A stretch of 64,000 nucleotides of DNA, taken from contig NZ_AUME01000012.1 of the NCBI RefSeq assembly GCF_000430525.1, positions 1 through 64,000 of the forward strand, read 5' to 3'. The notes beneath the pieces are model-generated. The model did not search any database. It worked only from the letters and a program-made list of their open reading frames with translations, and was not told the origin of the DNA. This DNA comes from Prevotella corporis DSM 18810 = JCM 8529 (GTDB taxonomy: Bacteria > Bacteroidota > Bacteroidia > Bacteroidales > Bacteroidaceae). This document shows, one piece after another, positions 1-64,000 of this stretch. Both the position numbers and the translations under genes were made by a program. Numbering within the stretch: the stretch's first letter is position 1; every line of letters begins with the position of its first letter.

Positions 1-1
1 C

Positions 2-304
2 GGACTGTGCCACTCACTGCGCATAATCTTCGCCAAGAACACCATCAAGGATGCAGCCAGGCTCTCCATGGCACGGTGGTACAATAAAGTTGAAGAGGCA
101 GACTTCCATTCATTCAATGTGATTGCTGCCACATTCTACGAGCATTATGATGAGATATTGAACTTCTATAACAACAGATCTTCGAATGCCATGGCAGAAT
201 CGTTCAATGCCAAAATTAAACTTTTCCGAGCCAATCTAAGAGGAGTGGCAGACAAGAAGTTCTTTTTATTCAGAATTGCAAAACTATATGCCTATCCCCA
301 TTGA
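2..304 (+). CDS. ISL3-type transposase, C-terminal part (cut by window edge)
   Basis: The reading frame is open from the left edge and ends in TGA, so only about the last 100 residues are visible and the true start lies outside the window. The segment has the look of the C-terminal DDE domain of ISL3-family transposases: a WYN tract, an NNRSSNAMAESFNAKIK stretch that matches the family's conserved region around its last acidic residue (the E of AESFNAKIK), and a short basic tail ending FFLFRIAKLY. The family catalyses cut-and-paste movement of its own element. Directly downstream lies a headless outer-membrane protein gene, which suggests this copy inserted into it. Whether the element is intact cannot be judged from here. 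Family assignment is fairly confident; the exact IS is unknown. Confidence 0.75.
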   Translation, partial: GLCHSLRIIFAKNTIKDAARLSMARWYNKVEEADFHSFNVIAATFYEHYDEILNFYNNRSSNAMAESFNAKIKLFRANLRGVADKKFFLFRIAKLYAYPH

Positions 305-333
305 TTTTCTACTGAGCCATTAATATTCCAATT

Positions 334-627
334 ATGGCAAACGTTTACGTAGTTAAAGGACTTGCTGTTAAGTTGGGTATTCAGCCTGGTTTCAAGGTGA
401 ATAGCGAAATAAAGGCAGATGTAAAAACACCCGTTGGTGATGGTGCAAAATCTCGTGAAATTGAAGCAAAGTCGTTCGATTTTTCTCTTCCTGTAGGTAT
501 TTCTTACGAGTATGCAAATTTCCAGCTTGACGCAAGATATAACTTTGGCTTGACAAAGGTTTTTGATAATGGCGATTCTAAGAACAGCGTATTCCAGATT
601 ACTTTGGGTTATAAATTTGACCTGTAA
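334..627 (+). pseudogene. outer-membrane beta-barrel protein, 5'-truncated
   Basis: This 97-codon stretch encodes alternating hydrophobic/polar strands (GLAVKLGIQPGFKV, FSLPVGISYEY, FQLDARYNFGL) and ends in VFQITLGYKFDL, a typical C-terminal beta strand with terminal aromatic and hydrophobic residues recognised by the BAM machinery. It resembles the last five or so strands of the PorT/OmpX-like barrel proteins common in Bacteroidetes. Those proteins are usually about 180-230 residues with a signal peptide; here the N-terminal half is missing and the ATG at 334 is internal, not a real start. An in-frame TGA at 313-315 lies in the transposon side of the junction. I read it as a remnant left by the upstream insertion. 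It is unlikely to be exported. Confidence 0.7.
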
Positions 628-652
628 TAACAAGCATTCAATAAATAATTTA

Positions 653-688
653 ATGGGAACTTCCTCTTTGGCAGTTCCCATTTTTATT
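653..688 (+). terminator. Rho-independent terminator after the barrel gene
   Basis: A perfect 9-bp inverted repeat (atgggaact at 653-661, agttcccat at 673-681) with an 11-nt loop is followed by TTTTATTTA. It lies about 25 bp after the stop of the truncated barrel gene, so it probably belonged to the intact gene. Confidence 0.8.
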
Positions 689-732
689 TAGTAATGAGCA
701 CGTAAATTATTTTTCAAAAAAATGTGGAAAGC

Positions 733-764
733 TTTGGCTTTTCCGTAAAAAAACCTTACCTTTG
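733..764 (+). promoter_or_regulatory. Bacteroidetes-type promoter of tRNA-Lys
   Basis: TTTG at 733-736 and TACCTTTG at 757-764 are separated by 20 bp, matching the -33 TTTG / -7 TAnnTTTG consensus of the Bacteroidetes housekeeping sigma factor. It sits about 20 bp before the tRNA. Confidence 0.8.
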
Positions 765-784
765 CATTCGCAAAATCGAAATGA

Positions 785-857
785 GCACCCTTAGCTCAGT
801 TGGTAGAGCAACTGACTCTTAATCAGTGGGTCTAGGGTTCGAATCCCTAAGGGTGTA
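785..857 (+). tRNA. tRNA-Lys (anticodon CTT)
   Basis: The sequence folds as a full cloverleaf. The acceptor is GCACCCT/AGGGTGT with a G-U first pair, followed by the D arm GCTCAGTTGGTAGAGC. The anticodon arm is ACTGA-CTCTTAA-TCAGT with anticodon CTT at positions 34-36, and the T arm is TAGGGTTCGAATCCCTA. The discriminator base is A and CCA is not encoded. It decodes AAG. The gene stands alone between its own promoter and terminator, next to the end of the polysaccharide locus; tRNA genes are common boundaries for variable loci, but no attachment-site duplication was seen. Confidence 0.97.
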
Positions 858-867
858 CAAAAGTAAT

Positions 868-905
868 GAGGATATATCGAATTGATATATCCTCTTATTT
901 TTTTA
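868..905 (+). terminator. terminator after tRNA-Lys
   Basis: A perfect 11-bp stem (gaggatatatc at 868-878, gatatatcctc at 884-894) with a 5-nt loop is followed by TTATTTTTTTT. It ends tRNA transcription. It also lies just beyond the stop of the minus-strand gene ending at 903 and may help stop that transcript, though the T tract on that side is weak. Confidence 0.85.
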
Positions 906-2012
906 ATCTATACTTCTTCTAAGCTTTGCTTTGTATATCATATGCCACCACCTGGACAAAGGTCTCCCCCAAATGGTTTCTGCTGGAAATTCAAAAGCAA
1001 AATGTAAATTTCTATATATCTCAACAAAGTATTGCTCATACACAGACTTGCCACTAAACGAGAAGCGTTTGTCATGAAAACCGAAATTGCCACTGAGGAT
1101 AATTTCTTTTTCAAGTAACTTTCCTATCTTCTTATTTGGTTCCATGAGTAGATATTTATCCTCGAGTCCCAAATCTTCTTTCATGATATACATGACAGCA
1201 GATGCGAACTTAAACATATTAAAGCGTTTCAGATTGGCTATTGTCTCAGCTTTCTCATCGGTAGTGGTTCCTTGTTTTAGAAGATAGTAATAGTCTATCA
1301 TTTGTCTCAGACCGATTCCTTCAAAGAAAAAATGATGCATGAGATGTGACATCTGGAATATCCTGTCAAAGTCTGGTGTTAGCGTATTGATAATGCCAAT
1401 TTTTTCAGGAAGTTGCTTTTTGTTTTGAAACTGTTCTTTTTTATGCAGGTTAAAATACTTCCTCATTCTGTACTCATAGAAAAGGTTTCCCATGAATGAT
1501 GGAAAGAAATGTAGCTCCACAGGAGTTTTAGAGTATCTTACTTGGATATGATGGTATCCTATTTCAGACTTTGCGTCTAATCGTCTTGCTATTTTTATGA
1601 TTTCATCGGCAGCCGCATCTACCCACAAGTCAATATCCCCAGGGGTTCTCATAAATGGATCTGGATACATCAAAGCATTTGCTTGACCTTTCATCACACA
1701 GGTGTCTAAATCAAATTTTTCCTTAAAATCCTTTGTAATCTTTACAGCATCTTTATAAACTTGTCTATTTACCCTTTCTATATTGATATAATAATGGTAA
1801 AACATCATTATATATTTTGCATCGGGTTTAAATTGACTTTTCTCAAGTTTCTTTATTCCTTGGAATAGTATGCCCATGATGGTTTGTTCTCTACCAAATT
1901 GATACAAACCATCCCAATCCATTTTCATTATTGACTCCGGTTCTTTATAATTGTCGTTTAGACAGAACCTTACAAATTCAAAATAGTCATTGACTTTCTC
2001 GTTATATTCCAT
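903..2012 (-). CDS. nucleotidyltransferase-like protein (NTP_transf_5 type)
   Basis: This 369-residue protein carries the Pol-beta-like nucleotidyltransferase core seen in PF14907-type proteins of polysaccharide loci. There is a KGQANALMYPDPFMRTPGDI stretch (about 108-127) followed by DLWVD, which supplies the GDID metal-binding aspartates at about 125-128, and further on a histidine-rich helix (MSHLMHHFFFEG). The family's substrate is not established; members cluster with capsule and glycan genes and are presumed to transfer a nucleotide or phosphate group to a glycan or lipid intermediate. It starts 6 bp after the stop of the aminotransferase gene, so the two form an operon at the end of the locus. 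The family call is good; its activity is unknown. Confidence 0.75.
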   Translation of the reverse strand: MEYNEKVNDYFEFVRFCLNDNYKEPESIMKMDWDGLYQFGREQTIMGILFQGIKKLEKSQFKPDAKYIMMFYHYYINIERVNRQVYKDAVKITKDFKEKFDLDTCVMKGQANALMYPDPFMRTPGDIDLWVDAAADEIIKIARRLDAKSEIGYHHIQVRYSKTPVELHFFPSFMGNLFYEYRMRKYFNLHKKEQFQNKKQLPEKIGIINTLTPDFDRIFQMSHLMHHFFFEGIGLRQMIDYYYLLKQGTTTDEKAETIANLKRFNMFKFASAVMYIMKEDLGLEDKYLLMEPNKKIGKLLEKEIILSGNFGFHDKRFSFSGKSVYEQYFVEIYRNLHFAFEFPAETIWGRPLSRWWHMIYKAKLRRSID

Positions 2013-2018
2013 CTATAA

Positions 2019-3389
2019 TTATAAAATATTATCTTTAATGGAATTAATAATAAATTGTACATCATCATCAGAAACCATCGGACCAGAGGGTAAACATAAT
2101 CCAATTTTAAAAAGTTCCTCACTTACTCCATTTACATAGGCGGGACTATTTTTATATACCGGCTGTAAATGCATCGGCTTCCATAATGGACGACTTTCGA
2201 TATTTACTTTGTCTAATGCATTACGCATAGCCTCTACGTTAGCATTCGGTTCGCATGAAGTATGTGCTTCACCTGTCGCGTGCACGACACCAGCAGCGCC
2301 TCCGACGGCATCTTTCACTGCTGTTGCATAGGCTTTTTCCATTCCCTTGACTTTCAGTGACGGGTCTAAGGTGATTGTATTCAACCAGAAATTAGAATCA
2401 AACTCCTTGCCTGGATTCTTATGGAAAGTTATACCATCAAAATTTTTGAAAGCTTCTTCATATATCTTTGCAACATGTTTGTGATGGGCTATATGTTCGT
2501 CCAGAACAGTCATTTGTCCTCGTCCTATGCCCGCACAAATATTGCTGAGGCGATAGTTATAACCAATTTCCTCATGTTGATAATAAGGGAATGCCTCTCG
2601 GGCTTGTGTTGCAAAAAACATGATTCGATTCTTTGTTTCCTCATCAGGACAAATCAGGGCACCACCGCCACTGGTCGTAATCATCTTATTCCCGTTAAAA
2701 CTTAGCACGCCGTATTTCCCAAAAGTTCCAACTACTTGACCATTATAGCGCGAGCCAAGTCCTTCTGCTGCATCTTCAATTACTGGTATATCATATTTCT
2801 CAGCAATCCCCATGATTTCCTTAATCTTTGCAGGCATTCCATAGAGATAAACCACAATGATAGCCTTGGGTTTCTTACCAGTCTTCTCTATTCTGTCTTT
2901 GATTGCCGACTCCAAGAGGATTGGGTCCATATTCCAGCTATCTCGCTCTGAATCTACAAATACTGGTGTTGCACCAAGATAAGTTACAGGGTGTGAACTG
3001 GCACAGAATGTGAAGCTCTGACAAATCACCTCGTCACCCGCCTTAACACCTAAGGCTATCAATGAGAGATGAATAGCTGAGGTTCCTGAAGCCAAAGCTA
3101 CTACTTGTTTATCCTCCAAGCTTTTATATCCTTTCAGCCAAAGTTTGTCAGGGTTATTTTCATGTGGCTCAATCCTTTGATGATAGCACTCATCAAAGAT
3201 TGTTCTCTGCTTATCCTGTTTTTTTTCTATAGGAGCGTTTGACGATGCGATGAATCTTTTTAATTCGTCTTCAAATGCATTTACATTCGGTCCCAATGGT
3301 ACAACCCAATTGGTGTCAAAAGCTTCCTGTATATACTTCATCTCATTGCCACTCATGTGGGCAAGACACAAATAAATTCTCTTATTCAT
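2019..3389 (-). CDS. DegT/DnrJ/EryC1/StrS-family sugar aminotransferase
   Basis: A pyridoxal-phosphate enzyme of the sugar-nucleotide aminotransferase family, which makes amino sugars (for example 4-amino-6-deoxy sugars) on nucleotide-linked substrates. Visible landmarks are ASGTSAIHLSLIALG (about 100-114) for cofactor phosphate binding, VIEDAAEGLGS (about 203-213) with the pyridine-binding aspartate, SFNGNKMITTSGGG with the Schiff-base lysine near residue 235, and a C-terminal RPLWKPMHLQP substrate-site motif as in PglE-like enzymes. At 456 residues it is longer than the usual 370-400 because of two inserts, one near 50-95 and one Ala/Gly-rich near 345-385. It is the first gene of a two-gene unit with its own likely promoter. 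No matching 4,6-dehydratase for a UDP sugar is adjacent, so its sugar is not defined. Confidence 0.85.
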   Translation of the reverse strand: MNKRIYLCLAHMSGNEMKYIQEAFDTNWVVPLGPNVNAFEDELKRFIASSNAPIEKKQDKQRTIFDECYHQRIEPHENNPDKLWLKGYKSLEDKQVVALASGTSAIHLSLIALGVKAGDEVICQSFTFCASSHPVTYLGATPVFVDSERDSWNMDPILLESAIKDRIEKTGKKPKAIIVVYLYGMPAKIKEIMGIAEKYDIPVIEDAAEGLGSRYNGQVVGTFGKYGVLSFNGNKMITTSGGGALICPDEETKNRIMFFATQAREAFPYYQHEEIGYNYRLSNICAGIGRGQMTVLDEHIAHHKHVAKIYEEAFKNFDGITFHKNPGKEFDSNFWLNTITLDPSLKVKGMEKAYATAVKDAVGGAAGVVHATGEAHTSCEPNANVEAMRNALDKVNIESRPLWKPMHLQPVYKNSPAYVNGVSEELFKIGLCLPSGPMVSDDDVQFIINSIKDNIL

Positions 3390-3514
3390 ATATCTCTTTC
3401 AATTTTTATAATGTGACACAACAACAGCTATCATACAAGTCATTAGCTGTTACAAGTCTAAAATATCACAATATCCCGTAGTTACATCTAGTAGCGTTTT
3501 CTATTTTATCATTG

Positions 3515-3522
3515 CAAAAATA
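3515..3522 (-). promoter_or_regulatory. probable -7 box for the aminotransferase operon
   Basis: TATTTTTG on the minus strand fits TAnnTTTG and lies about 125 bp upstream of the aminotransferase start. There is no exact TTTG at -33, only TTTC-like sequence, so the call is tentative. Confidence 0.45.
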
Positions 3523-3610
3523 CAATAATAAATTGAATAGGTCTGAAAATAATCATTTGATTTTTCAACAACAAGCTACCACACGTGGCACTATCGTCGA
3601 AGGGCGATGT

Positions 3611-3851
3611 TGTTCAACAACGAATGACGCGAATTGAAAGCGAATGACGTTAACAAGACAATGAACCCAACCGGTCTCAATCCGTTTATTCCGCTTTCAA
3701 TCGTTGTTGAAACAACCGAACATATCGAATCCGTGTTATTCGCAGTATGCTGGCGTTAATTGACTTATTCTGTTTATTGTCTTTCTTTTACTTCATTCGT
3801 TGTTGAAACAATCGAATTTGTGTCATTCGAGCGATTCGTTGTCGAAACGAA
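3611..3851. repeat. cluster of TCGTTGTTGAAACAA-type repeats
   Basis: The 20-mers at 3701-3720 and 3797-3816 differ at one position (tcgttgttgaaacaa, then c or t, then cgaa). A diverged third copy (tcgttgtcgaaacgaa) is at 3836-3851, and an inverted copy (tgttcaacaacga) at 3611-3623 could pair with the one at 3701. They fill the middle of an 880-bp gap (3390-4273) with no convincing gene. The rest of the gap is AT-rich and featureless to me. Function is unknown. Confidence 0.6.
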
Positions 3852-4273
3852 ATCAAATGGTTGATTTCGCCAACAGCACCCTTTGGTTAAAATCTTTTAC
3901 AACAACTGCTTTATAATTCGCGTATGTACAAACAAACTAATCCTTGCTTGCAAATACGCAAATTATGAGCGATATTTTATATCGCTCTATTACACAATGC
4001 ATTATAAAGAAAGCACCAATAAAGGATGCTATTTTTCCGCCTTTTCTAACATTAACCCATTGCTTTAATCAAGCAATCTGTATGCATTAATACCCTTAAC
4101 CCATGTTTATTGCATCACTAATCACACCAAATAGCAGCATTATTTCCGAGGTTTTACATAAGAAAGTGATTTTTCATGCCAAATAACCCCAGTAATACCT
4201 ACTCTTTGCCTATTAAATTTTCCTATTGCACCTCTTTGCGACACCCTGTTTTATTGTTATTTTTTAAGACATT

Positions 4274-5467
4274 TCATGATTTCCTCCATGATAATACTTC
4301 ATATTTCTCTTCCACCGTTGTATACCGTTTATATTTGAAAACTCTATTTATAACTTCTATAACATCTTCTAAAAGAACATCCTGTTCTTGTTTTTCACTT
4401 TTTATATATTCATCATATACTGGAACTACTTTAGATATACCATCTGCTCCGATAATATTTTTAATGACAGAAAAAGAACTCTTGAAACAATCGTCAATTA
4501 TATCTATATATAAAATAATGGAATAGTCAGCATACACTCCATCGATATAATAGCCCTCTTTAGGCGTAAAAGAAAAATTTCCCAATGACCATGCAACTAA
4601 TTTTCCATTAACAAGTTCTATGGGTAGAACATCATGAGTATGATTACAAATTACTATATCAGCACCTTCCTTAGTAATAACGTCTACTAAATATTTGGTA
4701 TATTTTCCAACTTCATTATTAAATTGTCCACCTGAATGAAGACAAAATATTACAACATCAGAATTATTTTTTGCATCCTTAATTGTTTGCTTCATTTTAT
4801 CAATATAAAACCGATTATGTTCTAAAGATATTTCTCTCTCATCTACACAATCAACTAAAGAAGATAAATAAAATCGTTGGTAAAAGCGATCTTGAATATT
4901 CCGTGGCATTAATGTCTTAAATATTTTTAAAAGACTACTTTTAAAAAAAGATCTATTTGGAATATGGTCTTGTTGCCTTGTAAGATTAACCATATAAGTT
5001 TCATCTTTGTCTAATATAACTTCATTTGTGGATGAATTTGTTCCATATGTATATGAAATAAAGGAAATTTTCTTATTTTTTATTTCTTTAACAAGAAAAT
5101 TATTTTCCTTATATGTCATTTGGATGCCAGTAAAATCTAAATTATTTTTTCTTAAATTTATTATTGTCTGCCTCAAACCCTCAAGTCCTCTGTCTAAACA
5201 ATGATTGTTAGCAGTTGTAAGAAGAGAGAAACCTGAGTCTCTTAGTGCTTTTAAAAAACATTCTGGAGTATTAAATTCAACGTGGCTTTTTGTATACTTT
5301 AATTCTTTATTCGCTATTGGAGTTTCTAAGCTGCCGCATACATAATCAGAATGAGCAAATAATGATTTGATGCCTTTAAAAACTACATCATAACCTATTT
5401 TTTTCTTTCGTATAATCTTATTTTGTCTCTTGTAACTTAATATGTCACCTGTAAACGCTAATCTCAT
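4274..5467 (-). CDS. capA: CapA-family protein (metallophosphatase-like)
   Basis: A PGA_cap/CapA protein of the calcineurin-like fold. The motifs run in order: LAFTGDIL (residues 3-10, first metal ligands), GSLETP (about 45-50), LLTTANNHCLDRG (about 82-94, the NNH signature), FCLHSGGQFN, VICNHTHDVLP, and LVAWSLGNFSF. In poly-gamma-glutamate producers CapA is a membrane-associated assembly factor; in polysaccharide loci its role is less clear. I take the ATG at 5467 as start, because it begins MRLAFTGD like the family and sits 1 bp after the upstream stop. A TTG at 5476 would add only three residues and overlap the upstream gene. No N-terminal membrane segment is visible, so it may act in the cytoplasm. 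The gene is very AT-rich, like its two upstream neighbours. Confidence 0.85.
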   Translation of the reverse strand: MRLAFTGDILSYKRQNKIIRKKKIGYDVVFKGIKSLFAHSDYVCGSLETPIANKELKYTKSHVEFNTPECFLKALRDSGFSLLTTANNHCLDRGLEGLRQTIINLRKNNLDFTGIQMTYKENNFLVKEIKNKKISFISYTYGTNSSTNEVILDKDETYMVNLTRQQDHIPNRSFFKSSLLKIFKTLMPRNIQDRFYQRFYLSSLVDCVDEREISLEHNRFYIDKMKQTIKDAKNNSDVVIFCLHSGGQFNNEVGKYTKYLVDVITKEGADIVICNHTHDVLPIELVNGKLVAWSLGNFSFTPKEGYYIDGVYADYSIILYIDIIDDCFKSSFSVIKNIIGADGISKVVPVYDEYIKSEKQEQDVLLEDVIEVINRVFKYKRYTTVEEKYEVLSWRKS

Positions 5468-5468
5468 A

Positions 5469-6323
5469 TTATTCAATTCTTAAAAAGCCTCCTCCGGTGT
5501 GAAGGTTTTTATTTAGACCATCTATACAATTCATCTGTTTTTTATTAAGTTCAAAATCAAATATATTAATATTTTGTTTTAACTTAAATAATTTATTAGA
5601 TCTCGGGATTGAAATAACATGCATTTGATACAGCCATCTCAAAATAACTTGAGCCACACTTCGATCAACCTCCTTTGCAATATCAACAAGAACTGGATCT
5701 GAAAGAATTTGCTTAGTTAACATACCCCTTCCAAATGGAGAATAAGCCTCAACTGTTATGTTACGTTGATTGCAATACTCTATAATATCTTTTCTTGTAT
5801 TATATGGGCTTATTTCTATTTGATTTACCGCTGGTAGTATATCTGAAACTTCCGATAACTTTTTTAAATGTTCAGGCTTAAAAGATGACACACCAATTGC
5901 TCGAACTTTTCTTTCATTGTACAATTGTATTAATTCTTCCCACATCCATTCAAAACCATCAAATGGAAAATGAATCAAGTAAAGGTCAAGATAATCAGTT
6001 CCAAGACGTTGGCAGGTCTTTTCAAATGCTTTTTTTACAGATTTTGAGCGAAGTCTAATATTAAACCGAGGATGAAATGAGTAATAAAGATCATTAATAT
6101 GTAACTTAGAAGTTAAAAACAATTCATCTCTATTAATATTATTTTGATTGATACCTATAGATATATCTCTCTCATTTTTATATAACCAAGCAGTATCGTA
6201 CAGAGTATAACCCAAATCAAAAGTTTGCATTATTAATTCCTGAAGTGGTTTCCCTTTTAATGGAAATGTACCCAATCCTACCATCGGCATTTTAACTCCA
6301 TTATTTAATAATGTATATTCCAT
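5469..6323 (-). CDS. aldo/keto reductase
   Basis: A 284-residue NAD(P)H-dependent reductase of the AKR superfamily. The catalytic tetrad is visible: Asp43 in LYDTAWLYKNE, Tyr48 in the same stretch, Lys73 in LTSKLH, and His118 in LYLIHFPFDG. Later come the AIGVSSF and PAVNQIEISPY strands and a C-terminal SIPRSNK cofactor-binding motif. The AKR fold is a cytoplasmic TIM barrel acting on aldehydes, ketones or keto sugars. Its place between a CapA gene and an ATP-grasp gene suggests a role in making or modifying the polysaccharide decoration, but the substrate cannot be read from sequence. It lies 4 bp after the upstream ATP-grasp gene and shares its low GC content. Confidence 0.88.
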   Translation of the reverse strand: MEYTLLNNGVKMPMVGLGTFPLKGKPLQELIMQTFDLGYTLYDTAWLYKNERDISIGINQNNINRDELFLTSKLHINDLYYSFHPRFNIRLRSKSVKKAFEKTCQRLGTDYLDLYLIHFPFDGFEWMWEELIQLYNERKVRAIGVSSFKPEHLKKLSEVSDILPAVNQIEISPYNTRKDIIEYCNQRNITVEAYSPFGRGMLTKQILSDPVLVDIAKEVDRSVAQVILRWLYQMHVISIPRSNKLFKLKQNINIFDFELNKKQMNCIDGLNKNLHTGGGFLRIE

Positions 6324-6327
6324 AAAA

Positions 6328-7416
6328 TTATTTATAATGTTTCATTATATAATCTAACACCTCGGGGGTCATGTTTCCAAACACTGGTCCGCCAGCAATT
6401 TGTACCGAACCTCCCCAATATAAATTGGTTTCTATTAAAAGAGGGTCTCCTTTATCATTGATCGTCAAATCCCAACTTATTAGTTTAGACACATGTATAA
6501 ATCTTGGAGCTAATTTTTTAACCAAGTCTACGCATTTATTATAATTGGGAATAAAACATTCTGAAAAAACAACTCCATTAGGATGTTTTCTGTATTCATT
6601 AAGTTTGCTGTCAAAAGCAGTATCCATAAGTTGGCCGCTGGATTTAATACCACAAACCAAACCTCCACTATGTAAGTGATTAGTAATTGCATCTTTACCA
6701 CCCATGATTATAACAGACGTGCACAAATAAAATTTTCCATCAAGCAACAAAGTAACCATTCTTAATGTATTTACACAAGTACTATTAAACTTGTTCAAAA
6801 CATCATGCTGTTTTACAACGTCTTGTATTATCAGAAACTCTCCTTTATTAAGTATCTGACGTAATGTTTCATTTGAAGAACTTGAATCCCATTTCACGAT
6901 ACCACTCCCTGCGCATGCGTCAACAGAAGGCTTAATGATAATTTGCCCATTTGCTTTACATAAACTTATTGCATGATTTTCTGAAATAACATTATAATTT
7001 TTATCTAAGTAAACCCCATTCTCTTTCCTGCAAATTGTAGTCGGCTGAAGCACATCATAGAAATATAAATCATATAAATTTTTATCATCTAAAATTTTAG
7101 CCTTTTCCCCGTTAGAAAAGAAATTATCTACAATACAATAATAATAACTATCAGGTATATAATATTTTAAAGGGTAATTATAAATATTTGTTTTTTTATA
7201 AATATTAAACCACCGAATATCAAAAGACTTCTTTGTTCGGTAATCTATTAAATACGATTTCCAAAAATTTAATATGTCATCTTTTTCTGTTTTTAAAATT
7301 GGTTTACCATTTAATACTCCTTTTTTTAAATCATTATAACCATCTTTATACCTTGAATAAAAATTAGCTTGTTCATGGAATAGCTCTTTTATTTTTGACT
7401 TTAATTTAGCAATCAT
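6328..7416 (-). CDS. sugar-transfer-associated ATP-grasp protein
   Basis: A 362-residue protein of the ATPgrasp_ST type. The ATP-binding half contains QIIIKPSVDACAGSGIVKW (about 165-183) and FLIIQDVVKQH. A central CVNTLRMVTLL motif is the hallmark of this subfamily, and the C-terminal WDLTINDKGDPLLIETN supplies the metal-binding acidic and Asn residues. ATP-grasp enzymes activate a carboxylate as an acylphosphate and join it to an amine or hydroxyl; this subgroup co-occurs with glycosyltransferases, and the acceptor is presumed to be a sugar. A second member lies upstream at 7903-8969, with a 500-bp gap between. The N-terminal 130 residues are Lys/Tyr-rich and not recognised. All catalytic segments look intact here. 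Confidence 0.82.
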   Translation of the reverse strand: MIAKLKSKIKELFHEQANFYSRYKDGYNDLKKGVLNGKPILKTEKDDILNFWKSYLIDYRTKKSFDIRWFNIYKKTNIYNYPLKYYIPDSYYYCIVDNFFSNGEKAKILDDKNLYDLYFYDVLQPTTICRKENGVYLDKNYNVISENHAISLCKANGQIIIKPSVDACAGSGIVKWDSSSSNETLRQILNKGEFLIIQDVVKQHDVLNKFNSTCVNTLRMVTLLLDGKFYLCTSVIIMGGKDAITNHLHSGGLVCGIKSSGQLMDTAFDSKLNEYRKHPNGVVFSECFIPNYNKCVDLVKKLAPRFIHVSKLISWDLTINDKGDPLLIETNLYWGGSVQIAGGPVFGNMTPEVLDYIMKHYK

Positions 7417-7599
7417 AATATTACTTATTTTACTATTTATAGATAATAAATGTCCGCCTCACTATATTAACGAAATTGTAAGCATTAGTTTTAGCTGACC
7501 ATACATCAATAAATTTGGTTCTTTATCGTTTCGTGTGGGTATCCAGTTTTATATCTCTCGCCATAAGTATCTCATAGGCAAGAGGGCTTCTGCAGCCGT

Positions 7600-7719
7600 T
7601 TATATCCTTATCTCTGTTCTGTCTGTGAAGGCCATAGAATTTTGTCTCTTCGTAATACCATTACCAATGCCATGAATAATGGATTTAAATTTTCTCATCT
7701 TACCTACAAGAAATGTCAT
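7600..7719 (-). other. short open frame in the 7417-7902 gap, possible gene remnant
   Basis: The gap between the two ATP-grasp genes has no clear gene. The longest reasonable minus-strand frame starts at the ATG at 7719 and gives 39 residues beginning MTFLVGKMRKFKSIIHGIG, then a stop. It is basic and protein-like but matches nothing I recognise. The remaining sequence is AT-rich and looks like decayed coding DNA. Confidence 0.2.
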
Positions 7720-7902
7720 AGAGCCATAAATTTTATTCTATAATTTGCACTTCTAATTAGAATTAGCGAAACAATTAAAAGTCACAAGAAAATAAAAATG
7801 TTCAATTTATGTTTATTGGCAAGATTAAAAGCAATTTATATATTATCTCAAAATATAAAACACTCAAAACTTTTATACAACGTATTCTTTATCAATTTTA
7901 TA

Positions 7903-8969
7903 TTAGTACATATATGGCCTCACTTTTTCCCAGTAGCGATATGTGCCCTTGAATTCTAAGAACTCATAATCAGGATTATGATTCCCTTCAATCAGTTCAC
8001 ACTCCCCGTTCACTGAGATAGCCACGTCCCAACCAACAAAACGCACATGCGCAGCTTTTCCTGTGCCGAGTTACATACCTTTACAACCTTGTCCCAACAT
8101 GGTATCTGAAAGCCAAGCATGAAAGTATTTGTGCCAGGATGGAAGAGTACATTTGGGTTAACCTTTGAAAGTGCCGATGAAATAATGCGACCTGTCGCCA
8201 AGTCCACTTCGTAGACACAGCCTCCCTGCGCATAGTTGTCTATGTCTGTATGCCCAACCCCAGCCCTGAACAAAGCCTTCACGATATGCGACTTGTTATT
8301 TTTTCTATCCAAAAGAGTTTCCACTCGCAACGTATTCACACTCGTGCTACCGAGACAAAGTGACGGGTCTTGAGTAATACATTCCTCTATCATATATTTA
8401 CCCGTATTGAGTTTGCGGTAAAGAGGCGATATTCCTGCATCACTAATTTTGTCGAAATAGATCTTATGCACGCCCTCACCCTCACATGTATTATAAGGTT
8501 TTACGATAAGTACTTTTTTATCTTTCAATAATTTCTCAAAATCTGTCAATGACATTTCTGGCGAATAGAGCCAACTACGATGCACATATTCCGAAAAGAA
8601 ACGATTAAACTCATGTTTGTTCTCTAGCACATGTATATCCTTTTTATAATTAAAATAATTTTGCGCTTTAAGATAACGTCGATAGGTCATGATTCGCTTT
8701 CTCTCAAACTCTCTACGCTTGTAAAAATTGCCTAGGACGTAATGCCTTATCAAGCATCCATGCCTTAATAGACACCAAGTGTAATCAACAAGAAGAAAGG
8801 GCATCGGGATGCGCTCTTCCCGGTGCAATTGCCAGAGCATTTTCCAGCACTTCTTGAAATAATCTGTGTAAAATGAAACTTTCATTTTTTTGAATTTGAA
8901 CTGTACTTTCTTGTTCGATGATATTAACATATATAATGGTATGAACGATAGCATTTCGCTATTCATCAT
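7903..8969 (-). pseudogene. second sugar-transfer ATP-grasp gene, frameshifted near its 3' end
   Basis: The frame from 8969 encodes an ATP-grasp protein of the same subgroup as the gene at 6328-7416. It has VLIVKPYNTCEGEGVHKIY (about 153-171), YMIEECITQ, and TSVNTLRVETLL. After a codon run reading SAQEK the frame ends in a short unrelated tail with a stop at 8010. In the neighbouring frame the expected C-terminus continues without a break for about 50 residues. It includes RFVGWDVAISVNGE and LIEGNHNPDYEF, exactly the metal-binding end of the family, and stops at 7903. One missing base in the A run (T run on plus, 8056-8059) would restore a full protein of about 355 residues. Without this segment the enzyme should be inactive. 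It starts 3 bp after the upstream ligase gene. Confidence 0.82.
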
Positions 8970-8972
8970 TAG

Positions 8973-9965
8973 CTAAATCTTTTCTTTCACCAAGTCTTTT
9001 TTGTCCACTATTACAACCCCGTCATACATCAGCATCAACACGTCTTCATTGTATTGTCTTATCATACTTTTGTTTTGAATGCCATTGATATTATTCATAA
9101 TTAGTTTGAAGAAGTCCACCCCAGCGCCATAGGCATGTAGATAAGCTCCGCCAAAGCGAGGGTTAACCTCCGAGAGATAATACTCGCCATCCTTGTACCA
9201 AAAGTCCATGTCAACAGGACCATTAAACTCCAACACCTTGCAAATCTCCCGAACAAAGTCGAACAACCGCTCATCCTTAAAAGATATCGTCTTGCTTGCC
9301 CCTCCAATCTTCGTCTCAAGTTTATGTTTGGAAAAAACGGCCACGGGCTCATGAGAAATCGTGTCGATATATACATCCGCGTCACAGTCGTCGCAATCCA
9401 TAAATTCTTGAATGATATAGGTGTACGCTCCCTCGTCAAAATATTCCCGAAGCTCCTCCAATGACTGCACCTTGTGGATTCCCACGCTGCCACTACCCGA
9501 TATGGGTTTGATGAATACAGGGAAACTAATGTCTCCTTTCTTCAGTCCTTCTTCAAAAGAGGTTACGCTATCATAGGATAGAACCGTGCGTATACCTTTA
9601 CCGGTAAGATATTTATAAAATTCAAATTTGTCAAAACAACGTGCTGCTGTTTTGCGCTCAGGACAAAGTGGCAAGATGCCATGTTGCAAAAACAGATCTC
9701 GGTTTTTGGACAGCAATTCTATCTCTGGATCTATCAATGTTGTAATGGCCTGAACACTATTTTCCTTGCATATCTGCAAGATTGTATCTATATAATGTTC
9801 ATCTGTGATACGGGGTACCACATAATGTTTGTCAGCCACGTACAACGCGGGTGCTATGGGTGAGTTGTCCGCACAAATAATCCTGCAATCGTCGCCCAAT
9901 GATTGTTTCAAGAATTTGAGCAATTGAACCCTGCGGCCGCAACTGCAAAAAAGAATCGTATTCAT
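8973..9965 (-). CDS. CarB-like ATP-grasp carboxylate-amine ligase
   Basis: A 330-residue ATP-grasp enzyme like the large-subunit fold of carbamoyl-phosphate synthase. It has an N-terminal Rossmann-like domain (ILFCSCGRRVQLLKFL), then FPVFIKPISGSGSVGIHKV (about 149-167) with the nucleotide lysines, YIIQEFMDCDDCDADVYID, GPVDMDFWYKDGEYYLSE, and EVNPRFGGAYLHAYGAG for metal binding. Such ligases couple ATP hydrolysis to amide or ester bond formation between a carboxylate and an amine, in the cytoplasm. It stands between a LysA-like decarboxylase (gap 5 bp) and the ATP-grasp pseudogene, which suggests it activates an amino acid or related acid for attachment to the glycan. Substrate is not known. 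The catalytic segments are intact. Confidence 0.83.
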   Translation of the reverse strand: MNTILFCSCGRRVQLLKFLKQSLGDDCRIICADNSPIAPALYVADKHYVVPRITDEHYIDTILQICKENSVQAITTLIDPEIELLSKNRDLFLQHGILPLCPERKTAARCFDKFEFYKYLTGKGIRTVLSYDSVTSFEEGLKKGDISFPVFIKPISGSGSVGIHKVQSLEELREYFDEGAYTYIIQEFMDCDDCDADVYIDTISHEPVAVFSKHKLETKIGGASKTISFKDERLFDFVREICKVLEFNGPVDMDFWYKDGEYYLSEVNPRFGGAYLHAYGAGVDFFKLIMNNINGIQNKSMIRQYNEDVLMLMYDGVVIVDKKDLVKEKI

Positions 9966-9970
9966 GTTTC

Positions 9971-11173
9971 TTAAGAAATTGATTTTCTAATAAATTCGTC
10001 TACTCCCCACTCTTTCCTGATGATAGTATAATCTCCATCGTTTCCTTTTAGATAGACCGTGGGCAGATAATGTATGAAGAGCGGCGTCAAAGCCATGGTG
10101 TACGCTCCCACTCTGTCAAAAATAATGCGGTCGCCCACGCTCAACGTGCCTTCTCCCTTAGGCAAAGTGAAAAGCCGGTCATATTCCAGGCACGTCAAAC
10201 CGCCAACCACTTGCGGCTGACGGCAAAGCTGCGGAGTGTCTGCATGAACAAACCGCTTGAAATAATCTTCCTTGTGAAAAAACGGGTCCACGTCGTTTCG
10301 CGTACCATCTGTCGTTACGAATCGTTTGCCATCATGCTGCTTCACGTCAATGACGCTGCATACATAGCTGAAAGCCGATGAAAGCAATGCGTTGCCAGGT
10401 TCAACTACAAGGCGGACATTCGCGTATGGCGAGCCATCGAGAGCTGTGCGAAAACATCGCACATAATCATCAAACGTGGGTTTACTGGGCATCGGACCGA
10501 AGAAGCCTCCGCCAACGTCCCAATATTCAAGTTGCATGCGAAGGCCGGTCAGTATAGGCAACACGTACGCTATCACCCGTTGATAAAACCGCACACTACG
10601 TGTCTTGGGTTCTTTGTGCGTGTGTATGCCCACCAACCGCACATGCCGCTTCGCTCTTATCAGCTCCACGGCTTTTTGAAAATCACCCGACTCATAGGAA
10701 AAACCAAAGCGACTGTCGTCATTCTCACCAAAAGCATCCTCCTTAGAAATGGCCGTGGTGTTGATGTTCAACCTGATGCCTATCTCATATTTCTGATTCT
10801 TAGGAAAGTCGTCCAACCATTCTATCTCCCGCCACGTCTCAATGTTTACAATAGCACCATACTGTATAGCATCAAGGAATGTTTGTTTTGATTTTAAAGG
10901 CCCATTATAAATAATATGTCTTTTGTCAAAACCTATCTCCAAAGCCAATTCATACTCCTGAAAAGACACTACCTCGGCAAAACAGCCACTGTCTTTAGCC
11001 ACCTTTAAACAATATGACAATGCGTTCGTTTTGACGGAATATCCTATTATACTATCATCAAACCGAGTGTCTAAAGCCTTTTGGAAGTCATTAATACATT
11101 TTGTCAACTCGTCTTTATCCAGGACAAAACATGGAGTTTTGAGATGCTGAACATCATTTTTAGTTATTACCAT
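9971..11173 (-). CDS. PLP-dependent decarboxylase of the LysA / Orn-DAP family
   Basis: A 400-residue fold-type III decarboxylase. Landmarks are TPCFVLDKDEL at the N-terminus, the PLP lysine near residue 48 in GYSVKTN, an HTHKEP loop, EYWDVGGGFFG for phosphate binding, VEPGNALLSS, and a C-terminal half with DRVGAYTMAL near the dimer-interface active site. Relatives decarboxylate diaminopimelate, ornithine, lysine or arginine, or act on non-canonical substrates in secondary metabolism. It is more diverged than housekeeping LysA. Together with the ligases next to it, it may supply an amine to the polysaccharide. Its start overlaps the end of the sugar transferase gene by 14 bp, so the two are translationally linked. 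Confidence 0.82.
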   Translation of the reverse strand: MVITKNDVQHLKTPCFVLDKDELTKCINDFQKALDTRFDDSIIGYSVKTNALSYCLKVAKDSGCFAEVVSFQEYELALEIGFDKRHIIYNGPLKSKQTFLDAIQYGAIVNIETWREIEWLDDFPKNQKYEIGIRLNINTTAISKEDAFGENDDSRFGFSYESGDFQKAVELIRAKRHVRLVGIHTHKEPKTRSVRFYQRVIAYVLPILTGLRMQLEYWDVGGGFFGPMPSKPTFDDYVRCFRTALDGSPYANVRLVVEPGNALLSSAFSYVCSVIDVKQHDGKRFVTTDGTRNDVDPFFHKEDYFKRFVHADTPQLCRQPQVVGGLTCLEYDRLFTLPKGEGTLSVGDRIIFDRVGAYTMALTPLFIHYLPTVYLKGNDGDYTIIRKEWGVDEFIRKSIS

Positions 11174-11777
11174 TAAACTCCTCCATTGTAGCTTTTACAT
11201 TAGTATTATTGGTTGTTATCCCCTGTCTCGTCAGTACCGACTTGATTGAAATTAGAATTACTCGTATATCTGTCCATATAGACAGATGATCGACATACCA
11301 AACATCATATTTGAATCTTTCCGTCCATGACAAGTTATTACGTCCGTGACATTGCGCCCACCCCGTAATTCCGGGTCTGACCTCATGTCTGCGCATTTGT
11401 TCTTCAGAATAAAGTGGAAGATATTTCACCAACAATGGGCGAGGTCCTATAAATGACATATCTCCCTTTAAAACATTAAACAACTGTGGCAACTCGTCCA
11501 ATGACGTGTTGCGCACAAATCGTCCCACTTTAGTTATGCGAAGTGTATCTAATAATAATTTTCCATCAGGGCCTCGCTTATCATTCATCGTTTTAAATTT
11601 GATGACCTTAAATATTTTGCCATATCTACCCGGGCGCTCTTGCAAAAAGATAGCACCCGCTCCCTCATTAGCAATGAGTAGCAAAAGATATACTAACAAG
11701 AGTATCGGACAGAGACAAATGATGGCTAATAAAGCGAGAATAAAATCAAATGTCCTTTTAAAAAAGTTCCTGTACAT
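11160..11777 (-). CDS. PglC-type initiating sugar (phosphoglycosyl) transferase
   Basis: A small monotopic phosphoglycosyl transferase, which moves a phospho-sugar from a UDP sugar onto undecaprenyl phosphate and starts repeat-unit synthesis at the inner membrane. From the ATG at 11777 the protein begins MYRNFFKRTFDF, then a re-entrant hydrophobic helix (about 12-36), QERPGRYGKIFKVIKFKTM (47-65), the Asp-Glu catalytic dyad at about 94-95 in SLDELPQLFNVLKG, MSFIGPRPL, and RPGITGWAQ. It is 205 residues, the family's minimal size. I prefer this start over an in-frame ATG at 11807 because its TAATG overlaps the upstream stop by one base and matches the usual N-terminus. It is the only initiating transferase seen in the locus. 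Confidence 0.92.
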   Translation of the reverse strand: MYRNFFKRTFDFILALLAIICLCPILLLVYLLLLIANEGAGAIFLQERPGRYGKIFKVIKFKTMNDKRGPDGKLLLDTLRITKVGRFVRNTSLDELPQLFNVLKGDMSFIGPRPLLVKYLPLYSEEQMRRHEVRPGITGWAQCHGRNNLSWTERFKYDVWYVDHLSIWTDIRVILISIKSVLTRQGITTNNTNVKATMEEFNGNN

Positions 11778-12793
11778 TATTCGTGATAATCGTCTTTCGT
11801 TCCCCACAATTTTGCAAAAGGCTCCGTTTCCATCTCGTGCTTGAAATCTCGAAGTTGGTCAATGTAAGAATATTTAGGCTTCCAGTTCAACTCGTTAAAA
11901 GTCTTGCTCGCATCAAACGCATTTTCAAGCGGATCTGGCTTTTCTGGTACATAAGTTATCTCTGATGGATGATCTTTTGGAGAAAAAACTTCTACGATTC
12001 CTCTAATTTGTTCCTCCAATGATACTTGCCAACCATTGCCTACATTGTAGATTCCACCCTCGATTTCAGATTTTACACAGTTTGAAACGAGTTCAACAAA
12101 ATCTTTGATATAAACCATCTCTTTCTCCTTAGAAGCATCTCCCCATATCTCTATAGGCAGACTGTGAGCTGCTCTGTCCATAAGCATCCTGTATGGCATC
12201 ATCCTACGTTTATAATTTGCATAGTGATAAGCATTGGGATGATATTGGTAGATGGTAAAGAATCGAAGAACAAAACGTGAAAAACCATACGTGCTATGAA
12301 AATATTCTATCAAGTCTACAGCAGCATTTTTTGCTATGACATACACTGCATGATCTCCTGTCTTTGGGAAGCCACGCTGTAAATCAGCTGCTAACTTACC
12401 ACCGTTCTTCATCATTTCAAAATGTTCTGCGAGATCGTAAGGTGTTTGTGGAAATATCATCTTCTTACAATTATGTTCCCTCATAAACATGAGAACATGA
12501 AGCGTACCGATTGTTATTGAATCCAATAAATCTCTCGGATCATACTCATAGCGAGATGGCAGGCTACCTGCAAAATGACATACAGCATGCACGTCTCCAA
12601 TCTCCTTAAGCACGTCAAAAGAAGCTTTTTCCTTGATATTAACAGAATAATAGCTCATTCCATGCTCAGCGAAAAAGCCATTATCGCTTTTCCTTCCTCC
12701 TACCGCAACGACATTATATCCATCGTCTTTTAATTTCATGCTTACGTATGCTCCCAAATTGCCTGTTGCACCAAAAACAACTACTGTCTTCAT
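11777..12793 (-). CDS. NAD-dependent sugar epimerase/dehydratase
   Basis: An extended short-chain dehydrogenase of 338 residues. The Rossmann motif GATGNLG is at residues 8-14, CHFAGSLPS corresponds to the second cofactor segment, and YVIAK (about 151-155) is the catalytic YxxxK pair. The C-terminal half has LPIEIWGDASKEKEMVYIKD and GGIYNVGNGWQVSLEEQI, typical of UDP-hexose epimerases and dehydratases. It probably converts a UDP sugar for the sugar transferase encoded immediately after it, which it overlaps by one base. It is the first gene of the second block of the locus, preceded by a MITE-like element and the terminator of the previous block. No clear TAnnTTTG promoter was found in front of it. 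Confidence 0.85.
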   Translation of the reverse strand: MKTVVVFGATGNLGAYVSMKLKDDGYNVVAVGGRKSDNGFFAEHGMSYYSVNIKEKASFDVLKEIGDVHAVCHFAGSLPSRYEYDPRDLLDSITIGTLHVLMFMREHNCKKMIFPQTPYDLAEHFEMMKNGGKLAADLQRGFPKTGDHAVYVIAKNAAVDLIEYFHSTYGFSRFVLRFFTIYQYHPNAYHYANYKRRMMPYRMLMDRAAHSLPIEIWGDASKEKEMVYIKDFVELVSNCVKSEIEGGIYNVGNGWQVSLEEQIRGIVEVFSPKDHPSEITYVPEKPDPLENAFDASKTFNELNWKPKYSYIDQLRDFKHEMETEPFAKLWGTKDDYHE

Positions 12794-12893
12794 TACTATT
12801 TTGATTTAAACGTTTCGATTGCTTACTAAATATTATACATTCTCTGTTGGAAAGAGCATGTTATAGGCAGATTTTTCCGTCACTAACATTTCA

Positions 12894-13093
12894 ATTAAGG
12901 GCGGTTCTATAAATTAGCTTTGACAGATTGTGAGGCTATTTTTGAGGTCAATTTGTTTGTGAGTGAAGGAGTATAGCGGGCTATACGACTGAACGAACAA
13001 GCAAATTGAACCAAAAAGGGTCCACAAGACGACAAGACGTAAAAAGACTGACATAAAAAAATTACGGTGGTAATTTATAGAACCGCCCTTAAT
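12894..13093. mobile_element. MITE-like element with 23-bp terminal inverted repeats
   Basis: The ends at 12894-12916 and 13071-13093 are perfect inverted copies over 23 bp (core GGGCGGTTCTATAAATT), and TTAA at each edge could be the target duplication. The inside encodes nothing and is itself symmetrical: a GTATAGCGGGCTATAC hairpin at 12971-12986 is flanked by imperfect inverted arms. These are the marks of a non-autonomous element mobilised by a transposase elsewhere. It lies between the two transcription blocks of the locus. The other DNA in the 12794-13293 gap shows nothing I can support. Confidence 0.85.
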
Positions 13094-13293
13094 AGTTCAT
13101 GCCAAAATACCACAGCGGTATCTCGATGCCATGTCCAGTCTCGATATCGTCTTTTACGATAAATGCTTCTCTGTGCTATATCAAAGCATCTCATCCATGT
13201 ATTGATATAGTATGGTGTCTATCATCGTTTGATGTCTTGATTGCCCACAAAGTTAGCAAAAATCCCTCACACAGTGACCATTTGTGCAAAAAC

Positions 13294-13345
13294 AATCCCT
13301 GTATGAGGGATGGTTTTGTACAACTTCGTCCCTCATACAGGGATT
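13294..13345 (-). terminator. strong terminator after the GT4 gene
   Basis: A perfect 17-bp inverted repeat (13294-13310 with 13329-13345) surrounds an 18-nt loop, and on the minus strand it is followed by GTTTTTG. It begins 9 bp after the stop of the glycosyltransferase at 13354-14628 and should end the long upstream transcript. Confidence 0.85.
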
Positions 13346-13353
13346 TTTCTTAA

Positions 13354-14628
13354 TCACAGCTCAGCATACCTTTGCCTCATCGCCTCCCACACATCACGCT
13401 GCTCATAGCGTTCTTGGATTAACCTCCTGCTGTTGGCAGCCATCATGTTGGTGTTGTCGGCGTTCTTGATCAAATCGCACATCGAATGGTAGAGCGCTTT
13501 GGGCATGGGCGAGGAGAAACCGTCTGCTTGAGGGTCGTCCGATGCAAACTGTATGAGATGGCCGTGACTATCAACCGGCGCTGGGATGATGACCCCATTC
13601 TCACCATCGATAATGATCTCGTTGCAACCATTGATGTTGGTGACGATGCAAGGCAACTCCATCGCCCCCGCCTCCATGGGCACATTGGGAAAACCCTCTC
13701 TGTAACTCGGAAACACCAACGCGTCGGCCGCAATCAGGTAGGGGCGTACGTCTTTTTGGAGTCCTGCATAGAACACGGCAGCGGAGTCACTCAAAAAACG
13801 TTGTGCCTCCGGAGTGATATTGCCACCGCTCTGCACCTCCTTTTCTCCCACAATCAGGAGTTTGGGTTGCTGCGACAGGTCAGCGGAATGCCCCACCAAT
13901 CGACTCATCACCTCCGCCAACTCATTAATGCCCTTGTCTCTCACCATACGAGCTATAAGGATAAAAACGAAATCATTGTCTGTATATCCCAACTTTTGGC
14001 GCATATACCGGCGCCCGTCAAAGGGCGTGGCATCCGCCATCAACCGCGTTTCCTTGTTCTCCGCTCGCAGCAACTCGCTCGTGGCCTCGCGTGACAGATA
14101 TGAGGTGTCCTTCCCATTGATGTTGCCATGATGTACCACTTGCAGTTGCTTCCCTGTGATTCTGTCCTCCCTCAACGCTCGTTTCACACCCTCGCCTTCG
14201 GGTATGACATGGTTGGCGCAGCAGCATGTCACGCGTTCCATCGTCTTCAATATAGTGCGCAGCATGCCGGTCGTGGCTTGATAGCGCAGACCCGTCACAG
14301 TGTATATACGATTCGGCACGCGCGCGGCCCATGCAGCCACCATAGCCAACAACGACCCTTTGGGCGTGTTGGCATGTACGCACCACGGCTTTTCTCGCCT
14401 AAAAAGTCGCCACAAAAACCACAAGGCCTTAATATCCTTGCCTATGCTGATAGGTCGTTCCAGAGGAGCATCAATAACACGTATGCCCTCGCGCGCGGCC
14501 ACCTCGTCAAGCACGCCGGTGTCCTTGGCTACTCCCACCACCTCATAATATTGATTGAGATATTTGAGTTGCCCCCTTAGCAGCGAGTTCAAGCTGATGT
14601 CGGCCGTTGTTACACGAATTAGTTTCAT
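13354..14628 (-). CDS. glycosyltransferase family 4
   Basis: A GT-B fold retaining glycosyltransferase of 424 residues. The N-terminal acceptor domain has VHANTPKGSLLAMVAAWAA and YTVTGLRY; the C-terminal donor domain has FILIARMVRDKGINELAEV and the nucleotide-sugar motif FPSYREGFPNVPMEAGAMEL followed by NGCNEII. Such enzymes add a sugar from a nucleotide donor to the lipid-linked repeat unit on the cytoplasmic face. An insert of about 30 residues (near 175-205) separates the two domains and looks extra compared with the usual 370-390 residues. The gene is visibly richer in G and C than its neighbours, which suggests a separate origin. It is the last gene before a strong terminator. Donor and acceptor are unknown. 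Confidence 0.88.
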   Translation of the reverse strand: MKLIRVTTADISLNSLLRGQLKYLNQYYEVVGVAKDTGVLDEVAAREGIRVIDAPLERPISIGKDIKALWFLWRLFRREKPWCVHANTPKGSLLAMVAAWAARVPNRIYTVTGLRYQATTGMLRTILKTMERVTCCCANHVIPEGEGVKRALREDRITGKQLQVVHHGNINGKDTSYLSREATSELLRAENKETRLMADATPFDGRRYMRQKLGYTDNDFVFILIARMVRDKGINELAEVMSRLVGHSADLSQQPKLLIVGEKEVQSGGNITPEAQRFLSDSAAVFYAGLQKDVRPYLIAADALVFPSYREGFPNVPMEAGAMELPCIVTNINGCNEIIIDGENGVIIPAPVDSHGHLIQFASDDPQADGFSSPMPKALYHSMCDLIKNADNTNMMAANSRRLIQERYEQRDVWEAMRQRYAEL

Positions 14629-14647
14629 ATTATATATCGTTCTACTA

Positions 14648-15619
14648 TCAAAATTCTATACGTTCAAAATGAACATCACCTATCCGTGCCGCATATTCGG
14701 GAAAGGCACTCTTCCACATGCCCTCATGCCACAAACTGTAAACCTTCTGTGCCTGTGCCATGAGATAGTAGTCCGTAAACATTTTGATATTCTCACCATC
14801 ATTTGTCTGACCCGCTGTATCGATGTGCTTCGCCGTACCGGGTACGATATAAACATCCGGAATTTCCTTTTGAACGTAATGAATAAAGTGCATACTATCA
14901 GATGCTATCATCACTCTGAAATGTCGTCCATACGTCGATTCTTCCCTCATTATAATTTTCCTGATAGCACTAATTGCATTCTCTTTTAAACTTTCCTGGG
15001 CCTTCAAAGGCAACTCAGGATTTACATCTGTTTCCGTCTTGTCTCCAAGAAGATTCATAAACCGCGTATGAATTGCTATATAATCATTTCCTATTTCTGA
15101 CTGATACAAATCCAAATACTGTTGTAAATATGATGTTGGTTTAAACAACTCACGATATAATTTGCCCCATTCGAAATTACAGTTATAGTTTTTGTTCACC
15201 TCTTTCAGAGAGTCGTAGCCATAATAGAAATGCGTCTCCTGTTTCCTATTTTTGAAAAGACGTACAGGACTTTTGTATTCTCCATAAGCAATAACCGTCT
15301 GATGTGTAAATAAGTTAAAGTTCATTGACTTTTCATCTATAGTCCAATCCACGTCTACAGGTTCAAGATATTTACGTAAATCAAACGGATATGTCCAATT
15401 TATCTTGAAATCTTTTTTCTGTGCTTTAGCAACAGCATAGACGGTTATAGCCCCTTTCAGACGATCAAACATCCCCCCATGATGAATTCGCCCATCCACC
15501 ATGAATATATAGTTACCCGATTTTCTTGTCCGACCCCATAATCCAGAGCGACTGCGGAATTTCAGTTTAGGTTCTCGCCAACAAACATCCAATAGTTTAA
15601 TTAAGATACCCCTAATCAT
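14648..15619 (-). CDS. putative glycosyltransferase, fucosyltransferase-like
   Basis: A 323-residue protein with features of the O-FucT / alpha-fucosyltransferase GT-B superfamily. It has an N-terminal FMVDGRIHHGGMFDRLKG segment that fits the GG-x-x-D/N-R-L acceptor loop, IAIHTRF, the site where such enzymes place a donor-binding arginine, FRVMIASDSMHFI for the nucleotide strand, and a C-terminal MFTDYYLMAQAQKVYS helix like the one that follows the SSFS motif in relatives. The locus makes GDP-fucose (gmd and the fucose synthase gene), so a fucosyltransferase is expected, but similarity is distant and the role is inferred. It overlaps the next GT4 gene upstream by 4 bp (ATGA type). Confidence 0.6.
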   Translation of the reverse strand: MIRGILIKLLDVCWREPKLKFRSRSGLWGRTRKSGNYIFMVDGRIHHGGMFDRLKGAITVYAVAKAQKKDFKINWTYPFDLRKYLEPVDVDWTIDEKSMNFNLFTHQTVIAYGEYKSPVRLFKNRKQETHFYYGYDSLKEVNKNYNCNFEWGKLYRELFKPTSYLQQYLDLYQSEIGNDYIAIHTRFMNLLGDKTETDVNPELPLKAQESLKENAISAIRKIIMREESTYGRHFRVMIASDSMHFIHYVQKEIPDVYIVPGTAKHIDTAGQTNDGENIKMFTDYYLMAQAQKVYSLWHEGMWKSAFPEYAARIGDVHFERIEF

Positions 15620-16689
15620 TTTTGTTCGTATACATTTTTGTAACCTTCTATCATCTTGCTAATATCATAATTGAAGGCGCGTTTTCTACATTGCATTGCC
15701 GTCTGCTCATAAAAGGAAGCATCTTTGCTCAGGTGCATTATTAAAGACGCCAGCTCACCGACATCCCCGGGGTGGAACAAAAGTCCGGCATCTTTTACGA
15801 CCTCTCTCAGTCCATCAACATCTGAAGCTATTACCGGTTTCCCAGCTGCCATTCCTTCAACGGCAGCCAATCCAAATCCTTCCCAATGAGAAGAAAGCAC
15901 CACAATATTCGAGGCTTTCAACATTTGAGGGATATCGGCTCTATTTCCCCAAAATATTATATCTTTCTTCTGTAAAGTCCGATTTGCATAGTCCTGCATT
16001 TTGTCTCTTAAGTCACCATCACCAATCAACCATAATTGGAACTTATCCCGAGGCAAGCGATTCATGGCATCTATTAGCGTTTTATGGTCCTTCTGTGCTC
16101 TGAAAGCTCCCACCATAGTGATGACTATTTTATCTGCAGGACATATGTCGTATGCCACCTGGGCTTTTTGGAAAGAAGCGACGTCTATACCATTGCTAAT
16201 CGTAATCAATCTAAATGAGGATTTGTTATTATTCAGATAAATTCTAAGACGCTCCTCTGTTTTTGGACTTATACATATAATTTTCTCATATCTTTCGTAC
16301 ATCCATCTATCTATCACTCTCAACAACGGATTCTTTCGTTTTCTGTTATCCGTATTGTGTTCCGTTGTGACCAATCGTTTTCTCAAACCAATATTAGCAA
16401 TAGCAGCAAACAATTGAGGAGATGAATTGTGTGTGTGGATTACATCATATCCTTTCATAATACGTCTAAGCTTTAGAATATATCCTGGATTATAAAAACA
16501 TCGTTTTCTTGATAACGAATAGATTACACATCCAGATGATCCAAGCTCTCTATAAAGGGCTGTTTCTTCTCCATCTAAAAGACAAACATCTACTTCATAA
16601 CCTTGATTGCGCAACATCTGTGTTATTTGCACAACAAGATGTTCTGCACCCCCGATCATTAGTGATGTTATGATTTGGAGTACTCTCAT
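15616..16689 (-). CDS. glycosyltransferase family 4
   Basis: A compact 357-residue GT-B enzyme. It has the N-terminal glycine-rich loop in IITSLMIGGAEHLVVQI, YDVIHTHNSSPQLFAAIA, LVTTEHNT, and the C-terminal donor site IVVLSSHWEGFGLAAVEGMA with the conserved E-x7-E spacing, followed by GKPVIASDVDGLREVV. It should transfer a hexose or deoxyhexose to the growing lipid-linked oligosaccharide. It overlaps both neighbours by 4 bp, which indicates tight operon packing and coupled translation. The donor sugar cannot be deduced. Confidence 0.9.
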   Translation of the reverse strand: MRVLQIITSLMIGGAEHLVVQITQMLRNQGYEVDVCLLDGEETALYRELGSSGCVIYSLSRKRCFYNPGYILKLRRIMKGYDVIHTHNSSPQLFAAIANIGLRKRLVTTEHNTDNRKRKNPLLRVIDRWMYERYEKIICISPKTEERLRIYLNNNKSSFRLITISNGIDVASFQKAQVAYDICPADKIVITMVGAFRAQKDHKTLIDAMNRLPRDKFQLWLIGDGDLRDKMQDYANRTLQKKDIIFWGNRADIPQMLKASNIVVLSSHWEGFGLAAVEGMAAGKPVIASDVDGLREVVKDAGLLFHPGDVGELASLIMHLSKDASFYEQTAMQCRKRAFNYDISKMIEGYKNVYEQK

Positions 16690-17657
16690 GACAAAATAAA
16701 ATTGGGAATAGTCCTAAATATTTTCTTAGCTTCTTTATATCCGTCCATATTACCTTTTATAAAATCTGTAACAACCCGAAAGTTTGCAGATAAGATAGCA
16801 AAAACAAGATGAACAAGTAATTGCTCTATTTGCTTAACCGAAAAACTGACGAGAATCCTTTTCTTTTGCCATCCATTTAAATTATTTAAATCATAACAAC
16901 TTCTATACCATAGAAGAAACATGGCTTTTGCTCGCCGGTAATACTTGTCATTGGACTCCTGAAACAGACTGCTTGAACTTTTTGCATCCATGTGAACAGC
17001 TCCGCTATCATAAGAAACCAATAACCGAAAGCCGTTTTTATATAGTTTTTGAAACATAAGTTGGTCATCACCAAAAGCAAAGCCCATCCGGTCTAACCAC
17101 AACTCATCAGGATAATGAATCCTCAATAAAGCGCCTTTTCTCCATAATGATATTGGCCCCGCAGCACTTTGAGAATGGTAAGCGCTCTTAGAGGGGTTAC
17201 CATTATACGAAAAGCTTGCATTATCCAATACTTTAAACGCCCATTCGTCATCTTTACGTGGATAACTAAAATTAGTGATATAATTATATATTTTTGTTTT
17301 CAAATTATCCTCATGAGGCCTGAAAACATCCGCTGCTATACAATCACCCTGTTGTTCGTTTAATTCTTTATACAATGTTTCAACACAGTTCTCCGCCATA
17401 AAGACATCATCATCAAGAAGCAAAATCCATTCTGTTTGTATTTCCTTATAATCTATTGCTCTTTGAGCAACCATACCCTTCTTGACATAAACATATTCTT
17501 CGTCTTCAATCCTAAAATCAGGCAATTTGTATCCTTCTGCGATATAAAGTAAGACTTTTTTAGGCCTTATCGTCTGTTTATAGATGGAACACAATTCTTT
17601 TTTTAATCTATCTCCTGATTTTCCAAGCGTTCGTATGGCAACACTGTACTCTACCAT
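16686..17657 (-). CDS. glycosyltransferase family 2
   Basis: An inverting GT-A enzyme of 323 residues. The nucleotide-binding start SVAIRTLGKSGDRLKKEL is followed by a short donor domain with the metal-binding motif WILLLDDDVFMAENCVETL (about 97-115). A later WLDRMGFAFGDDQLMFQKL supplies the catalytic Asp pair (in place of the common ED). Its C-terminus has hydrophobic segments that may associate with the membrane. It lacks the usual PVYN opening found in the other GT2 genes here, so it belongs to a different GT2 subgroup. It overlaps the downstream GT4 by 4 bp. Confidence 0.85.
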   Translation of the reverse strand: MVEYSVAIRTLGKSGDRLKKELCSIYKQTIRPKKVLLYIAEGYKLPDFRIEDEEYVYVKKGMVAQRAIDYKEIQTEWILLLDDDVFMAENCVETLYKELNEQQGDCIAADVFRPHEDNLKTKIYNYITNFSYPRKDDEWAFKVLDNASFSYNGNPSKSAYHSQSAAGPISLWRKGALLRIHYPDELWLDRMGFAFGDDQLMFQKLYKNGFRLLVSYDSGAVHMDAKSSSSLFQESNDKYYRRAKAMFLLWYRSCYDLNNLNGWQKKRILVSFSVKQIEQLLVHLVFAILSANFRVVTDFIKGNMDGYKEAKKIFRTIPNFILS

Positions 17658-17660
17658 GTC

Positions 17661-18542
17661 TTACTTATTATACTTATAATTCCAATACAAATACACCAAA
17701 TAGCCTATAGGGTAACAAATGAGCAGCAAGGACTTATATGGAATATCAAACGTTTCCTTGAAATTCTTATGCGAGAAAAAGGAATATACAGAATATAATA
17801 TTCCACTTTTAATCCTATCCCTCATAGGATATGTTTTATCCATTAATATCAAATTAAATGCCATTCCGCCTTTCGGACATTTTATTCGAAGCCTTCGCCC
17901 GGATTTAGTTAACCCACCTTCCAAATATTCTGTTAGATATATTATTTTATTTATAAACAACATATCAGCTATTTTAGAAATTTGGAGCCAAAGATAACTT
18001 TCAACGAGAAATTTTTCACCTTTATAAACTGGGAATCTGTAACGCTTCAAGTATTTTGTTGCCCACACCTCGGCCTTATCCCCATACACTTTTTTATTCA
18101 CTCTGACATCAGCAAAACTATCTATGAGCTTGTCTTTCGGGAATATATCGCCGATTGGAACTTCTTGGGAATATCCTCTGAGATAAGATATACCACATAA
18201 ATCCTTACCCTTGACTTTTCTCCAATCCTCTTCTATTGTTTCAATAGCATTATTAGTCAAGGTGTCGTCACTATCTACAATAAAAAAAAGCTCCGTTTCA
18301 ACGATGTCAATAGCAAGATTCAGTGCAGTATGCTTCCCTCCGTTCTCTTTTCTTTGATATTCTATATTAAAAATATCAGATTTCATTCCGTTTACAACAT
18401 CTGTTGTATTATCGGTCGAACCATCGTCTATAATCAGCCAAGTGAATCCCCCCACAGTTTGACTACACAAGCTCCTGTAAAGGGTTTGCAAATGAGTGGC
18501 TCTATTATAAGTTGGTGTTACCACTGTCACTCCGTTTTCCAT
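17661..18542 (-). CDS. glycosyltransferase family 2
   Basis: A 293-residue GT-A enzyme: VTVVTPTYNRATHLQTLYRS at the N-terminus, WLIIDDGSTDNT (about 35-46), KHTALNLAI, and the DXD site FFIVDSDDTL (about 87-96). A C-terminal hydrophobic stretch (LLLICYPIGYLVYLYW) may anchor it to the membrane. It works with the two GT2s beside it in repeat-unit assembly. The first 16 bp overlap the end of the gene upstream. The donor is unknown. Confidence 0.9.
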   Translation of the reverse strand: MENGVTVVTPTYNRATHLQTLYRSLCSQTVGGFTWLIIDDGSTDNTTDVVNGMKSDIFNIEYQRKENGGKHTALNLAIDIVETELFFIVDSDDTLTNNAIETIEEDWRKVKGKDLCGISYLRGYSQEVPIGDIFPKDKLIDSFADVRVNKKVYGDKAEVWATKYLKRYRFPVYKGEKFLVESYLWLQISKIADMLFINKIIYLTEYLEGGLTKSGRRLRIKCPKGGMAFNLILMDKTYPMRDRIKSGILYSVYSFFSHKNFKETFDIPYKSLLLICYPIGYLVYLYWNYKYNK

Positions 18543-19561
18543 ACTTTTTTCTTTATTCTATTGATATAATAAGGGACTATGATATAATCAAAGATACCAC
18601 TACAAAATCTGTATATAAAAAAATTATATAGTGATAAATTCATCAGGAAACATTGTATCTTTACCCTTGGAGATTGATTCCATACCATAAAAGGATAGAA
18701 TTTATTTTTGACGATACGCTTCTTTAATAGCTTGAACTCAGACCTCTTATAGTCAGACGTGAACATACGTGTCCAAGTGGACTGCTTTTTAAAGTTAATA
18801 GATGAGAGACAGGCAGACAAAGCTTCTTCATCTTCACGAATAATAGAAGTCATAAGTTCTCTCATCACATCCTCATACGAGAGCAAATTATGATCTGTGC
18901 AAATTCTGGAATGTTCTCTATCTCTTTTATTAATCGCGCTCCCCTCTCTTAATACATATCGATAAATGTTAGCTTGGTTTGAAACCACGTAAGGATTATG
19001 TAAGAAAACAGTGGATACGAACAGCACATCTTCCGAGAATCTATAGTTCTTAAACCGAATTTTATTCTCGTTTAAAAAGGTTCTACGATAAAGAAACGTC
19101 CAAATAAAAGCAGGGAGTCCTCCTCTTCTAATCATTTCCAACGCCGGAGCGTCGTAGACTATCTGATTAACAATAGGCTTAACATTTCGCCCATCATAAT
19201 CTGAAAAATAGCGTACAACGTCTATATCTTTTCTATCCCATATAGGTTTTAAGACTTCGTGCATGCCGTTCTCTAAAAGATAGTCGTCTGAGTCAACAAA
19301 TGCAATATATTCACCCAATGCATTATCTATCCCTTTATTCCTTGCAATGCCTACACCAGAGTTCGGTTGTGAAAAAACACGTATGTTAGCATACCTGTCA
19401 GCATAGTCTGTGCATAAACCTAAAGAACGGTCAGTGCTCCCATCATTGATAAGCAATATTTCATAATCTTCATCCTTTAAGCCTTGATTCAGCAAAGACG
19501 ATAGGCATTTGGGAAGATATTTTTCTACATTATATACTGGAACTATTATACTTAATTTCAT
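18527..19561 (-). CDS. glycosyltransferase family 2
   Basis: A 344-residue GT-A enzyme of the common capsule type. It has LSIIVPVYNVEKYLPKCLSS, ILLINDGSTDRSL, SGVGIARNKGIDNALGEYI, and the metal-binding YIAFVDSDDYL near residue 90. The region around FKNYRFSEDVLFVSTVF provides the catalytic ED pair, and a Lys/Arg-rich C-terminus follows. It sits directly after the EpsG-like polymerase gene. Its stop lies inside the next gene's first codons, so translation is probably coupled. Confidence 0.92.
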   Translation of the reverse strand: MKLSIIVPVYNVEKYLPKCLSSLLNQGLKDEDYEILLINDGSTDRSLGLCTDYADRYANIRVFSQPNSGVGIARNKGIDNALGEYIAFVDSDDYLLENGMHEVLKPIWDRKDIDVVRYFSDYDGRNVKPIVNQIVYDAPALEMIRRGGLPAFIWTFLYRRTFLNENKIRFKNYRFSEDVLFVSTVFLHNPYVVSNQANIYRYVLREGSAINKRDREHSRICTDHNLLSYEDVMRELMTSIIREDEEALSACLSSINFKKQSTWTRMFTSDYKRSEFKLLKKRIVKNKFYPFMVWNQSPRVKIQCFLMNLSLYNFFIYRFCSGIFDYIIVPYYINRIKKKVWKTE

Positions 19562-19566
19562 ATATA

Positions 19567-20739
19567 TTATTTAATATCTATTACTTTACGATACAATTTG
19601 TCATTAGTGTAGTTCACATCATACTCATTTTCTTCATAGATTTCATAAACTCCTGATGGGTAACCATTTGTCAAAAAGGTTTTATATGGCGTCAAATTAA
19701 ACGCCCATGATCTTAAAACACGAGTAAATAAAACAAAACATAAAAATATAACAAAAGTTTTCATCCACTTATAACTATGTATCCTTGTTGAAAGGGCGCT
19801 TAAAGTATATATTAGACCTATAAAATAAAACCAGCCAAAACGTCCGCCCTGTCCAAAACGGGCAAAAGCTACCAAAATACCACAAAAGACAATGAACATA
19901 TTAAGAAACGTCAAATCTTTAGGTGTCTTGGGTATTTTATGATAGTTCTTAAAAAGTATTCCAATAAACACGATTGCTTCTATCACATACCAAATTTGAA
20001 AACCGGACATCTTGTCATTGGTATATAATGCTGTTCTGGATTCTGTTCCTGTTGCATCACCTGCAAGAGATATTGCCCAAGAAGCAAATGGAGATATTCC
20101 TAATAATAAACAGAATACGAGGAAATAAATTACTATACTTGGTGAATATTTTATAATAGGTACAAAGTACATCGGAGCAAGTACAAGAGCCGAATTGTGA
20201 AACCCTGCGGCCAATATCACCAAAGCAAAAAACGGTATAGGTTTCCGTTCCCATATATACTTTACGGCTTGCCAAGCTATACCACAAGCTATGGTCTGTC
20301 TCATGTAAGTTATGGAAAAAAATACAAATAAGCCAAGGAAAACAATGCACGCCATCGGATAATTATCCATATACTTTCGGAACGCCCTATAATACAATCC
20401 ATACATCAGGCAAGTTCCCAGCAGAATAAACACATATCGGTTAGACGTAACATGAGCAACTAACACTTCCCAGGCAAAGTAGGCATACTCCTTTCCACGG
20501 ATGAAATAAAGTAACTTATTGACATCTTGTTTATAACTTACTGAGTCGGATATACTGTCAAACAACGCACCGTAAATATACCGATCATACCCTCCTATCA
20601 TATCTCCCATACCTATAAAAACAGCCAAATAGGCGAAATAGGCAGCCAATAAGAGAGGACTTTTAGCCAGTTCTGGTCTTGATAATGAAGAATAATACCA
20701 TAAAAAGGCTATAGCGAACATTAAGAAATAGATGATCAT
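19567..20739 (-). CDS. EpsG/Wzy-type polysaccharide polymerase
   Basis: A 390-residue integral membrane protein with about ten predicted hydrophobic segments. The motif YMRQTIACGIAWQAVKYI, followed about 20 residues later by AAGFHNSALVLAPMYF, is the EpsG-family signature (RQ...A followed by FH-S). MIGGYDRYIYGALF near residue 47 fits its first periplasmic loop. EpsG-like proteins replace Wzy in many Bacteroidetes loci and join lipid-linked repeat units at the periplasmic face. This is the only polymerase candidate I see, and a Wzx flippase is encoded about 8 kb upstream in the same direction. It overlaps the acyltransferase gene by 4 bp. Confidence 0.85.
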   Translation of the reverse strand: MIIYFLMFAIAFLWYYSSLSRPELAKSPLLLAAYFAYLAVFIGMGDMIGGYDRYIYGALFDSISDSVSYKQDVNKLLYFIRGKEYAYFAWEVLVAHVTSNRYVFILLGTCLMYGLYYRAFRKYMDNYPMACIVFLGLFVFFSITYMRQTIACGIAWQAVKYIWERKPIPFFALVILAAGFHNSALVLAPMYFVPIIKYSPSIVIYFLVFCLLLGISPFASWAISLAGDATGTESRTALYTNDKMSGFQIWYVIEAIVFIGILFKNYHKIPKTPKDLTFLNMFIVFCGILVAFARFGQGGRFGWFYFIGLIYTLSALSTRIHSYKWMKTFVIFLCFVLFTRVLRSWAFNLTPYKTFLTNGYPSGVYEIYEENEYDVNYTNDKLYRKVIDIK

Positions 20740-21764
20740 TTTTGTTGATAGATGTTATGTTGCAAAAGATTCCACATCCCAATCCTGATTTGGTCTATAA
20801 ATACACAAAACAGATATACGGCAGACAGGAACAGAAAGATACCAAGTACAAGTAAGCCTCCATCCAATGTAGATGTGAAATAGAGAACACCTCTTTTAAA
20901 GAATTTAAAAACGTATGGATTGAAATGAACTATATAAACCGCAAAGCTACTTGCCGCCAGCCAATTAACAACCGGACTTTGAAACCTGAATTTACAGAAA
21001 AACAATAATAATGCCATGCTTGATAAAATAATCAATGGATTATCATAACGTAGCATTTTCATGGCATTCCCGAATTTCCATACTGATAGCACCACTATTA
21101 TACTTATAAAACAGGTAATTGCAATATAGACATAAAGGCTCAATCGGTTTAACCGACCCGACGGATAAAGTCTGAAATATCGTGCTGTGAGATATAGGCC
21201 ACAAAAGAATATAATGCTATAGCCGCCAAAGTAATTGACAACTCCGGTAATCCAGCAATAATAACATTGATAAATATAAAATGTTATTAAGAACATTTGG
21301 AACAGTCGTTTATTTACTTTTTCCACAAAAGCATTTAGAACCGGTGATAAAATGTAAAGTCCCAAATATCCCATCACAAACCAATACTCTTGTGTAAGCC
21401 CCATGCTTATTCGTATTCCTTGAGAATCAAAAGTCGTTTCTCCACAAAGAACGGCAACTATGTATATACCCCATAACAAGAAGAAAAATTGAAAAAGGAG
21501 CTTAGCCAGTCCTCTATAATTCGCCCGGACTCCAAACCAACCGGAGATAAGCACAAATATATTTACTCCCCCTATAGCAATACTCATAAAGAGAATCCTG
21601 ATAAAAGAAGACAGCGTAGCAGTTTCTATCTCAACCGGCGACACCATTCCCATAACGACACCATTTGCATGCCCTATAAGAACGAAGAACATGGCTATGA
21701 TACGCAGTAGTTCGATATTGCTCTGTCTGACTTTTGTCTTTACAGCTATCTCTTTTTCAACCAT
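20736..21764 (-). CDS. acyltransferase family 3 (glycan O-acyltransferase)
   Basis: A 342-residue membrane protein of the AT3 family with about ten transmembrane helices. The N-terminal SNIELLRIIAMFFVLIGHANG carries the family's Arg21 and catalytic His32, with Glu18 where Asp is common. The motif QEYWFVMGYLGLYILSPVLN in the middle is the other hallmark. AT3 proteins move acetyl or other acyl groups onto surface sugars, either before or after flipping. This is one of three AT3 genes in the locus and, unlike the other two, has no long G tract. It overlaps both neighbours. Confidence 0.9.
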   Translation of the reverse strand: MVEKEIAVKTKVRQSNIELLRIIAMFFVLIGHANGVVMGMVSPVEIETATLSSFIRILFMSIAIGGVNIFVLISGWFGVRANYRGLAKLLFQFFFLLWGIYIVAVLCGETTFDSQGIRISMGLTQEYWFVMGYLGLYILSPVLNAFVEKVNKRLFQMFLITFYIYQCYYCWITGVVNYFGGYSIIFFCGLYLTARYFRLYPSGRLNRLSLYVYIAITCFISIIVVLSVWKFGNAMKMLRYDNPLIILSSMALLLFFCKFRFQSPVVNWLAASSFAVYIVHFNPYVFKFFKRGVLYFTSTLDGGLLVLGIFLFLSAVYLFCVFIDQIRIGMWNLLQHNIYQQK

Positions 21765-22732
21765 AATACAAACACATCAATATAAATTGACATAATCCTG
21801 AAAAATTTAATGTTGACAATTCGGGAAAAAATACGATGCCTTTTATTCACAGGCAATGGATGAATGGGGAAAGCCCCCATAGCTTCCAATTTCGTCATCA
21901 CATCCAACTTATATCTCAGCGTAAAAGGAACTACATATATTGAAAACAAATAGCCCATAAGGAAAAATATAAGAGGTTTCTTCAAAACTCTTTGGACATC
22001 AGGGTTGAACTGTCTGAGCCACGTAAAGTTATCTTCTAAACAAAGCAATGAGTCGTCGGAGGATCTATATATATGCTTTCTAGAAGATTCAGATACAGCC
22101 GAATGAGGGTTGGCGATATAATTGTAAAGAGGCTGATTGATGCATTTGCACTTTCCAATGTATGGAATTAATTTGAAAATCACATCAAAGTCCTCGCCCA
22201 TTTGATAACTATTAAACCTTATATCATGCTCTCGTATAATACTTGTTCTGTACACACGTGTCCATAAAGAGTTGTTATACACGTCGTGGGCTGTCATGTC
22301 CAACCCAGAGTTGAAATCTCCTATGCATGGAATGATTCTGCCACTGGTTTCCGTTCCCCAGTAATAGCCCATCATCAGCATGTCATATTCATCTTTTTTC
22401 AATAGCTGGAGCAAGAGCTCTAAGGAATTATCGGCTACAAAATCATCTGCATCCACAAACCAAAAATAAGTGCCATGAGCATTAGCTATCAGTTCGTTCC
22501 GAGTAAGGCCAATTCCTTTATTTTCCCGCGAATAGTATCTTATGTTGTGAAATCTTTCATTATACGATTGAATAATACGTAAAGAGTTATCTTTCGACCC
22601 ATCATTGATGACGACTATCTCAACATCTTCTCTAAAAAAAGATTGACCAACAATACTATCCAAGCATCGTCTCAGGAACTTTTCGGCATTGTAGACAGGA
22701 ATAAGAATAGACAAAAGAACTTCTTGATTCAT
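21746..22732 (-). CDS. glycosyltransferase family 2
   Basis: A 328-residue GT-A enzyme: LSILIPVYNAEKFLRRCLDS, VVINDGSKDNSL, GIGLTRNELIANAHGTYF, and WFVDADDFVADNSLELLL with the DAD metal site near residue 95. NSYQMGEDFDVIFKL supplies the catalytic ED pair. A hydrophobic C-terminal segment may bind the membrane. Its ATG overlaps the previous stop by one base (TAATG), and its 3' end overlaps the acyltransferase gene by 19 bp. The donor is unknown. Confidence 0.92.
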   Translation of the reverse strand: MNQEVLLSILIPVYNAEKFLRRCLDSIVGQSFFREDVEIVVINDGSKDNSLRIIQSYNERFHNIRYYSRENKGIGLTRNELIANAHGTYFWFVDADDFVADNSLELLLQLLKKDEYDMLMMGYYWGTETSGRIIPCIGDFNSGLDMTAHDVYNNSLWTRVYRTSIIREHDIRFNSYQMGEDFDVIFKLIPYIGKCKCINQPLYNYIANPHSAVSESSRKHIYRSSDDSLLCLEDNFTWLRQFNPDVQRVLKKPLIFFLMGYLFSIYVVPFTLRYKLDVMTKLEAMGAFPIHPLPVNKRHRIFSRIVNIKFFRIMSIYIDVFVLWLKKR

Positions 22733-23679
22733 TATAAGAATTTATAAAGATTATATATAACCCTTCTGTAAAAAGGTACATCACTTTTTATTGTTGGTAT
22801 ACCAGACATATTCATCAACACATTGATACGCTTCATATATTGTTTGATATCACGGTACGAATAATGATTTCTGAAAAGAGAATATACCATATTATAACAT
22901 TCATCCTTTATATGTCTCATTAGCAAATACTTATTGGATACTTTATCCAGATAAGCAGCCTTCTTTTCAAGTATCGTTATACTGTCGCTCACTCGTTTTG
23001 TCCCCCATGTCGATCGACTGATAGAATTTGTATCACCTATATAATATAGATAAGTAATATGTGGACATAAAACCAAAGAACTAACGTATGTAGAAATCTC
23101 AAAACTCCACATCACGTCTTCATGATAAATCCCGGGAGTAAAATAAGTGTGGTGCACATCAAATATAGTTTTTTTAATTAATTTGTTGCATCCAATAACA
23201 TACCACTCATTATTGATATAACCTTGAAACACATCAGTGTTGGTCATAAAACTTTTTGTCTGAGCAGCACTCACGGAAACTTGATTCCCCAAATTATCCA
23301 CTTCCTTGGTGACTCCCATAACAATCTCCGGCAAATTGTTCTCCTTTGCCGTTTTTACAAGTTTTGCTATACAGTTCTCCGTTATCCTGTCGTCACTATC
23401 CAAAAAATATATATAATCGCCTGTACTGTTGTTTATTCCAGTATTTCTTGCCTGGGAGAGTCCCTCATTTTGACGATGCTCAAGAAGTTTAAAATCTACA
23501 TTTCCCTCATAAGTCTCTATCAACTTTTTTGCTTTGACAAAACTCCCGTCAGGTGTACAATCATTAACGATAATACATTCTATATTCACATAAGTTTGAT
23601 TGAATACCGACCGCAAACAACGCTCTATGTATTTTTCTACCTTATATACTGGTATGACGATGCTAACTTTTATTTCCAT
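22732..23679 (-). CDS. glycosyltransferase family 2
   Basis: A 315-residue GT-A enzyme: VSIVIPVYKVEKYIERCLRS, CIIVNDCTPDGS (in place of the usual DDGS), GLSQARNTGINNSTGDYI, and YFLDSDDRI near residue 95. YHEDVMWSFEI near the middle carries the ED pair. Glycosyltransferases with DCTPDGS are common in Bacteroidetes capsule loci. It overlaps the DUF1919 gene by 17 bp upstream and the next GT2 by one base downstream. Confidence 0.92.
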   Translation of the reverse strand: MEIKVSIVIPVYKVEKYIERCLRSVFNQTYVNIECIIVNDCTPDGSFVKAKKLIETYEGNVDFKLLEHRQNEGLSQARNTGINNSTGDYIYFLDSDDRITENCIAKLVKTAKENNLPEIVMGVTKEVDNLGNQVSVSAAQTKSFMTNTDVFQGYINNEWYVIGCNKLIKKTIFDVHHTYFTPGIYHEDVMWSFEISTYVSSLVLCPHITYLYYIGDTNSISRSTWGTKRVSDSITILEKKAAYLDKVSNKYLLMRHIKDECYNMVYSLFRNHYSYRDIKQYMKRINVLMNMSGIPTIKSDVPFYRRVIYNLYKFL

Positions 23680-24325
23680 TCAAAAAACTGATATAATCAA
23701 AATCATCCAAATAACGTTTCAAACTAAAGATGTGCTTATAATCCAAAGATTTGCCGGAATGCCAGTTGTTGTACCACTTAAATCCATGGTAAAAAGGATA
23801 GGTGGCTTCTATTTCTGGGTTTTCAGGGCCCATCACAGAAAGTGGATATTCTACCTCTGCACACATATCCAGTAGTTCAGGAGTAAAAGATGGTCCTTCT
23901 AACAAAACAAAAATATTGTCCCAGTCGATTCTATTTTTACGCTCTTCCCATTTCTCCTTAGCACATTTAAAAGAACTGTAGTGTACGAATTTAATATAAA
24001 CGTCACCTCCATCCTTTGGCAAGGAAAGACGCCCCACAGGAAAATCTACTGATGCATCATGAATTTCCTCCAACTCGCAACGCATATAATCTTTCAGATT
24101 TCTGACAAATTTTATAAAGTCCTTTGGTTGAATATTGAGATTAATCGTAGGCGAATTGAATCGCAGACTTAAATCATGCAATATTACTCCACCCGTACAG
24201 TTATTACAAAAAAGAGAAACATTTTGATTGACAAGTCTTCTCGATTTATGTTTATGATACCATAGTCGAGGATACTTCACCAACCGATGGCACAACCCAT
24301 GAATATGTCCGTTTATATTTGCCAT
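23663..24325 (-). CDS. DUF1919 polysaccharide-locus protein
   Basis: A 220-residue protein of the DUF1919 family (once called exopolysaccharide biosynthesis protein). The diagnostic opening is SLFCNNCTGGVILHDLSLRF (about 36-55) followed by NSPTINL, then DFIKFVRNLKDYM. LPKDGGDVYIKFVHYSSF and WDNIFVLLEG follow, and the C-terminus has VMGPENPEIEATYPFYHGF. No transmembrane segment is evident. The family is found almost only in capsule and O-antigen loci and its activity has not been established; a glycosyl- or acyl-modifying role is a guess. It sits between a pyruvyltransferase remnant and a GT2. Confidence 0.88.
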   Translation of the reverse strand: MANINGHIHGLCHRLVKYPRLWYHKHKSRRLVNQNVSLFCNNCTGGVILHDLSLRFNSPTINLNIQPKDFIKFVRNLKDYMRCELEEIHDASVDFPVGRLSLPKDGGDVYIKFVHYSSFKCAKEKWEERKNRIDWDNIFVLLEGPSFTPELLDMCAEVEYPLSVMGPENPEIEATYPFYHGFKWYNNWHSGKSLDYKHIFSLKRYLDDFDYISFLNGNKS

Positions 24326-24339
24326 TCTTCTATATGAAC

Positions 24340-24585
24340 TTAGTTTACCATTGTCCTTAGCTGCGCCAAAGATTTCCGTTTATATTCTTTATACTTTTCG
24401 CTATCTGCCCTAAGCTGGTATAATTCGCTTTCTCGATAGGTATTAGAACTGTTATATGACGTTATGGCTTTTTCATTCCCAACATTCTTCAGTAGGGCTG
24501 TGATCTGGCCATCCTTATCATTAGCTTTCTTGACAACGGCTAACAATGGCTTCTCGTAATGGTAAACGATGCGTGGCAAACTCAT
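24340..24585 (-). pseudogene. remnant of a polysaccharide pyruvyltransferase gene
   Basis: The last 70 or so codons match the C-terminus of the intact pyruvyltransferase at 25800-26918 almost line for line (EKPLLAVVK, NDKDGQITALLKNVGNEKAI, then LYQL...SEKYKEYK and SLAQL). The first ten residues from the ATG at 24585 do not fit, and nothing upstream of them resembles the missing 300 residues. It is therefore a truncated second copy, separated from the intact one by an acyltransferase gene. It is unlikely to be functional. DNA identity to the intact copy is highest in the first 90 bp of the match. Confidence 0.85.
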
Positions 24586-24640
24586 ACATCACCTTACAGA
24601 ACCATTCAGAAGTGCACGTATATTTAAATTCTTAATATTA

Positions 24641-25765
24641 TTATGAATCAAATGTAATAGCGGCACGTTTTAACACGCGCTCTATCTTTTCAGATATTAA
24701 ACGTATGGTGTAATTTATTCCTGAAATCTCAAATATTTTTTTTCTTAACCAATCGATACATATACATATTGTGAAAATTATAAAGCAGCTCGTTAACATT
24801 TTGAATATAAACATACTGTCATTAAGCATTCCTTGCCATACGAATATCTTCTCCCATAATATTTTCCTCACCATCACATTATCACTTATCAGATAGACTG
24901 CAAGTGTATATGGAGCTATCTTAACGAGGCATCTTGTCAAAACATTTTCTTTTATGGTTAAACCTCTGACCCAAAGAAAGACATAGAGCGAGAAAAAAAA
25001 CAAAAAACCATTATAGCTAAAACCAAAAGGTGTAATACTCGTACCATGAAATACAGAGATAAGTATAGCCATCAAGGCATGATATGTAAAAGTAATAACC
25101 GCAGCGACAATGGCTTTTCTGCCATATTGATTCAAACTTTTTGCATATAGTCTAACATAACCAGCAACCAAATATAAAAAAATAAACCACAATAATCCAT
25201 AACTTCCACCAAAAGTGTCACCTAAAGGGAACTTCACTAATAAAGTTAAGCTTATTCCTCCCAATCCTATTAATGTCAACAAATACTTGCTTTTACTAAC
25301 ATGATGAACAAAGACATTCAAGACTGGAACAAAAATGAGCAAACCCATATAATTGGTCATAAACCAATATTCCTTAAAAGTGATAGGAAATACTGCGTTT
25401 ATCAGCTCTTTTATTTGGAAAGCTTGTAAGCCCATACAACATAAGACCACATACAAACCCACAGCATAAAACAACACCTCAACCCATAATACAGTTAACC
25501 TGTTCAGCTTAAAAGGTTTTGTTATCATAAAATAGCCTGTTATCATAACATAACAATTCACTGCAATATGGCATATCTCATATACAATTTCTGACATAAT
25601 GAAATTATACGTAGACAAAGACCACCACATTGCCCCCCCCGAGTAAATCTCAAAATGTTTATACAAACCATGAGTAAAGCAATGTAATACCACAATTCCA
25701 AACATTGCAGCTACTCTAAGCAAATCGAAATTGATTAAACGCTTCTGTAAATTGTACGTGTCCAT
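24641..25765 (-). CDS. acyltransferase family 3 with G8 tract
   Basis: A 374-residue AT3 membrane protein. It has NFDLLRVAAMFGIVVLHCFT with Asp14, Arg17 and catalytic His28, ICHIAVNCYVMITGYFMI, and KEYWFMTNYMGLLIFVPVLN, then about seven further hydrophobic helices. It should O-acylate a sugar of the repeat unit at the inner membrane. A run of eight G on the coding strand (C8 on plus, 25633-25640) lies at about codon 42, in IYSGGAMWW; it is in frame here. Slippage there would truncate the protein, so expression may be phase variable. The gene separates an intact pyruvyltransferase gene from the remnant of a second copy, which suggests it arrived by recombination. Confidence 0.9.
   Translation of the reverse strand: MDTYNLQKRLINFDLLRVAAMFGIVVLHCFTHGLYKHFEIYSGGAMWWSLSTYNFIMSEIVYEICHIAVNCYVMITGYFMITKPFKLNRLTVLWVEVLFYAVGLYVVLCCMGLQAFQIKELINAVFPITFKEYWFMTNYMGLLIFVPVLNVFVHHVSKSKYLLTLIGLGGISLTLLVKFPLGDTFGGSYGLLWFIFLYLVAGYVRLYAKSLNQYGRKAIVAAVITFTYHALMAILISVFHGTSITPFGFSYNGFLFFFSLYVFLWVRGLTIKENVLTRCLVKIAPYTLAVYLISDNVMVRKILWEKIFVWQGMLNDSMFIFKMLTSCFIIFTICICIDWLRKKIFEISGINYTIRLISEKIERVLKRAAITFDS
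25633..25640. repeat. C8/G8 homopolymer tract inside acyltransferase
   Basis: Eight C on plus, in an AT-rich gene, near codon 42 of the acyltransferase at 24641-25765. Tracts of this kind are typical slipped-strand mispairing sites. Confidence 0.9.
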
Positions 25766-25799
25766 GTAACTTGTTGCATTTAAATTTCAATCCAATTTT

Positions 25800-26918
25800 T
25801 TAATTAGAAACCTGCTCTACCATAACATCCAATTGCCGCAACGACATCATTTTATGTTTTTTATACTTCAATGTGTTAGCTTTAAACTGGTATAATTTTC
25901 TTCTATCATAGTTTACATGACTTGTGAAAGATGTTATGGCTTTTTCATTACCAACTTTCTTCATTAGGGTTGTGAGCCGTCCATCCTTATCATTATCCGT
26001 CTTGACAACGGCTAACAACGGCTTCTCAAATACAGTTGCAAATGCCGTTCCATGAAAAGACGTTGTTATCACGAACTTGGCATGCTGAAACAGCCAAATA
26101 AACTCGCATGGTCCAATATGTTCTATGGACAGACAATGGGAATCATAGACTGTATATTTACCACCAATATAAACAACCGGTAATCCTAAGGTTTCAGCAA
26201 CATTCCTTACAATATTGTTCACTTCAGGAAACGGATTGAACATGTAATCCAAGATGTAAACTAAAAGATATGGATCATGAATATCAAGTCGAGGTTTCTT
26301 TGCTATTTTGATATAGTCTTCCTGATCCAGCAAAAGCGTTGGATCACAGACAACAGGAGCCTTTCGTCCGTCAAGCAATTCCTTGACTATCTTTTCTCCG
26401 GAGTTTTCCCGTACTGTTATATGTTTATATTGTTGTAAGTATTTTTTATAGATAGGTTTGCTCTCCTCCGGAATTGCATCTACCGCAAAACTTGACGCAT
26501 AGGATATTTTCTTCTCGTTTCTCACAAAGGAAAGTAAAAAATTAGTATCGTCTTTCATCCATAGAGGATTCCAAACTTGGTCGCTTCCTGTCATATAGAG
26601 ATCGTATACAGGAGAATCCGACAGAATAGATTCTCTGGTGTATGTCTTGTCAGATAACGCCAAGAACTGTTTGCGAAATGCTTTGAAATAGCTTTCTTTC
26701 TTTTTTGCGAAAAAAGCTCTGGTCCTCATTTCATATATTTTCTTTCTAAGAAAGAGGTTTGCCCTCATCAAAAGAGGGACATCTGTTTCATGAGGAAAGA
26801 CATAGTCTATAATCTCATTGTCATAACCCAATTTCAATAAGGCCTGCTGAAGTGCATACGCTTGTAAGGCAGAACCGAAATTGAGTACTCGATGCATGGT
26901 AATGATTCCTATTTTCAC
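25800..26918 (-). CDS. polysaccharide pyruvyltransferase family protein
   Basis: A 372-residue GT-B-like enzyme of the CsaB/WcaK family. It has GIITMHRVLNFGSALQAYAL with the N-terminal N-x-G-x-x-L-Q-x-Y pattern, YMTGSDQVWNP (about 109-119), SYASSFAVD, ITVRENSG, VVCDPTLLL, and VITTSFHGTAFATVFEKPLL at the donor site. The family transfers pyruvyl from phosphoenolpyruvate onto sugars as a ketal. In Bacteroidetes loci such proteins are very often encoded next to an F420-hydrogenase-beta-like protein, as here, with a 4-bp overlap. The exact acceptor is unknown, and members of this subgroup have not all been shown to use pyruvate. Confidence 0.87.
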   Translation of the reverse strand: MKIGIITMHRVLNFGSALQAYALQQALLKLGYDNEIIDYVFPHETDVPLLMRANLFLRKKIYEMRTRAFFAKKKESYFKAFRKQFLALSDKTYTRESILSDSPVYDLYMTGSDQVWNPLWMKDDTNFLLSFVRNEKKISYASSFAVDAIPEESKPIYKKYLQQYKHITVRENSGEKIVKELLDGRKAPVVCDPTLLLDQEDYIKIAKKPRLDIHDPYLLVYILDYMFNPFPEVNNIVRNVAETLGLPVVYIGGKYTVYDSHCLSIEHIGPCEFIWLFQHAKFVITTSFHGTAFATVFEKPLLAVVKTDNDKDGRLTTLMKKVGNEKAITSFTSHVNYDRRKLYQFKANTLKYKKHKMMSLRQLDVMVEQVSN

Positions 26919-28057
26919 TTTCCCTGTTTTTGTTTTATTTTATACTTCAATATTGATGGAATGCTCAAATAAAACTGAACTTTTGTAAGCATATCCCACG
27001 TTTTCTGGGAATGTTTCTGGCTTCGATTCAATAATACTCTTATGACAGGATATAATAATGCGTTTCCTACATTCTGCTTCATTTGCCCCTCTGCAACAAC
27101 TTCAAAAGGATGTGACCTCAAAGTGCAACGCTCCAATTCCCTTAAAATTTGTTTACCTTTTTCCGTAAAGGCTATGGCTGCACTGACGCCTTTTTCATCA
27201 TCTTTATAGGTATTTCCCCACAAATCTCCTATCCGAATATCTGCTGACGAAGCCCTATACTTGAACTTGCAATCTTTCACACAGGCCGGATTCATACACC
27301 AATCGCCTAAAAAGAGAAGGTAGAATAAATCGCCCTTCGACATTAAACTATAAACTTCCTTGGTCTTTCCTTGCAAGTTCATTGCCCATGAATCATGCCA
27401 ACCGGTCCGTTTGTTTCGCCAGGTAACCGAGCGTAAACCATCCACTTTAGGTTGGTTAATGTGTAGATAGTTATACCACATCCACATGGACGGGACACCA
27501 TGACAGAAGAAGTCCACCAATACAAAATTGTCTTCTTTTCTGAACTTTCTAACGTAACGTCGAAAAGAATCTATCTGGCAGGGTGTTCCGGTAATCACAT
27601 GCTTCTCTTTCAGATTTATAGTCTTGAAGGCTTCAAAAGTATAACTTTGAATATATTTAGAGCCTATCGATGCCTTGTAATCTTCGATATTGTCAGCTAT
27701 ATAATGCTCTGCACGTCGATTTTCTACGTTATATCTAACGCCACATGCTTTATATCCCTTACCTATTAAATATCTCCCGATTTCGAAACCTACCCCGCCG
27801 GAGGAGGCCTGCTGTCTTATATTGTCATCATTGCTCCACGAAGCATAACTTGCGGTTTCCGTATTCTCCAGACTTAATCCAGGATTGATAAAACTGCATA
27901 CATTTCGACATATTGCACAATCAATACATCGGCTTTCATCAACCTGAGGCTCGTAAAATCCGTTTTTATTTAATTTGATGGATATTGTGGTCTTGGGACA
28001 AGCTGTTGCACATACCCCACAGCCAAAACAATCTTTTACATCAGATACGTTCTTCAT
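26915..28057 (-). CDS. F420-hydrogenase/dehydrogenase beta-subunit-like ferredoxin protein
   Basis: A 380-residue iron-sulfur protein. Two CxxCxxCxxxC clusters at the N-terminus (Cys10, 13, 16, 20 and Cys44, 47, 50, 54) form a 2x[4Fe-4S] ferredoxin domain. The F420-hydrogenase beta N- and C-terminal domains follow, with ITGTPCQIDSFRRYV, VDFFCHGVPS, and an extra cysteine-containing WCMNPACVKDCKFKYRASSA before IGDLWG. Related proteins reduce F420 or flavins, but in capsule loci they accompany pyruvyltransferases and their substrate is unknown. The cysteine sets look complete. It overlaps the flippase gene by 4 bp upstream and the pyruvyltransferase by 4 bp downstream. Confidence 0.85.
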   Translation of the reverse strand: MKNVSDVKDCFGCGVCATACPKTTISIKLNKNGFYEPQVDESRCIDCAICRNVCSFINPGLSLENTETASYASWSNDDNIRQQASSGGVGFEIGRYLIGKGYKACGVRYNVENRRAEHYIADNIEDYKASIGSKYIQSYTFEAFKTINLKEKHVITGTPCQIDSFRRYVRKFRKEDNFVLVDFFCHGVPSMWMWYNYLHINQPKVDGLRSVTWRNKRTGWHDSWAMNLQGKTKEVYSLMSKGDLFYLLFLGDWCMNPACVKDCKFKYRASSADIRIGDLWGNTYKDDEKGVSAAIAFTEKGKQILRELERCTLRSHPFEVVAEGQMKQNVGNALLYPVIRVLLNRSQKHSQKTWDMLTKVQFYLSIPSILKYKIKQKQGK

Positions 28058-29586
28058 TTGTGTATAATAACCTCAATTAAATGTTTGATAGTATTTCTCT
28101 CTCCCTCGTTTAGGATAAAAGTGTAAGCAGCTAAAAAAACAAAACATGCGGGAAAAATAAAGACACTGATAAAGCGAAATGTAGGACTAACAATTTGATT
28201 CATAATCATTAATCCTATCATTAAAGAAAAAAAACCTATAAGAGTAATTGGGAGATAGGTTTTACAGATAAAACGCCTAATTGAAAGCGTCGGCATACAT
28301 TGATTCAGATTGATTAAATTGATTATACCAGAAGCTATTGGTATGTACAAACAAACTATCAAAACTAATGTATAAGAATGAAAGTATAACAGCAAAAAAT
28401 AGGCAATTGGTAAGCGAAGTAAAAATAATATACCATTGGCTACATTTACATAGCGAACATATCCGCTCGCAGTTATTGCAGTATATACCAAAGGAGTAAA
28501 ACTATTAAAAAAATTTGATATCAATGCTATCTGACAAATAGCAACAGCTCCTTCTGGTATCTCAACGAGCCACCAGCCCATTAATGTTTCCATTTCGCAA
28601 ATCACTGGTACAGAAACCAACAATATCATCAATGATGAAAATTTTGCGCCCAAATTAATGAGAAAATCTACACGCTCATAATTTTGTTGTGCGTATTCCT
28701 TTATAATCTGTGGATTAAATGCTGCTGATATGTTTCCTATAAATGAATAGAGAATGGATTGAACCTGATTAGCCACTCCAACCGCAGCATTTATAATTGT
28801 ACCGTAGAAATTATTAAATATTATATTTGTTCCTTGCTGTGACAATGTCAAAGAAGTACTGCCAAATAGAGTCCATCCAGAAAATCTTATCATCTCACGG
28901 AATATGGACCAATCTATTTGGAATATAAGTTTACTCTCTTGAAAATAATGGGTTGAATAAAAACGATAGAATATAATAACAGCAACCGTTATGAATGCGT
29001 AAAGAAGACTATAGAGGATCAAATGGTCGTATGAAGAATATAACACAATAATGGCTATGAGCAATTTCAAACATGATGTTAAAATGTCGATGGCTGCAAA
29101 AACACCAAATCGCTCATGTGAAATAATCAGCGAATTATAAGGAACCTGAAGTATACCTAAAATTGTCGAGATTACGGCAGCTTGATAAACCCAATTGGCT
29201 GCAGTTAATCTCTCAAGAGGGATCACCAACTGATAATTCACGAACCACAGACCTATTGTCTCTGCTAATACTAAAAATAATAATGATAAAACTATGTGAA
29301 TAAAAACAGCAGTAGAAAAAGTTTTTTGTAATTCTTTGAAAACGCCCTGTCCTAAACTATAGGTAAGAAATCTGGATGTAGCACCATTAAGAGCCGTGCT
29401 TACCATATTCACTAAAACCACAAACCCACCGACTATATTGTATACTCCATAATCAGAAACACCAAGAGCTTTCAGCACTACTCGTGAAGTGTAAAAGCCA
29501 ATTACCATACTTACAAACATCCGTAAGTATAGCATCATTGCATTTTTTGCAATAGCCCTATTCCCTGTCGGTCGGTGATGATACAT
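28054..29586 (-). CDS. Wzx-type oligosaccharide flippase
   Basis: A 510-residue membrane protein with about 12-14 hydrophobic helices, the usual size and shape of the MOP/PST flippases. The N-terminal RAIAKNAMMLYLRMFVSMVI and GVSDYGVYNIVGGFVVLV strings are typical of Bacteroidetes Wzx proteins, and ALNGATSRFLTYSLG follows in the second helix pair. It moves the finished undecaprenyl-linked repeat unit to the periplasm for the EpsG-type polymerase. It is the only flippase in the locus. A roughly 300-bp gap precedes it, which may hold a promoter, but I see no TAnnTTTG box. Confidence 0.9.
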   Translation of the reverse strand: MYHHRPTGNRAIAKNAMMLYLRMFVSMVIGFYTSRVVLKALGVSDYGVYNIVGGFVVLVNMVSTALNGATSRFLTYSLGQGVFKELQKTFSTAVFIHIVLSLLFLVLAETIGLWFVNYQLVIPLERLTAANWVYQAAVISTILGILQVPYNSLIISHERFGVFAAIDILTSCLKLLIAIIVLYSSYDHLILYSLLYAFITVAVIIFYRFYSTHYFQESKLIFQIDWSIFREMIRFSGWTLFGSTSLTLSQQGTNIIFNNFYGTIINAAVGVANQVQSILYSFIGNISAAFNPQIIKEYAQQNYERVDFLINLGAKFSSLMILLVSVPVICEMETLMGWWLVEIPEGAVAICQIALISNFFNSFTPLVYTAITASGYVRYVNVANGILFLLRLPIAYFLLLYFHSYTLVLIVCLYIPIASGIINLINLNQCMPTLSIRRFICKTYLPITLIGFFSLMIGLMIMNQIVSPTFRFISVFIFPACFVFLAAYTFILNEGERNTIKHLIEVIIHK

Positions 29587-29632
29587 TTTATACTTATTAA
29601 TTACTTAATTTTCTGATTTATATATTGATCTG

Positions 29633-29783
29633 TCATAGCGTAGGCTCTCTAAGAGTTGCTAAGCTTTTGTCGTTCTCAATAATCTGCTTTATCAAATTTT
29701 CAGATTCTGCACCAGTGATTTTTGCCACAACCACCACAACTTCTATGATGATTTTTTATCAAATCTAATTTACTCATATTCAT
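29633..29783 (-). pseudogene. possible small frameshifted gene in the SGNH-Wzx gap
   Basis: From the ATG at 29783 a frame begins MNMSKLDLIKN and stops after 27 residues. A neighbouring frame, one base out, runs from about 29750 to a stop at 29633 and reads like a protein helix (VAKITGAESENLIKQII, then ENDKSLATLRE). Joined, they would give about 49 residues. This could be a small gene with one indel or the tail of a lost one. No family is recognised, and the rest of the 29587-29889 gap holds nothing clear. Confidence 0.25.
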
Positions 29784-29889
29784 AATATATTGAAATAATC
29801 ATTTTTTTGAAAATAATCAAATATCAAATCTAAATCTTTAGTAAAAATAACTTTTTTACTTACAATATTTAGTATAACACAAAGTTCTG

Positions 29890-30786
29890 TCATAAAAAAC
29901 GTTCCCAGTCCTGTCTACAAGCTTTGATATCACGTATGATATCTTGGGTGAACCTTTCTGCGCCAATTCTATTTAAATGGTCCCTATCTTTATAATACTT
30001 TGTTGTCAAATAATTCTCATCTTCGGACATATCTCGAAAATGCACATCATTCTCTTTACAATATTTTTTTAGATAAGCATTAAACAATTTGTTGTTATGA
30101 TAATGACATGGAGAGATATACATGTATAATTCTATGTGTTTTGTCTTACACGTCCTTACAAGCTCGTCTAAACTTTGCTGTTCTATTGTATTTACATCCA
30201 ACTTGTCTGATGGAACCAACACGGCCCTTGTGTATTCACCATCTAAAGGAGTATATCCGTCTTTTCCACTATTTTGGCCTCTTAGGGTGCTTATTAATAA
30301 TGGGAAAAAGTTATTGTATCTATATAAATTAGATTTTAATTTTAGATTCTCTAGCCATGTATTTATTTGTTTTGCATATTTGTCTACCGTTAGTGACAAT
30401 CCATATAAATATTTGGGAACACTTGGGGTGTTGTTTAAAGAAAGTGGAGCCATATCTACAATAACCATCTTCGGCGTAGAACGAGAGAGCATTCCTTGTA
30501 AGATTAAGTTATAAAAAAACATATCCATCCCGTCTTCCCCCGCGTTATAACAGTCCATTTGAAAATGTTTATTGAGCATTTTTGGATCTATGCCATGTTT
30601 TGCCTTACTTGCTCCTAAGATTAGAATGTCGGTCTTCTCTTTCATAAGCGAATTTACAGTATGAGGAACATTAGCATTGCTTGGGGGCAGTTGTGCTAAA
30701 GTGTATCTACTTACATAGCCTACTACAACATCAATTATAACAATAGATACCAGAATTATAAAAGCCTTGTATAAAAAAGTTTTCAT
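29890..30786 (-). CDS. SGNH-hydrolase-like protein, partner of MBOAT
   Basis: A 298-residue protein with an N-terminal membrane anchor (about 5-25) and a presumed periplasmic domain. ILILGASKAKHGIDP (about 55-69) is block I of the SGNH fold with the nucleophile Ser60, YNAGEDGMDMFFYNL is block II-like, VIVDMAPLSLNNT is the third block, and DRDHLN near 267-272 provides the D-x-x-H pair. The layout is like DltD, AlgJ and PatB, which take an acyl group handed over by an MBOAT and place it on an extracellular polymer. It is encoded 6 bp after the MBOAT gene, which supports that role. The acceptor polymer is presumably the capsule, but this is inferred. Confidence 0.78.
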   Translation of the reverse strand: MKTFLYKAFIILVSIVIIDVVVGYVSRYTLAQLPPSNANVPHTVNSLMKEKTDILILGASKAKHGIDPKMLNKHFQMDCYNAGEDGMDMFFYNLILQGMLSRSTPKMVIVDMAPLSLNNTPSVPKYLYGLSLTVDKYAKQINTWLENLKLKSNLYRYNNFFPLLISTLRGQNSGKDGYTPLDGEYTRAVLVPSDKLDVNTIEQQSLDELVRTCKTKHIELYMYISPCHYHNNKLFNAYLKKYCKENDVHFRDMSEDENYLTTKYYKDRDHLNRIGAERFTQDIIRDIKACRQDWERFL

Positions 30787-30792
30787 TTTTAT

Positions 30793-32226
30793 TTAAAACT
30801 GAAAATAAATAAAAGATTTTCCTTCTAATGCTCCAAATAAAATAATATACGAAATGAGGAAAATAACAGTCATAAGTCTGACTACTGTGCAATTAGAACT
30901 CATAAAATATCTATGATGACAAAATTCATTCAACGAATCTTTCAATATCATTATTGCCGTTGAAACTAAGCCCACCGTAAAAACTCGAGGATCAATAAGC
31001 GCAATATTTCCAAACCCTTTTTCCATTTGCGAAAAAATAATACTGTAATCCAACAAAGAGTTTATACGAAAGAGTTGCCAAGCAAGGCTTACTATAATAA
31101 ACGTTAGAATGATAGACACTGCTCTCCTTAATCCTTCAGGATGGTATTTGCGACTGTGCTTTAGAATCGATTGCGACCAAAGCTTATGAGCACACAAGGC
31201 TATCCCATGCAGAAATCCCCATACCATAAAGTTGAGTGCGGCGCCATGCCACATACCACACAGAGTCATAGCTACCATTTGGTTAATATACATTCTGATT
31301 TTTCCCTTCCGGTTTCCACCCAATGGAATATAAATATAATCTCGTATCCACGAAGATAAGGTTATATGCCATTTTCGCCAAAAATCGGTTACAGAATCCG
31401 CAAAATATGGTCGATTAAAGTTTTCGGAAACCTTGATTCCCATTATTTGAGCAACTCCTATTGCCATGTTCGAATAACCATTAAAATCTGCATAGATCTG
31501 AAACGAATATAGAACTGTCGCGAACAGGATAGAAGATATGTTATGTTCTGATAAATTGTTAAATACTGCATCTGTGTAAGAAACAAGAACGTCAGCAATA
31601 CATAATTTGGTAAACATACCCCAAAGTACCCGCTTTAATCCTTCTGACACATGGCCGAAATTGATCAAACGTCGATGATACAATTGTGGAATGAAGGTAT
31701 TGGGACGATCAATGGGCCCAGACATAATCGTGGGGAAAAATGCGATATAGGTCGCGAAAGTTATAAAATCGGTTGCAGTGCTTATATTTCCCCTGCGTAT
31801 CTCAACGAGATAGCTAATTAACTTAAAAGTAAAGAAACTTATACCAAAGGGCAAAACAATCTTGAAAGTACTATAATTCGTTTGTAACCCAATCAACGAA
31901 AATAGATTGGCAAAGCCTTCTATGAAGAAATTAAGATATTTAAAGTAAAGCAGCAAAACTACTCCTAAAATAACTCCAAAGGCTGTTAATTTTGATGCAT
32001 ACTTTGATCTTTCGTGTATAGAGTGGGCTATCGCATTTCCAAGATAATAGAATATTGCAGTAACGATGAATAACAGTATAGCCATTCTCCAATCAGCCCA
32101 TCCATAAAAAATATAGGAAGCCAACAGAAGTAATACATTTTGTTTTCTTCCGCTATTAAGTAAGGTGAAATATGGCAACAATACTATAATGAAAAAGAGC
32201 CAAAAAATGATAGAATTGATAAGCAT
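30793..32226 (-). CDS. MBOAT O-acyltransferase (AlgI/DltB-like)
   Basis: A 477-residue polytopic membrane protein. It has SYIFYGWADWRMAILLF near the N-terminus, LPFGISFFTFKLISYLVE, GPIDRPNTFIPQL, FQIYADFNGYSNMAIG, NFNRPYFADSVTDFWRKWHI with the first conserved His, IYIPLGGNRKG, and GMWHGAALNFMVWGFLHG with the catalytic His. These are the signature elements of AlgI, PatA and DltB. Such proteins carry an activated acyl group across the inner membrane to a partner that esterifies the polymer. The SGNH-like gene next downstream is the likely partner. The family call is secure; the acyl group and target are not known. Confidence 0.93.
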   Translation of the reverse strand: MLINSIIFWLFFIIVLLPYFTLLNSGRKQNVLLLLASYIFYGWADWRMAILLFIVTAIFYYLGNAIAHSIHERSKYASKLTAFGVILGVVLLLYFKYLNFFIEGFANLFSLIGLQTNYSTFKIVLPFGISFFTFKLISYLVEIRRGNISTATDFITFATYIAFFPTIMSGPIDRPNTFIPQLYHRRLINFGHVSEGLKRVLWGMFTKLCIADVLVSYTDAVFNNLSEHNISSILFATVLYSFQIYADFNGYSNMAIGVAQIMGIKVSENFNRPYFADSVTDFWRKWHITLSSWIRDYIYIPLGGNRKGKIRMYINQMVAMTLCGMWHGAALNFMVWGFLHGIALCAHKLWSQSILKHSRKYHPEGLRRAVSIILTFIIVSLAWQLFRINSLLDYSIIFSQMEKGFGNIALIDPRVFTVGLVSTAIMILKDSLNEFCHHRYFMSSNCTVVRLMTVIFLISYIILFGALEGKSFIYFQF

Positions 32227-32304
32227 TTCTTGTTATTATTAACTTAGTCCCTTATATTAATATTAATGCTGATTGGTATATTTTCCCTTATAACCATTTA
32301 TCTT

Positions 32305-33273
32305 TTATGCATATTGCCCACCATAAAACATATTATTTACCCATTGGCTTCTTGATGTAAATCTTACTATATAGTAGGAGATAAAGGTGAAAACTATGCC
32401 AATAATAGGCAGTATGACCAAATCTTCAAGAACTCCTATTTCAGAAACCTGAAAAAACGGAATAGCAACAGCTAAACGTTCAAGCACGAAAATCTGAACG
32501 ACATAGATGCCCAACGTGTATTTTCCTATATTCGACAACTCATCTATCATTTTTGATGGTGAAGCAATAGAACATACAGTTTTGCATATACCTAAACATA
32601 GCATTGAACCAGCAAGCCCTACGATATATTCCGTAATGATATAGGTCGGCATTGATGTAATGGCTTGCAATGTTACTTTATCCACAGCGCGCCCTTTTCC
32701 AAGTAAGATTAAAAGAGTAAACACAATGAGTGACAAGAACGTTATTAGCTTTGTGTGTTTATCGTAACATTGATAATGTTTTCGCAAGAAATATCCGGTC
32801 CAAAAGAACAGAAGATAATAGTTTATCATCAGGCTTCCACCGTATGGGATTGCTAGCATTGCTACAGAAGATATTGCACAAGCCGTGACATCATTGCGAA
32901 TCACTTTTTTACTTATATACACCACTATATAGCAGGCAAACAGGCATTTTAGAAACCATACGCCTCCATAAAGTTCGCACATATACCCCCCCCCATTAGC
33001 ATACGCTATCGCTGCCAAAAGCAAAGAGTCTACTACAGACGGTACAAGTAGTTGTTTACACTTTTTTATCAGAAAGTGTTTGAATGGCAACAAAAATGAG
33101 CTATGAGAAAAGAAACCACACATCGTCATGAACAATGACATGTGGAAAGAATAAATGATAGGACGAACCTTGCTCTGCATTTCATCGCCAAAATAATACG
33201 CATGCCCAACGCACACTAAAGTAATCGCCAAAAATTTAGCAAGATCAAAATAGATGATTCGCTGCTTGCTCAT
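32305..33273 (-). CDS. acyltransferase family 3 with G9 tract
   Basis: A 322-residue AT3 membrane protein: IYFDLAKFLAITLVCVGHAY with Asp10, Lys13 in place of the usual Arg, and catalytic His24; then SFHMSLFMTMCGFF and GGVWFLKCLFACYIV. Several hydrophobic helices follow. It belongs to the small OatA-like branch without an extra domain. A run of nine G on the coding strand (C9 on plus, 32986-32994) lies near codon 94, in YANGGGYMC; it is in frame here, so the gene is ON in this sequence. The gene sits at the border between the glycan genes and the accessory island. Its acceptor sugar is unknown. Confidence 0.88.
   Translation of the reverse strand: MSKQRIIYFDLAKFLAITLVCVGHAYYFGDEMQSKVRPIIYSFHMSLFMTMCGFFSHSSFLLPFKHFLIKKCKQLLVPSVVDSLLLAAIAYANGGGYMCELYGGVWFLKCLFACYIVVYISKKVIRNDVTACAISSVAMLAIPYGGSLMINYYLLFFWTGYFLRKHYQCYDKHTKLITFLSLIVFTLLILLGKGRAVDKVTLQAITSMPTYIITEYIVGLAGSMLCLGICKTVCSIASPSKMIDELSNIGKYTLGIYVVQIFVLERLAVAIPFFQVSEIGVLEDLVILPIIGIVFTFISYYIVRFTSRSQWVNNMFYGGQYA
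32986..32994. repeat. C9/G9 homopolymer tract inside acyltransferase
   Basis: Nine C on plus at about codon 94 of the acyltransferase at 32305-33273. This is the longest C or G run I found in the window, and a candidate slippage site. Confidence 0.9.
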
Positions 33274-33399
33274 TATCTATATGTTTCTGTATTAAAAGTT
33301 TTCTGCGATAAAACACGGAGCGATGTGTAATTCAAAATTCATAATTATTCGCAGCACTTTCTCCACGATCGGTGCCACATATTAATTACTGTTCTTTTA

Positions 33400-34071
33400 C
33401 TAAAGCACGGAATCTAAATCTATGGAACAAGAACTCCTGCCTTTCGGAACTTCAATATGCCTGACAACAAGGTTAATGGGCTTTATCCGTTGTGCCACAT
33501 TCCATGGCTTCCACTGAAATGTACAGTCATTCAACATCACTTGTTTGTCTTTTATCAATTTTTCGTTTAGTGCATAGAGTGAGCGTTTATAAAGCTCCAT
33601 CACCATTTCTTTTTTTGCCAATTTATAACTGCTATTATCTGTCACACTTGAAGTGGGAGGATAGCTAATTATAAGACCTATTTCCTGATAATCATTTATA
33701 TCAAAACCGTCTATTCCGCAGCAAAGCAGTTTGTATCTTATATCTGATATGGCTATTTGCATGATCGCTCTTTTGTTAAAGTTAGATTTAAGTTCAACAA
33801 ATAATATATAATTTGTCCCATCTTTTTCCAACAAAAAGATACCATCACATTCACAAGAGAAACTAAGATCCTTCGAAACCTTGCAAAAAATGTCCTTACA
33901 GTTTTTGAGAAGTTCCTTACTGACTTCTGTTATTGTTCCGTGAAAACAAAACTCACATTCTTTCAATTTTCCAGTCTCTACTTGTGTCTCCGATTTTACT
34001 ATTCGACCGGAATGCTGCGTAAAATAAGACTTTTGGTAGATTGAGTTTTGTAAAGTATCAATAGATATCAT
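33400..34071 (-). CDS. PD-(D/E)XK-nuclease-like protein paired with ATPase
   Basis: A 223-residue protein I do not recognise as a named family. It has a plausible PD-(D/E)XK core: Glu49 in GTITEVSKELL on the first helix, Asp76 in SCECDGIFLLE, Glu93-x-Lys95 in ILFVELKSN, and a following helix AIMQIAISDIRYKLL with the Gln/Tyr pattern seen after the core in many such nucleases. The ExK strand is strong; the rest is inference. The start is 8 bp after the stop of the ATPase gene, so the two are one operon. Together they look like a two-gene defence or DNA-processing cassette. An alternative is a non-catalytic DNA-binding partner of the ATPase. Confidence 0.6.
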   Translation of the reverse strand: MISIDTLQNSIYQKSYFTQHSGRIVKSETQVETGKLKECEFCFHGTITEVSKELLKNCKDIFCKVSKDLSFSCECDGIFLLEKDGTNYILFVELKSNFNKRAIMQIAISDIRYKLLCCGIDGFDINDYQEIGLIISYPPTSSVTDNSSYKLAKKEMVMELYKRSLYALNEKLIKDKQVMLNDCTFQWKPWNVAQRIKPINLVVRHIEVPKGRSSCSIDLDSVL

Positions 34072-34079
34072 TTCCCCCG

Positions 34080-35342
34080 TTAACAGTTAAAAAGCAATGC
34101 GTTAATCTCCTCGTCCTGTTCTCTCATTTTTGTAACCGTCTCAAAAAAAGTCAGCATCGGGATACCTCCCTCGTTAATTGACAAATCGTCTATAATGACT
34201 TGAGATGATGTGTTCTCTTGATGGAAATAATACGCCTTGACCATTGACGAATCTATAAAGACTAACGGACTTATACAATTCTTTACACTATAAGCATTAA
34301 ATTTTTCCTTGTCTTTTGCTCGAATATTTCCTAATTTAATTAACTGATTAATTCTGTCCAAGAAATAGTCACTATGAGTGGTAATAGTAAATATATAATT
34401 TCTATTGATACATTGTGCTATCAAATCAGCAACAGCTATTTGCATTGCTGGATGCAAATGTGCTTCCGGCTCCTCCAAACACACAGAAGCTCTTGCTTCT
34501 GGATTGTTCTTAAGAAGATAAAGTAACGGGCTTATTTCCTTAATGGATGAAGCTGCCGCAGACATATTAATATGTTTTCCATCGGACAAAACCAAATATT
34601 CCTTGTTATTTTTTGTGATAATGTCTCCGCCCACAATCTCTTGTATAGAAGAGAAATAGTCCGATTTGCTCTCTGTTTCATCACAAGTTGTGCAATAGTT
34701 ATTATCCAATAAGAACCGATTATACATTCCCCTCTTATTGTCTTGCACAACAGAATTTATGATGGAATAATCCGCGTTAACCAATGCTCCATTAGCCGGT
34801 GGAAAGAGAAGTGCTCGCATATAGGAATATCCCGACAATATACGAAAAATATAAAACTTTAATGAAAGCGCAACCGTTGTATCAACTGATAGGAATACGC
34901 GTTGTGAAAAAGAATCCCCATTAATGGTTAGTCTCACCAAGTCTTTTGCTCCTTTTTCTCTGTCTTCTTCTGTAACTTTTATTTTTTGATATGAAACAGA
35001 TATGGGGTTACCAAAATCCAAGAATTGATACTCTACATGACATTCCAAATCCGGATCACCCAAAAACGAACGCATAAAATTTTCTACATGCTCATTCAGA
35101 TAAGATGACAGCATCTCCTCGGTAATTATAAATTCTCCCGAGTCTTGATCTTTGGCAAACTCTTTATAGAAGCCTGTCATCTCTTCAAAATCTAAAAGAC
35201 TGTTAAAAAAATAATATGTAAGGTAATTGGCATAACTCTTTCCTAATTTAGATTTTCCTGTAAAAATCATAAATGGTGCCAATTGAAACTGTACATTTTT
35301 TAAAGGACCGAATTTATGTACTTTTATAATTATTTTCTTCAT
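34080..35342 (-). CDS. ABC-type AAA ATPase (RecF/OLD-like)
   Basis: A 420-residue ATPase of the RecF/SMC/OLD group. Walker A is GKSKLGKS (29-36), a degenerate signature-like NMSAAASSIKEISPLLYLL stands at about 259-277, Walker B is VCLEEPEAHLHP (287-298) with the EEPE-H-L-P form typical of AAA_15/AAA_21 proteins, and TTHSDYF (321-327) is the H-switch. Between the two halves is a region of about 200 residues with Cys219-x-x-Cys (TTCDE) in place of a long coiled coil. There is no Toprim domain, unlike OLD proteins. ATPases of this group serve as sensors or motors in several anti-phage systems with a separate effector gene; the nuclease-like gene downstream would be that effector. The defence role is inferred. 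Confidence 0.82.
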   Translation of the reverse strand: MKKIIIKVHKFGPLKNVQFQLAPFMIFTGKSKLGKSYANYLTYYFFNSLLDFEEMTGFYKEFAKDQDSGEFIITEEMLSSYLNEHVENFMRSFLGDPDLECHVEYQFLDFGNPISVSYQKIKVTEEDREKGAKDLVRLTINGDSFSQRVFLSVDTTVALSLKFYIFRILSGYSYMRALLFPPANGALVNADYSIINSVVQDNKRGMYNRFLLDNNYCTTCDETESKSDYFSSIQEIVGGDIITKNNKEYLVLSDGKHINMSAAASSIKEISPLLYLLKNNPEARASVCLEEPEAHLHPAMQIAVADLIAQCINRNYIFTITTHSDYFLDRINQLIKLGNIRAKDKEKFNAYSVKNCISPLVFIDSSMVKAYYFHQENTSSQVIIDDLSINEGGIPMLTFFETVTKMREQDEEINALLFNC

Positions 35343-35461
35343 TGGGATTCTGTATAATTGTTGCTATATTTCAAATCAGTGCTTTTATGATAGGTTAAAT
35401 TTCTATGATTCAAACGACTTGAAAAAGTAGCTGTTGCTATATACTGCTACAATCCTTTTTT

Positions 35462-35806
35462 TCAGAACATCCGTAGCACTTTCTCCATGTCGATGCCGGA
35501 AGGGTTATCGCACTTACATTTCCATTTCTTTATCACTTCGTATGTCACCATTATCTTTTATATATCAAGTGCCGATTTGTCGACGGGAAAGGTATTGTGG
35601 TCGAAACTGGTGGTTTTCTTCCGTTTAAACTTACGGCATCCTCTAACAAACTCAAGAACATTATACTCCCACCCATTTCCCCACTCTTCTTCAATATCAA
35701 AATCGAAGGATTTGGCGTGGATCTGCTTGCATCATTTTCGATGAGTTTCCATTGGTGTCGATATTATTATTTGACGAATCTACTATAAAACGTCGGGGGT
35801 TATAAA
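35462..35806 (-). pseudogene. degenerate unknown gene upstream of the ATPase
   Basis: No intact gene lies in 35343-35919, but decayed coding sequence does. One minus frame runs from about 35806 and reads LYNPRRFIVDSSNN and onward to QILRF, then breaks at a T run. The next frame continues FDIEEEWGNGWEYNVLEFV and on to a stop at SALDI. The same frame then resumes MVTYEVIKKWKCKCDN and ends MEKVLRMF at 35462. One indel and one in-frame stop therefore split a possible gene of about 115 codons. No family is recognised. The remaining bases up to 35919 and down to 35343 hold nothing I can support. Confidence 0.4.
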
Positions 35807-35919
35807 GCTATCTCAGCTGTTTTATGGAAAAACACAAGCCGTCAGTTTGTGTGTAGGAGGTATTTGGTTTCCATGCTAATAGACTTATCCCACATTTTTT
35901 TGATTAACATACTATTGTA

Positions 35920-36627
35920 TCACCATGGTTCATATCCTTCGGGTTCAACCGCTTCTACAGATGCTTTAGCCGCTTCCAAGTCAAAGTATTTGGAATCCTC
36001 AACCTCTCCGTATTCTTTCATATCTTCATATCCCCACGATCCGCCACAATCTTCTTCGGGGCAAGCTCCTTTGCCAGCCGTACACGAGGCATGGGGATGC
36101 AATTCTTCTATAATGTCCTCAAGCGTGATGTCGTGAATCCAGTCATCACCGAAATCGTAAACGTAACAGAGTTTATGCTTAGGAGCGAGCTTTTCTCCAT
36201 AAAACTCTCCCACCGTGAACTCGCGGGCATTATAGTCGGGAGCATCGCCCCAATCATCCTCATGTATCTCGGCTATCGTCAGCACATGACTGTAAGGTGT
36301 GTCTCCAAAGCTATACAGATGTTCGTTCCACCAGCCGAACGCCTCTTGAATTACGGCATGGAATCCTGAGAAGGTGAAGTTGGCAGGTACCAACACACGC
36401 CGCCATACGGGTGGCTTGGTGATACCTCGCAACTTAATCTTGAACTGATAGGTGAGTTTCAGTCCCTTCTTTCCTCTTGGACTTGTCGTCGTCATACGTG
36501 CTATGAACTTGTTACCTCCAGCGAATGATTGCAAAGCATCCGCCAACGCATCGATATCATGCAGTTGCAAATCGAATATTGGCTCTGGCTGTGTCTGCTT
36601 TATGATTTTTGTCTTTTTATTTGTCAT
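35920..36627 (-). CDS. plasmid pRiA4b ORF-3 family protein
   Basis: A 235-residue protein with the pRiA4b_ORF3 domain: LTYQFKIKLRGITKPPVWRR (about 54-73), FSGFHAVIQEAFGWWNEHLY, a YSHVLTIAEIHEDDW loop, CYVYDFGDDWIHDITLE (about 155-171), and a Cys-containing CPEEDCGGSWGYEDM region. The first 45 residues are a Lys/Gln-rich extension. The domain is widespread on mobile elements and chromosomes and has no firmly established activity. It is an accessory gene, not a glycan gene, and sits between a broken gene upstream and another downstream inside the polysaccharide locus. Its presence supports the view that 33.4-37.0 kb is an inserted island. Confidence 0.9.
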   Translation of the reverse strand: MTNKKTKIIKQTQPEPIFDLQLHDIDALADALQSFAGGNKFIARMTTTSPRGKKGLKLTYQFKIKLRGITKPPVWRRVLVPANFTFSGFHAVIQEAFGWWNEHLYSFGDTPYSHVLTIAEIHEDDWGDAPDYNAREFTVGEFYGEKLAPKHKLCYVYDFGDDWIHDITLEDIIEELHPHASCTAGKGACPEEDCGGSWGYEDMKEYGEVEDSKYFDLEAAKASVEAVEPEGYEPW

Positions 36628-36633
36628 CTGAAA

Positions 36634-37020
36634 TCAATTAATCTTATCACTATCTATGTTACCCTTAGTAATATATAAATTACTTAGGTCATCATTGAGA
36701 TCTTCTTTTTTTGTGTATTTACGTGTACTACTGAACTTGTCATTATCCAAACCGAGGGTCATGCTTACTTCGTAACCTCTCCCTTTTCGTCCTTTTGCCA
36801 TATCTGTGGACACTCTTACTAAATCCACATCCTTAAACGGTGTTGTGGTTTCTAAACGAATAAGCTGAGACTCATAGCTTCCTGTACCCACCTGCAGGCA
36901 ATCCACACTCTAATATGAGCTAACAAGTTTGCCGTCTACTGTCAATTCCCATTTATGACCGTATTTATCAGCTGCGTAAAATGTTTGCGGAGTATGTTTT
37001 TTGTTCACATCCTTGTACAT
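36634..37020 (-). pseudogene. unknown gene interrupted by an in-frame TAG
   Basis: From the ATG at 37020 a frame begins MYKDVNKKHTPQTFYAADKY and runs for 36 codons to a TAG at 36912-36910. The same frame continues directly after the stop through SVDCLQVGTGSYESQ and FKDVDLVRVSTDMAKG to IDSDKIN, with a stop at 36634. The whole would be about 128 residues, hydrophilic, with no signal peptide or membrane segment. A single base change would restore it. A GTG at 36906 could start the second part, but it lies inside what looks like one continuous domain. The family is unknown. The 3' end is 6 bp before the pRiA4b ORF-3 gene. Confidence 0.5.
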
Positions 37021-37062
37021 ATTATTAAATTAAAATGTATTCTTTAGCAGTCTATTACTTCT

Positions 37063-38280
37063 TTATCCTTGCAGCGACTGCCTGTACCAGTCGTACAACT
37101 TCTGCACGCCCTGCTCTATTTCCACCTTGTGCGTCCAACCTAAAGAGTGAAGTTTTGACACATTGATGAGCTTGCGTGGAGTACCGTCGGGTTTGCTTTC
37201 ATCCCACACAACGGTTCCCGTGAAGCCAACGGTTCGTACAATGAGTTCGGAGAGTTGCTTGATGGTCAGCTCCTTTCCCGTACCTATGTTGATATGACAG
37301 TTGCGTATCTCGCCAAGGGAGGGAATGGCACCGCCACGCCCCTCGCTATTGTTGCGATCTACTTCTCCATCAGTAGCAGTGCCGTAAAACACGCTCGAAT
37401 ACTTGTCTATGCCGATAATATCCTTAAAATCTACATTTAGAAGGATGTGTACCGAAGCATCTGCCATATCCTCACTCCAAAGAAACTCACGCAGTGGCGA
37501 GCCCGTTCCCCAAAGAGTTACTCGATTATCTTCGATGCCATAAAACCTCAATGCCTGCAAGATACGTTCTTTACAGCACTCGCCGTCAACATTGTCTTTT
37601 CCTATTTTTTCTGCCAAGGCTTTAACGGGATTAATCGGTCGCTTGTTCATGTCCACCCGAATGGCATCCCAGTTGTTCTCATTGATGAGCTTTGCTAAAT
37701 AGATTTTGCGCATCATAGCCGGCATCACATGGCTGTTCTCCAAATGAAAGTTGTCATTTGGACCATAGAGATTGGTGGGCATCACGGCAATATAATTCGT
37801 TCCGTATTGAAAATTATAGCTCTCGCACATTTTCAATCCAGCAATCTTTGCTATCGCATATTCCTCGTTACTATATTCTAATGGTGAGGTGAGCAACGCA
37901 TCTTCTTTCATGGGCTGTGGAGCATTCTTTGGATAGATGCAAGTTGAACCCAGAAAAAGAAGTTTCTGTACTTTGTATTTATAAGTACTTGAGATGACGT
38001 TGCACTGTATCATCATATTTTGCATGATGAAGTCTGCTCTGTAAAGGCTATTTGCCATAATTCCACCCACAAATGCAGCTGCTAACACAACCGCATCGGG
38101 TCGTTCATTGCAGAAAAAATCGTCAACATCTTGCTGATTCGTCAGGTCTAATTCAGAATGAGTTCTACCGACGAGATTGGTGTAGCCTCGTTGTAAGAGA
38201 TTGTTCCAAATGGCAGAGCCGACAAGTCCACGATGTCCGGCAATATATATTTTAGATTCAGGCGTTAAAGTCATATCCAA
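37063..38280 (-). CDS. fcl: GDP-L-fucose synthase
   Basis: This enzyme (GDP-4-keto-6-deoxy-mannose epimerase/reductase) makes the last step to GDP-L-fucose, using NADPH. The cofactor loop AGHRGLVGSAIW (about 14-25), the family motif LVGRTHSELDLTN (about 36-48), VVLAAAFVGGIMANS, LGSTCIYPK with the catalytic Ser/Cys region, YAIAK, and LYGPNDNFHLENSHVMPA are all present. At 405 residues it is longer than the roughly 320 of E. coli WcaG, mainly through an insert near 200-245 and another near 300-325, as is common in Bacteroidetes. It follows gmd with a 19-bp gap, and the two form the GDP-fucose supply for the locus. Confidence 0.95.
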   Translation of the reverse strand: MDMTLTPESKIYIAGHRGLVGSAIWNNLLQRGYTNLVGRTHSELDLTNQQDVDDFFCNERPDAVVLAAAFVGGIMANSLYRADFIMQNMMIQCNVISSTYKYKVQKLLFLGSTCIYPKNAPQPMKEDALLTSPLEYSNEEYAIAKIAGLKMCESYNFQYGTNYIAVMPTNLYGPNDNFHLENSHVMPAMMRKIYLAKLINENNWDAIRVDMNKRPINPVKALAEKIGKDNVDGECCKERILQALRFYGIEDNRVTLWGTGSPLREFLWSEDMADASVHILLNVDFKDIIGIDKYSSVFYGTATDGEVDRNNSEGRGGAIPSLGEIRNCHINIGTGKELTIKQLSELIVRTVGFTGTVVWDESKPDGTPRKLINVSKLHSLGWTHKVEIEQGVQKLYDWYRQSLQG

Positions 38281-38299
38281 TATAAAGAATTATCTACTA

Positions 38300-39382
38300 T
38301 TAAATTTGTGATTTCAAATGTATTTTCTTCACAAACTTTATATCATGTTCAACCATGATTCTTACGAGTTCTTCAAAGCTTGTCTTGCGTGGGTTCCAAC
38401 CAAGTTTTTCTTTTGCTTTTGTAGGATCTCCTAACAATTGCTCAACTTCAGATGGGCGGAAATATTGTGGATCCACCTCAACCAGTGATTTTCCTGTCGC
38501 TTTGTCGATTCCCTTTTCATTGATGCCTTCACCTTGCCATTCCAAGTCAATTCCAACATGATGGAAGGCCAGGGTGGCAAAATCCCTTACATTGTGATAT
38601 TCGCCTGTGGCAATTACAAAGTCCTCTGGCTTGTCCTGTTGGAGAATCAGCCACATACATTCCACATAGTCTTTTGCATAGCCCCAGTCGCGCAGAGCAT
38701 TCAGGTTGCCAAGATATAGTTTGTCTTGAAAACCTTGTGCAATTCGCGCTGCTGCCAACGTAATTTTTCTTGTTACGAAATTTTCGCCTCGTCGTTCACT
38801 TTCATGATTGAACAATATTCCGTTGCAGCAATACATATTGTAGCTCTCGCGATAATTTTTTATGATCCAAAAGCCATACAATTTTGCAACAGCATAAGGT
38901 GAGCGCGGATAAAATGGTGTCGTTTCCTTCTGAGGAATTTCCTGAACTTGTCCAAATAATTCTGATGTGCTGGCCTGATATATCCGGCAAGATTTTTCAA
39001 GTCCACATATTCTCACAGCTTCAAGCAACCTCAATACCCCCACGGCATCGGTTTCCGCTGTATATTCCGGCACTTCGAAGCTGACTTTTACGTGGCTCTG
39101 TGCTGCAAGATTGTATATTTCTGTCGGCTTAATCTCACCAATAATTCTAATGAGCGACGACGAGTCGGTCATGTCGGCCCAATGAAGGTTGACAAGTCGC
39201 TGCTTCTTCATGTCGCGAACCCACTCATCAAGGTAGAGATGCTCTATTCGTTGTGTGTTGAATGATGAACTTCTTCGTAGAAGTCCGTGCACTTCATATC
39301 CCTTGTCGATTAAAAACTCTGCGAGATAGCTCCCGTCTTGTCCTGTGATTCCTGTGATTAATGCTACTTTGTTTGTTGTCAT
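38300..39382 (-). CDS. gmd: GDP-mannose 4,6-dehydratase
   Basis: A 360-residue extended SDR that converts GDP-D-mannose to GDP-4-keto-6-deoxy-mannose. It has the NADP loop [15 protein letters not shown] (about 10-24), [38 protein letters not shown], the [20 protein letters not shown] substrate loop, YAVAK with the catalytic YxxxK, and [17 protein letters not shown]. The fit to bacterial Gmd is near complete in length and motifs. It overlaps the UDP-galactopyranose mutase gene by 4 bp and is followed by GDP-fucose synthase. The route from mannose-6-phosphate to GDP-mannose is not encoded here. Confidence 0.97.
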
Positions 39383-40515
39383 TTAATTTCCATGTTAAGC
39401 ACTCTATCTACGATAGGTGCCATGTCGTAATATTTGTATTCTGCCAGACGACCGCCAAAAATTACATTTGCCTCTTTGTCTGCCAATTTTTTATATCGTT
39501 GATAAAGGGAATTGTTCCTTTCGTCATTGACTGGATAATATGGTTCCATCCCCGGTTGCCATTCTGTTGAGAACTCTTTCGATATGATTGTCTTTGGGCA
39601 TTTGTTAATGTCTTGTCCGAACAATTCGAAATGTTTGTGCTCAATTATTCGTGTATATGGAACTTTTGCGTCAGTGTAGTTGATGACGGCATTGCCTTGA
39701 TAGTTTGCAGAATTGATTATTTCTTCCTCAAAACGTACAGTGCGGTATTCAAGTTTTCCCAATTGATAGTTGAAAAATTCATCAATTTTTCCTGTAAAAA
39801 CCAATTTGTCTGCAATCTTTTTCCAATCATCAGAATAATCAAAGAAGTTCATGTCCACTTTGGTCTCTACACCTTCGAGCAAGGCTTCTATGAGCTTGTT
39901 ATACCCTTCTTTGGGTATTCCCTGATAGCCATCATTGAAATAGTTGTTGTCGAAAATCAAACGAATGGGGAGGCGTTTGATAATGAATGCAGGGAGATCT
40001 GTGCATTTTCGCCCCCATTGTTTTTCGGTATATCCCTTTATCAGTCTTTCGTAGATGTCCTTGCCGATAAGAGACAGGGCCTGCTCTTCAAGGTTTCGGG
40101 GTTCTTGAATCCCCTCGGTCCGCATCTTTTCGATGGCCTCGAACCGTTGTGCCTCCAACTTCTTTTCTGCTTCTTCGGGTGTGGTGACTCCCCACATCTG
40201 ATAGAAGGTGTTCATGTTAAACGGAAGATTGTATAATTTCCCTTGATAATTTGCAACAGGAGAATTGGTATAGCGATTGAACTCAACCAACGAATTTACA
40301 AAGTTCCATACACGCTTGCTGTTGGTATGGAAAATATGTGCTCCATACTTGTGTATGTTAATACCCTCCTTATTTTCACAATAGAGATTTCCGCCAAGTT
40401 GAGGACGCTTGTCAATCACGAGACATTTTTTGCCTTTTCTCTTAGCTTGATACGCGAACATCGAGCCGAACAAGCCTGCGCCAACTATGAGGTAATCGTA
40501 TTCTGCCACGGACAA
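39379..40515 (-). CDS. glf: UDP-galactopyranose mutase
   Basis: A 378-residue flavoenzyme that interconverts UDP-galactopyranose and UDP-galactofuranose in the cytoplasm. It has the FAD loop [28 protein letters not shown] (about 34-45), [13 protein letters not shown] (about 51-63), [28 protein letters not shown], and the C-terminal [20 protein letters not shown] with the FAD-binding Arg. It is the first gene of the minus-strand locus as I read it, and no UpxY/UpxZ-type antiterminator gene precedes it. Its presence means the polysaccharide probably contains galactofuranose. A possible promoter box is about 220 bp upstream. Confidence 0.97.
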
Positions 40516-40736
40516 TCAGATGGTTGTATAATAATCAGAGAATGGAAATTCTGAAAAGTAATCTAAGAAAAGATCAATTTGTAAAATTACTCTTTTGAGG
40601 TGCAAATTAGAAATAAGAATCTTATCCTCTTTATGTGACAAAAGGACTATAAATTTTAATTCTAACAACAACCTCCACATATAGGCTGTTGAAGCCCGCA
40701 GAGTAACTTGAGTCAGATTTTTTGATTATTTGACTG

Positions 40737-40744
40737 CAAAGATA
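40737..40744 (-). promoter_or_regulatory. probable -7 box for the polysaccharide locus
   Basis: TATCTTTG on the minus strand matches TAnnTTTG and would give a leader of about 215 nt before glf. The -33 region is only TTGG-like. The 40516-40951 gap otherwise contains AT-rich DNA, with no gene I can support on either strand. Confidence 0.5.
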
Positions 40745-40935
40745 GAAATAATAATCGGTAATACCAATGATCAACCCGCTAAATTGTCGAGAAAAATTAC
40801 AGATTGTATAATTTATTGCCACGGATGTTCTAAATTGCGATCATCTTTCTTCTAATTCTTATTTCCGTTCTTTCACTTTTCTATTTGGCTGCATATAAAA
40901 TTTCTTAATCAGATCAGCATATTTCGAGTTTTTTG

Positions 40936-40943
40936 TAACTTTG
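40936..40943 (+). promoter_or_regulatory. -7 box for mtgA
   Basis: TAACTTTG matches the Bacteroidetes -7 box and lies only 8 bp before the ATG, implying a leaderless or nearly leaderless transcript. No clear TTTG at -33. Confidence 0.5.
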
Positions 40944-40951
40944 CAATCATT

Positions 40952-41641
40952 ATGGTTAAGAAAGTTCTAAAAGTAATTCGATGGTCAGTTGGGATGATAT
41001 TTGTTTCAACCATTTTGGCAGTTGTGGTTTATAGGTTTATCCCTATTTATTTTACCCCCTTAATGTTCTCTCGTTGCTTCGAACAAATGTCAAATGGTGA
41101 AGATGTTAAACTTTATCATGAATGGATTCCTTTAAGTGAAATGCCAAAGTCTATGCCTGTTGCAGTAATGGCAAGTGAAGACCAACGATTCTTAACTCAC
41201 CATGGCTTCGATTATCAGGCTATTGAGCAGGCCGCCAAGGAGCATTTGATGGACGGTAAGAAACTGCGAGGCGGCTCTACTATCTCGCAGCAAACGGCCA
41301 AGAATGTTTTTCTATGGCAAGGTCGTTCATGGGTTCGTAAAGGACTCGAGACCTATTTTACTTTCTTTATAGAAATGATGTGGAGTAAGCAACGAATCAT
41401 GGAGGTATATTTAAATTCCATTGAAATGGGAGATGGAATCTACGGTGTGCAAGCATGTGCGAAGCAAAACTTTGGTATCGACGCTAAAAACTTGAGTAGG
41501 GGAGATTGTGCGCTCATAGCCGCCACATTGCCCAACCCCCGTCGCTTTTCATCCAAAAGCCCTGGCCCTTACATGAGAAAACGCCTGCGTCAGATAGAAA
41601 ATCAGATGAAAAATATTTCTCCATTCCCTAAAGAACATTGA
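40952..41641 (+). CDS. mtgA: monofunctional peptidoglycan transglycosylase
   Basis: A GT51 enzyme that polymerises lipid II into glycan strands at the outer face of the inner membrane. The 229-residue protein has one N-terminal membrane anchor (about 10-30), the first catalytic glutamate Glu76 in AVMASEDQRFLTHHGFD, RGGSTISQQTAKNVFLW (about 106-122), and RKGLETYFTFFIEMMWSKQR with the later conserved Glu, then EVYLNSIEMGDGIYGVQAC. There is no transpeptidase domain, and length matches E. coli MtgA. It is followed 45 bp later by the helicase gene, probably in one transcript. Confidence 0.95.
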   Translation: MVKKVLKVIRWSVGMIFVSTILAVVVYRFIPIYFTPLMFSRCFEQMSNGEDVKLYHEWIPLSEMPKSMPVAVMASEDQRFLTHHGFDYQAIEQAAKEHLMDGKKLRGGSTISQQTAKNVFLWQGRSWVRKGLETYFTFFIEMMWSKQRIMEVYLNSIEMGDGIYGVQACAKQNFGIDAKNLSRGDCALIAATLPNPRRFSSKSPGPYMRKRLRQIENQMKNISPFPKEH

Positions 41642-41686
41642 GATTCTAACCAGTTCTTACTTAGAGGAGATTAGAATACGATTGAT

Positions 41687-44212
41687 ATGAAGATGAATGA
41701 TAATACTCGTGACTTGTTGGCAAATTTGAATGAAAACCAACGCGAGGCTGTTGAATACTGTGAAGGTCCGTCGCTGGTCATAGCCGGTGCTGGCTCCGGC
41801 AAAACGAGAGTGCTGACTTACAAAGTTGCCTATCTGATAAAGCTGGGATTAGAGCCTTACAATATTCTTGCGCTCACTTTTACCAATAAGGCAGCTAAGG
41901 AGATGAAAGAGCGGATTGCGGCCTTGGTCGGCCGTGAGAAAGCAAACCATTTGTATATGGGAACTTTCCACTCTGTCTTTTCCCGTATTCTGCGTGCTGA
42001 GGCCGAGCACGTCCAATATAATCCCAATTTTACTATATATGATGAAACTGATTCCCGATCTTTATTGAAAAGTATTATCAAAGGGTTAGAGCTTGATGAA
42101 AAGGTTTATAAACCAGCTGTTGTGCACGGAATTATTTCCATGGCAAAGAATCATTTGATTACAGCCGAGGATTATGCCAATGACAGAGCTGCATTGGAGA
42201 GAGACCGTGAGACGGGAAAACCAGCATTGGGGCAGATATATGCTGCCTATGAGGCAAGGTGCAGGCAGGCCAATGCGATGGATTTCGATGATTTACTTTT
42301 GAATACCTATCAGCTCTTAAAGAATAACGAAGATATCAGGGCCAAATATGCAGAAAGATTCCAATATCTATTGGTTGACGAGTATCAAGACACAAACTAT
42401 GTGCAAGTTTCTATTGTTCAACTGCTTGCTGACAAGCATAGGCATGTTTGTGTCGTAGGCGATGATTATCAAAGCATTTACTCATTCCGAGGCGCAAATA
42501 TTGACAACATCCTTGATTTCAAGAACAAGTTTCAGGAGGCAAAACTTTTTAAATTGGAGCGGAATTATCGTTCAACCCAATTTATTGTACAAGCTGCTAA
42601 TTCTTTAATGAAACATAATGAACGTCAGATACCTAAGGATGTTTATTCAAGAGAAGATGAAGGGCACAAGATTGCTTATAAACCTTGTTATAGCGATAGG
42701 GAAGAAGCAATGGTTGTGGTAAAGGAGATTCAGCGATTGAGACGGAGTGATGGCCTGTCATTCGATGATTTTGCCATACTTTACAGAACCAATGCGCAGA
42801 GTCGCTCGTTCGAAGATGAGCTGAGGAAGAATGACGTCCGTTACAAAATCTATGGCGGAATGTCGTTTTACCAGCGAAAGGAAATCAAGGACATCATTGC
42901 CTATTTCAGAATGGTTGCCAATACTGATGACGAAGAGGCCTTTCGCCGAATCATCAATTATCCAACACGTGGAATTGGCAGCACTACACTACTGAAAATT
43001 GTCAATTGTGCACAGCAGAACAAGGTGAGTCTATGGAAAGTTGTCAAATCTCCTGATGTCTATGGGTTGGACATCAGTAAGAGTGTGTCGTCCAAATTGT
43101 CGGATTTCGTGATGCTTATCACGGATTTTATTAAGCAATTAGCGAAAGTCGATGCTTATGAGTTGGGTAAGGAGATCATCAAAATGAGCGGAATTTCCGC
43201 AGATTTATATAAGAGCAAAGAGCCGGAGGATTTAGCCCGACAAGAAAATTTGGAAGAATTTTTGTCGGCCATGCAAACGTTTGTGATAGAAAATCGCGAG
43301 CAGGGCAGGGGGGAGGAAACCTATCTTACCGACTTTCTTCAAGAGGTAGCGCTCTATTCAGACCAAGATAGTGACGATGATGACGCTCCGAAGGTCACCT
43401 TGATGACAATTCATGCTGCAAAAGGGTTAGAGTTTCCAATCGTTTTTATCGTTGGAATGGAGGAAAATATATTCCCTATCCCCATGTCCTTAGGTTCAAA
43501 ACGAGAGCTTGAGGAAGAACGCCGTTTGTTCTATGTTGCAATTACACGAGCAGAAAAGCGATGTATTATAACTAATGCCAAAAATAGATTTCGTTATGGA
43601 TCGTTACAGTTCGATAACCCAAGTCGCTTCTTACAGGATATTGACAAACGCTATATTGATACCGATGATACTAATTTTTCTTCCTTTGCTTCAAAAACCG
43701 TAGGTACTGGATGGGATAGACGAGAAATAGCCGATGATTTCAGGGATTTTAATCCATATAGCCGTAATCGTGATGCCAGTTCATGGAAGCAAAATTATAA
43801 TCAAAGGAAAGACAAATGGCAGAACTCCAAGCCAGTGGCAAGTCAATTTAGGGCTGATTTAAAATCTAAAGTCACAAGACCAAGAGGTTATGAGCAAGCT
43901 GTTGATCCACTTTCAAGTAGAACCAAAAGCCGTTTGCTGAGTGAGGGAGGAAATTTCAGAAAACTTTCGACTGCCTTAGCAAATGGTGGGCGGTCAAATT
44001 CATCATCTACGTCCGCTTCGGATGGGGAGAATGCCATGCAGTCAAATCATGGTGGGATCTATGAAGGGGCGACAATTGAACACCAGCGATTTGGTATTGG
44101 AATAGTTTTGAAAATAGAGGGCGTAGGAGAAAACGTTAAAGCTACTGTTGAATTTCGCAATACGGGCACCAAACAGCTATTATTGAAGTTCGCAAAGTAT
44201 AAAGTTCTTTGA
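41687..44212 (+). CDS. UvrD/PcrA-type DNA helicase
   Basis: A superfamily 1A helicase of 841 residues, moving 3' to 5' on DNA in repair and replication restart. Motifs: LNENQREAV (Q motif), VIAGAGSGKTRVL with Walker A at 33-40, ALTFTNKAAKEMKERI (Ia), LLVDEYQDTNYVQ (II), VVGDDYQSIYSFRGA (III), LERNYRST (IV), VTLMTIHAAKGLEFPIVFI (V), and ERRLFYVAITRAEKR (VI). A C-terminal tail of about 190 residues ends with a Tudor-like domain (GGIYEGATIEHQRFGIGIVL), as in PcrA. The start at 41687 gives MKM; an ATG at 41693 is as likely. The gap of about 400 bp after it (44213-44620) shows no gene or hairpin I can support. Confidence 0.93.
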   Translation: MKMNDNTRDLLANLNENQREAVEYCEGPSLVIAGAGSGKTRVLTYKVAYLIKLGLEPYNILALTFTNKAAKEMKERIAALVGREKANHLYMGTFHSVFSRILRAEAEHVQYNPNFTIYDETDSRSLLKSIIKGLELDEKVYKPAVVHGIISMAKNHLITAEDYANDRAALERDRETGKPALGQIYAAYEARCRQANAMDFDDLLLNTYQLLKNNEDIRAKYAERFQYLLVDEYQDTNYVQVSIVQLLADKHRHVCVVGDDYQSIYSFRGANIDNILDFKNKFQEAKLFKLERNYRSTQFIVQAANSLMKHNERQIPKDVYSREDEGHKIAYKPCYSDREEAMVVVKEIQRLRRSDGLSFDDFAILYRTNAQSRSFEDELRKNDVRYKIYGGMSFYQRKEIKDIIAYFRMVANTDDEEAFRRIINYPTRGIGSTTLLKIVNCAQQNKVSLWKVVKSPDVYGLDISKSVSSKLSDFVMLITDFIKQLAKVDAYELGKEIIKMSGISADLYKSKEPEDLARQENLEEFLSAMQTFVIENREQGRGEETYLTDFLQEVALYSDQDSDDDDAPKVTLMTIHAAKGLEFPIVFIVGMEENIFPIPMSLGSKRELEEERRLFYVAITRAEKRCIITNAKNRFRYGSLQFDNPSRFLQDIDKRYIDTDDTNFSSFASKTVGTGWDRREIADDFRDFNPYSRNRDASSWKQNYNQRKDKWQNSKPVASQFRADLKSKVTRPRGYEQAVDPLSSRTKSRLLSEGGNFRKLSTALANGGRSNSSSTSASDGENAMQSNHGGIYEGATIEHQRFGIGIVLKIEGVGENVKATVEFRNTGTKQLLLKFAKYKVL

Positions 44213-44620
44213 TTTCTACTGTGGTTTGGGAGTTATCGAATCCGTTTGAGGAATCTTTCTTCCCACTGGCTAATCCATCAATAATTCCCAATTTTCGACT
44301 AAATTTAGAGGATTGATAATCAGGTAGATATCGTCATCGATTTAAGAGCATGGCTTTTATCCCTCCAAAGGTTATCTTTTGAAGGGTAATAGTTGACCTT
44401 TCGTACAACGATACATCATGTATTGATAGCCGGTAATGTTATATTAACTCAAGTTAGTTGTTAATTTTGTTGTTTTACTCAAATCCAGTCATTGGCGATG
44501 GTGGTGATTTTGTTAGCCTACCGAATGCCGACAAGCAGATAGGAAATGACGGAAAGCGGTGCTGTCAATATTGTATAGTGAACTTTCAGATTCAAGTCCG
44601 ACTTTAGTTTTATAGGATTA

Positions 44621-47497
44621 TTATCTGCCACACAGCATTTTGTATGGACAATATTCACATGTTTTTATCTTAGTTGTAGGCCTGAAAGGGACCTCTATAT
44701 TGAATATCTCTTCTAACTTTTCGATTAATAATGGATAGAATTCATCTGCATATTCGGTTGCATTCACGATTTCATTTCCTCCAAGTGATAATACTGGGGT
44801 GTAGTCTTCGCCACCTGAATGTTGAATGAACAGAAGAGCTGGGCTGACTGGTTGATGATGCTGATTATATTTCTTGTCGTCGGTTGTTTCTATAATACTG
44901 TAGAGCATTGCCTGAAGGGTATAGTCGCTTTTCTTTTCCAGTATGTTGTCAGGATTGAAAATCTCATCGACGCTTTTTAATTCTTTTGCGACCTTGTTTC
45001 CTGTCTTGTAATCAACAACGCGAAGCCTTGATGAGGGCGAGTTCAGGTCTATCTCATCCAATCTGTCAATTCTGCCACCAATTGACAGTTGTTTCTCCTT
45101 GTCTTTTACTTTGATGGTAATTTCCTTGTAAACATCAAACTCGTGTCTGATAACTCTCATAGGGGCAGTTTTCATATCCAATTTTAGGAGTCGTCTTAGA
45201 TATTTCTCGATGACTTCGCGGTTTATGATTTGTAATCCGTTTAGTTTTGGATGTTTCTTCGTTCCTGGTTTGAATTGGAAAAGTTCCCGTGCGAATGCCT
45301 CTGTGATGACACTGTCTAACGTTGCGTTGCCATTGGTCTCTGTCATCGATTGAGCTGATTTACCAGTTTTCAGAACATACTCTATGTTTTCCTTTGTTAT
45401 CCTTTCCTTGGGTAATAACTGTTCGTACATCAGCTGTGCGGCACAGTGGAAGATGTTACCAAAGATTCTATTGTCGATATCGTCTTCATCGTTGTCGATA
45501 GGTTCTGACAGACCAGTAATATATTTGTAGTAGAATATCAGCGGACATCTGAGGTAAGAATTGATAGCAGTGGGAGAAAAGTACGATATTTGATTTAGTT
45601 TTTCCTCGACAATGCTGTCTTTCTCAATGTCAACCGTGTTCCATTTCATCGGCTCTTGTCCTGCTTGTAGCGCAAGCCGTTGTATGGGCTGATTCAATTC
45701 TACCAACAGCTGTAGCATGAAACGGCTCATTTCCCCTGTTTTGCTGCCTTGTGTTGAATTATTATAAAGAATCGTTACGTCCTTGGCTCGCTGCAATATG
45801 CTATGAAAGTAATAGCTGTAGATAGATACTTTGTTGTCGATTGTGGTCAAACCGTAAGCTTTTCGAATGAGGTGCGGTATGAACGAAACATCATCGACTC
45901 CCTTTGGCATATTCCCTTCGTTGCATGAGAGTAGCAGCACGTGGTCGAAATCGAGGTTTCGGGTCTCCAGTACTCCCATGACTTGAACGCCCTTGGCTGG
46001 TTCTCCATGAAAAGGTATGCTCGTCGAGCTGATTAACTGTGAAAGTAGGCGCCTGAAGACAACGAAATCGGCTATTAAGTCGCCTTGTTCCATTAACTCT
46101 GAAAGGCGATTGAGCAGAGTGTACATCCTAAAAGTAGATTCTTGGAAAAGTGGATTGCCATAATCGGCGCCATTGGTGGCTATTGTCCGCGTAAGTTGAG
46201 CTAACCAACTTACAAGTTCGTTCATGTGGGATTTATCGTGTGGGATATGTCTGAAAATGGAGTTGTCGCTTGTCTTGATATAGAATTGTTTTGTTTCATT
46301 GAATTTTTGGAGCAATTCCTCAGCTTCATCAGTGATGTACTTACCATAGGGATGTCGCAAAATCCTGTTGACATAATGCAGTTTAAAGGCGTTTTCCCTG
46401 ACAGAATATCCGTCAGTTTGCAATGTTATGAGTTGAGAAATCATCGATGAAATGGGAGCTTGTTGGAGTGGAAATCCAGTTGTTACGTTGATTGAGTCCA
46501 CCTCTGGCGGTACACAGTGTATCACTGTCTTGAGCAAATTCTCATCGCACATCACAATGGCTGTTCTTTTACCATCCTTGTATCTGTTGTTTTCACGGAG
46601 CCATTCTGTTATGTATCTTGCCTGAAGATTCTCCGTAGGAGCGGAGATAAATTGGATATCCTTCTCTTTTTCAAAGCAGTCGTACAGTGGGTTGGCGCGA
46701 TTCTCCAATGAATTTGGGAAGATTTCGAGCCAGCGCTTTATATAGACACCCGCTTCATTGAACCCTTTAAAGTAATAGTTGTCGTAATCCCAATAAAATT
46801 GAGCCTTGCCCTCTTTCTGAAGTGAAGCGAACAATTTCTGTTCAACTTTCTGTAGGACATTGAATCCAATGAAGAGGTATTGGTCGTATTGGGATGGAAT
46901 GTTGTCACTCTCAATAACTTCGCGGTAAAGCATGCCTTCGTATGCCAACCCCTGTCTGCTAAGCCTAGCCTTGAAGTCGTTATAAACGTCGTATAGCTTA
47001 CTCCACAGTGTGATGAATCTCTCTCTTAAAATACTGGTATCACCAGTAAAATTGGCAAAAAAGCGCTGCAGTTCCTCTTTCTGGTGGTCCGAAAGATAAT
47101 CTATTGTGTCAAGTTCATGAATGTTCTGAACGTTGCTAAATAGCTGTTTGGCATCAGCCATGTTCTTGTCAATGTCGTCAAAATCAGCCAGTAATAGTTG
47201 TCCCCAACCATAAAATTCGTCAAGATCTTCGTTTCGTCCTGTGATAGAGGTGTAACTCTTGTATAAGTCACAAAGGCTTTTTATAGGATCAGCAACGGTC
47301 AAATTCGATTGCTGTCTGAACAGTTCGGAAATGGTGATGTAGGCTGGACTCCATATTGGTCCATCGGCGATTTTTGCCAATTCCTGATTCAAGAAAAGTG
47401 CAGCTCTCTTGTTTGGAAACACAACGGCTATGTGTGCAAGGTTTGTTCCGAACCTTTCTATTAAATCATTTGCTATGTTTGATATAAAAGTGTTCAT
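44621..47497 (-). CDS. addB: AddB-like PD-(D/E)XK nuclease, DNA repair
   Basis: A 958-residue protein of the Bacteroidetes AddB/RexB-like type. The N-terminus is an inactivated helicase-like half (IAVVFPNKRAALFLNQEL). The C-terminus has the nuclease domain, with SPTAINSYLRCPLIFYYKY carrying the first iron-sulfur Cys, LRVVDYKTGNK with the catalytic D-x-K, and CEYCPYKMLC supplying the remaining three Cys. Together with the AddA-like protein encoded just upstream it should process double-strand breaks for RecA loading. The gap between the two genes is only 25 bp. The symbol is by family resemblance; Bacteroidetes versions diverge strongly from those of Firmicutes. Confidence 0.87.
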   Translation of the reverse strand: MNTFISNIANDLIERFGTNLAHIAVVFPNKRAALFLNQELAKIADGPIWSPAYITISELFRQQSNLTVADPIKSLCDLYKSYTSITGRNEDLDEFYGWGQLLLADFDDIDKNMADAKQLFSNVQNIHELDTIDYLSDHQKEELQRFFANFTGDTSILRERFITLWSKLYDVYNDFKARLSRQGLAYEGMLYREVIESDNIPSQYDQYLFIGFNVLQKVEQKLFASLQKEGKAQFYWDYDNYYFKGFNEAGVYIKRWLEIFPNSLENRANPLYDCFEKEKDIQFISAPTENLQARYITEWLRENNRYKDGKRTAIVMCDENLLKTVIHCVPPEVDSINVTTGFPLQQAPISSMISQLITLQTDGYSVRENAFKLHYVNRILRHPYGKYITDEAEELLQKFNETKQFYIKTSDNSIFRHIPHDKSHMNELVSWLAQLTRTIATNGADYGNPLFQESTFRMYTLLNRLSELMEQGDLIADFVVFRRLLSQLISSTSIPFHGEPAKGVQVMGVLETRNLDFDHVLLLSCNEGNMPKGVDDVSFIPHLIRKAYGLTTIDNKVSIYSYYFHSILQRAKDVTILYNNSTQGSKTGEMSRFMLQLLVELNQPIQRLALQAGQEPMKWNTVDIEKDSIVEEKLNQISYFSPTAINSYLRCPLIFYYKYITGLSEPIDNDEDDIDNRIFGNIFHCAAQLMYEQLLPKERITKENIEYVLKTGKSAQSMTETNGNATLDSVITEAFARELFQFKPGTKKHPKLNGLQIINREVIEKYLRRLLKLDMKTAPMRVIRHEFDVYKEITIKVKDKEKQLSIGGRIDRLDEIDLNSPSSRLRVVDYKTGNKVAKELKSVDEIFNPDNILEKKSDYTLQAMLYSIIETTDDKKYNQHHQPVSPALLFIQHSGGEDYTPVLSLGGNEIVNATEYADEFYPLLIEKLEEIFNIEVPFRPTTKIKTCEYCPYKMLCGR

Positions 47498-47522
47498 TGT
47501 CTAATTTGAATGTGTAGCTTGG

Positions 47523-50500
47523 TTAAAGTTTTACTTCAGCGATGTTTCCGTTCATGACGTACCACAAGAAACCTTTAATATTGGCATGTCCCATGTCTGC
47601 CAATAATTGCATATATCTCTTGACTTGTCGCTTATATTCTTCTCTTTCTTTTCCAAATTTAAAATCGACGACAATCATTTCGTTGCCGTCCGTCATGACA
47701 CGGTCTGGACGATGCTCCAAAGTTTCATCTGCGGATGGATCATACTGAAGTATTGTACATTCATTGAATAGTGTCCATCTGTCTGAAAACCAGTCTCTGA
47801 CTTGTGCTTTCTGTAGAGCAAAGTCTATTTTCTTTTTCAACTTTTCAATCGTTATTTCATCATTATAGATAATACCCTCTTGTTCAAGCTCGTTCAATTT
47901 GCCAGGAATATCGTCTAATGAATAGATGGTCGAAAACAGTTCGTGAAGGATGTTTCCGGTTTTAATGTACTTGTTCTTGTCTGAAAATTCTGTGTCTTCT
48001 CCGCAAACAAATTCATGGCTTTTATTGCTTTGTCTGAACTCAACAGTGTGGGGGAATGTTTCTATTTTTATATGTTTGGTTTGGATTGAAGCAAGGAAAG
48101 GATTGAGTTCCAACTTCTTTGTCTTTTTATCAGAATTCTCCAGTTCATCGTCAATGATCTCTAACGTGCCGTATTCAAAATGTATTGGCTCTTTCTCAGA
48201 ATCTGGGATTTTTAAAATCGCGTCTTTCAAATCTTTGGTAATATTTTCCAGGCAAAGCTCAATGCCTTGAGAGCGGTTGTTCGTGGTAAGATTGTTCTCT
48301 TTTTCTTTCAATGTCTTGGCACTCATGCGTTTTCCTGATACGAATAAGTTCTTGCCAGCACGGGTAAATGCTACATAAAGCAGATTTAGGTTATCGATTG
48401 TGTTCTGAAAATGCTCGTGCTGGTAGTCGCTCTCATAAACTGTTCCTTTCATTGCATTCTTTGAAAAGTCAATGGGGACGATTGGTATCTCGTTGAATGG
48501 AGCTTCTTTACCAAACGTGTCACACCAAATTGTGTCGTTTTGTTCCAATGTCCAGTCACAAAAGGGAATTAGCACATTATCGAATTCCAATCCCTTGCTT
48601 TTGTGGATTGTAATAAGACGTATTCCTTCAATTTCATCACTCTGAATAGTCTTTGACGAAAATGTGTTTTCCCATTCTTTGATAAAATCATCAATATCTG
48701 CGGAATTATCCCGTAAATATTCATTGAGCGTGTCGTAGAAAGTACAAATATAAGCGCTTTGACCCTTTAATGTGTCAAGATTAAAAAGGGAAAACAGATG
48801 GTCAACCAAGTCAAGTAGGGGCATTTCCAAAAGTTTCTCACGTTGTTCAATAAATTCTTTTGGAAGGGACTCGTTAAATTTTGATATTTGTTTCTGGGTG
48901 TTTTCTATTTTAAGTTTTGCTTTATCTACCTCTGACATTTGTCTGCCAGAAAGGAAATTAAGAGTAATTAATGTTTCGCTGTCGGTCGTGCCTCGCTCCA
49001 ATACCTTTTGTGTGTACATTTTGACAAGTTTTCCTCTTGTCAGCAAGTCATTGGGGTGGGTCAGAAGGTGAAGAGCATCAATCAAAATATTTACCGCCAG
49101 TGAGGCATCGAGGCGGAAAGCCTCGTCGGAAACGATGTTAATTTTGTTGTCAAACTCTCCGATAAGAGTATCGGCAATATCCTTGATAACCCCCTTCGAT
49201 CGTACAAGAATTGCGATGTCTTTTTGTTGATGGCCTGTTTCCAATAATTCCTTAACGTTATTGCTCAAATGTTGCAGGATATTTTGTTGATATGTTTTTT
49301 TATCCTCTGGTAAAAGGTCAATCCTTATACACCCTTTATTTCCCTTTTTATGTGCGATTTGTTCAACATCAGCGTAGGCTTCTTTCAGAATTTCCGCCTC
49401 TTCAAGTCCAGAATTCTTCAATTCGTCGGTCGTTATATTAACTAAATTTTTGAAGATTGCGTTGTTAAAATTGATAATTCTATCCTCAGACCTATAGTTA
49501 TGTCTTAGAGTTTTCAATTCTAATATGTTTTCAGGGATCACATTTTCAATGTTATTAAGCAGTTGCCAGTCGCCTTGTCTCCAACGATAAATACTTTGTT
49601 TTATATCGCCAACAATTAGACTGTGTGAGTTTGCTTGGGCGATACAGTTATCTAATAAGATTTTGAAGTTATCCCATTGTATAGTACTGGTGTCCTGGAA
49701 CTCATCAATCATAATGTGTTTGAGTTGTGCTCCAATCTTCTCGAAGATAAAAGGTGTGTCAGAACCGACCATTAGCTCCTTCAGTAGCGACTGGGTGTTG
49801 CTTAACATGAATCTATTTGACTCTTTGTTTATCTCGTTTACAGTATTGGAAATAGCATTTAAAAGTCGTAGCTGTGATAAGTGTGCTAATGTTAGGCTGA
49901 TAGACTGGTATTCCTTCCAGTTGTCAAGTCTCGATGCTTCAAGTTCTTTTAGTTTTTCGCAGAGACATGAAGATGCTAAGTTTATGATGACTTCCTTTTC
50001 AATTGTAGGACATTTGGAACTTACCCACTTATCAGAACTTTCCATACAGGATTGTATGTAAGATGGAGAAGTCTCGTTTGTTAGTTTCCCTTTGGCCCTT
50101 TTTTGAAAATAACCATATAACCAGCGAGTGAAAAAAGACGGATGATCAACATTTGCATTGCTAACAATACTTAATATTTCTTGCGAGATGCTGTTCATGT
50201 TTTTTTGAAGCAAATTCTTTCTTTTTCTAAGTTGAGATGTGTAAATATTAAAGAATTTCTCATCCCTGAATAACTTTTCAAGTGCTTTCTCGTGTGTTTT
50301 ATAAAAATCTTTAAAAATGTTATTCCCAAACTTTTTAATCTTATAGATAACATTCCATCCATTGTCTTCTTCTATGTTCTCATCTATATAATCACGAATC
50401 CATGTCAATACTTGTTGACCTTTTTCCAAATTTTCGATGAGTTCGTCAACAGCCTTACTTTCTATCTGCTCATCGTTCAAATCGATTCTTAGGTTGGCTG

Positions 50501-50882
50501 TGAGATTCAGTTCGTGGGCGAGATTACGAAGAACATGTTGAAAGAATGCATCTATAGTCTGAATCCGAAGGTCATTATATTTATGGATTAGCAATGATAA
50601 TACAATCTGTGCATTAGACCTAATGGTTATATTTGACAATCCTGTTCGTTGCTTGACTTGCTCCAAATAATCTTTTGATGATGACAGATTATTGGCAATG
50701 CCGTATAATTGCGACAAGATTCGCATTTTCATCTCCTGTGTTGCTTTATTTGTAAAAGTAACAGCCAATATCTTTCTATAGTCTTCAGGTTCCTTGATGA
50801 GAAGGGAGATGTATTCAACAGCCAAAGTAAAAGTTTTGCCTGAACCAGCTGAGGCCTTATATACGGTAAGAGGATTGTTCAT
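47523..50882 (-). CDS. addA: AddA-like UvrD helicase/nuclease, DNA repair
   Basis: A helicase-nuclease of about 1,119 residues. From the ATG at 50882 it begins MNNPLTVYKASAGSGKTFTL with Walker A at 10-17, then ILAVTFTNKATQEMKMRIL, IMIDEFQDTSTIQW (motif II), IVGDIKQSIYRWRQGDW (III), LRHNYRS (IV), IRLITIHKSKGLEFDNVLIP (V), and LLYVAFTRAGKNLFVSG (VI). A C-terminal PD-(D/E)XK nuclease domain ends it, with LEHRPDRVM, MIVVDFKFGKE and RQVKRYMQLL. An in-frame ATG at 50921 would add 13 residues, but a -7-like box overlaps that site and relatives start at the shorter position. It forms an operon with the AddB-like gene. Confidence 0.88.
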   Translation of the reverse strand: MNNPLTVYKASAGSGKTFTLAVEYISLLIKEPEDYRKILAVTFTNKATQEMKMRILSQLYGIANNLSSSKDYLEQVKQRTGLSNITIRSNAQIVLSLLIHKYNDLRIQTIDAFFQHVLRNLAHELNLTANLRIDLNDEQIESKAVDELIENLEKGQQVLTWIRDYIDENIEEDNGWNVIYKIKKFGNNIFKDFYKTHEKALEKLFRDEKFFNIYTSQLRKRKNLLQKNMNSISQEILSIVSNANVDHPSFFTRWLYGYFQKRAKGKLTNETSPSYIQSCMESSDKWVSSKCPTIEKEVIINLASSCLCEKLKELEASRLDNWKEYQSISLTLAHLSQLRLLNAISNTVNEINKESNRFMLSNTQSLLKELMVGSDTPFIFEKIGAQLKHIMIDEFQDTSTIQWDNFKILLDNCIAQANSHSLIVGDIKQSIYRWRQGDWQLLNNIENVIPENILELKTLRHNYRSEDRIINFNNAIFKNLVNITTDELKNSGLEEAEILKEAYADVEQIAHKKGNKGCIRIDLLPEDKKTYQQNILQHLSNNVKELLETGHQQKDIAILVRSKGVIKDIADTLIGEFDNKINIVSDEAFRLDASLAVNILIDALHLLTHPNDLLTRGKLVKMYTQKVLERGTTDSETLITLNFLSGRQMSEVDKAKLKIENTQKQISKFNESLPKEFIEQREKLLEMPLLDLVDHLFSLFNLDTLKGQSAYICTFYDTLNEYLRDNSADIDDFIKEWENTFSSKTIQSDEIEGIRLITIHKSKGLEFDNVLIPFCDWTLEQNDTIWCDTFGKEAPFNEIPIVPIDFSKNAMKGTVYESDYQHEHFQNTIDNLNLLYVAFTRAGKNLFVSGKRMSAKTLKEKENNLTTNNRSQGIELCLENITKDLKDAILKIPDSEKEPIHFEYGTLEIIDDELENSDKKTKKLELNPFLASIQTKHIKIETFPHTVEFRQSNKSHEFVCGEDTEFSDKNKYIKTGNILHELFSTIYSLDDIPGKLNELEQEGIIYNDEITIEKLKKKIDFALQKAQVRDWFSDRWTLFNECTILQYDPSADETLEHRPDRVMTDGNEMIVVDFKFGKEREEYKRQVKRYMQLLADMGHANIKGFLWYVMNGNIAEVKL

Positions 50883-50908
50883 GAGATAGTTATTTCTAAT
50901 TTTGATTG

Positions 50909-50916
50909 TAAAGGTA
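50909..50916 (-). promoter_or_regulatory. probable -7 box for addAB
   Basis: TACCTTTA on the minus strand differs from TAnnTTTG at one base and lies 27 bp before the ATG at 50882. Its position argues against the earlier ATG at 50921. Confidence 0.4.
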
Positions 50917-51210
50917 GCCAATAAATTTGAATTATTGAAAAAATGTAGGATTATAAATCGTTTGTCAGTTTGAGTTGCTGTATTTTGAAAGTATGGAGTG
51001 AAAGCCCCTTTTTCCTTATCTTTTTATATAATAAGGAATAAAAAAGAAAAAACAATGGAACTTACACATTTGCAAATTTCGGAAATTATTTCGAATTACG
51101 CAAGCAGCAGCTAGGGTATTGAAACCCTTCATTCTTTAATCATGAACTCCCTAATGTAGAGATATTCTGTAAATCCTAACTAATTGTTTGTCAGTGTAAT
51201 ATGTTATTAT

Positions 51211-51251
51211 AAAACCCCCGAAAGACCCATCACGGGCAAAAACGGGGGAAA
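51211..51251 (-). terminator. terminator-like hairpin with no obvious gene
   Basis: CCCCCG at 51215-51220 pairs with CGGGGG at 51243-51248 (loop about 22 nt, with inner CCC/GGG pairing possible). On the minus strand it is followed by TTTTATAATAA. No minus-strand gene lies before it, so it may be a leftover from a lost gene or a structured element. Confidence 0.4.
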
Positions 51252-51408
51252 ATCTCAAAAAAAAATCGCTGTAAAGATACAAAAAAATCTGATATAACAC
51301 CAGCTTTGCCCTTTACAGAGTTTTATATTTTATAAACTTATCGTGAAAGCTTTGTAAAAAGTGAACTTGGACGTATCCATTGCCAAATCCCTCTAATGGA
51401 GTTGGCAA

Positions 51409-52062
51409 TTGAGTATACTAATTGCACTCAAAAGTGTAAGCGAGGGACGAAGTCTTTTTTTTTCACTAGAGTGGGAATCGCTCTCATGTTCCTCAAAACC
51501 CAACAGAGGTCTATCTTACGACGGTCAGATAGAGATGCTCAATGGATGCATTATTCATAAGTTGATGTTCTGTGGTGTGTTCATAAACTCTTCCTCTACA
51601 TCTTTGATAGGAAGTTTATAAAGGTCATACGCAAATCGTCTTGCAAAAATTCTTGACATTGATAGCCTTCAACACATATTGTACGACAAATGGAAAAACA
51701 GCCTTAAGAACAAAGCTCTGTGTCTGACGGATGCGACTTGCTATGAGGGTGACTTGCACTCTCCGACAGATAGCAAACTGCTTTTAGAGTTCCAGGCAAT
51801 AGCTTTACGACCGGCTCGTTTTTCGAGAGCATACTTATTAGAGCGTGTTCCAAGAAGCAAGTACGATGATGTTTTCAAGTCAGAATTGTTTATTCCAAAT
51901 ATCGTCATGTGCTTAGCGAAAGGGTGCTACTCTTTTTCGGCATCTATACGGCAAATGCTGTCATCCTTGGTACAAAGCAAATGTCACAAAACACGAAGAA
52001 AATGTTTAACGAAAGTCAAGGTAATTTTAAGATTCCATAGTCAGTTATGGAAGGGGTAAGTG
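51409..52062 (+). pseudogene. degenerate DDE transposase remnant
   Basis: A decayed insertion sequence sits in the 50883-52241 gap. A frame near 51510-51590 (LSYDGQIEMLNGCIIHKLMF, then CGVFI) resembles the N-terminal domain of a Bacteroidetes transposase, and a frame starting at 51679 has LCLTDATCYEGDLHSPTDSK followed by LLLE and LLERVPRSKYDDV. That fits the conserved DAT-CYE...PTD-LL block of IS1182-like DDE transposases. The two parts are in different or broken frames and the catalytic C-terminus is not visible. Non-functional. The remainder of the gap is AT-rich, with only the hairpin at 51211 and the repeat at 52081. Confidence 0.6.
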
Positions 52063-52080
52063 TGTCCATACATCTTTTTA

Positions 52081-52192
52081 TTTCAGATTATGAGTGAAAA
52101 GTACATCATGTTCTTTTCTAAGAACCTTTTCAAGGCAGAGTACATGACATTTGACTACCTATGAGGATTTACAAAAGAGAATTAGCTGAAAT
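52081..52192. repeat. dispersed repeat, copy 1
   Basis: About 112 bp that match 62820-62932 in the same orientation with scattered mismatches, including an identical block of 17 bp around tacatgacatttgact and another around attagctgaaa. It lies just after the transposase remnant, so it is probably the end of that insertion sequence. Confidence 0.75.
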
Positions 52193-52241
52193 TTCTTATA
52201 TAGGTATAATACCTATTTGTGCACTCTGGCAACTTATTTTT

Positions 52242-52273
52242 TTTGGTGGTTTCGAGGAATTATTATATCTTTG
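52242..52273 (+). promoter_or_regulatory. Bacteroidetes-type promoter of ileS
   Basis: TTTG at 52242-52245 and TATCTTTG at 52266-52273 with a 20-bp spacer, the same spacing as the tRNA-Lys promoter. The leader would be about 32 nt to the ileS ATG. Confidence 0.85.
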
Positions 52274-52311
52274 CATACTCATAGAAACAAGGAAATTACA
52301 AAGTTAGATAT

Positions 52312-55300
52312 ATGGCAAAGAAATTCACCGAACACAATGGCTTGAATTTGGTAACGACCAACAATAACGTGTTGGCAGAGTGGATGAAGAACGACATCTT
52401 CCACAAGAGTATCGAAGAGCGTGAGGGACAACCGCAGTTCATCTTTTTTGAAGGACCACCTTCGGCAAACGGGCATCCCGGTATTCACCATGTATTGGCA
52501 CGTTCCATCAAAGATACTTTCAACCGCTACAAGACTATGCAGGGCTTTCAAGTTCACCGAAAGGCTGGATGGGACACACATGGACTACCCGTAGAATTGG
52601 GGGTGGAGAAAGAATTGGGCATCACCAAGAAAGATATTGACAACCAACAGTCGGAGAAATACATCTCTACAGAGGAATACAACCATCGCTGTCGGGAGAA
52701 CGTCATGAAGTTTACTGCGGAATGGCGACAGCTTACAGAAAGGATGGGATACTTCGTTGATTTGGATCATCCCTACATTACTTATGACAACAAGTATATA
52801 GAAACCTTGTGGTGGCTGCTCAAACAGCTCTACAACAAGGGGCTGCTCTATAAGGGCTACACCATACAACCTTATTCACCGGCTGCCGGGACGGGGCTTT
52901 CAAGTCACGAACTCAATCAGCCGGGTTGCTATCGTGATGTGAAAGATACGACCGTTACGGCACAGTTTGCTATCCGTGAAGTTGATTGGCAGACGCTTAT
53001 TACAAAGAAAGGCATCGCCACCAACGCATGGGGAAAACCATCGCTCGTGGCATGGACTACCACGCCTTGGACTCTTCCGTCGAATGTGGCACTTTGCGTA
53101 GGACCAAAAATCGACTATGTGGTTATCGAAACCTATAACCCTTACACCGCAACGAAAGCCACCATCGTTATGGCAGAAAGCCGGGTGGCAGCCTATCTCA
53201 AGTTGGAAGGTGAGATTTCCGACGGTGGCGACTTGCCGGAATATCAGCACGGAGACAAGTATGTGCCTTATCGGGTGATTGGAAAGCTCAAAGGTACAGA
53301 CCTTGAAGGCATTCACTACCAACAGTTGATGCAGTGGATCAAACCTGTTGAGAAGGTGGGCGAGTCCGCACCTAAGTTTGTTAATGACTATGCTGCGACT
53401 CATTCCGACAAGGTTTTCAGCAGCGAAGATGGCAGAGACCGCTTTGTAGAAATGGAAAGTGAGGCTTTCCGTGTCATACTCGGCGACTATGTAACGACGG
53501 AAGACGGTACGGGTATCGTACACATTGCGCCTACTTTCGGTGCCGACGATGCCAAAGTGGCAAAAGATGCCAATATTCCGTGTCTCTATCTGATTTCCAA
53601 GAAAGGTGAAACACGCCCAATGGTTGATCTTCAGGGCAAGTATTATAACATCGAGGAGTTGGATGCCAACTTCGTAAAGACTTGTGTGAATAAAGTTGCC
53701 TACGGTCGCCATGCAGGCGATTATGTGAAGAACGCTTACGACCCGAAGTTTAATGTGGATGGGGTATGGGACAAGAAAGCAACTGATAAATCGGAAGACC
53801 TCAACATCATTCTCTGTCTTGAAATGAAACAGGAGGGTACGGCCTTCATTATTCAGAAACACGTTCACAATTATCCACACTGCTGGCGTACTGACAAGCC
53901 CGTCCTTTATTATCCTTTGGATAGTTGGTTCATCAAGGACACGGCAGCAAAGGCACGAATGGTGGAACTGAACAAGACTATCAATTGGCAACCAGAATCT
54001 ACCGGTACTGGACGTTTCGGCAACTGGTTAGAAAATCTTAACGACTGGAACCTGAGCCGTTCGCGCTTCTGGGGAACGCCGCTGCCGATATGGCGCGACG
54101 ACCAGCGCAATGAAAAATGTATCGGATCGGTAGAAGAACTCTATGAAGAGATAGAAAAATCGGTGGCTGCGGGCGTGATGAAGTCAAATCCTCTCAAAGA
54201 GCGTGGCTTTATTGTGGGCGACTACAGTCAGGAAAATTACGATCGCATCGACCTGCATCGTCCGTATGTGGACGAAATTATGCTGGTTAATGACAACGGA
54301 GAAGCAATGCACCGTGAGGATGATCTTATCGACGTTTGGTTCGACAGTGGTTCCATGCCCTATGCACAACTCCACTATCCGTTTGAAGGCGAAATTGCTG
54401 AGGAGGGGTTAAGGCAGACGGGAATGAGCGAAGCCGAATATCGCAACCAACTTGTTCATTCCACTTACAAGGGAAGGGCAGTACCACCAGCATTCTACCC
54501 GGCAGACTTTATCAATGAGGGAGTAGATCAGACGCGCGGATGGTTCTTCACGCTCCATGCTATCGCAACTATAATTTTCGACTCTGTGGCATTCAAGAAT
54601 GTCATTTCCACAGGACTTGTGCTGGACGCCAAAGGCAACAAGATGAGTAAGCATGTGGGCAATGTAACCAATCCGTTCGAGATGATGGAGAAGTACGGTG
54701 CAGATCCTGTGCGCTTCTACATGATGACTAACAGCGAGCCTTGGGACAATCTCAAGTTCGATCCGGAAGGAGTGGACGAGTGTAGGCGCAAGTTCTTCGG
54801 CACCTTATATAATACTTACAGCTTCTTTGCCCTCTATGCCAATGTGGACAATTACGAAGCACCAGCATTGGAAGACGGGAAATCAGTGTTAGGCGAAGCA
54901 GCAACTGAGATCGACCGATGGATAATCTCTAAACTCAATTCGCTTGTGAAAGGTGTAACCGCCGAATTGGAAGGCTACGATCCCACCAGGGCAGGCAGAC
55001 TTATCGATGCCTTTGTGAACGATGACCTTAGCAACTGGTATGTCCGTTTGAACCGCAAACGTTTCTGGGGAAAGGAAATGAGTGCCGACAAGAAGAGTGC
55101 CTACGATTCGCTCTACCAATGTCTAATGACTGTTGCTAAGTTGATAGCACCGTTTGCACCGTTCTATGCCGATGAACTCTATCATGATTTGGGCGGGAAA
55201 ATGGAGAGCGTACATTTAGACAAGTGGTGTGTTGCCGACGAAACAGCCATCGACCTCGATTTGGAGGCACGCATGGGAATGGCACAGAAAATCACGTCGA

Positions 55301-55989
55301 TGGTGCTTGCATTGCGCCGAAAGGTGAACATCAAGGTGCGTCAGCCACTTGCACAGATTATGATACCTGCTGTTGACGACAAACAAAAGCAGCACATACA
55401 TGCCGTTGCTGACCTTATCCGGAACGAAGTGAACGTGAAAGAACTCAATTTTGTGGAAGGACAAGGCGTGCTGGTAAAGAAAGTGAAGTGCAACTTCCGT
55501 GTAATGGGTAAGAAATATGGCAAGCTGATGAAAGATGTTGCCGCTCGCATGAACGCACTTACGCAAGAGGAAATCGCACAGTTTGAGGATACCGGCAAGT
55601 TTTCTTTTGATCTATCAGGCGAGGCAATAACCGTGGATGTGACCGATGTGGAAATCATCTCTGAGGACATTCCCGGGTGGTTGGTCAGCAACGAGGGCAA
55701 TCTCACAGTTGCACTGGAGGTAGAACTCACTGACGAACTGCGCAAGGAGGGCATGGCGCGTGAACTGATCAACCGCATTCAGAACATCCGCAAGGAGACT
55801 GGTTTTGAGATAACCGACCGCATCATCGTCACGCTTGCACCGAATGAAGAAATCAACGGAGCAGTAGAGGCATTCGGCGAGTTGATAAAAACACAGGTCT
55901 TGGCAAATGAAATCGTTATTGCCGACAACAATGGATCCGAGATTGAATTCGATACATTCAAACTTAACATACAAGTCAAAAAAGCATAA
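52312..55989 (+). CDS. ileS: isoleucyl-tRNA synthetase
   Basis: A class I aminoacyl-tRNA synthetase of 1,225 residues, charging tRNA-Ile. The HIGH-equivalent GPPSANGHPGIHHVLA (about 49-64) and the KMSKH motif in AKGNKMSKHVGN are both present. VAWTTTPWTLPSNVALCVG starts the editing domain, WDTHGLPVELGVEKELG and WFFTLHAIATIIFD are further class Ia IleRS signatures, and a long anticodon-binding domain follows. The form is the eukaryote-like IleRS2 type, longer than the 940 or so residues of E. coli. The gene is single, housekeeping, and runs with a clear promoter. Its start is the first ATG after the promoter. Confidence 0.97.
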   Translation: MAKKFTEHNGLNLVTTNNNVLAEWMKNDIFHKSIEEREGQPQFIFFEGPPSANGHPGIHHVLARSIKDTFNRYKTMQGFQVHRKAGWDTHGLPVELGVEKELGITKKDIDNQQSEKYISTEEYNHRCRENVMKFTAEWRQLTERMGYFVDLDHPYITYDNKYIETLWWLLKQLYNKGLLYKGYTIQPYSPAAGTGLSSHELNQPGCYRDVKDTTVTAQFAIREVDWQTLITKKGIATNAWGKPSLVAWTTTPWTLPSNVALCVGPKIDYVVIETYNPYTATKATIVMAESRVAAYLKLEGEISDGGDLPEYQHGDKYVPYRVIGKLKGTDLEGIHYQQLMQWIKPVEKVGESAPKFVNDYAATHSDKVFSSEDGRDRFVEMESEAFRVILGDYVTTEDGTGIVHIAPTFGADDAKVAKDANIPCLYLISKKGETRPMVDLQGKYYNIEELDANFVKTCVNKVAYGRHAGDYVKNAYDPKFNVDGVWDKKATDKSEDLNIILCLEMKQEGTAFIIQKHVHNYPHCWRTDKPVLYYPLDSWFIKDTAAKARMVELNKTINWQPESTGTGRFGNWLENLNDWNLSRSRFWGTPLPIWRDDQRNEKCIGSVEELYEEIEKSVAAGVMKSNPLKERGFIVGDYSQENYDRIDLHRPYVDEIMLVNDNGEAMHREDDLIDVWFDSGSMPYAQLHYPFEGEIAEEGLRQTGMSEAEYRNQLVHSTYKGRAVPPAFYPADFINEGVDQTRGWFFTLHAIATIIFDSVAFKNVISTGLVLDAKGNKMSKHVGNVTNPFEMMEKYGADPVRFYMMTNSEPWDNLKFDPEGVDECRRKFFGTLYNTYSFFALYANVDNYEAPALEDGKSVLGEAATEIDRWIISKLNSLVKGVTAELEGYDPTRAGRLIDAFVNDDLSNWYVRLNRKRFWGKEMSADKKSAYDSLYQCLMTVAKLIAPFAPFYADELYHDLGGKMESVHLDKWCVADETAIDLDLEARMGMAQKITSMVLALRRKVNIKVRQPLAQIMIPAVDDKQKQHIHAVADLIRNEVNVKELNFVEGQGVLVKKVKCNFRVMGKKYGKLMKDVAARMNALTQEEIAQFEDTGKFSFDLSGEAITVDVTDVEIISEDIPGWLVSNEGNLTVALEVELTDELRKEGMARELINRIQNIRKETGFEITDRIIVTLAPNEEINGAVEAFGELIKTQVLANEIVIADNNGSEIEFDTFKLNIQVKKA

Positions 55990-55996
55990 AAGCCAA

Positions 55997-56050
55997 AAAG
56001 TGAGCTGAACGTCAAGTCATGACGGCTTGTTGTTCAGCAATCACTTTTGA
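55997..56050 (+). terminator. possible terminator after ileS
   Basis: AAAGTGAGCTGAAC (55997-56010) pairs with GTTCAGCAATCACTTT (56032-56047) with a small bulge, followed by a short T tail. It may end most ileS transcripts or only weaken read-through into the DksA-like gene. Confidence 0.5.
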
Positions 56051-56098
56051 AATAAGCGACTGTATTTAAATTATTAATAACCTAACACTTTAATTTCT

Positions 56099-56482
56099 AT
56101 GGAAACAAAAAAGCGTTATAGCGATGAAGAACTTGAAGAGTTCCGCATCATAGTCAATGAAAGATTAGAAGTGGCAAAGTCGGATTATGAAGAGACCATG
56201 AAGGTACTCATGAATAAGAACACAAATGACATTGACGACACTTCGCCAACCTACAAGGCATTGGAGGAAGGTAGTTCTAACCAAACAAAGGAGGAATTGG
56301 TGCAGATGGCACAGCGGCAGCAGAAATTCATCCAAGGATTGCAGGCTGCGTTGATGCGCATTGATAATAAAACCTACGGAATAGACCGCATTACCGGCGA
56401 CCTTATACCGAAGGAAAGATTGCGGGTTGTGCCACATGCTACATTAAGTGTTGCGTCAAAGCAAGCCAATAAAGATCATTAG
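56099..56482 (+). CDS. TraR/DksA-family protein lacking the zinc cysteines
   Basis: A 127-residue homologue of DksA. It has an acidic, helical N-terminal half (SDEELEEFRIIVNERLEVAK) and a C-terminal zinc-ribbon-like segment, DNKTYGIDRITGDLIPKERL followed by RVVPHATLS. In most relatives the YGI segment carries a Cys (YGICRVTG); here it is Asp and the whole protein has no cysteine, so it cannot bind zinc in the usual way. DksA-like proteins bind in the RNA polymerase secondary channel and modulate transcription with ppGpp; whether this one does is not known. The order ileS, dksA-like, lspA is typical of Bacteroidales. Confidence 0.87.
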   Translation: METKKRYSDEELEEFRIIVNERLEVAKSDYEETMKVLMNKNTNDIDDTSPTYKALEEGSSNQTKEELVQMAQRQQKFIQGLQAALMRIDNKTYGIDRITGDLIPKERLRVVPHATLSVASKQANKDH

Positions 56483-56533
56483 GATGGTTATAATTATAAG
56501 GACTATGTTACAATAGTTTCTGTACTTTAGATA

Positions 56534-57202
56534 ATGAGTAGAAGAAATAAAACAATTATTACTTGCTTAGTAATCATTCTGCTTTTAGTTATCGATCAGA
56601 TAATAAAGATAACTGTTAAACTCAATATGAACCTAGGAGAATCAATTGAAGTATTCGATTGGTTTCGCATAGAATTTATTGAGAACGCAGGGATGGCTTT
56701 TGGCATGGAACTTGGGAGTAAGCTGTTTCTAACTCTTTTTCGGATACTGGCAATTTTCGGTCTGACATGGTATATCTGGAAAAAGATAAAGACAGGGGCA
56801 CGCTTTGGTTTTATAATTATACTTTGTATGATTTTTGCGGGCGCAGCTGGCAATGTTGTTGATTCTTTGTTTTATGGAGAGATATTCTCAACATCACATC
56901 CATATTACATGAATCTTCCTCCTGCACATTTAGTTCCTTGGGGTGAAGGTTATTCGTCCATGTTAATGGGAAAAGTAGTAGATATGTTTTATTTCCCAAT
57001 ATTTCGTGGCTCATTCCCAGAATGGCTTCCTATTTGGGGAGGAGAAGATTTTTTATTTTTCTCCGCTATCTTCAATTTCGCAGATGCTTGTATAAGTGTA
57101 GGTTTTTTCATACTTCTCCTTTTCTATCGTAAAGATTTCAATGGGTACATACCTAATGTTAATGAAATTCAAGAAACGAAGAGTTCAATAGCTGAAAATT
57201 AA
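56534..57202 (+). CDS. lspA: lipoprotein signal peptidase
   Basis: Signal peptidase II, an aspartyl protease in the inner membrane that removes signal peptides from prolipoproteins. The 222-residue protein has four hydrophobic helices, VIDQIIK with the conserved Asp-Gln of helix 1, IENAGMAFGM, IFAGAAGNVVDSLFYG with the first catalytic Asp, and IFNFADACISVGFFIL with the second. A longer loop (about 115-170) between the third and fourth helices is a Bacteroidetes feature. The lipoprotein encoded next is a plausible substrate. It starts about 50 bp after the DksA-like gene, so the genes are probably co-transcribed. Confidence 0.95.
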   Translation: MSRRNKTIITCLVIILLLVIDQIIKITVKLNMNLGESIEVFDWFRIEFIENAGMAFGMELGSKLFLTLFRILAIFGLTWYIWKKIKTGARFGFIIILCMIFAGAAGNVVDSLFYGEIFSTSHPYYMNLPPAHLVPWGEGYSSMLMGKVVDMFYFPIFRGSFPEWLPIWGGEDFLFFSAIFNFADACISVGFFILLLFYRKDFNGYIPNVNEIQETKSSIAEN

Positions 57203-57208
57203 ACTAAT

Positions 57209-58153
57209 ATGGCAAATTTGAAGAATGTCTTGTCAGCTTCTGTTTTGATACTGATATTTCTATTAGTGTCATGTAAGCCGACTATCCCTTCGGAATATAT
57301 TCAGCCAGCAGATTTGGAGGACATTCTATATGACTATCATATTGCAATGTCTATAGCCATGCAGAAAGGAAATACCCCTTCAGAACAGAAGACATATAAA
57401 ATGGCTGTTTTGAAAAAACATGGGGTTACAGAACAAGACTTTGAGCATTCATTGCAGTATTATTTGCGACATACCGAAAAACTTCATAAAATTTATGAGA
57501 ACTTATCCTTGAGATTAGAAGCAGAAGCACGTACTCAAGGTATTTCTGAGAATGATCTCAATCAATTTGGTAGCTCGATGGCTCAGGGGGATACCGCTGA
57601 TGTTTGGAACAAATCGAAATCAATGGTATTATCTCCTTTTGCCCCTCGCAATTATGAACCATTCGTTATTGAAGCTGACACTTCATTCCATAAAGGGGAT
57701 AGACTTTTAATGAATTTCAATTCAAAATTTATTATCCAAGATGGTGTTCGTGATGCTGTATTTGTTGTAACTGTTGTTTTTAAAAACGATAGTATCTCAT
57801 CTCAAAGTTTCCATATAAGTTCAGATTCCTATCAGTCATTTAATCTTCTGAATGATGGCAATTCTGAAATAAAGTCGGTTTGTGGCTATTTTTTAATGCC
57901 TAAGCCAGAACAGATTACTTCAACATTTAAATTGTTGATTCTCACAAATATACATCTAATAAAGATGCATATAAACAAAAGTGAGCAGAATAATTCTGAT
58001 TCACTTTCTAATAATGAGTCGATTAGAACTGTTGGAGGAAGCCCAGTTAAGAAGAACCTGAAGTTATCTCCGAGTGATACAAGTATGAAATTGCAACAAC
58101 CTTTGCACAAAGCGATGAAGGCACGGCATATAAATGAAAGGGCATTGCCATGA
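57209..58153 (+). CDS. DUF4296 lipoprotein
   Basis: A 314-residue predicted lipoprotein. The signal peptide ends in LLVSC with the lipidated Cys22. The DUF4296 domain follows (IQPADLEDILYDYHIAMSIA, VLKKHGVTEQDFEHSLQYYL, then HTEKLHKIYENL). This domain is found in Bacteroidetes lipoproteins of unknown role. The rest is a beta-rich region without recognised motifs and a Ser/Asn-rich tail (about 260-300). It is encoded 6 bp after lspA and its stop overlaps the next small gene by 4 bp. An envelope function is likely; nothing more can be said. Confidence 0.85.
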   Translation: MANLKNVLSASVLILIFLLVSCKPTIPSEYIQPADLEDILYDYHIAMSIAMQKGNTPSEQKTYKMAVLKKHGVTEQDFEHSLQYYLRHTEKLHKIYENLSLRLEAEARTQGISENDLNQFGSSMAQGDTADVWNKSKSMVLSPFAPRNYEPFVIEADTSFHKGDRLLMNFNSKFIIQDGVRDAVFVVTVVFKNDSISSQSFHISSDSYQSFNLLNDGNSEIKSVCGYFLMPKPEQITSTFKLLILTNIHLIKMHINKSEQNNSDSLSNNESIRTVGGSPVKKNLKLSPSDTSMKLQQPLHKAMKARHINERALP

Positions 58154-58353
58154 ATCGTTATGCAGCAAATCGTGTCGTTGTAGGGCCAAAAGTTTTTTTG
58201 CCGGGAGTTGTAGAAGTATGTAACGAATCTGTAACAGCCTATTATCAGTTGACTGAAGAGTTGGCTAAAACCAAATGGTTGGTTGGAACTATTCATGTTT
58301 CGAAAGAAAATGAAAACTTGCGCGCTTACTGGAATAATCTTCTTTTAGTATAA
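58150..58353 (+). CDS. small conserved protein of the lspA operon
   Basis: A 67-residue protein, starting at an ATG that overlaps the upstream stop by 4 bp and so likely translated by coupling. It has a VVGPKVFLPGVVEV strand pair, an AYYQLTEELAKTKWLVGTI helix-strand unit and a short polar tail. No signal peptide or membrane segment. I do not recognise a family, but its fixed place between the DUF4296 and M23 peptidase genes is typical of related genomes, from memory. Function unknown. Confidence 0.7.
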   Translation: MNRYAANRVVVGPKVFLPGVVEVCNESVTAYYQLTEELAKTKWLVGTIHVSKENENLRAYWNNLLLV

Positions 58354-58383
58354 ATGCTAATCCTGTTATAACTTACAACTGAC

Positions 58384-60024
58384 ATGAATTTTTTTTTAGG
58401 ACTATTTTTAACAGTATTGTCTTTTGGTTCTCCGGTTCACATACCAGTAGAACTTGCGGGTAATTTTGGCGAACCCCGTCCTAATCATTTTCATGGAGGT
58501 ATTGATGTTAAAACAAACAGAGGTGTAAATTTGGGGATTTATTCCATTGCGGATGGCTATGTTTCAAGGGCCATCATTCAAAAATATGGCTTTGGCTATG
58601 CTCTTGTTATTGCTCATCCCAACGGATATTCAAGTGTTTATGTTCATTTGAATCGTTTTGCACCACAAATTGAAGCTTCTGTCAAACAGTGGCAATATAA
58701 GAATCGTCAGTTTGCTGCTGATATAACTTTTAAGCCAGGTCAGATACCTGTTCGTAAGGGTCAGTTCATTGCTCTAAGTGGTAATACCGGATCTTCACAA
58801 GCTCCGCATCTTCACATGGAATTACATCAAACTAAAACTGGTTTATTAATGGATCCACTGAATGTGGTGGGCCACGTATTGAAAGATAAGACTGCGCCGA
58901 CTATTTATTCATTCAAGAGTTATCCCCAACGAGGAGAAGGTATTTTCCAACACAGTCAAGAGTCTCGTGTATATGGATTTTCAAGACAAGTATTTAAGGC
59001 CTGGGGTAAAGTAGGTTTTGGGATTTTTGCGCATGACAATATGGATTCTGTTTATAATAACTACGGTGTTCGTTATACCGAACTTTATTGTGATGGGCAT
59101 TTGATTTTTTCAAGTGATGTTAACGGTATTCCTGCAAATGCGCATCCGATGATTAATACCTGGGGTGATTATGAACATTACCTTCATAGTCGCATATGGT
59201 TCTTAAAATCTTTTACAGAGCCTTTTAATAAGCTGCCAATACTGAAAAGCGATAAAAGTAGAGGAATAGTCACTTTCAACCAGATTCGAGATTATCATTT
59301 GAAATATATTGTTAAAGATTATTTTGGCAATAAAAGCGAAAGAGAATTTGTTGTTCGTGGAGAGCCAGAGATGATTGTCAGACAACCAGTCCAGAAAAGT
59401 TCTTATGCTTTGATTGTCGGACATGAAAATAAAATCATATTTGACGGGGTGAAGCTGGAAGTGGGAGACAGCTCCCTCTCTAAAAACTACCTTCTTCAAC
59501 CTAAAACTTTAAATATTCCCAATGCAGTCTCGTTAGGTTATTGTTTTTCACCTACACCATTGGCTCTTTTGGGTAGTGCTACCATATATATAAAGGTACG
59601 GAAGAATGTCAAAGACCCCTCTAAATTGTTCATCGCCTCACGTCAGGATTTAAAGAATGGTCAATCCATTGTACGTTATTGTGGTGGAGAATTGAAAGAC
59701 GGATGGCTCATAGGGAAAATCCGTGATTTAAATAAAATCTATAATGCCTCTTATGATAATACACCGCCGTTAATTTTGAGCAAGAGCCTTCATCCTCATA
59801 ATATTGCTTTTATTTTATCTGATGATGGGAGTAATATATATAAATACGAAGGTTACATTGATGGGAAATTCGTATTATTTACCTATGGTAAAAACAAAGA
59901 GCTGATAAGTTGCAATCTGTCGGAAACACCCATTAAGCCAACTGGAACCCAACGACTTCTCCGAATTATAGTTACGGATAATAGGGGAAATTCAAATAAA
60001 TTTGAATCAAGAATAATATATTGA
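58384..60024 (+). CDS. M23-family metallopeptidase (LytM-like)
   Basis: A 546-residue exported protein with an N-terminal signal sequence (about 1-20) and an M23 endopeptidase domain early in the mature part. FHGGIDVKTNRG has the zinc-binding His37 and Asp41, then GYALVIAHPNGYSSVYVHLN, and APHLHMEL near 144-151 supplies the H-x-H pair. The zinc site is complete. About 380 residues of beta-rich sequence follow without a familiar domain. M23 enzymes cut peptidoglycan cross-links; large Bacteroidetes members are thought to act in cell-wall remodelling or division. It follows the small protein gene by 30 bp. Confidence 0.9.
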   Translation: MNFFLGLFLTVLSFGSPVHIPVELAGNFGEPRPNHFHGGIDVKTNRGVNLGIYSIADGYVSRAIIQKYGFGYALVIAHPNGYSSVYVHLNRFAPQIEASVKQWQYKNRQFAADITFKPGQIPVRKGQFIALSGNTGSSQAPHLHMELHQTKTGLLMDPLNVVGHVLKDKTAPTIYSFKSYPQRGEGIFQHSQESRVYGFSRQVFKAWGKVGFGIFAHDNMDSVYNNYGVRYTELYCDGHLIFSSDVNGIPANAHPMINTWGDYEHYLHSRIWFLKSFTEPFNKLPILKSDKSRGIVTFNQIRDYHLKYIVKDYFGNKSEREFVVRGEPEMIVRQPVQKSSYALIVGHENKIIFDGVKLEVGDSSLSKNYLLQPKTLNIPNAVSLGYCFSPTPLALLGSATIYIKVRKNVKDPSKLFIASRQDLKNGQSIVRYCGGELKDGWLIGKIRDLNKIYNASYDNTPPLILSKSLHPHNIAFILSDDGSNIYKYEGYIDGKFVLFTYGKNKELISCNLSETPIKPTGTQRLLRIIVTDNRGNSNKFESRIIY

Positions 60025-60051
60025 TAAAGTATTAATTTTAAATTATAAAAT

Positions 60052-61689
60052 ATGAAGAAACAATTATTGACAGTGCTTCTTGCCACATCATTTGTAGCTG
60101 CAGAAGCGTGTACAAATTTTATTGCAACTAAGGGCGCAACAAAAGATGGATCGGTATTTGTGACATATAGTGCCGATGATTATGGTTTGTTTATGAAACT
60201 GGTTCACTTTCCTGCTGGTATTCATGCTAAAGGTGAAAAGCGTGAGATTATTGATTATGACTCTGGTGAAAGTCATGGATTTATTGACGAGGCTCCCGTC
60301 ACTTACAATGTTATTGGTAATATCAACGAATATCAGGTTAGTATTGGTGAGACCACGTATGGTGGACGTGAGGAGATGATAGATAAGAATGGAATTATTG
60401 ATTATGGATCTTTGATGTACCTTGGACTTCAGAGAAGTAAGACTGCTCGCGAAGCTATCAAAGTTATGACCGAATTAGTTGATAAATATGGTTATAACTC
60501 AAGCGGTGAGAGCTTTACCATCGCTGATCCCAATGAAGTGTGGATTATGGAAATGATGGGTTGTGGTGGCGATGCTAAACAGAAAGTTGTTTGGGTGGCT
60601 GTTCGCATCCCTGATGGTATGATATCGGGACATGCCAATCAGGCTCGAATCGGCCAGTTCTCGACTTATAACACAGAGGTTATCACTTCTAAAAATTGTA
60701 TAAAGTTTGCTCGCTCAAAGGGATGGTTCACAGGCACGGATAAGGAATTCAATTGGAAGATGGCTTATGATGCTCCCGATTTTGGTGGCCGTCGTTTTTG
60801 TGAAGCTCGTGTATGGAGTTACTTCAATCACTTTACAGATATGTCAAAGTGGCTGCCGTGGGCACTTGGAAAGGACCCTAATGCAGAGGATATGCCACTA
60901 TGGGTTTCTCCCAATAAAAAAATTGAAGTGAGCGACATGCAGAATAGTATGCGCGATCATTATGAGGGAACCGCTTTAAGCATGAATGAGGACCTTGGCC
61001 AGGGCAACTGGGATATGCCATACAGGCCTACACCATTGCAATTTGAATACAATGGAAAGAAATATTTTACAGAGCGTCCGGCCTCTACTCAGCAGAGTGC
61101 ATTCTCTTATGTTTGTCAGCTTCGTTCCTGGTTGCCACGTGAGATTGGAGGTATTATTTGGTTTGCCAACGATGATGGCAATATGTCGCCTTATGTGCCA
61201 GTTTATTGTAGTTCAACAGTACAGCCAGAATGCTTCAATACACCTGGAGCAGACGCTGTAACCTTCTCAAATAAAAATGCCTTCTGGGTATGCAATTGGG
61301 TTAGCAACATGGTTTACCCACGTTATTCACAAATGTTTCCCTCTTTGAAAGAGGTACGAGATTCCTTGGACAACTCTTATTTTGCAAATCAGATGAAGGT
61401 TGAAGCAAAGGCACAGGAAATATATAAGAGTAACAAGGCTGCTGCGGTTAAGTATCTCAATGATTATTCTATTACAAAGGGTGAAGAGATGATCAATAGG
61501 TGGAATAAGCTTGCTTACTATCTTATTGTCAAGTACAATGATATGGCTGTTAAGCCAGAAAAGGATGGCAAATTTGAACTTACTCCAAGCGGTTTCGCAG
61601 CAAGCCCACAGCGTCCGGGAATGAGTCAGAATGCTCGTAAGGCTTTGGCTGAACAGACTGGCGAACGTTTTGTCATGCCATCTGAATAA
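60052..61689 (+). CDS. C69-family dipeptidase (PepD-like)
   Basis: An Ntn-hydrolase of 545 residues. The signal peptide ends AAEA and Cys20 becomes the N-terminal catalytic nucleophile in ACTNFIATKGATKDGSVFVT. The family signature continues with SIGETTYGGREEM, YGSLMYLGLQRSKTAREAI, SFTIADPNEVWIMEMMG, and VWVAVRIPDGMISGHANQAR. C69 enzymes are dipeptidases of broad specificity; the Bacteroidales versions are exported and probably help to use peptides outside or in the periplasm. All active-site parts are intact. It is separated from the M23 gene by only 27 bp and ends before a bidirectional terminator. Confidence 0.93.
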   Translation: MKKQLLTVLLATSFVAAEACTNFIATKGATKDGSVFVTYSADDYGLFMKLVHFPAGIHAKGEKREIIDYDSGESHGFIDEAPVTYNVIGNINEYQVSIGETTYGGREEMIDKNGIIDYGSLMYLGLQRSKTAREAIKVMTELVDKYGYNSSGESFTIADPNEVWIMEMMGCGGDAKQKVVWVAVRIPDGMISGHANQARIGQFSTYNTEVITSKNCIKFARSKGWFTGTDKEFNWKMAYDAPDFGGRRFCEARVWSYFNHFTDMSKWLPWALGKDPNAEDMPLWVSPNKKIEVSDMQNSMRDHYEGTALSMNEDLGQGNWDMPYRPTPLQFEYNGKKYFTERPASTQQSAFSYVCQLRSWLPREIGGIIWFANDDGNMSPYVPVYCSSTVQPECFNTPGADAVTFSNKNAFWVCNWVSNMVYPRYSQMFPSLKEVRDSLDNSYFANQMKVEAKAQEIYKSNKAAAVKYLNDYSITKGEEMINRWNKLAYYLIVKYNDMAVKPEKDGKFELTPSGFAASPQRPGMSQNARKALAEQTGERFVMPSE

Positions 61690-61730
61690 AAGTATGAGAG
61701 TTTTCCATAATTAATGGAAAAGTAAAATTC

Positions 61731-61842
61731 GGCATAATGGACAACTGGAGCTTTTCATCTTCCAAATCTCCATTATGCCTCAAATGATAAAATAAAAGAC
61801 CGTTTCAAAACTCTTTCCGGGTTATGAAACGGTTTCTTATTA
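61731..61842. terminator. bidirectional terminator between convergent genes
   Basis: The perfect 9-bp stem ACCGTTTCA (61799-61807) / TGAAACGGT (61825-61833) has a 17-nt loop and T-rich flanks on both sides, TTCTTATTAT on plus and CTTTTATTTTAT on minus. It can stop the C69 gene and the lipoprotein gene. A second hairpin (61731-61741 with 61769-61779, 11 bp) precedes it but lacks a T run. Confidence 0.8.
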
Positions 61843-61914
61843 TCGATGGAGAGTGGCTTGCAAATACATCAGCCGCCTGGCATCATCGTTTTAATTGATT
61901 TTCTCCCCATTATA

Positions 61915-62625
61915 TTATAGACCTAAGCCTTTCGCAGCCTCCTTAGCTGCATCATTGATGGCCTTATTTGCCTTTTTACCAGCTTTGTTTGAGGCATCAT
62001 TAAGTTTCTTTGTAGCTTCATCTTTTGCCTCATTTATCTTTTCCTGAGCGTTCTTCTGAACTTTTGCTTGTGCGCTCTTCACAGCTTCCTTAGCATCTTC
62101 GGCCTTCTCAGCGCCATTTTCCATTCCCTCTTTTGCATTGTTAAGTGCAGCTTCACCTGCATCCTTAACGTTTTCCGCGGCATTTGTCAAACCACTTAAA
62201 AGTGCATCAGGACTTGCTGCAGATACAGCCGTCACTGCGCTATTGAGTGCGTTTGAGATTGTTGAATTACCTGCATTGGCAACAACTTTCTTTAATCCTT
62301 CTGCGTTTGATTTGAGCCATACCTGAAGTTTTGTCAAATATTCTTTTGCCTTCTCTGGATTGTTCTTTGCCATCTCTACTGCCTTTGCCTTAGCACCTTC
62401 TATGGTTGCAGCAATGCCACTTGCATCATTAGCATCAAGTTTTTCAGCCAATTGACTGGTAAGAGCTTTGACGTCTTCTGGAATATCTGCAGCAACAACC
62501 TTTGTTGAGTCTGTTGACATTTCTGTAGAGTCTGCTTCAGCATTTGCTGATGGTTGGGTCTTGTTTCCGCAACTTGCAAAAGTCATAGCTACTACGACCG
62601 TTGCCAATAAAAATAATTTTTTCAT
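61915..62625 (-). CDS. Ala/Lys-rich helical lipoprotein
   Basis: A 236-residue predicted lipoprotein: the signal peptide ends MTFASC with the lipidated Cys19. A short Ser/Thr/Asp linker follows, and then about 190 residues dominated by Ala, Lys, Glu, Asp and Asn, predicted as long amphipathic helices. The last third is made of loose 11-residue-like steps (AEKAEDAKEAVKSAQAKVQK, then EKINEAKDEATKKL) as in LEA-like or apolipoprotein-like helices. No catalytic motif exists. It may be an envelope or periplasmic structural or stress protein; the role is unknown. The gene stands alone, with its own probable promoter and the shared terminator downstream. Confidence 0.8.
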   Translation of the reverse strand: MKKLFLLATVVVAMTFASCGNKTQPSANAEADSTEMSTDSTKVVAADIPEDVKALTSQLAEKLDANDASGIAATIEGAKAKAVEMAKNNPEKAKEYLTKLQVWLKSNAEGLKKVVANAGNSTISNALNSAVTAVSAASPDALLSGLTNAAENVKDAGEAALNNAKEGMENGAEKAEDAKEAVKSAQAKVQKNAQEKINEAKDEATKKLNDASNKAGKKANKAINDAAKEAAKGLGL

Positions 62626-62654
62626 AATCTTTCTCTATTAATTAATAGTCAAGT

Positions 62655-62662
62655 CAAAGTTA
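62655..62662 (-). promoter_or_regulatory. -7 box for the Ala-rich lipoprotein
   Basis: TAACTTTG on the minus strand matches TAnnTTTG and lies about 30 bp before the ATG at 62625. The -33 element is not clear. Confidence 0.55.
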
Positions 62663-62819
62663 AAGAAATATTTCTATGTAAAAGCATTTATTTGTAAGTT
62701 TTAACCTAAATCGGTCGTAAGAAAAAGATTCTTGGCATTTTCTAATGTTCGATTGGGATTTAAGTTCCGCATGTCGTAGGTTCGAGATGAGCATAACGCT
62801 TCTTTTTTAAGGACCATTA

Positions 62820-62932
62820 TTTCAGGTTTTGAGTGAAAAGCACTTCAAATTCTTTTCCATGAAATTTTTTCAGGGAAAAGTACATGACATTTGACTGCCT
62901 ATGAGGAGTTGTAAAAGGGAATTAGCTGAAAG
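62820..62932. repeat. dispersed repeat, copy 2
   Basis: The second copy of the sequence at 52081-52192, in the same orientation and with perhaps one mismatch in five. It fills most of the 62626-62986 gap, which otherwise shows no gene. Probably an insertion-sequence end left behind. Confidence 0.75.
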
Positions 62933-62986
62933 TCCCTAATTAATCTTTTATACTATCAATCGTTCCTACTGCCATTTCAATATTAT

Positions 62987-64000
62987 CTATTTCATGACCT
63001 TGTCATATAAAGTTTTGTAGTCCTTAGCAACACCGTACACTACATTATTATTCTGACTGATGGCTTCAAAGTGACGGGTGGCACATTCGAGTTTGGCATC
63101 TTCAGCACCACGAAGTTTTGAACGTTGCCATTCGTTACCCTTGGTCTCAGCAACAAAGTAGATATGCTTTACTGTCCCCTCGTTGAAAGCAATTGCCCAG
63201 TCGGGATTGTAATGTCCCATCGGAGTGTTGATATAGAAGCCACGAGGCAACTTGGTATATACAGCCACATCTGTTTCTTTTTCTAATGATTCGGCAAAGT
63301 GTTTTTCCACGCCCTCGCTATCTACCACCACAAGGTCATAAAGCGATTTGGTGCTTTCTATAGCATTGATACCAATCTTTCCACGCAAGGTATCCTCAGT
63401 AAAGATATCCACATCGTAGGTGTTATTCGTGCGCTCGTAGTAAATTTTCTGTACCACTGCCATTGCTTTTTCATCGTTAATGATATTGCCCACCTTACGG
63501 ATAAACTCTTCTGGATTCATCTTAAATTGATGGAACGTTGTCGGCTTAATACCTTTCAGAATGGCTACAATCGTTTTACGGGTCAGTCCCGTGGCTGCCA
63601 CAAGCCTACCTATCAAGTCGTATGCCACACCAGCTCCCACCGTCTCACGTACATGGTAGGTGCGAGCAATGTCTTGCACCATTGCCGTGACAGCTTCGAG
63701 CGATTCCTTATCGCGAATATTATCCATACGTCCTTCTCCTACGACAAGGCGAATCTCTGTTACACTGAGATGCTTGTCAATAGCCTCTATTGCCTTACGT
63801 CTAAGATCTGAAGTTTCAAAGTCCACCTTATAATATATAATATGTCTTCACATTGATATGTTTCCACAGCTCCTGAAATTGCTTCTTCTTGAATTTCTCC
63901 TCTTGGAAGTTAGCTTCCTTTGGTTTACGTCCATCCTCTATCTTGATAGTTTGAGGATTGAACACCCTGTCCAAAGTTTGTATAATACCAGCTTTAACAG
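62987..64000 (-). pseudogene. type III restriction Res subunit, C-terminal part, frameshifted
   Basis: The C-terminal 279 codons (62987-63826) read as the end of a Res subunit: DLIGRLVAATGLTRKTIVAI, then a PD-(D/E)XK nuclease core in GHYNPDWAIAF and YFVAETKGNEWQ. Upstream, a different frame from the window edge to 63828 reads VKAGIIQTLDRVFNPQTIKI and ends ELWKHINVKTYY, then a stop. The two join perfectly if one copy of a 7-bp tandem repeat at 63830-63843 is removed. The GTG at 63826 is therefore not a genuine start. Res cuts DNA with a Mod methyltransferase; the helicase part and Mod lie outside the window. As it stands the enzyme is split. Confidence 0.85.
63830..63843. repeat. 7-bp tandem duplication in res
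   Basis: ATAATAT occurs twice in a row (63830-63836, 63837-63843). It breaks the reading frame of the Res gene; one copy would restore it. Confidence 0.9.

Follow-up and report, generated by a model that had tools for sequence, protein, structure and literature searches.

Homopolymeric G tracts in acyltransferase genes of a Prevotella corporis surface-polysaccharide locus as candidate contingency tracts

Gene content of the polysaccharide locus and its two G tracts

The DNA analyzed here (hereafter, the window) is a 64-kb stretch of contig NZ_AUME01000012.1 from Prevotella corporis DSM 18810, whose genome assembly comprises 2.8 Mb in 84 contigs. Its minus strand carries an initiating sugar transferase gene (Bac_transf; 11160..11807), several GT4 and GT2 glycosyltransferase genes (13354..23679), and genes for an EpsG-type polysaccharide polymerase (19567..20739), a polysaccharide pyruvyl transferase (25800..26918), and a polysaccharide flippase (MatE/Polysacc_synt; 28054..29586). 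The same strand encodes three acyltransferases of family PF01757, the membrane acyltransferases AT3-1 (32305..33273, 322 aa) and AT3-2 (24641..25765, 374 aa) and a third, AT3-3 (20736..21764), as well as an MBOAT-family O-acyltransferase (30793..32226). The MBOAT gene adjoins AT3-1 downstream, and the pyruvyl transferase gene lies immediately upstream of AT3-2. We conclude from this gene content that the locus is a surface-polysaccharide locus, be it for a capsule, an exopolysaccharide, or an O-antigen. The initial annotation had spoken of capsule O-acetyl groups; the flippase, the EpsG-type polymerase, and the initiating sugar transferase are indeed present, whereas "capsule" and "acetyl" were assumed.

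A PRiA4_ORF3-like gene (35650–36627) borders the polysaccharide locus and is conserved in position across the four related loci; its end in the window apparently lies outside the annotated frame. A conserved block at 35650–35770 was considered as an operon leader RNA and rejected, as it has no Rfam match and resembles the coding end of the PRiA4_ORF3 gene. When the region around AT3-1 (29600–37100) was searched for an invertible promoter, only weak, AT-rich inverted repeats were detected, and no match to the Bacteroides-type −33/−7 promoter was obtained in the same interval. An invertible promoter was therefore rejected for lack of a convincing candidate near AT3-1.

AT3-1 matches PF01757 over nearly the entire profile (E = 1.3e-20; 74.2 bits against a cut-off of 31; positions 2–325 of 326). 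At 32986..32994, nine consecutive Gs on its coding strand (C9 on the plus strand) spell GGG GGG GGG, in frame (ON), and encode exactly Gly94–Gly96, close to where the initial annotation had placed the run (near codon 94). The tract is the longest C/G run within the window, as had been claimed. Computed loss or gain of one base shortens the product from 322 aa to 107 aa (G8) or 121 aa (G10). In an AlphaFold model (pLDDT 88.6), residues 93–97 form a loop between helices 64–92 and 98–103, and the region of the Gly run is length-variable in an alignment of homologues. The best PDB matches to the model are human HGSNAT structures (probability 1.0, but E = 0.04 and TM 0.55). AT3 proteins share an R-X10-H motif in helix 1 (PMC9833829). 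At this site AT3-1 has Lys13-X10-His24: the His is kept and Lys, invariant across 12 aligned homologues, replaces the Arg.

The second-longest C/G run of the window, followed only by runs of six, is a G8 tract at 25633..25640 (C8 on the plus strand), located around codons 42–44 of AT3-2 and likewise in frame (ON). AT3-2 scores 61 bits against PF01757 and contains the complete motif (Arg17-X10-His28); its computed off-frame products are 68 or 53 aa long compared with 374 aa for the full protein. Hence the earlier claim of two tracts in two acyltransferase genes of one locus is borne out. So is the claim that the GT2, GT4, and polymerase genes have no such runs: C/G runs of at least 8 are absent from the GT2, GT4, EpsG-type polymerase, flippase, AT3-3, and MBOAT genes of the window, and AT3-3 has no G/C run of at least 7.

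Long G/C runs in the genome and among AT3 genes of the genus

The entire genome contains eight G/C runs of at least 8. Besides the two in AT3-1 and AT3-2, there are a G10 in an amidase/xanthan-lyase-like gene, a G9 in a TamB-like gene, a G8 in a small Rieske-like gene, and three intergenic runs. Markov models of order 1–4 yielded 5–17 simulated runs of at least 8 per 2.8 Mb, so the eight observed represent no overall excess. Of 100 dinucleotide-shuffled versions of the window, 10 contained a C/G run of at least 9. The genome-wide run count was rejected as stand-alone evidence, since it is not above chance. The TamB-like and amidase-like tracts further indicate that long runs in this genome are not limited to acyltransferases. 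AT3 genes make up about 11 kb, or about 0.4%, of the genome, and two of the eight runs fall in them (binomial P about 5e-4, a post hoc value because the family was picked after the tracts had been seen). Thus, number and length of the runs, taken alone, are no more than expected by chance; the location of the AT3-1 and AT3-2 tracts is unexpected.

These figures bear on the simplest alternative, in which AT3-1 contains an ordinary Gly-Gly-Gly loop whose codons are all GGG by accident and no switching has been selected. Both the agreement of the eight runs with the Markov models and the presence of equally long runs in the TamB-like and amidase-like genes are what such an accident would produce, but two of eight runs falling in AT3 genes is not, and even an accidental G9 would still slip more than other sequence. 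Taking into account the genus-wide data described below, we regard the accident as unlikely, though deserving of serious consideration.

We surveyed about 120 AT3-anchored loci of the genus, leaving out the window and removing duplicates. AT3 genes were sampled regardless of tracts, by similarity to AT3-1, by Pfam score (40 consecutive rows, about 20 kb each), and by similarity to AT3-2. G/C runs of at least 8 occurred 13 times in 158 kb of AT3 ORFs and 7 times in 786 kb of other ORFs (9-fold, p = 2e-6); four of the 13 AT3 tracts are orthologous and so not independent, and at least two of the seven "other" runs lie in AT3 genes that were overlooked by the profile used in the survey. The frequency of Gly-Gly is similar in the two sets (5.1 per 1000 aa in AT3 proteins versus 4.4 elsewhere), yet Gly-Gly is spelled GGGGGG in 18 of 271 cases in AT3 genes compared with 9 of 1132 elsewhere (p = 7e-8). 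Almost without exception, the runs in the surveyed AT3 genes consist of G when read on the coding strand. No tract of at least 7 was present in the 31 AT3 genes that score best against Pfam, which restricts the enrichment to part of the family, mostly AT3-1-like members. Enrichment of this kind across the genus, in independent genomes, argues against accident.

The four orthologous tracts are informative in their own right. AT3 genes from genomes G133, G065, G004, and G185 (loci L037, L040, L041, and L051) each carry exactly G8 in the same variable loop, at only 50–66% nucleotide identity and with 27–49% identical codons at identical residues. In the G185 orthologue, these eight Gs fall into a different codon phase. 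It therefore appears that the tract was retained rather than the protein; judged from the alignments, conservation of G8 in these genes would be hard to explain by protein constraint. Retention over such diverged orthologues is also a point against an accidental homopolymer.

Alleles of AT3-1 and AT3-2 and genes split at tracts

Isolated alleles of AT3-1 with 92–95% nucleotide identity were found in three other species, Hallella colorans, H. bergensis, and KA00344, and were compared together with a more distant, degraded copy from Prevotella sp. S7-1-8 (genome G113). At the edges of AT3-1, homology with the Hallella-group loci comes to an end, and the uvrD genes of these genomes share only about 65% identity. 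Such an island of identity is the mark of a single-gene cassette that has been recently exchanged. In coordinates, window positions 32311–33280 match loci L055, L056, and L057 inside otherwise unrelated surroundings.

The H. colorans allele is 92% identical to AT3-1 over 970 bp and its tract is G8. The reading frame shifts exactly at the G8, between the two halves of the gene; both frames are otherwise open, and there is no second lesion. In contrast, the H. bergensis allele reads GGGGAGGGG at the tract site and remains in frame, before running into an assembly gap; an 800-bp break in this allele was considered as an insertion and rejected, because the assembly has only Ns there. The KA00344 allele has GAGGGG at the tract site and keeps its frame at that point, but it is interrupted by the loss of one base near codon 162, away from any tract. 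Relative to H. bergensis, the window tract differs by a GAG to GGG change (Glu to Gly). A pure G tract is thus present in two of the AT3-1 alleles compared, as G9 (ON) in the window and as G8 (OFF) in H. colorans, a difference between species. An in-frame G8 also occurs in the flippase gene of H. bergensis (L056 15535–15542).

The nearest allele of AT3-2, from genome G191 (96% nucleotide identity), reads an interrupted GGGAGGGG at the tract site; the window differs from it by a silent GGA to GGG change. No second pure-tract length was found among the AT3-2 alleles compared, and three Hallella-group genomes yielded no AT3-2 orthologue. The identity between AT3-2 and G191 is part of a longer shared block. 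Together with the interrupted sites in H. bergensis and KA00344, the G191 allele means that neither pure run has been maintained among close alleles, and this absence of the pure run fits an accidental origin.

The alleles also bear on the idea that the AT3 cassette is under loss, the H. colorans frameshift being one random lesion among several. Simple gene loss does occur, as shown by the KA00344 deletion at codon 162, away from the tract, and by the degraded S7-1-8 copy. As an account of the tracts we nevertheless think decay very unlikely: AT3-1 of the window is intact across 322 codons, the H. colorans allele has a single lesion that falls inside the tract, and the contrast between the identity island and uvrD points to a cassette that spreads rather than just decays.

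Other genomes of the genus carry AT3 genes split at their tracts. In G125, three AT3 genes (one in L151 and two neighboring ones in L275) are each divided into two frames meeting at a G9/G10 tract. In the L151 gene and the second of the two L275 genes, each half matches PF01757, and the halves follow in the correct order; in the first L275 gene a match is obtained with the long upstream part, while the short part downstream falls below threshold. G125 also has GT11, GT2, and SusC-type receptor genes split at tracts and another GT2 gene with an in-frame G9. In G144, an AT3 gene (L330) is split into two frames at its tract, as are a hexapeptide acetyltransferase gene and a pyruvyl transferase gene located close to it, the tracts being C10 or G9. 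These split genes resemble OFF states of contingency genes, and breaks that fall exactly at tracts are not what an accidental homopolymer would predict.

Homopolymers are the usual site of sequencing errors, and an error of sequencing or assembly could be behind the length differences. We find this highly improbable, because the window tract is in frame and because frame breaks at tracts turn up repeatedly in a single functional class across unrelated assemblies, in which other tract-bearing ORFs are intact.

Several further runs were recorded in these genomes. G125 (L275, L151, L280–L281, L164–L166, and L158) contains about 40 G/C runs of at least 9, many in glycan genes (AT3, GT2, GT11), and a C17 between genes. 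In G144 (L329–L332, contigs C27 and C31), a WbsX gene also has a G10 near its 3′ end. C tracts of 16 to 21 lie outside ORFs in G075 and G144 (L136 2059–2074; L322 5031; L325 3049) and are possibly promoter-linked repeats. Genome G059, although tract-rich, was set aside as support because many of its tracts are in weak ORFs or apparent repeated C-rich elements.

Candidate switching of polysaccharide acylation

Four observations, namely the out-of-frame H. colorans allele, the genus-wide enrichment in AT3 genes, the conserved G8 orthologues, and the AT3 genes split at tracts, lead us to favor the view that the G9 of AT3-1, an AT3 O-acyltransferase gene within a surface-polysaccharide locus, is probably a homopolymeric contingency tract, with both AT3-1 and AT3-2 ON in this strain. 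The initial annotation had proposed that acylation is switched. For the reasons just given, slippage-driven phase variation currently explains the data best, although the tracts of the closest relatives are interrupted at both sites.

Under this contingency reading, slipped-strand mispairing at replication would alter the number of Gs in the AT3-1 tract. G9 would correspond to ON (322 aa) and G8 or G10 to OFF, with OFF products predicted to stop soon after the third predicted long helix, lacking most of the membrane domain. As the Gly-Gly-Gly lies in a length-tolerant loop, changes of the tract by three should do no harm. Tract length would then decide whether the polymer carries acyl groups, and the G8 of AT3-2 would be expected to act as the same kind of switch. 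An early premature stop in the AT3-1 operon could also lower downstream expression. The predicted parts of this scheme are slippage and its rate, reversibility, acylation of the polymer, and a benefit through varied phage or immune targets. Combinatorial switching of AT3-1 and AT3-2 in the window strain, also part of the initial proposal, is plausible but weaker than proposed: both genes are in frame here, and the interrupted tracts of the closest relatives count against it.

A broader system is possible as well, and we put it forward tentatively. AT3 cassettes may move between species and acquire or lose uninterrupted G runs, and independent switching of several tracts per locus may yield combinatorial decoration. 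In some species the system may extend to glycosyltransferases, pyruvyl transferases, hexapeptide acetyltransferases, and SusC-type receptors. Such a genus-wide pattern would be of more interest than the single AT3-1 tract.

The switch in lot3 is a homopolymeric tract within the gene. The AT3 enzymes Lot3 (Neisseria) and OafA (Haemophilus) are phase-variable (PMC9558356, PMC3526765), and lot3 of Neisseria meningitidis resembles the genes studied here as a phase-variable AT3 O-acyltransferase gene whose product acts on a surface glycan (PMC9558356, PMC3526765). Lot3, however, modifies LOS, whereas the window contains a predicted polysaccharide locus of the Prevotella group with a candidate switch. 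Haemophilus influenzae oafA is likewise an AT3 O-acetyltransferase gene switched by an intragenic repeat (PMC9558356), but the repeats are tetranucleotides rather than G runs. In Campylobacter, phase-variable tracts are mostly G9–G10, and G8 is mutable too (PMC8355987). Capsule and LOS genes of C. jejuni share with the present case coding G8–G11 runs, ON/OFF switching by frameshift, and several such genes per locus (PMC8355987); C. jejuni has many of them per genome, unlike the window's genome with no overall excess of runs, though the relatives G125 and G144 have many. A 2025 review treats Bacteroides phase variation as inversion (PMC11868660). The invertible-promoter capsules of Bacteroides, a member of the same bacterial order, are similar in their random on/off variation of surface polysaccharide, but there DNA inversion switches entire operons, whereas here the candidate switch is a tract within the coding sequence of a gene for decoration. 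Our searches of the open-licence literature on Prevotella and other Bacteroidales turned up no description of phase variation by homopolymeric tracts. Phase-variable AT3 genes are already known elsewhere and in the Prevotella group apparently little described.

If the contingency reading is true, members of the genus would vary the acyl groups of their surface polysaccharides at random, altering phage and antibody binding while leaving the backbone unchanged, and simple-sequence slippage would take its place beside inversion, the kind of mechanism usually invoked in Bacteroidales. Acyltransferase and glycosyltransferase genes that look "broken" in Prevotella assemblies may then be OFF states rather than pseudogenes, and tract length should be readable directly in existing metagenomes. 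The TamB-like G9 (L021 3748–3756) and the amidase-like G10 (L020 4695–4704), both in frame, are suited as controls for tract mutability.
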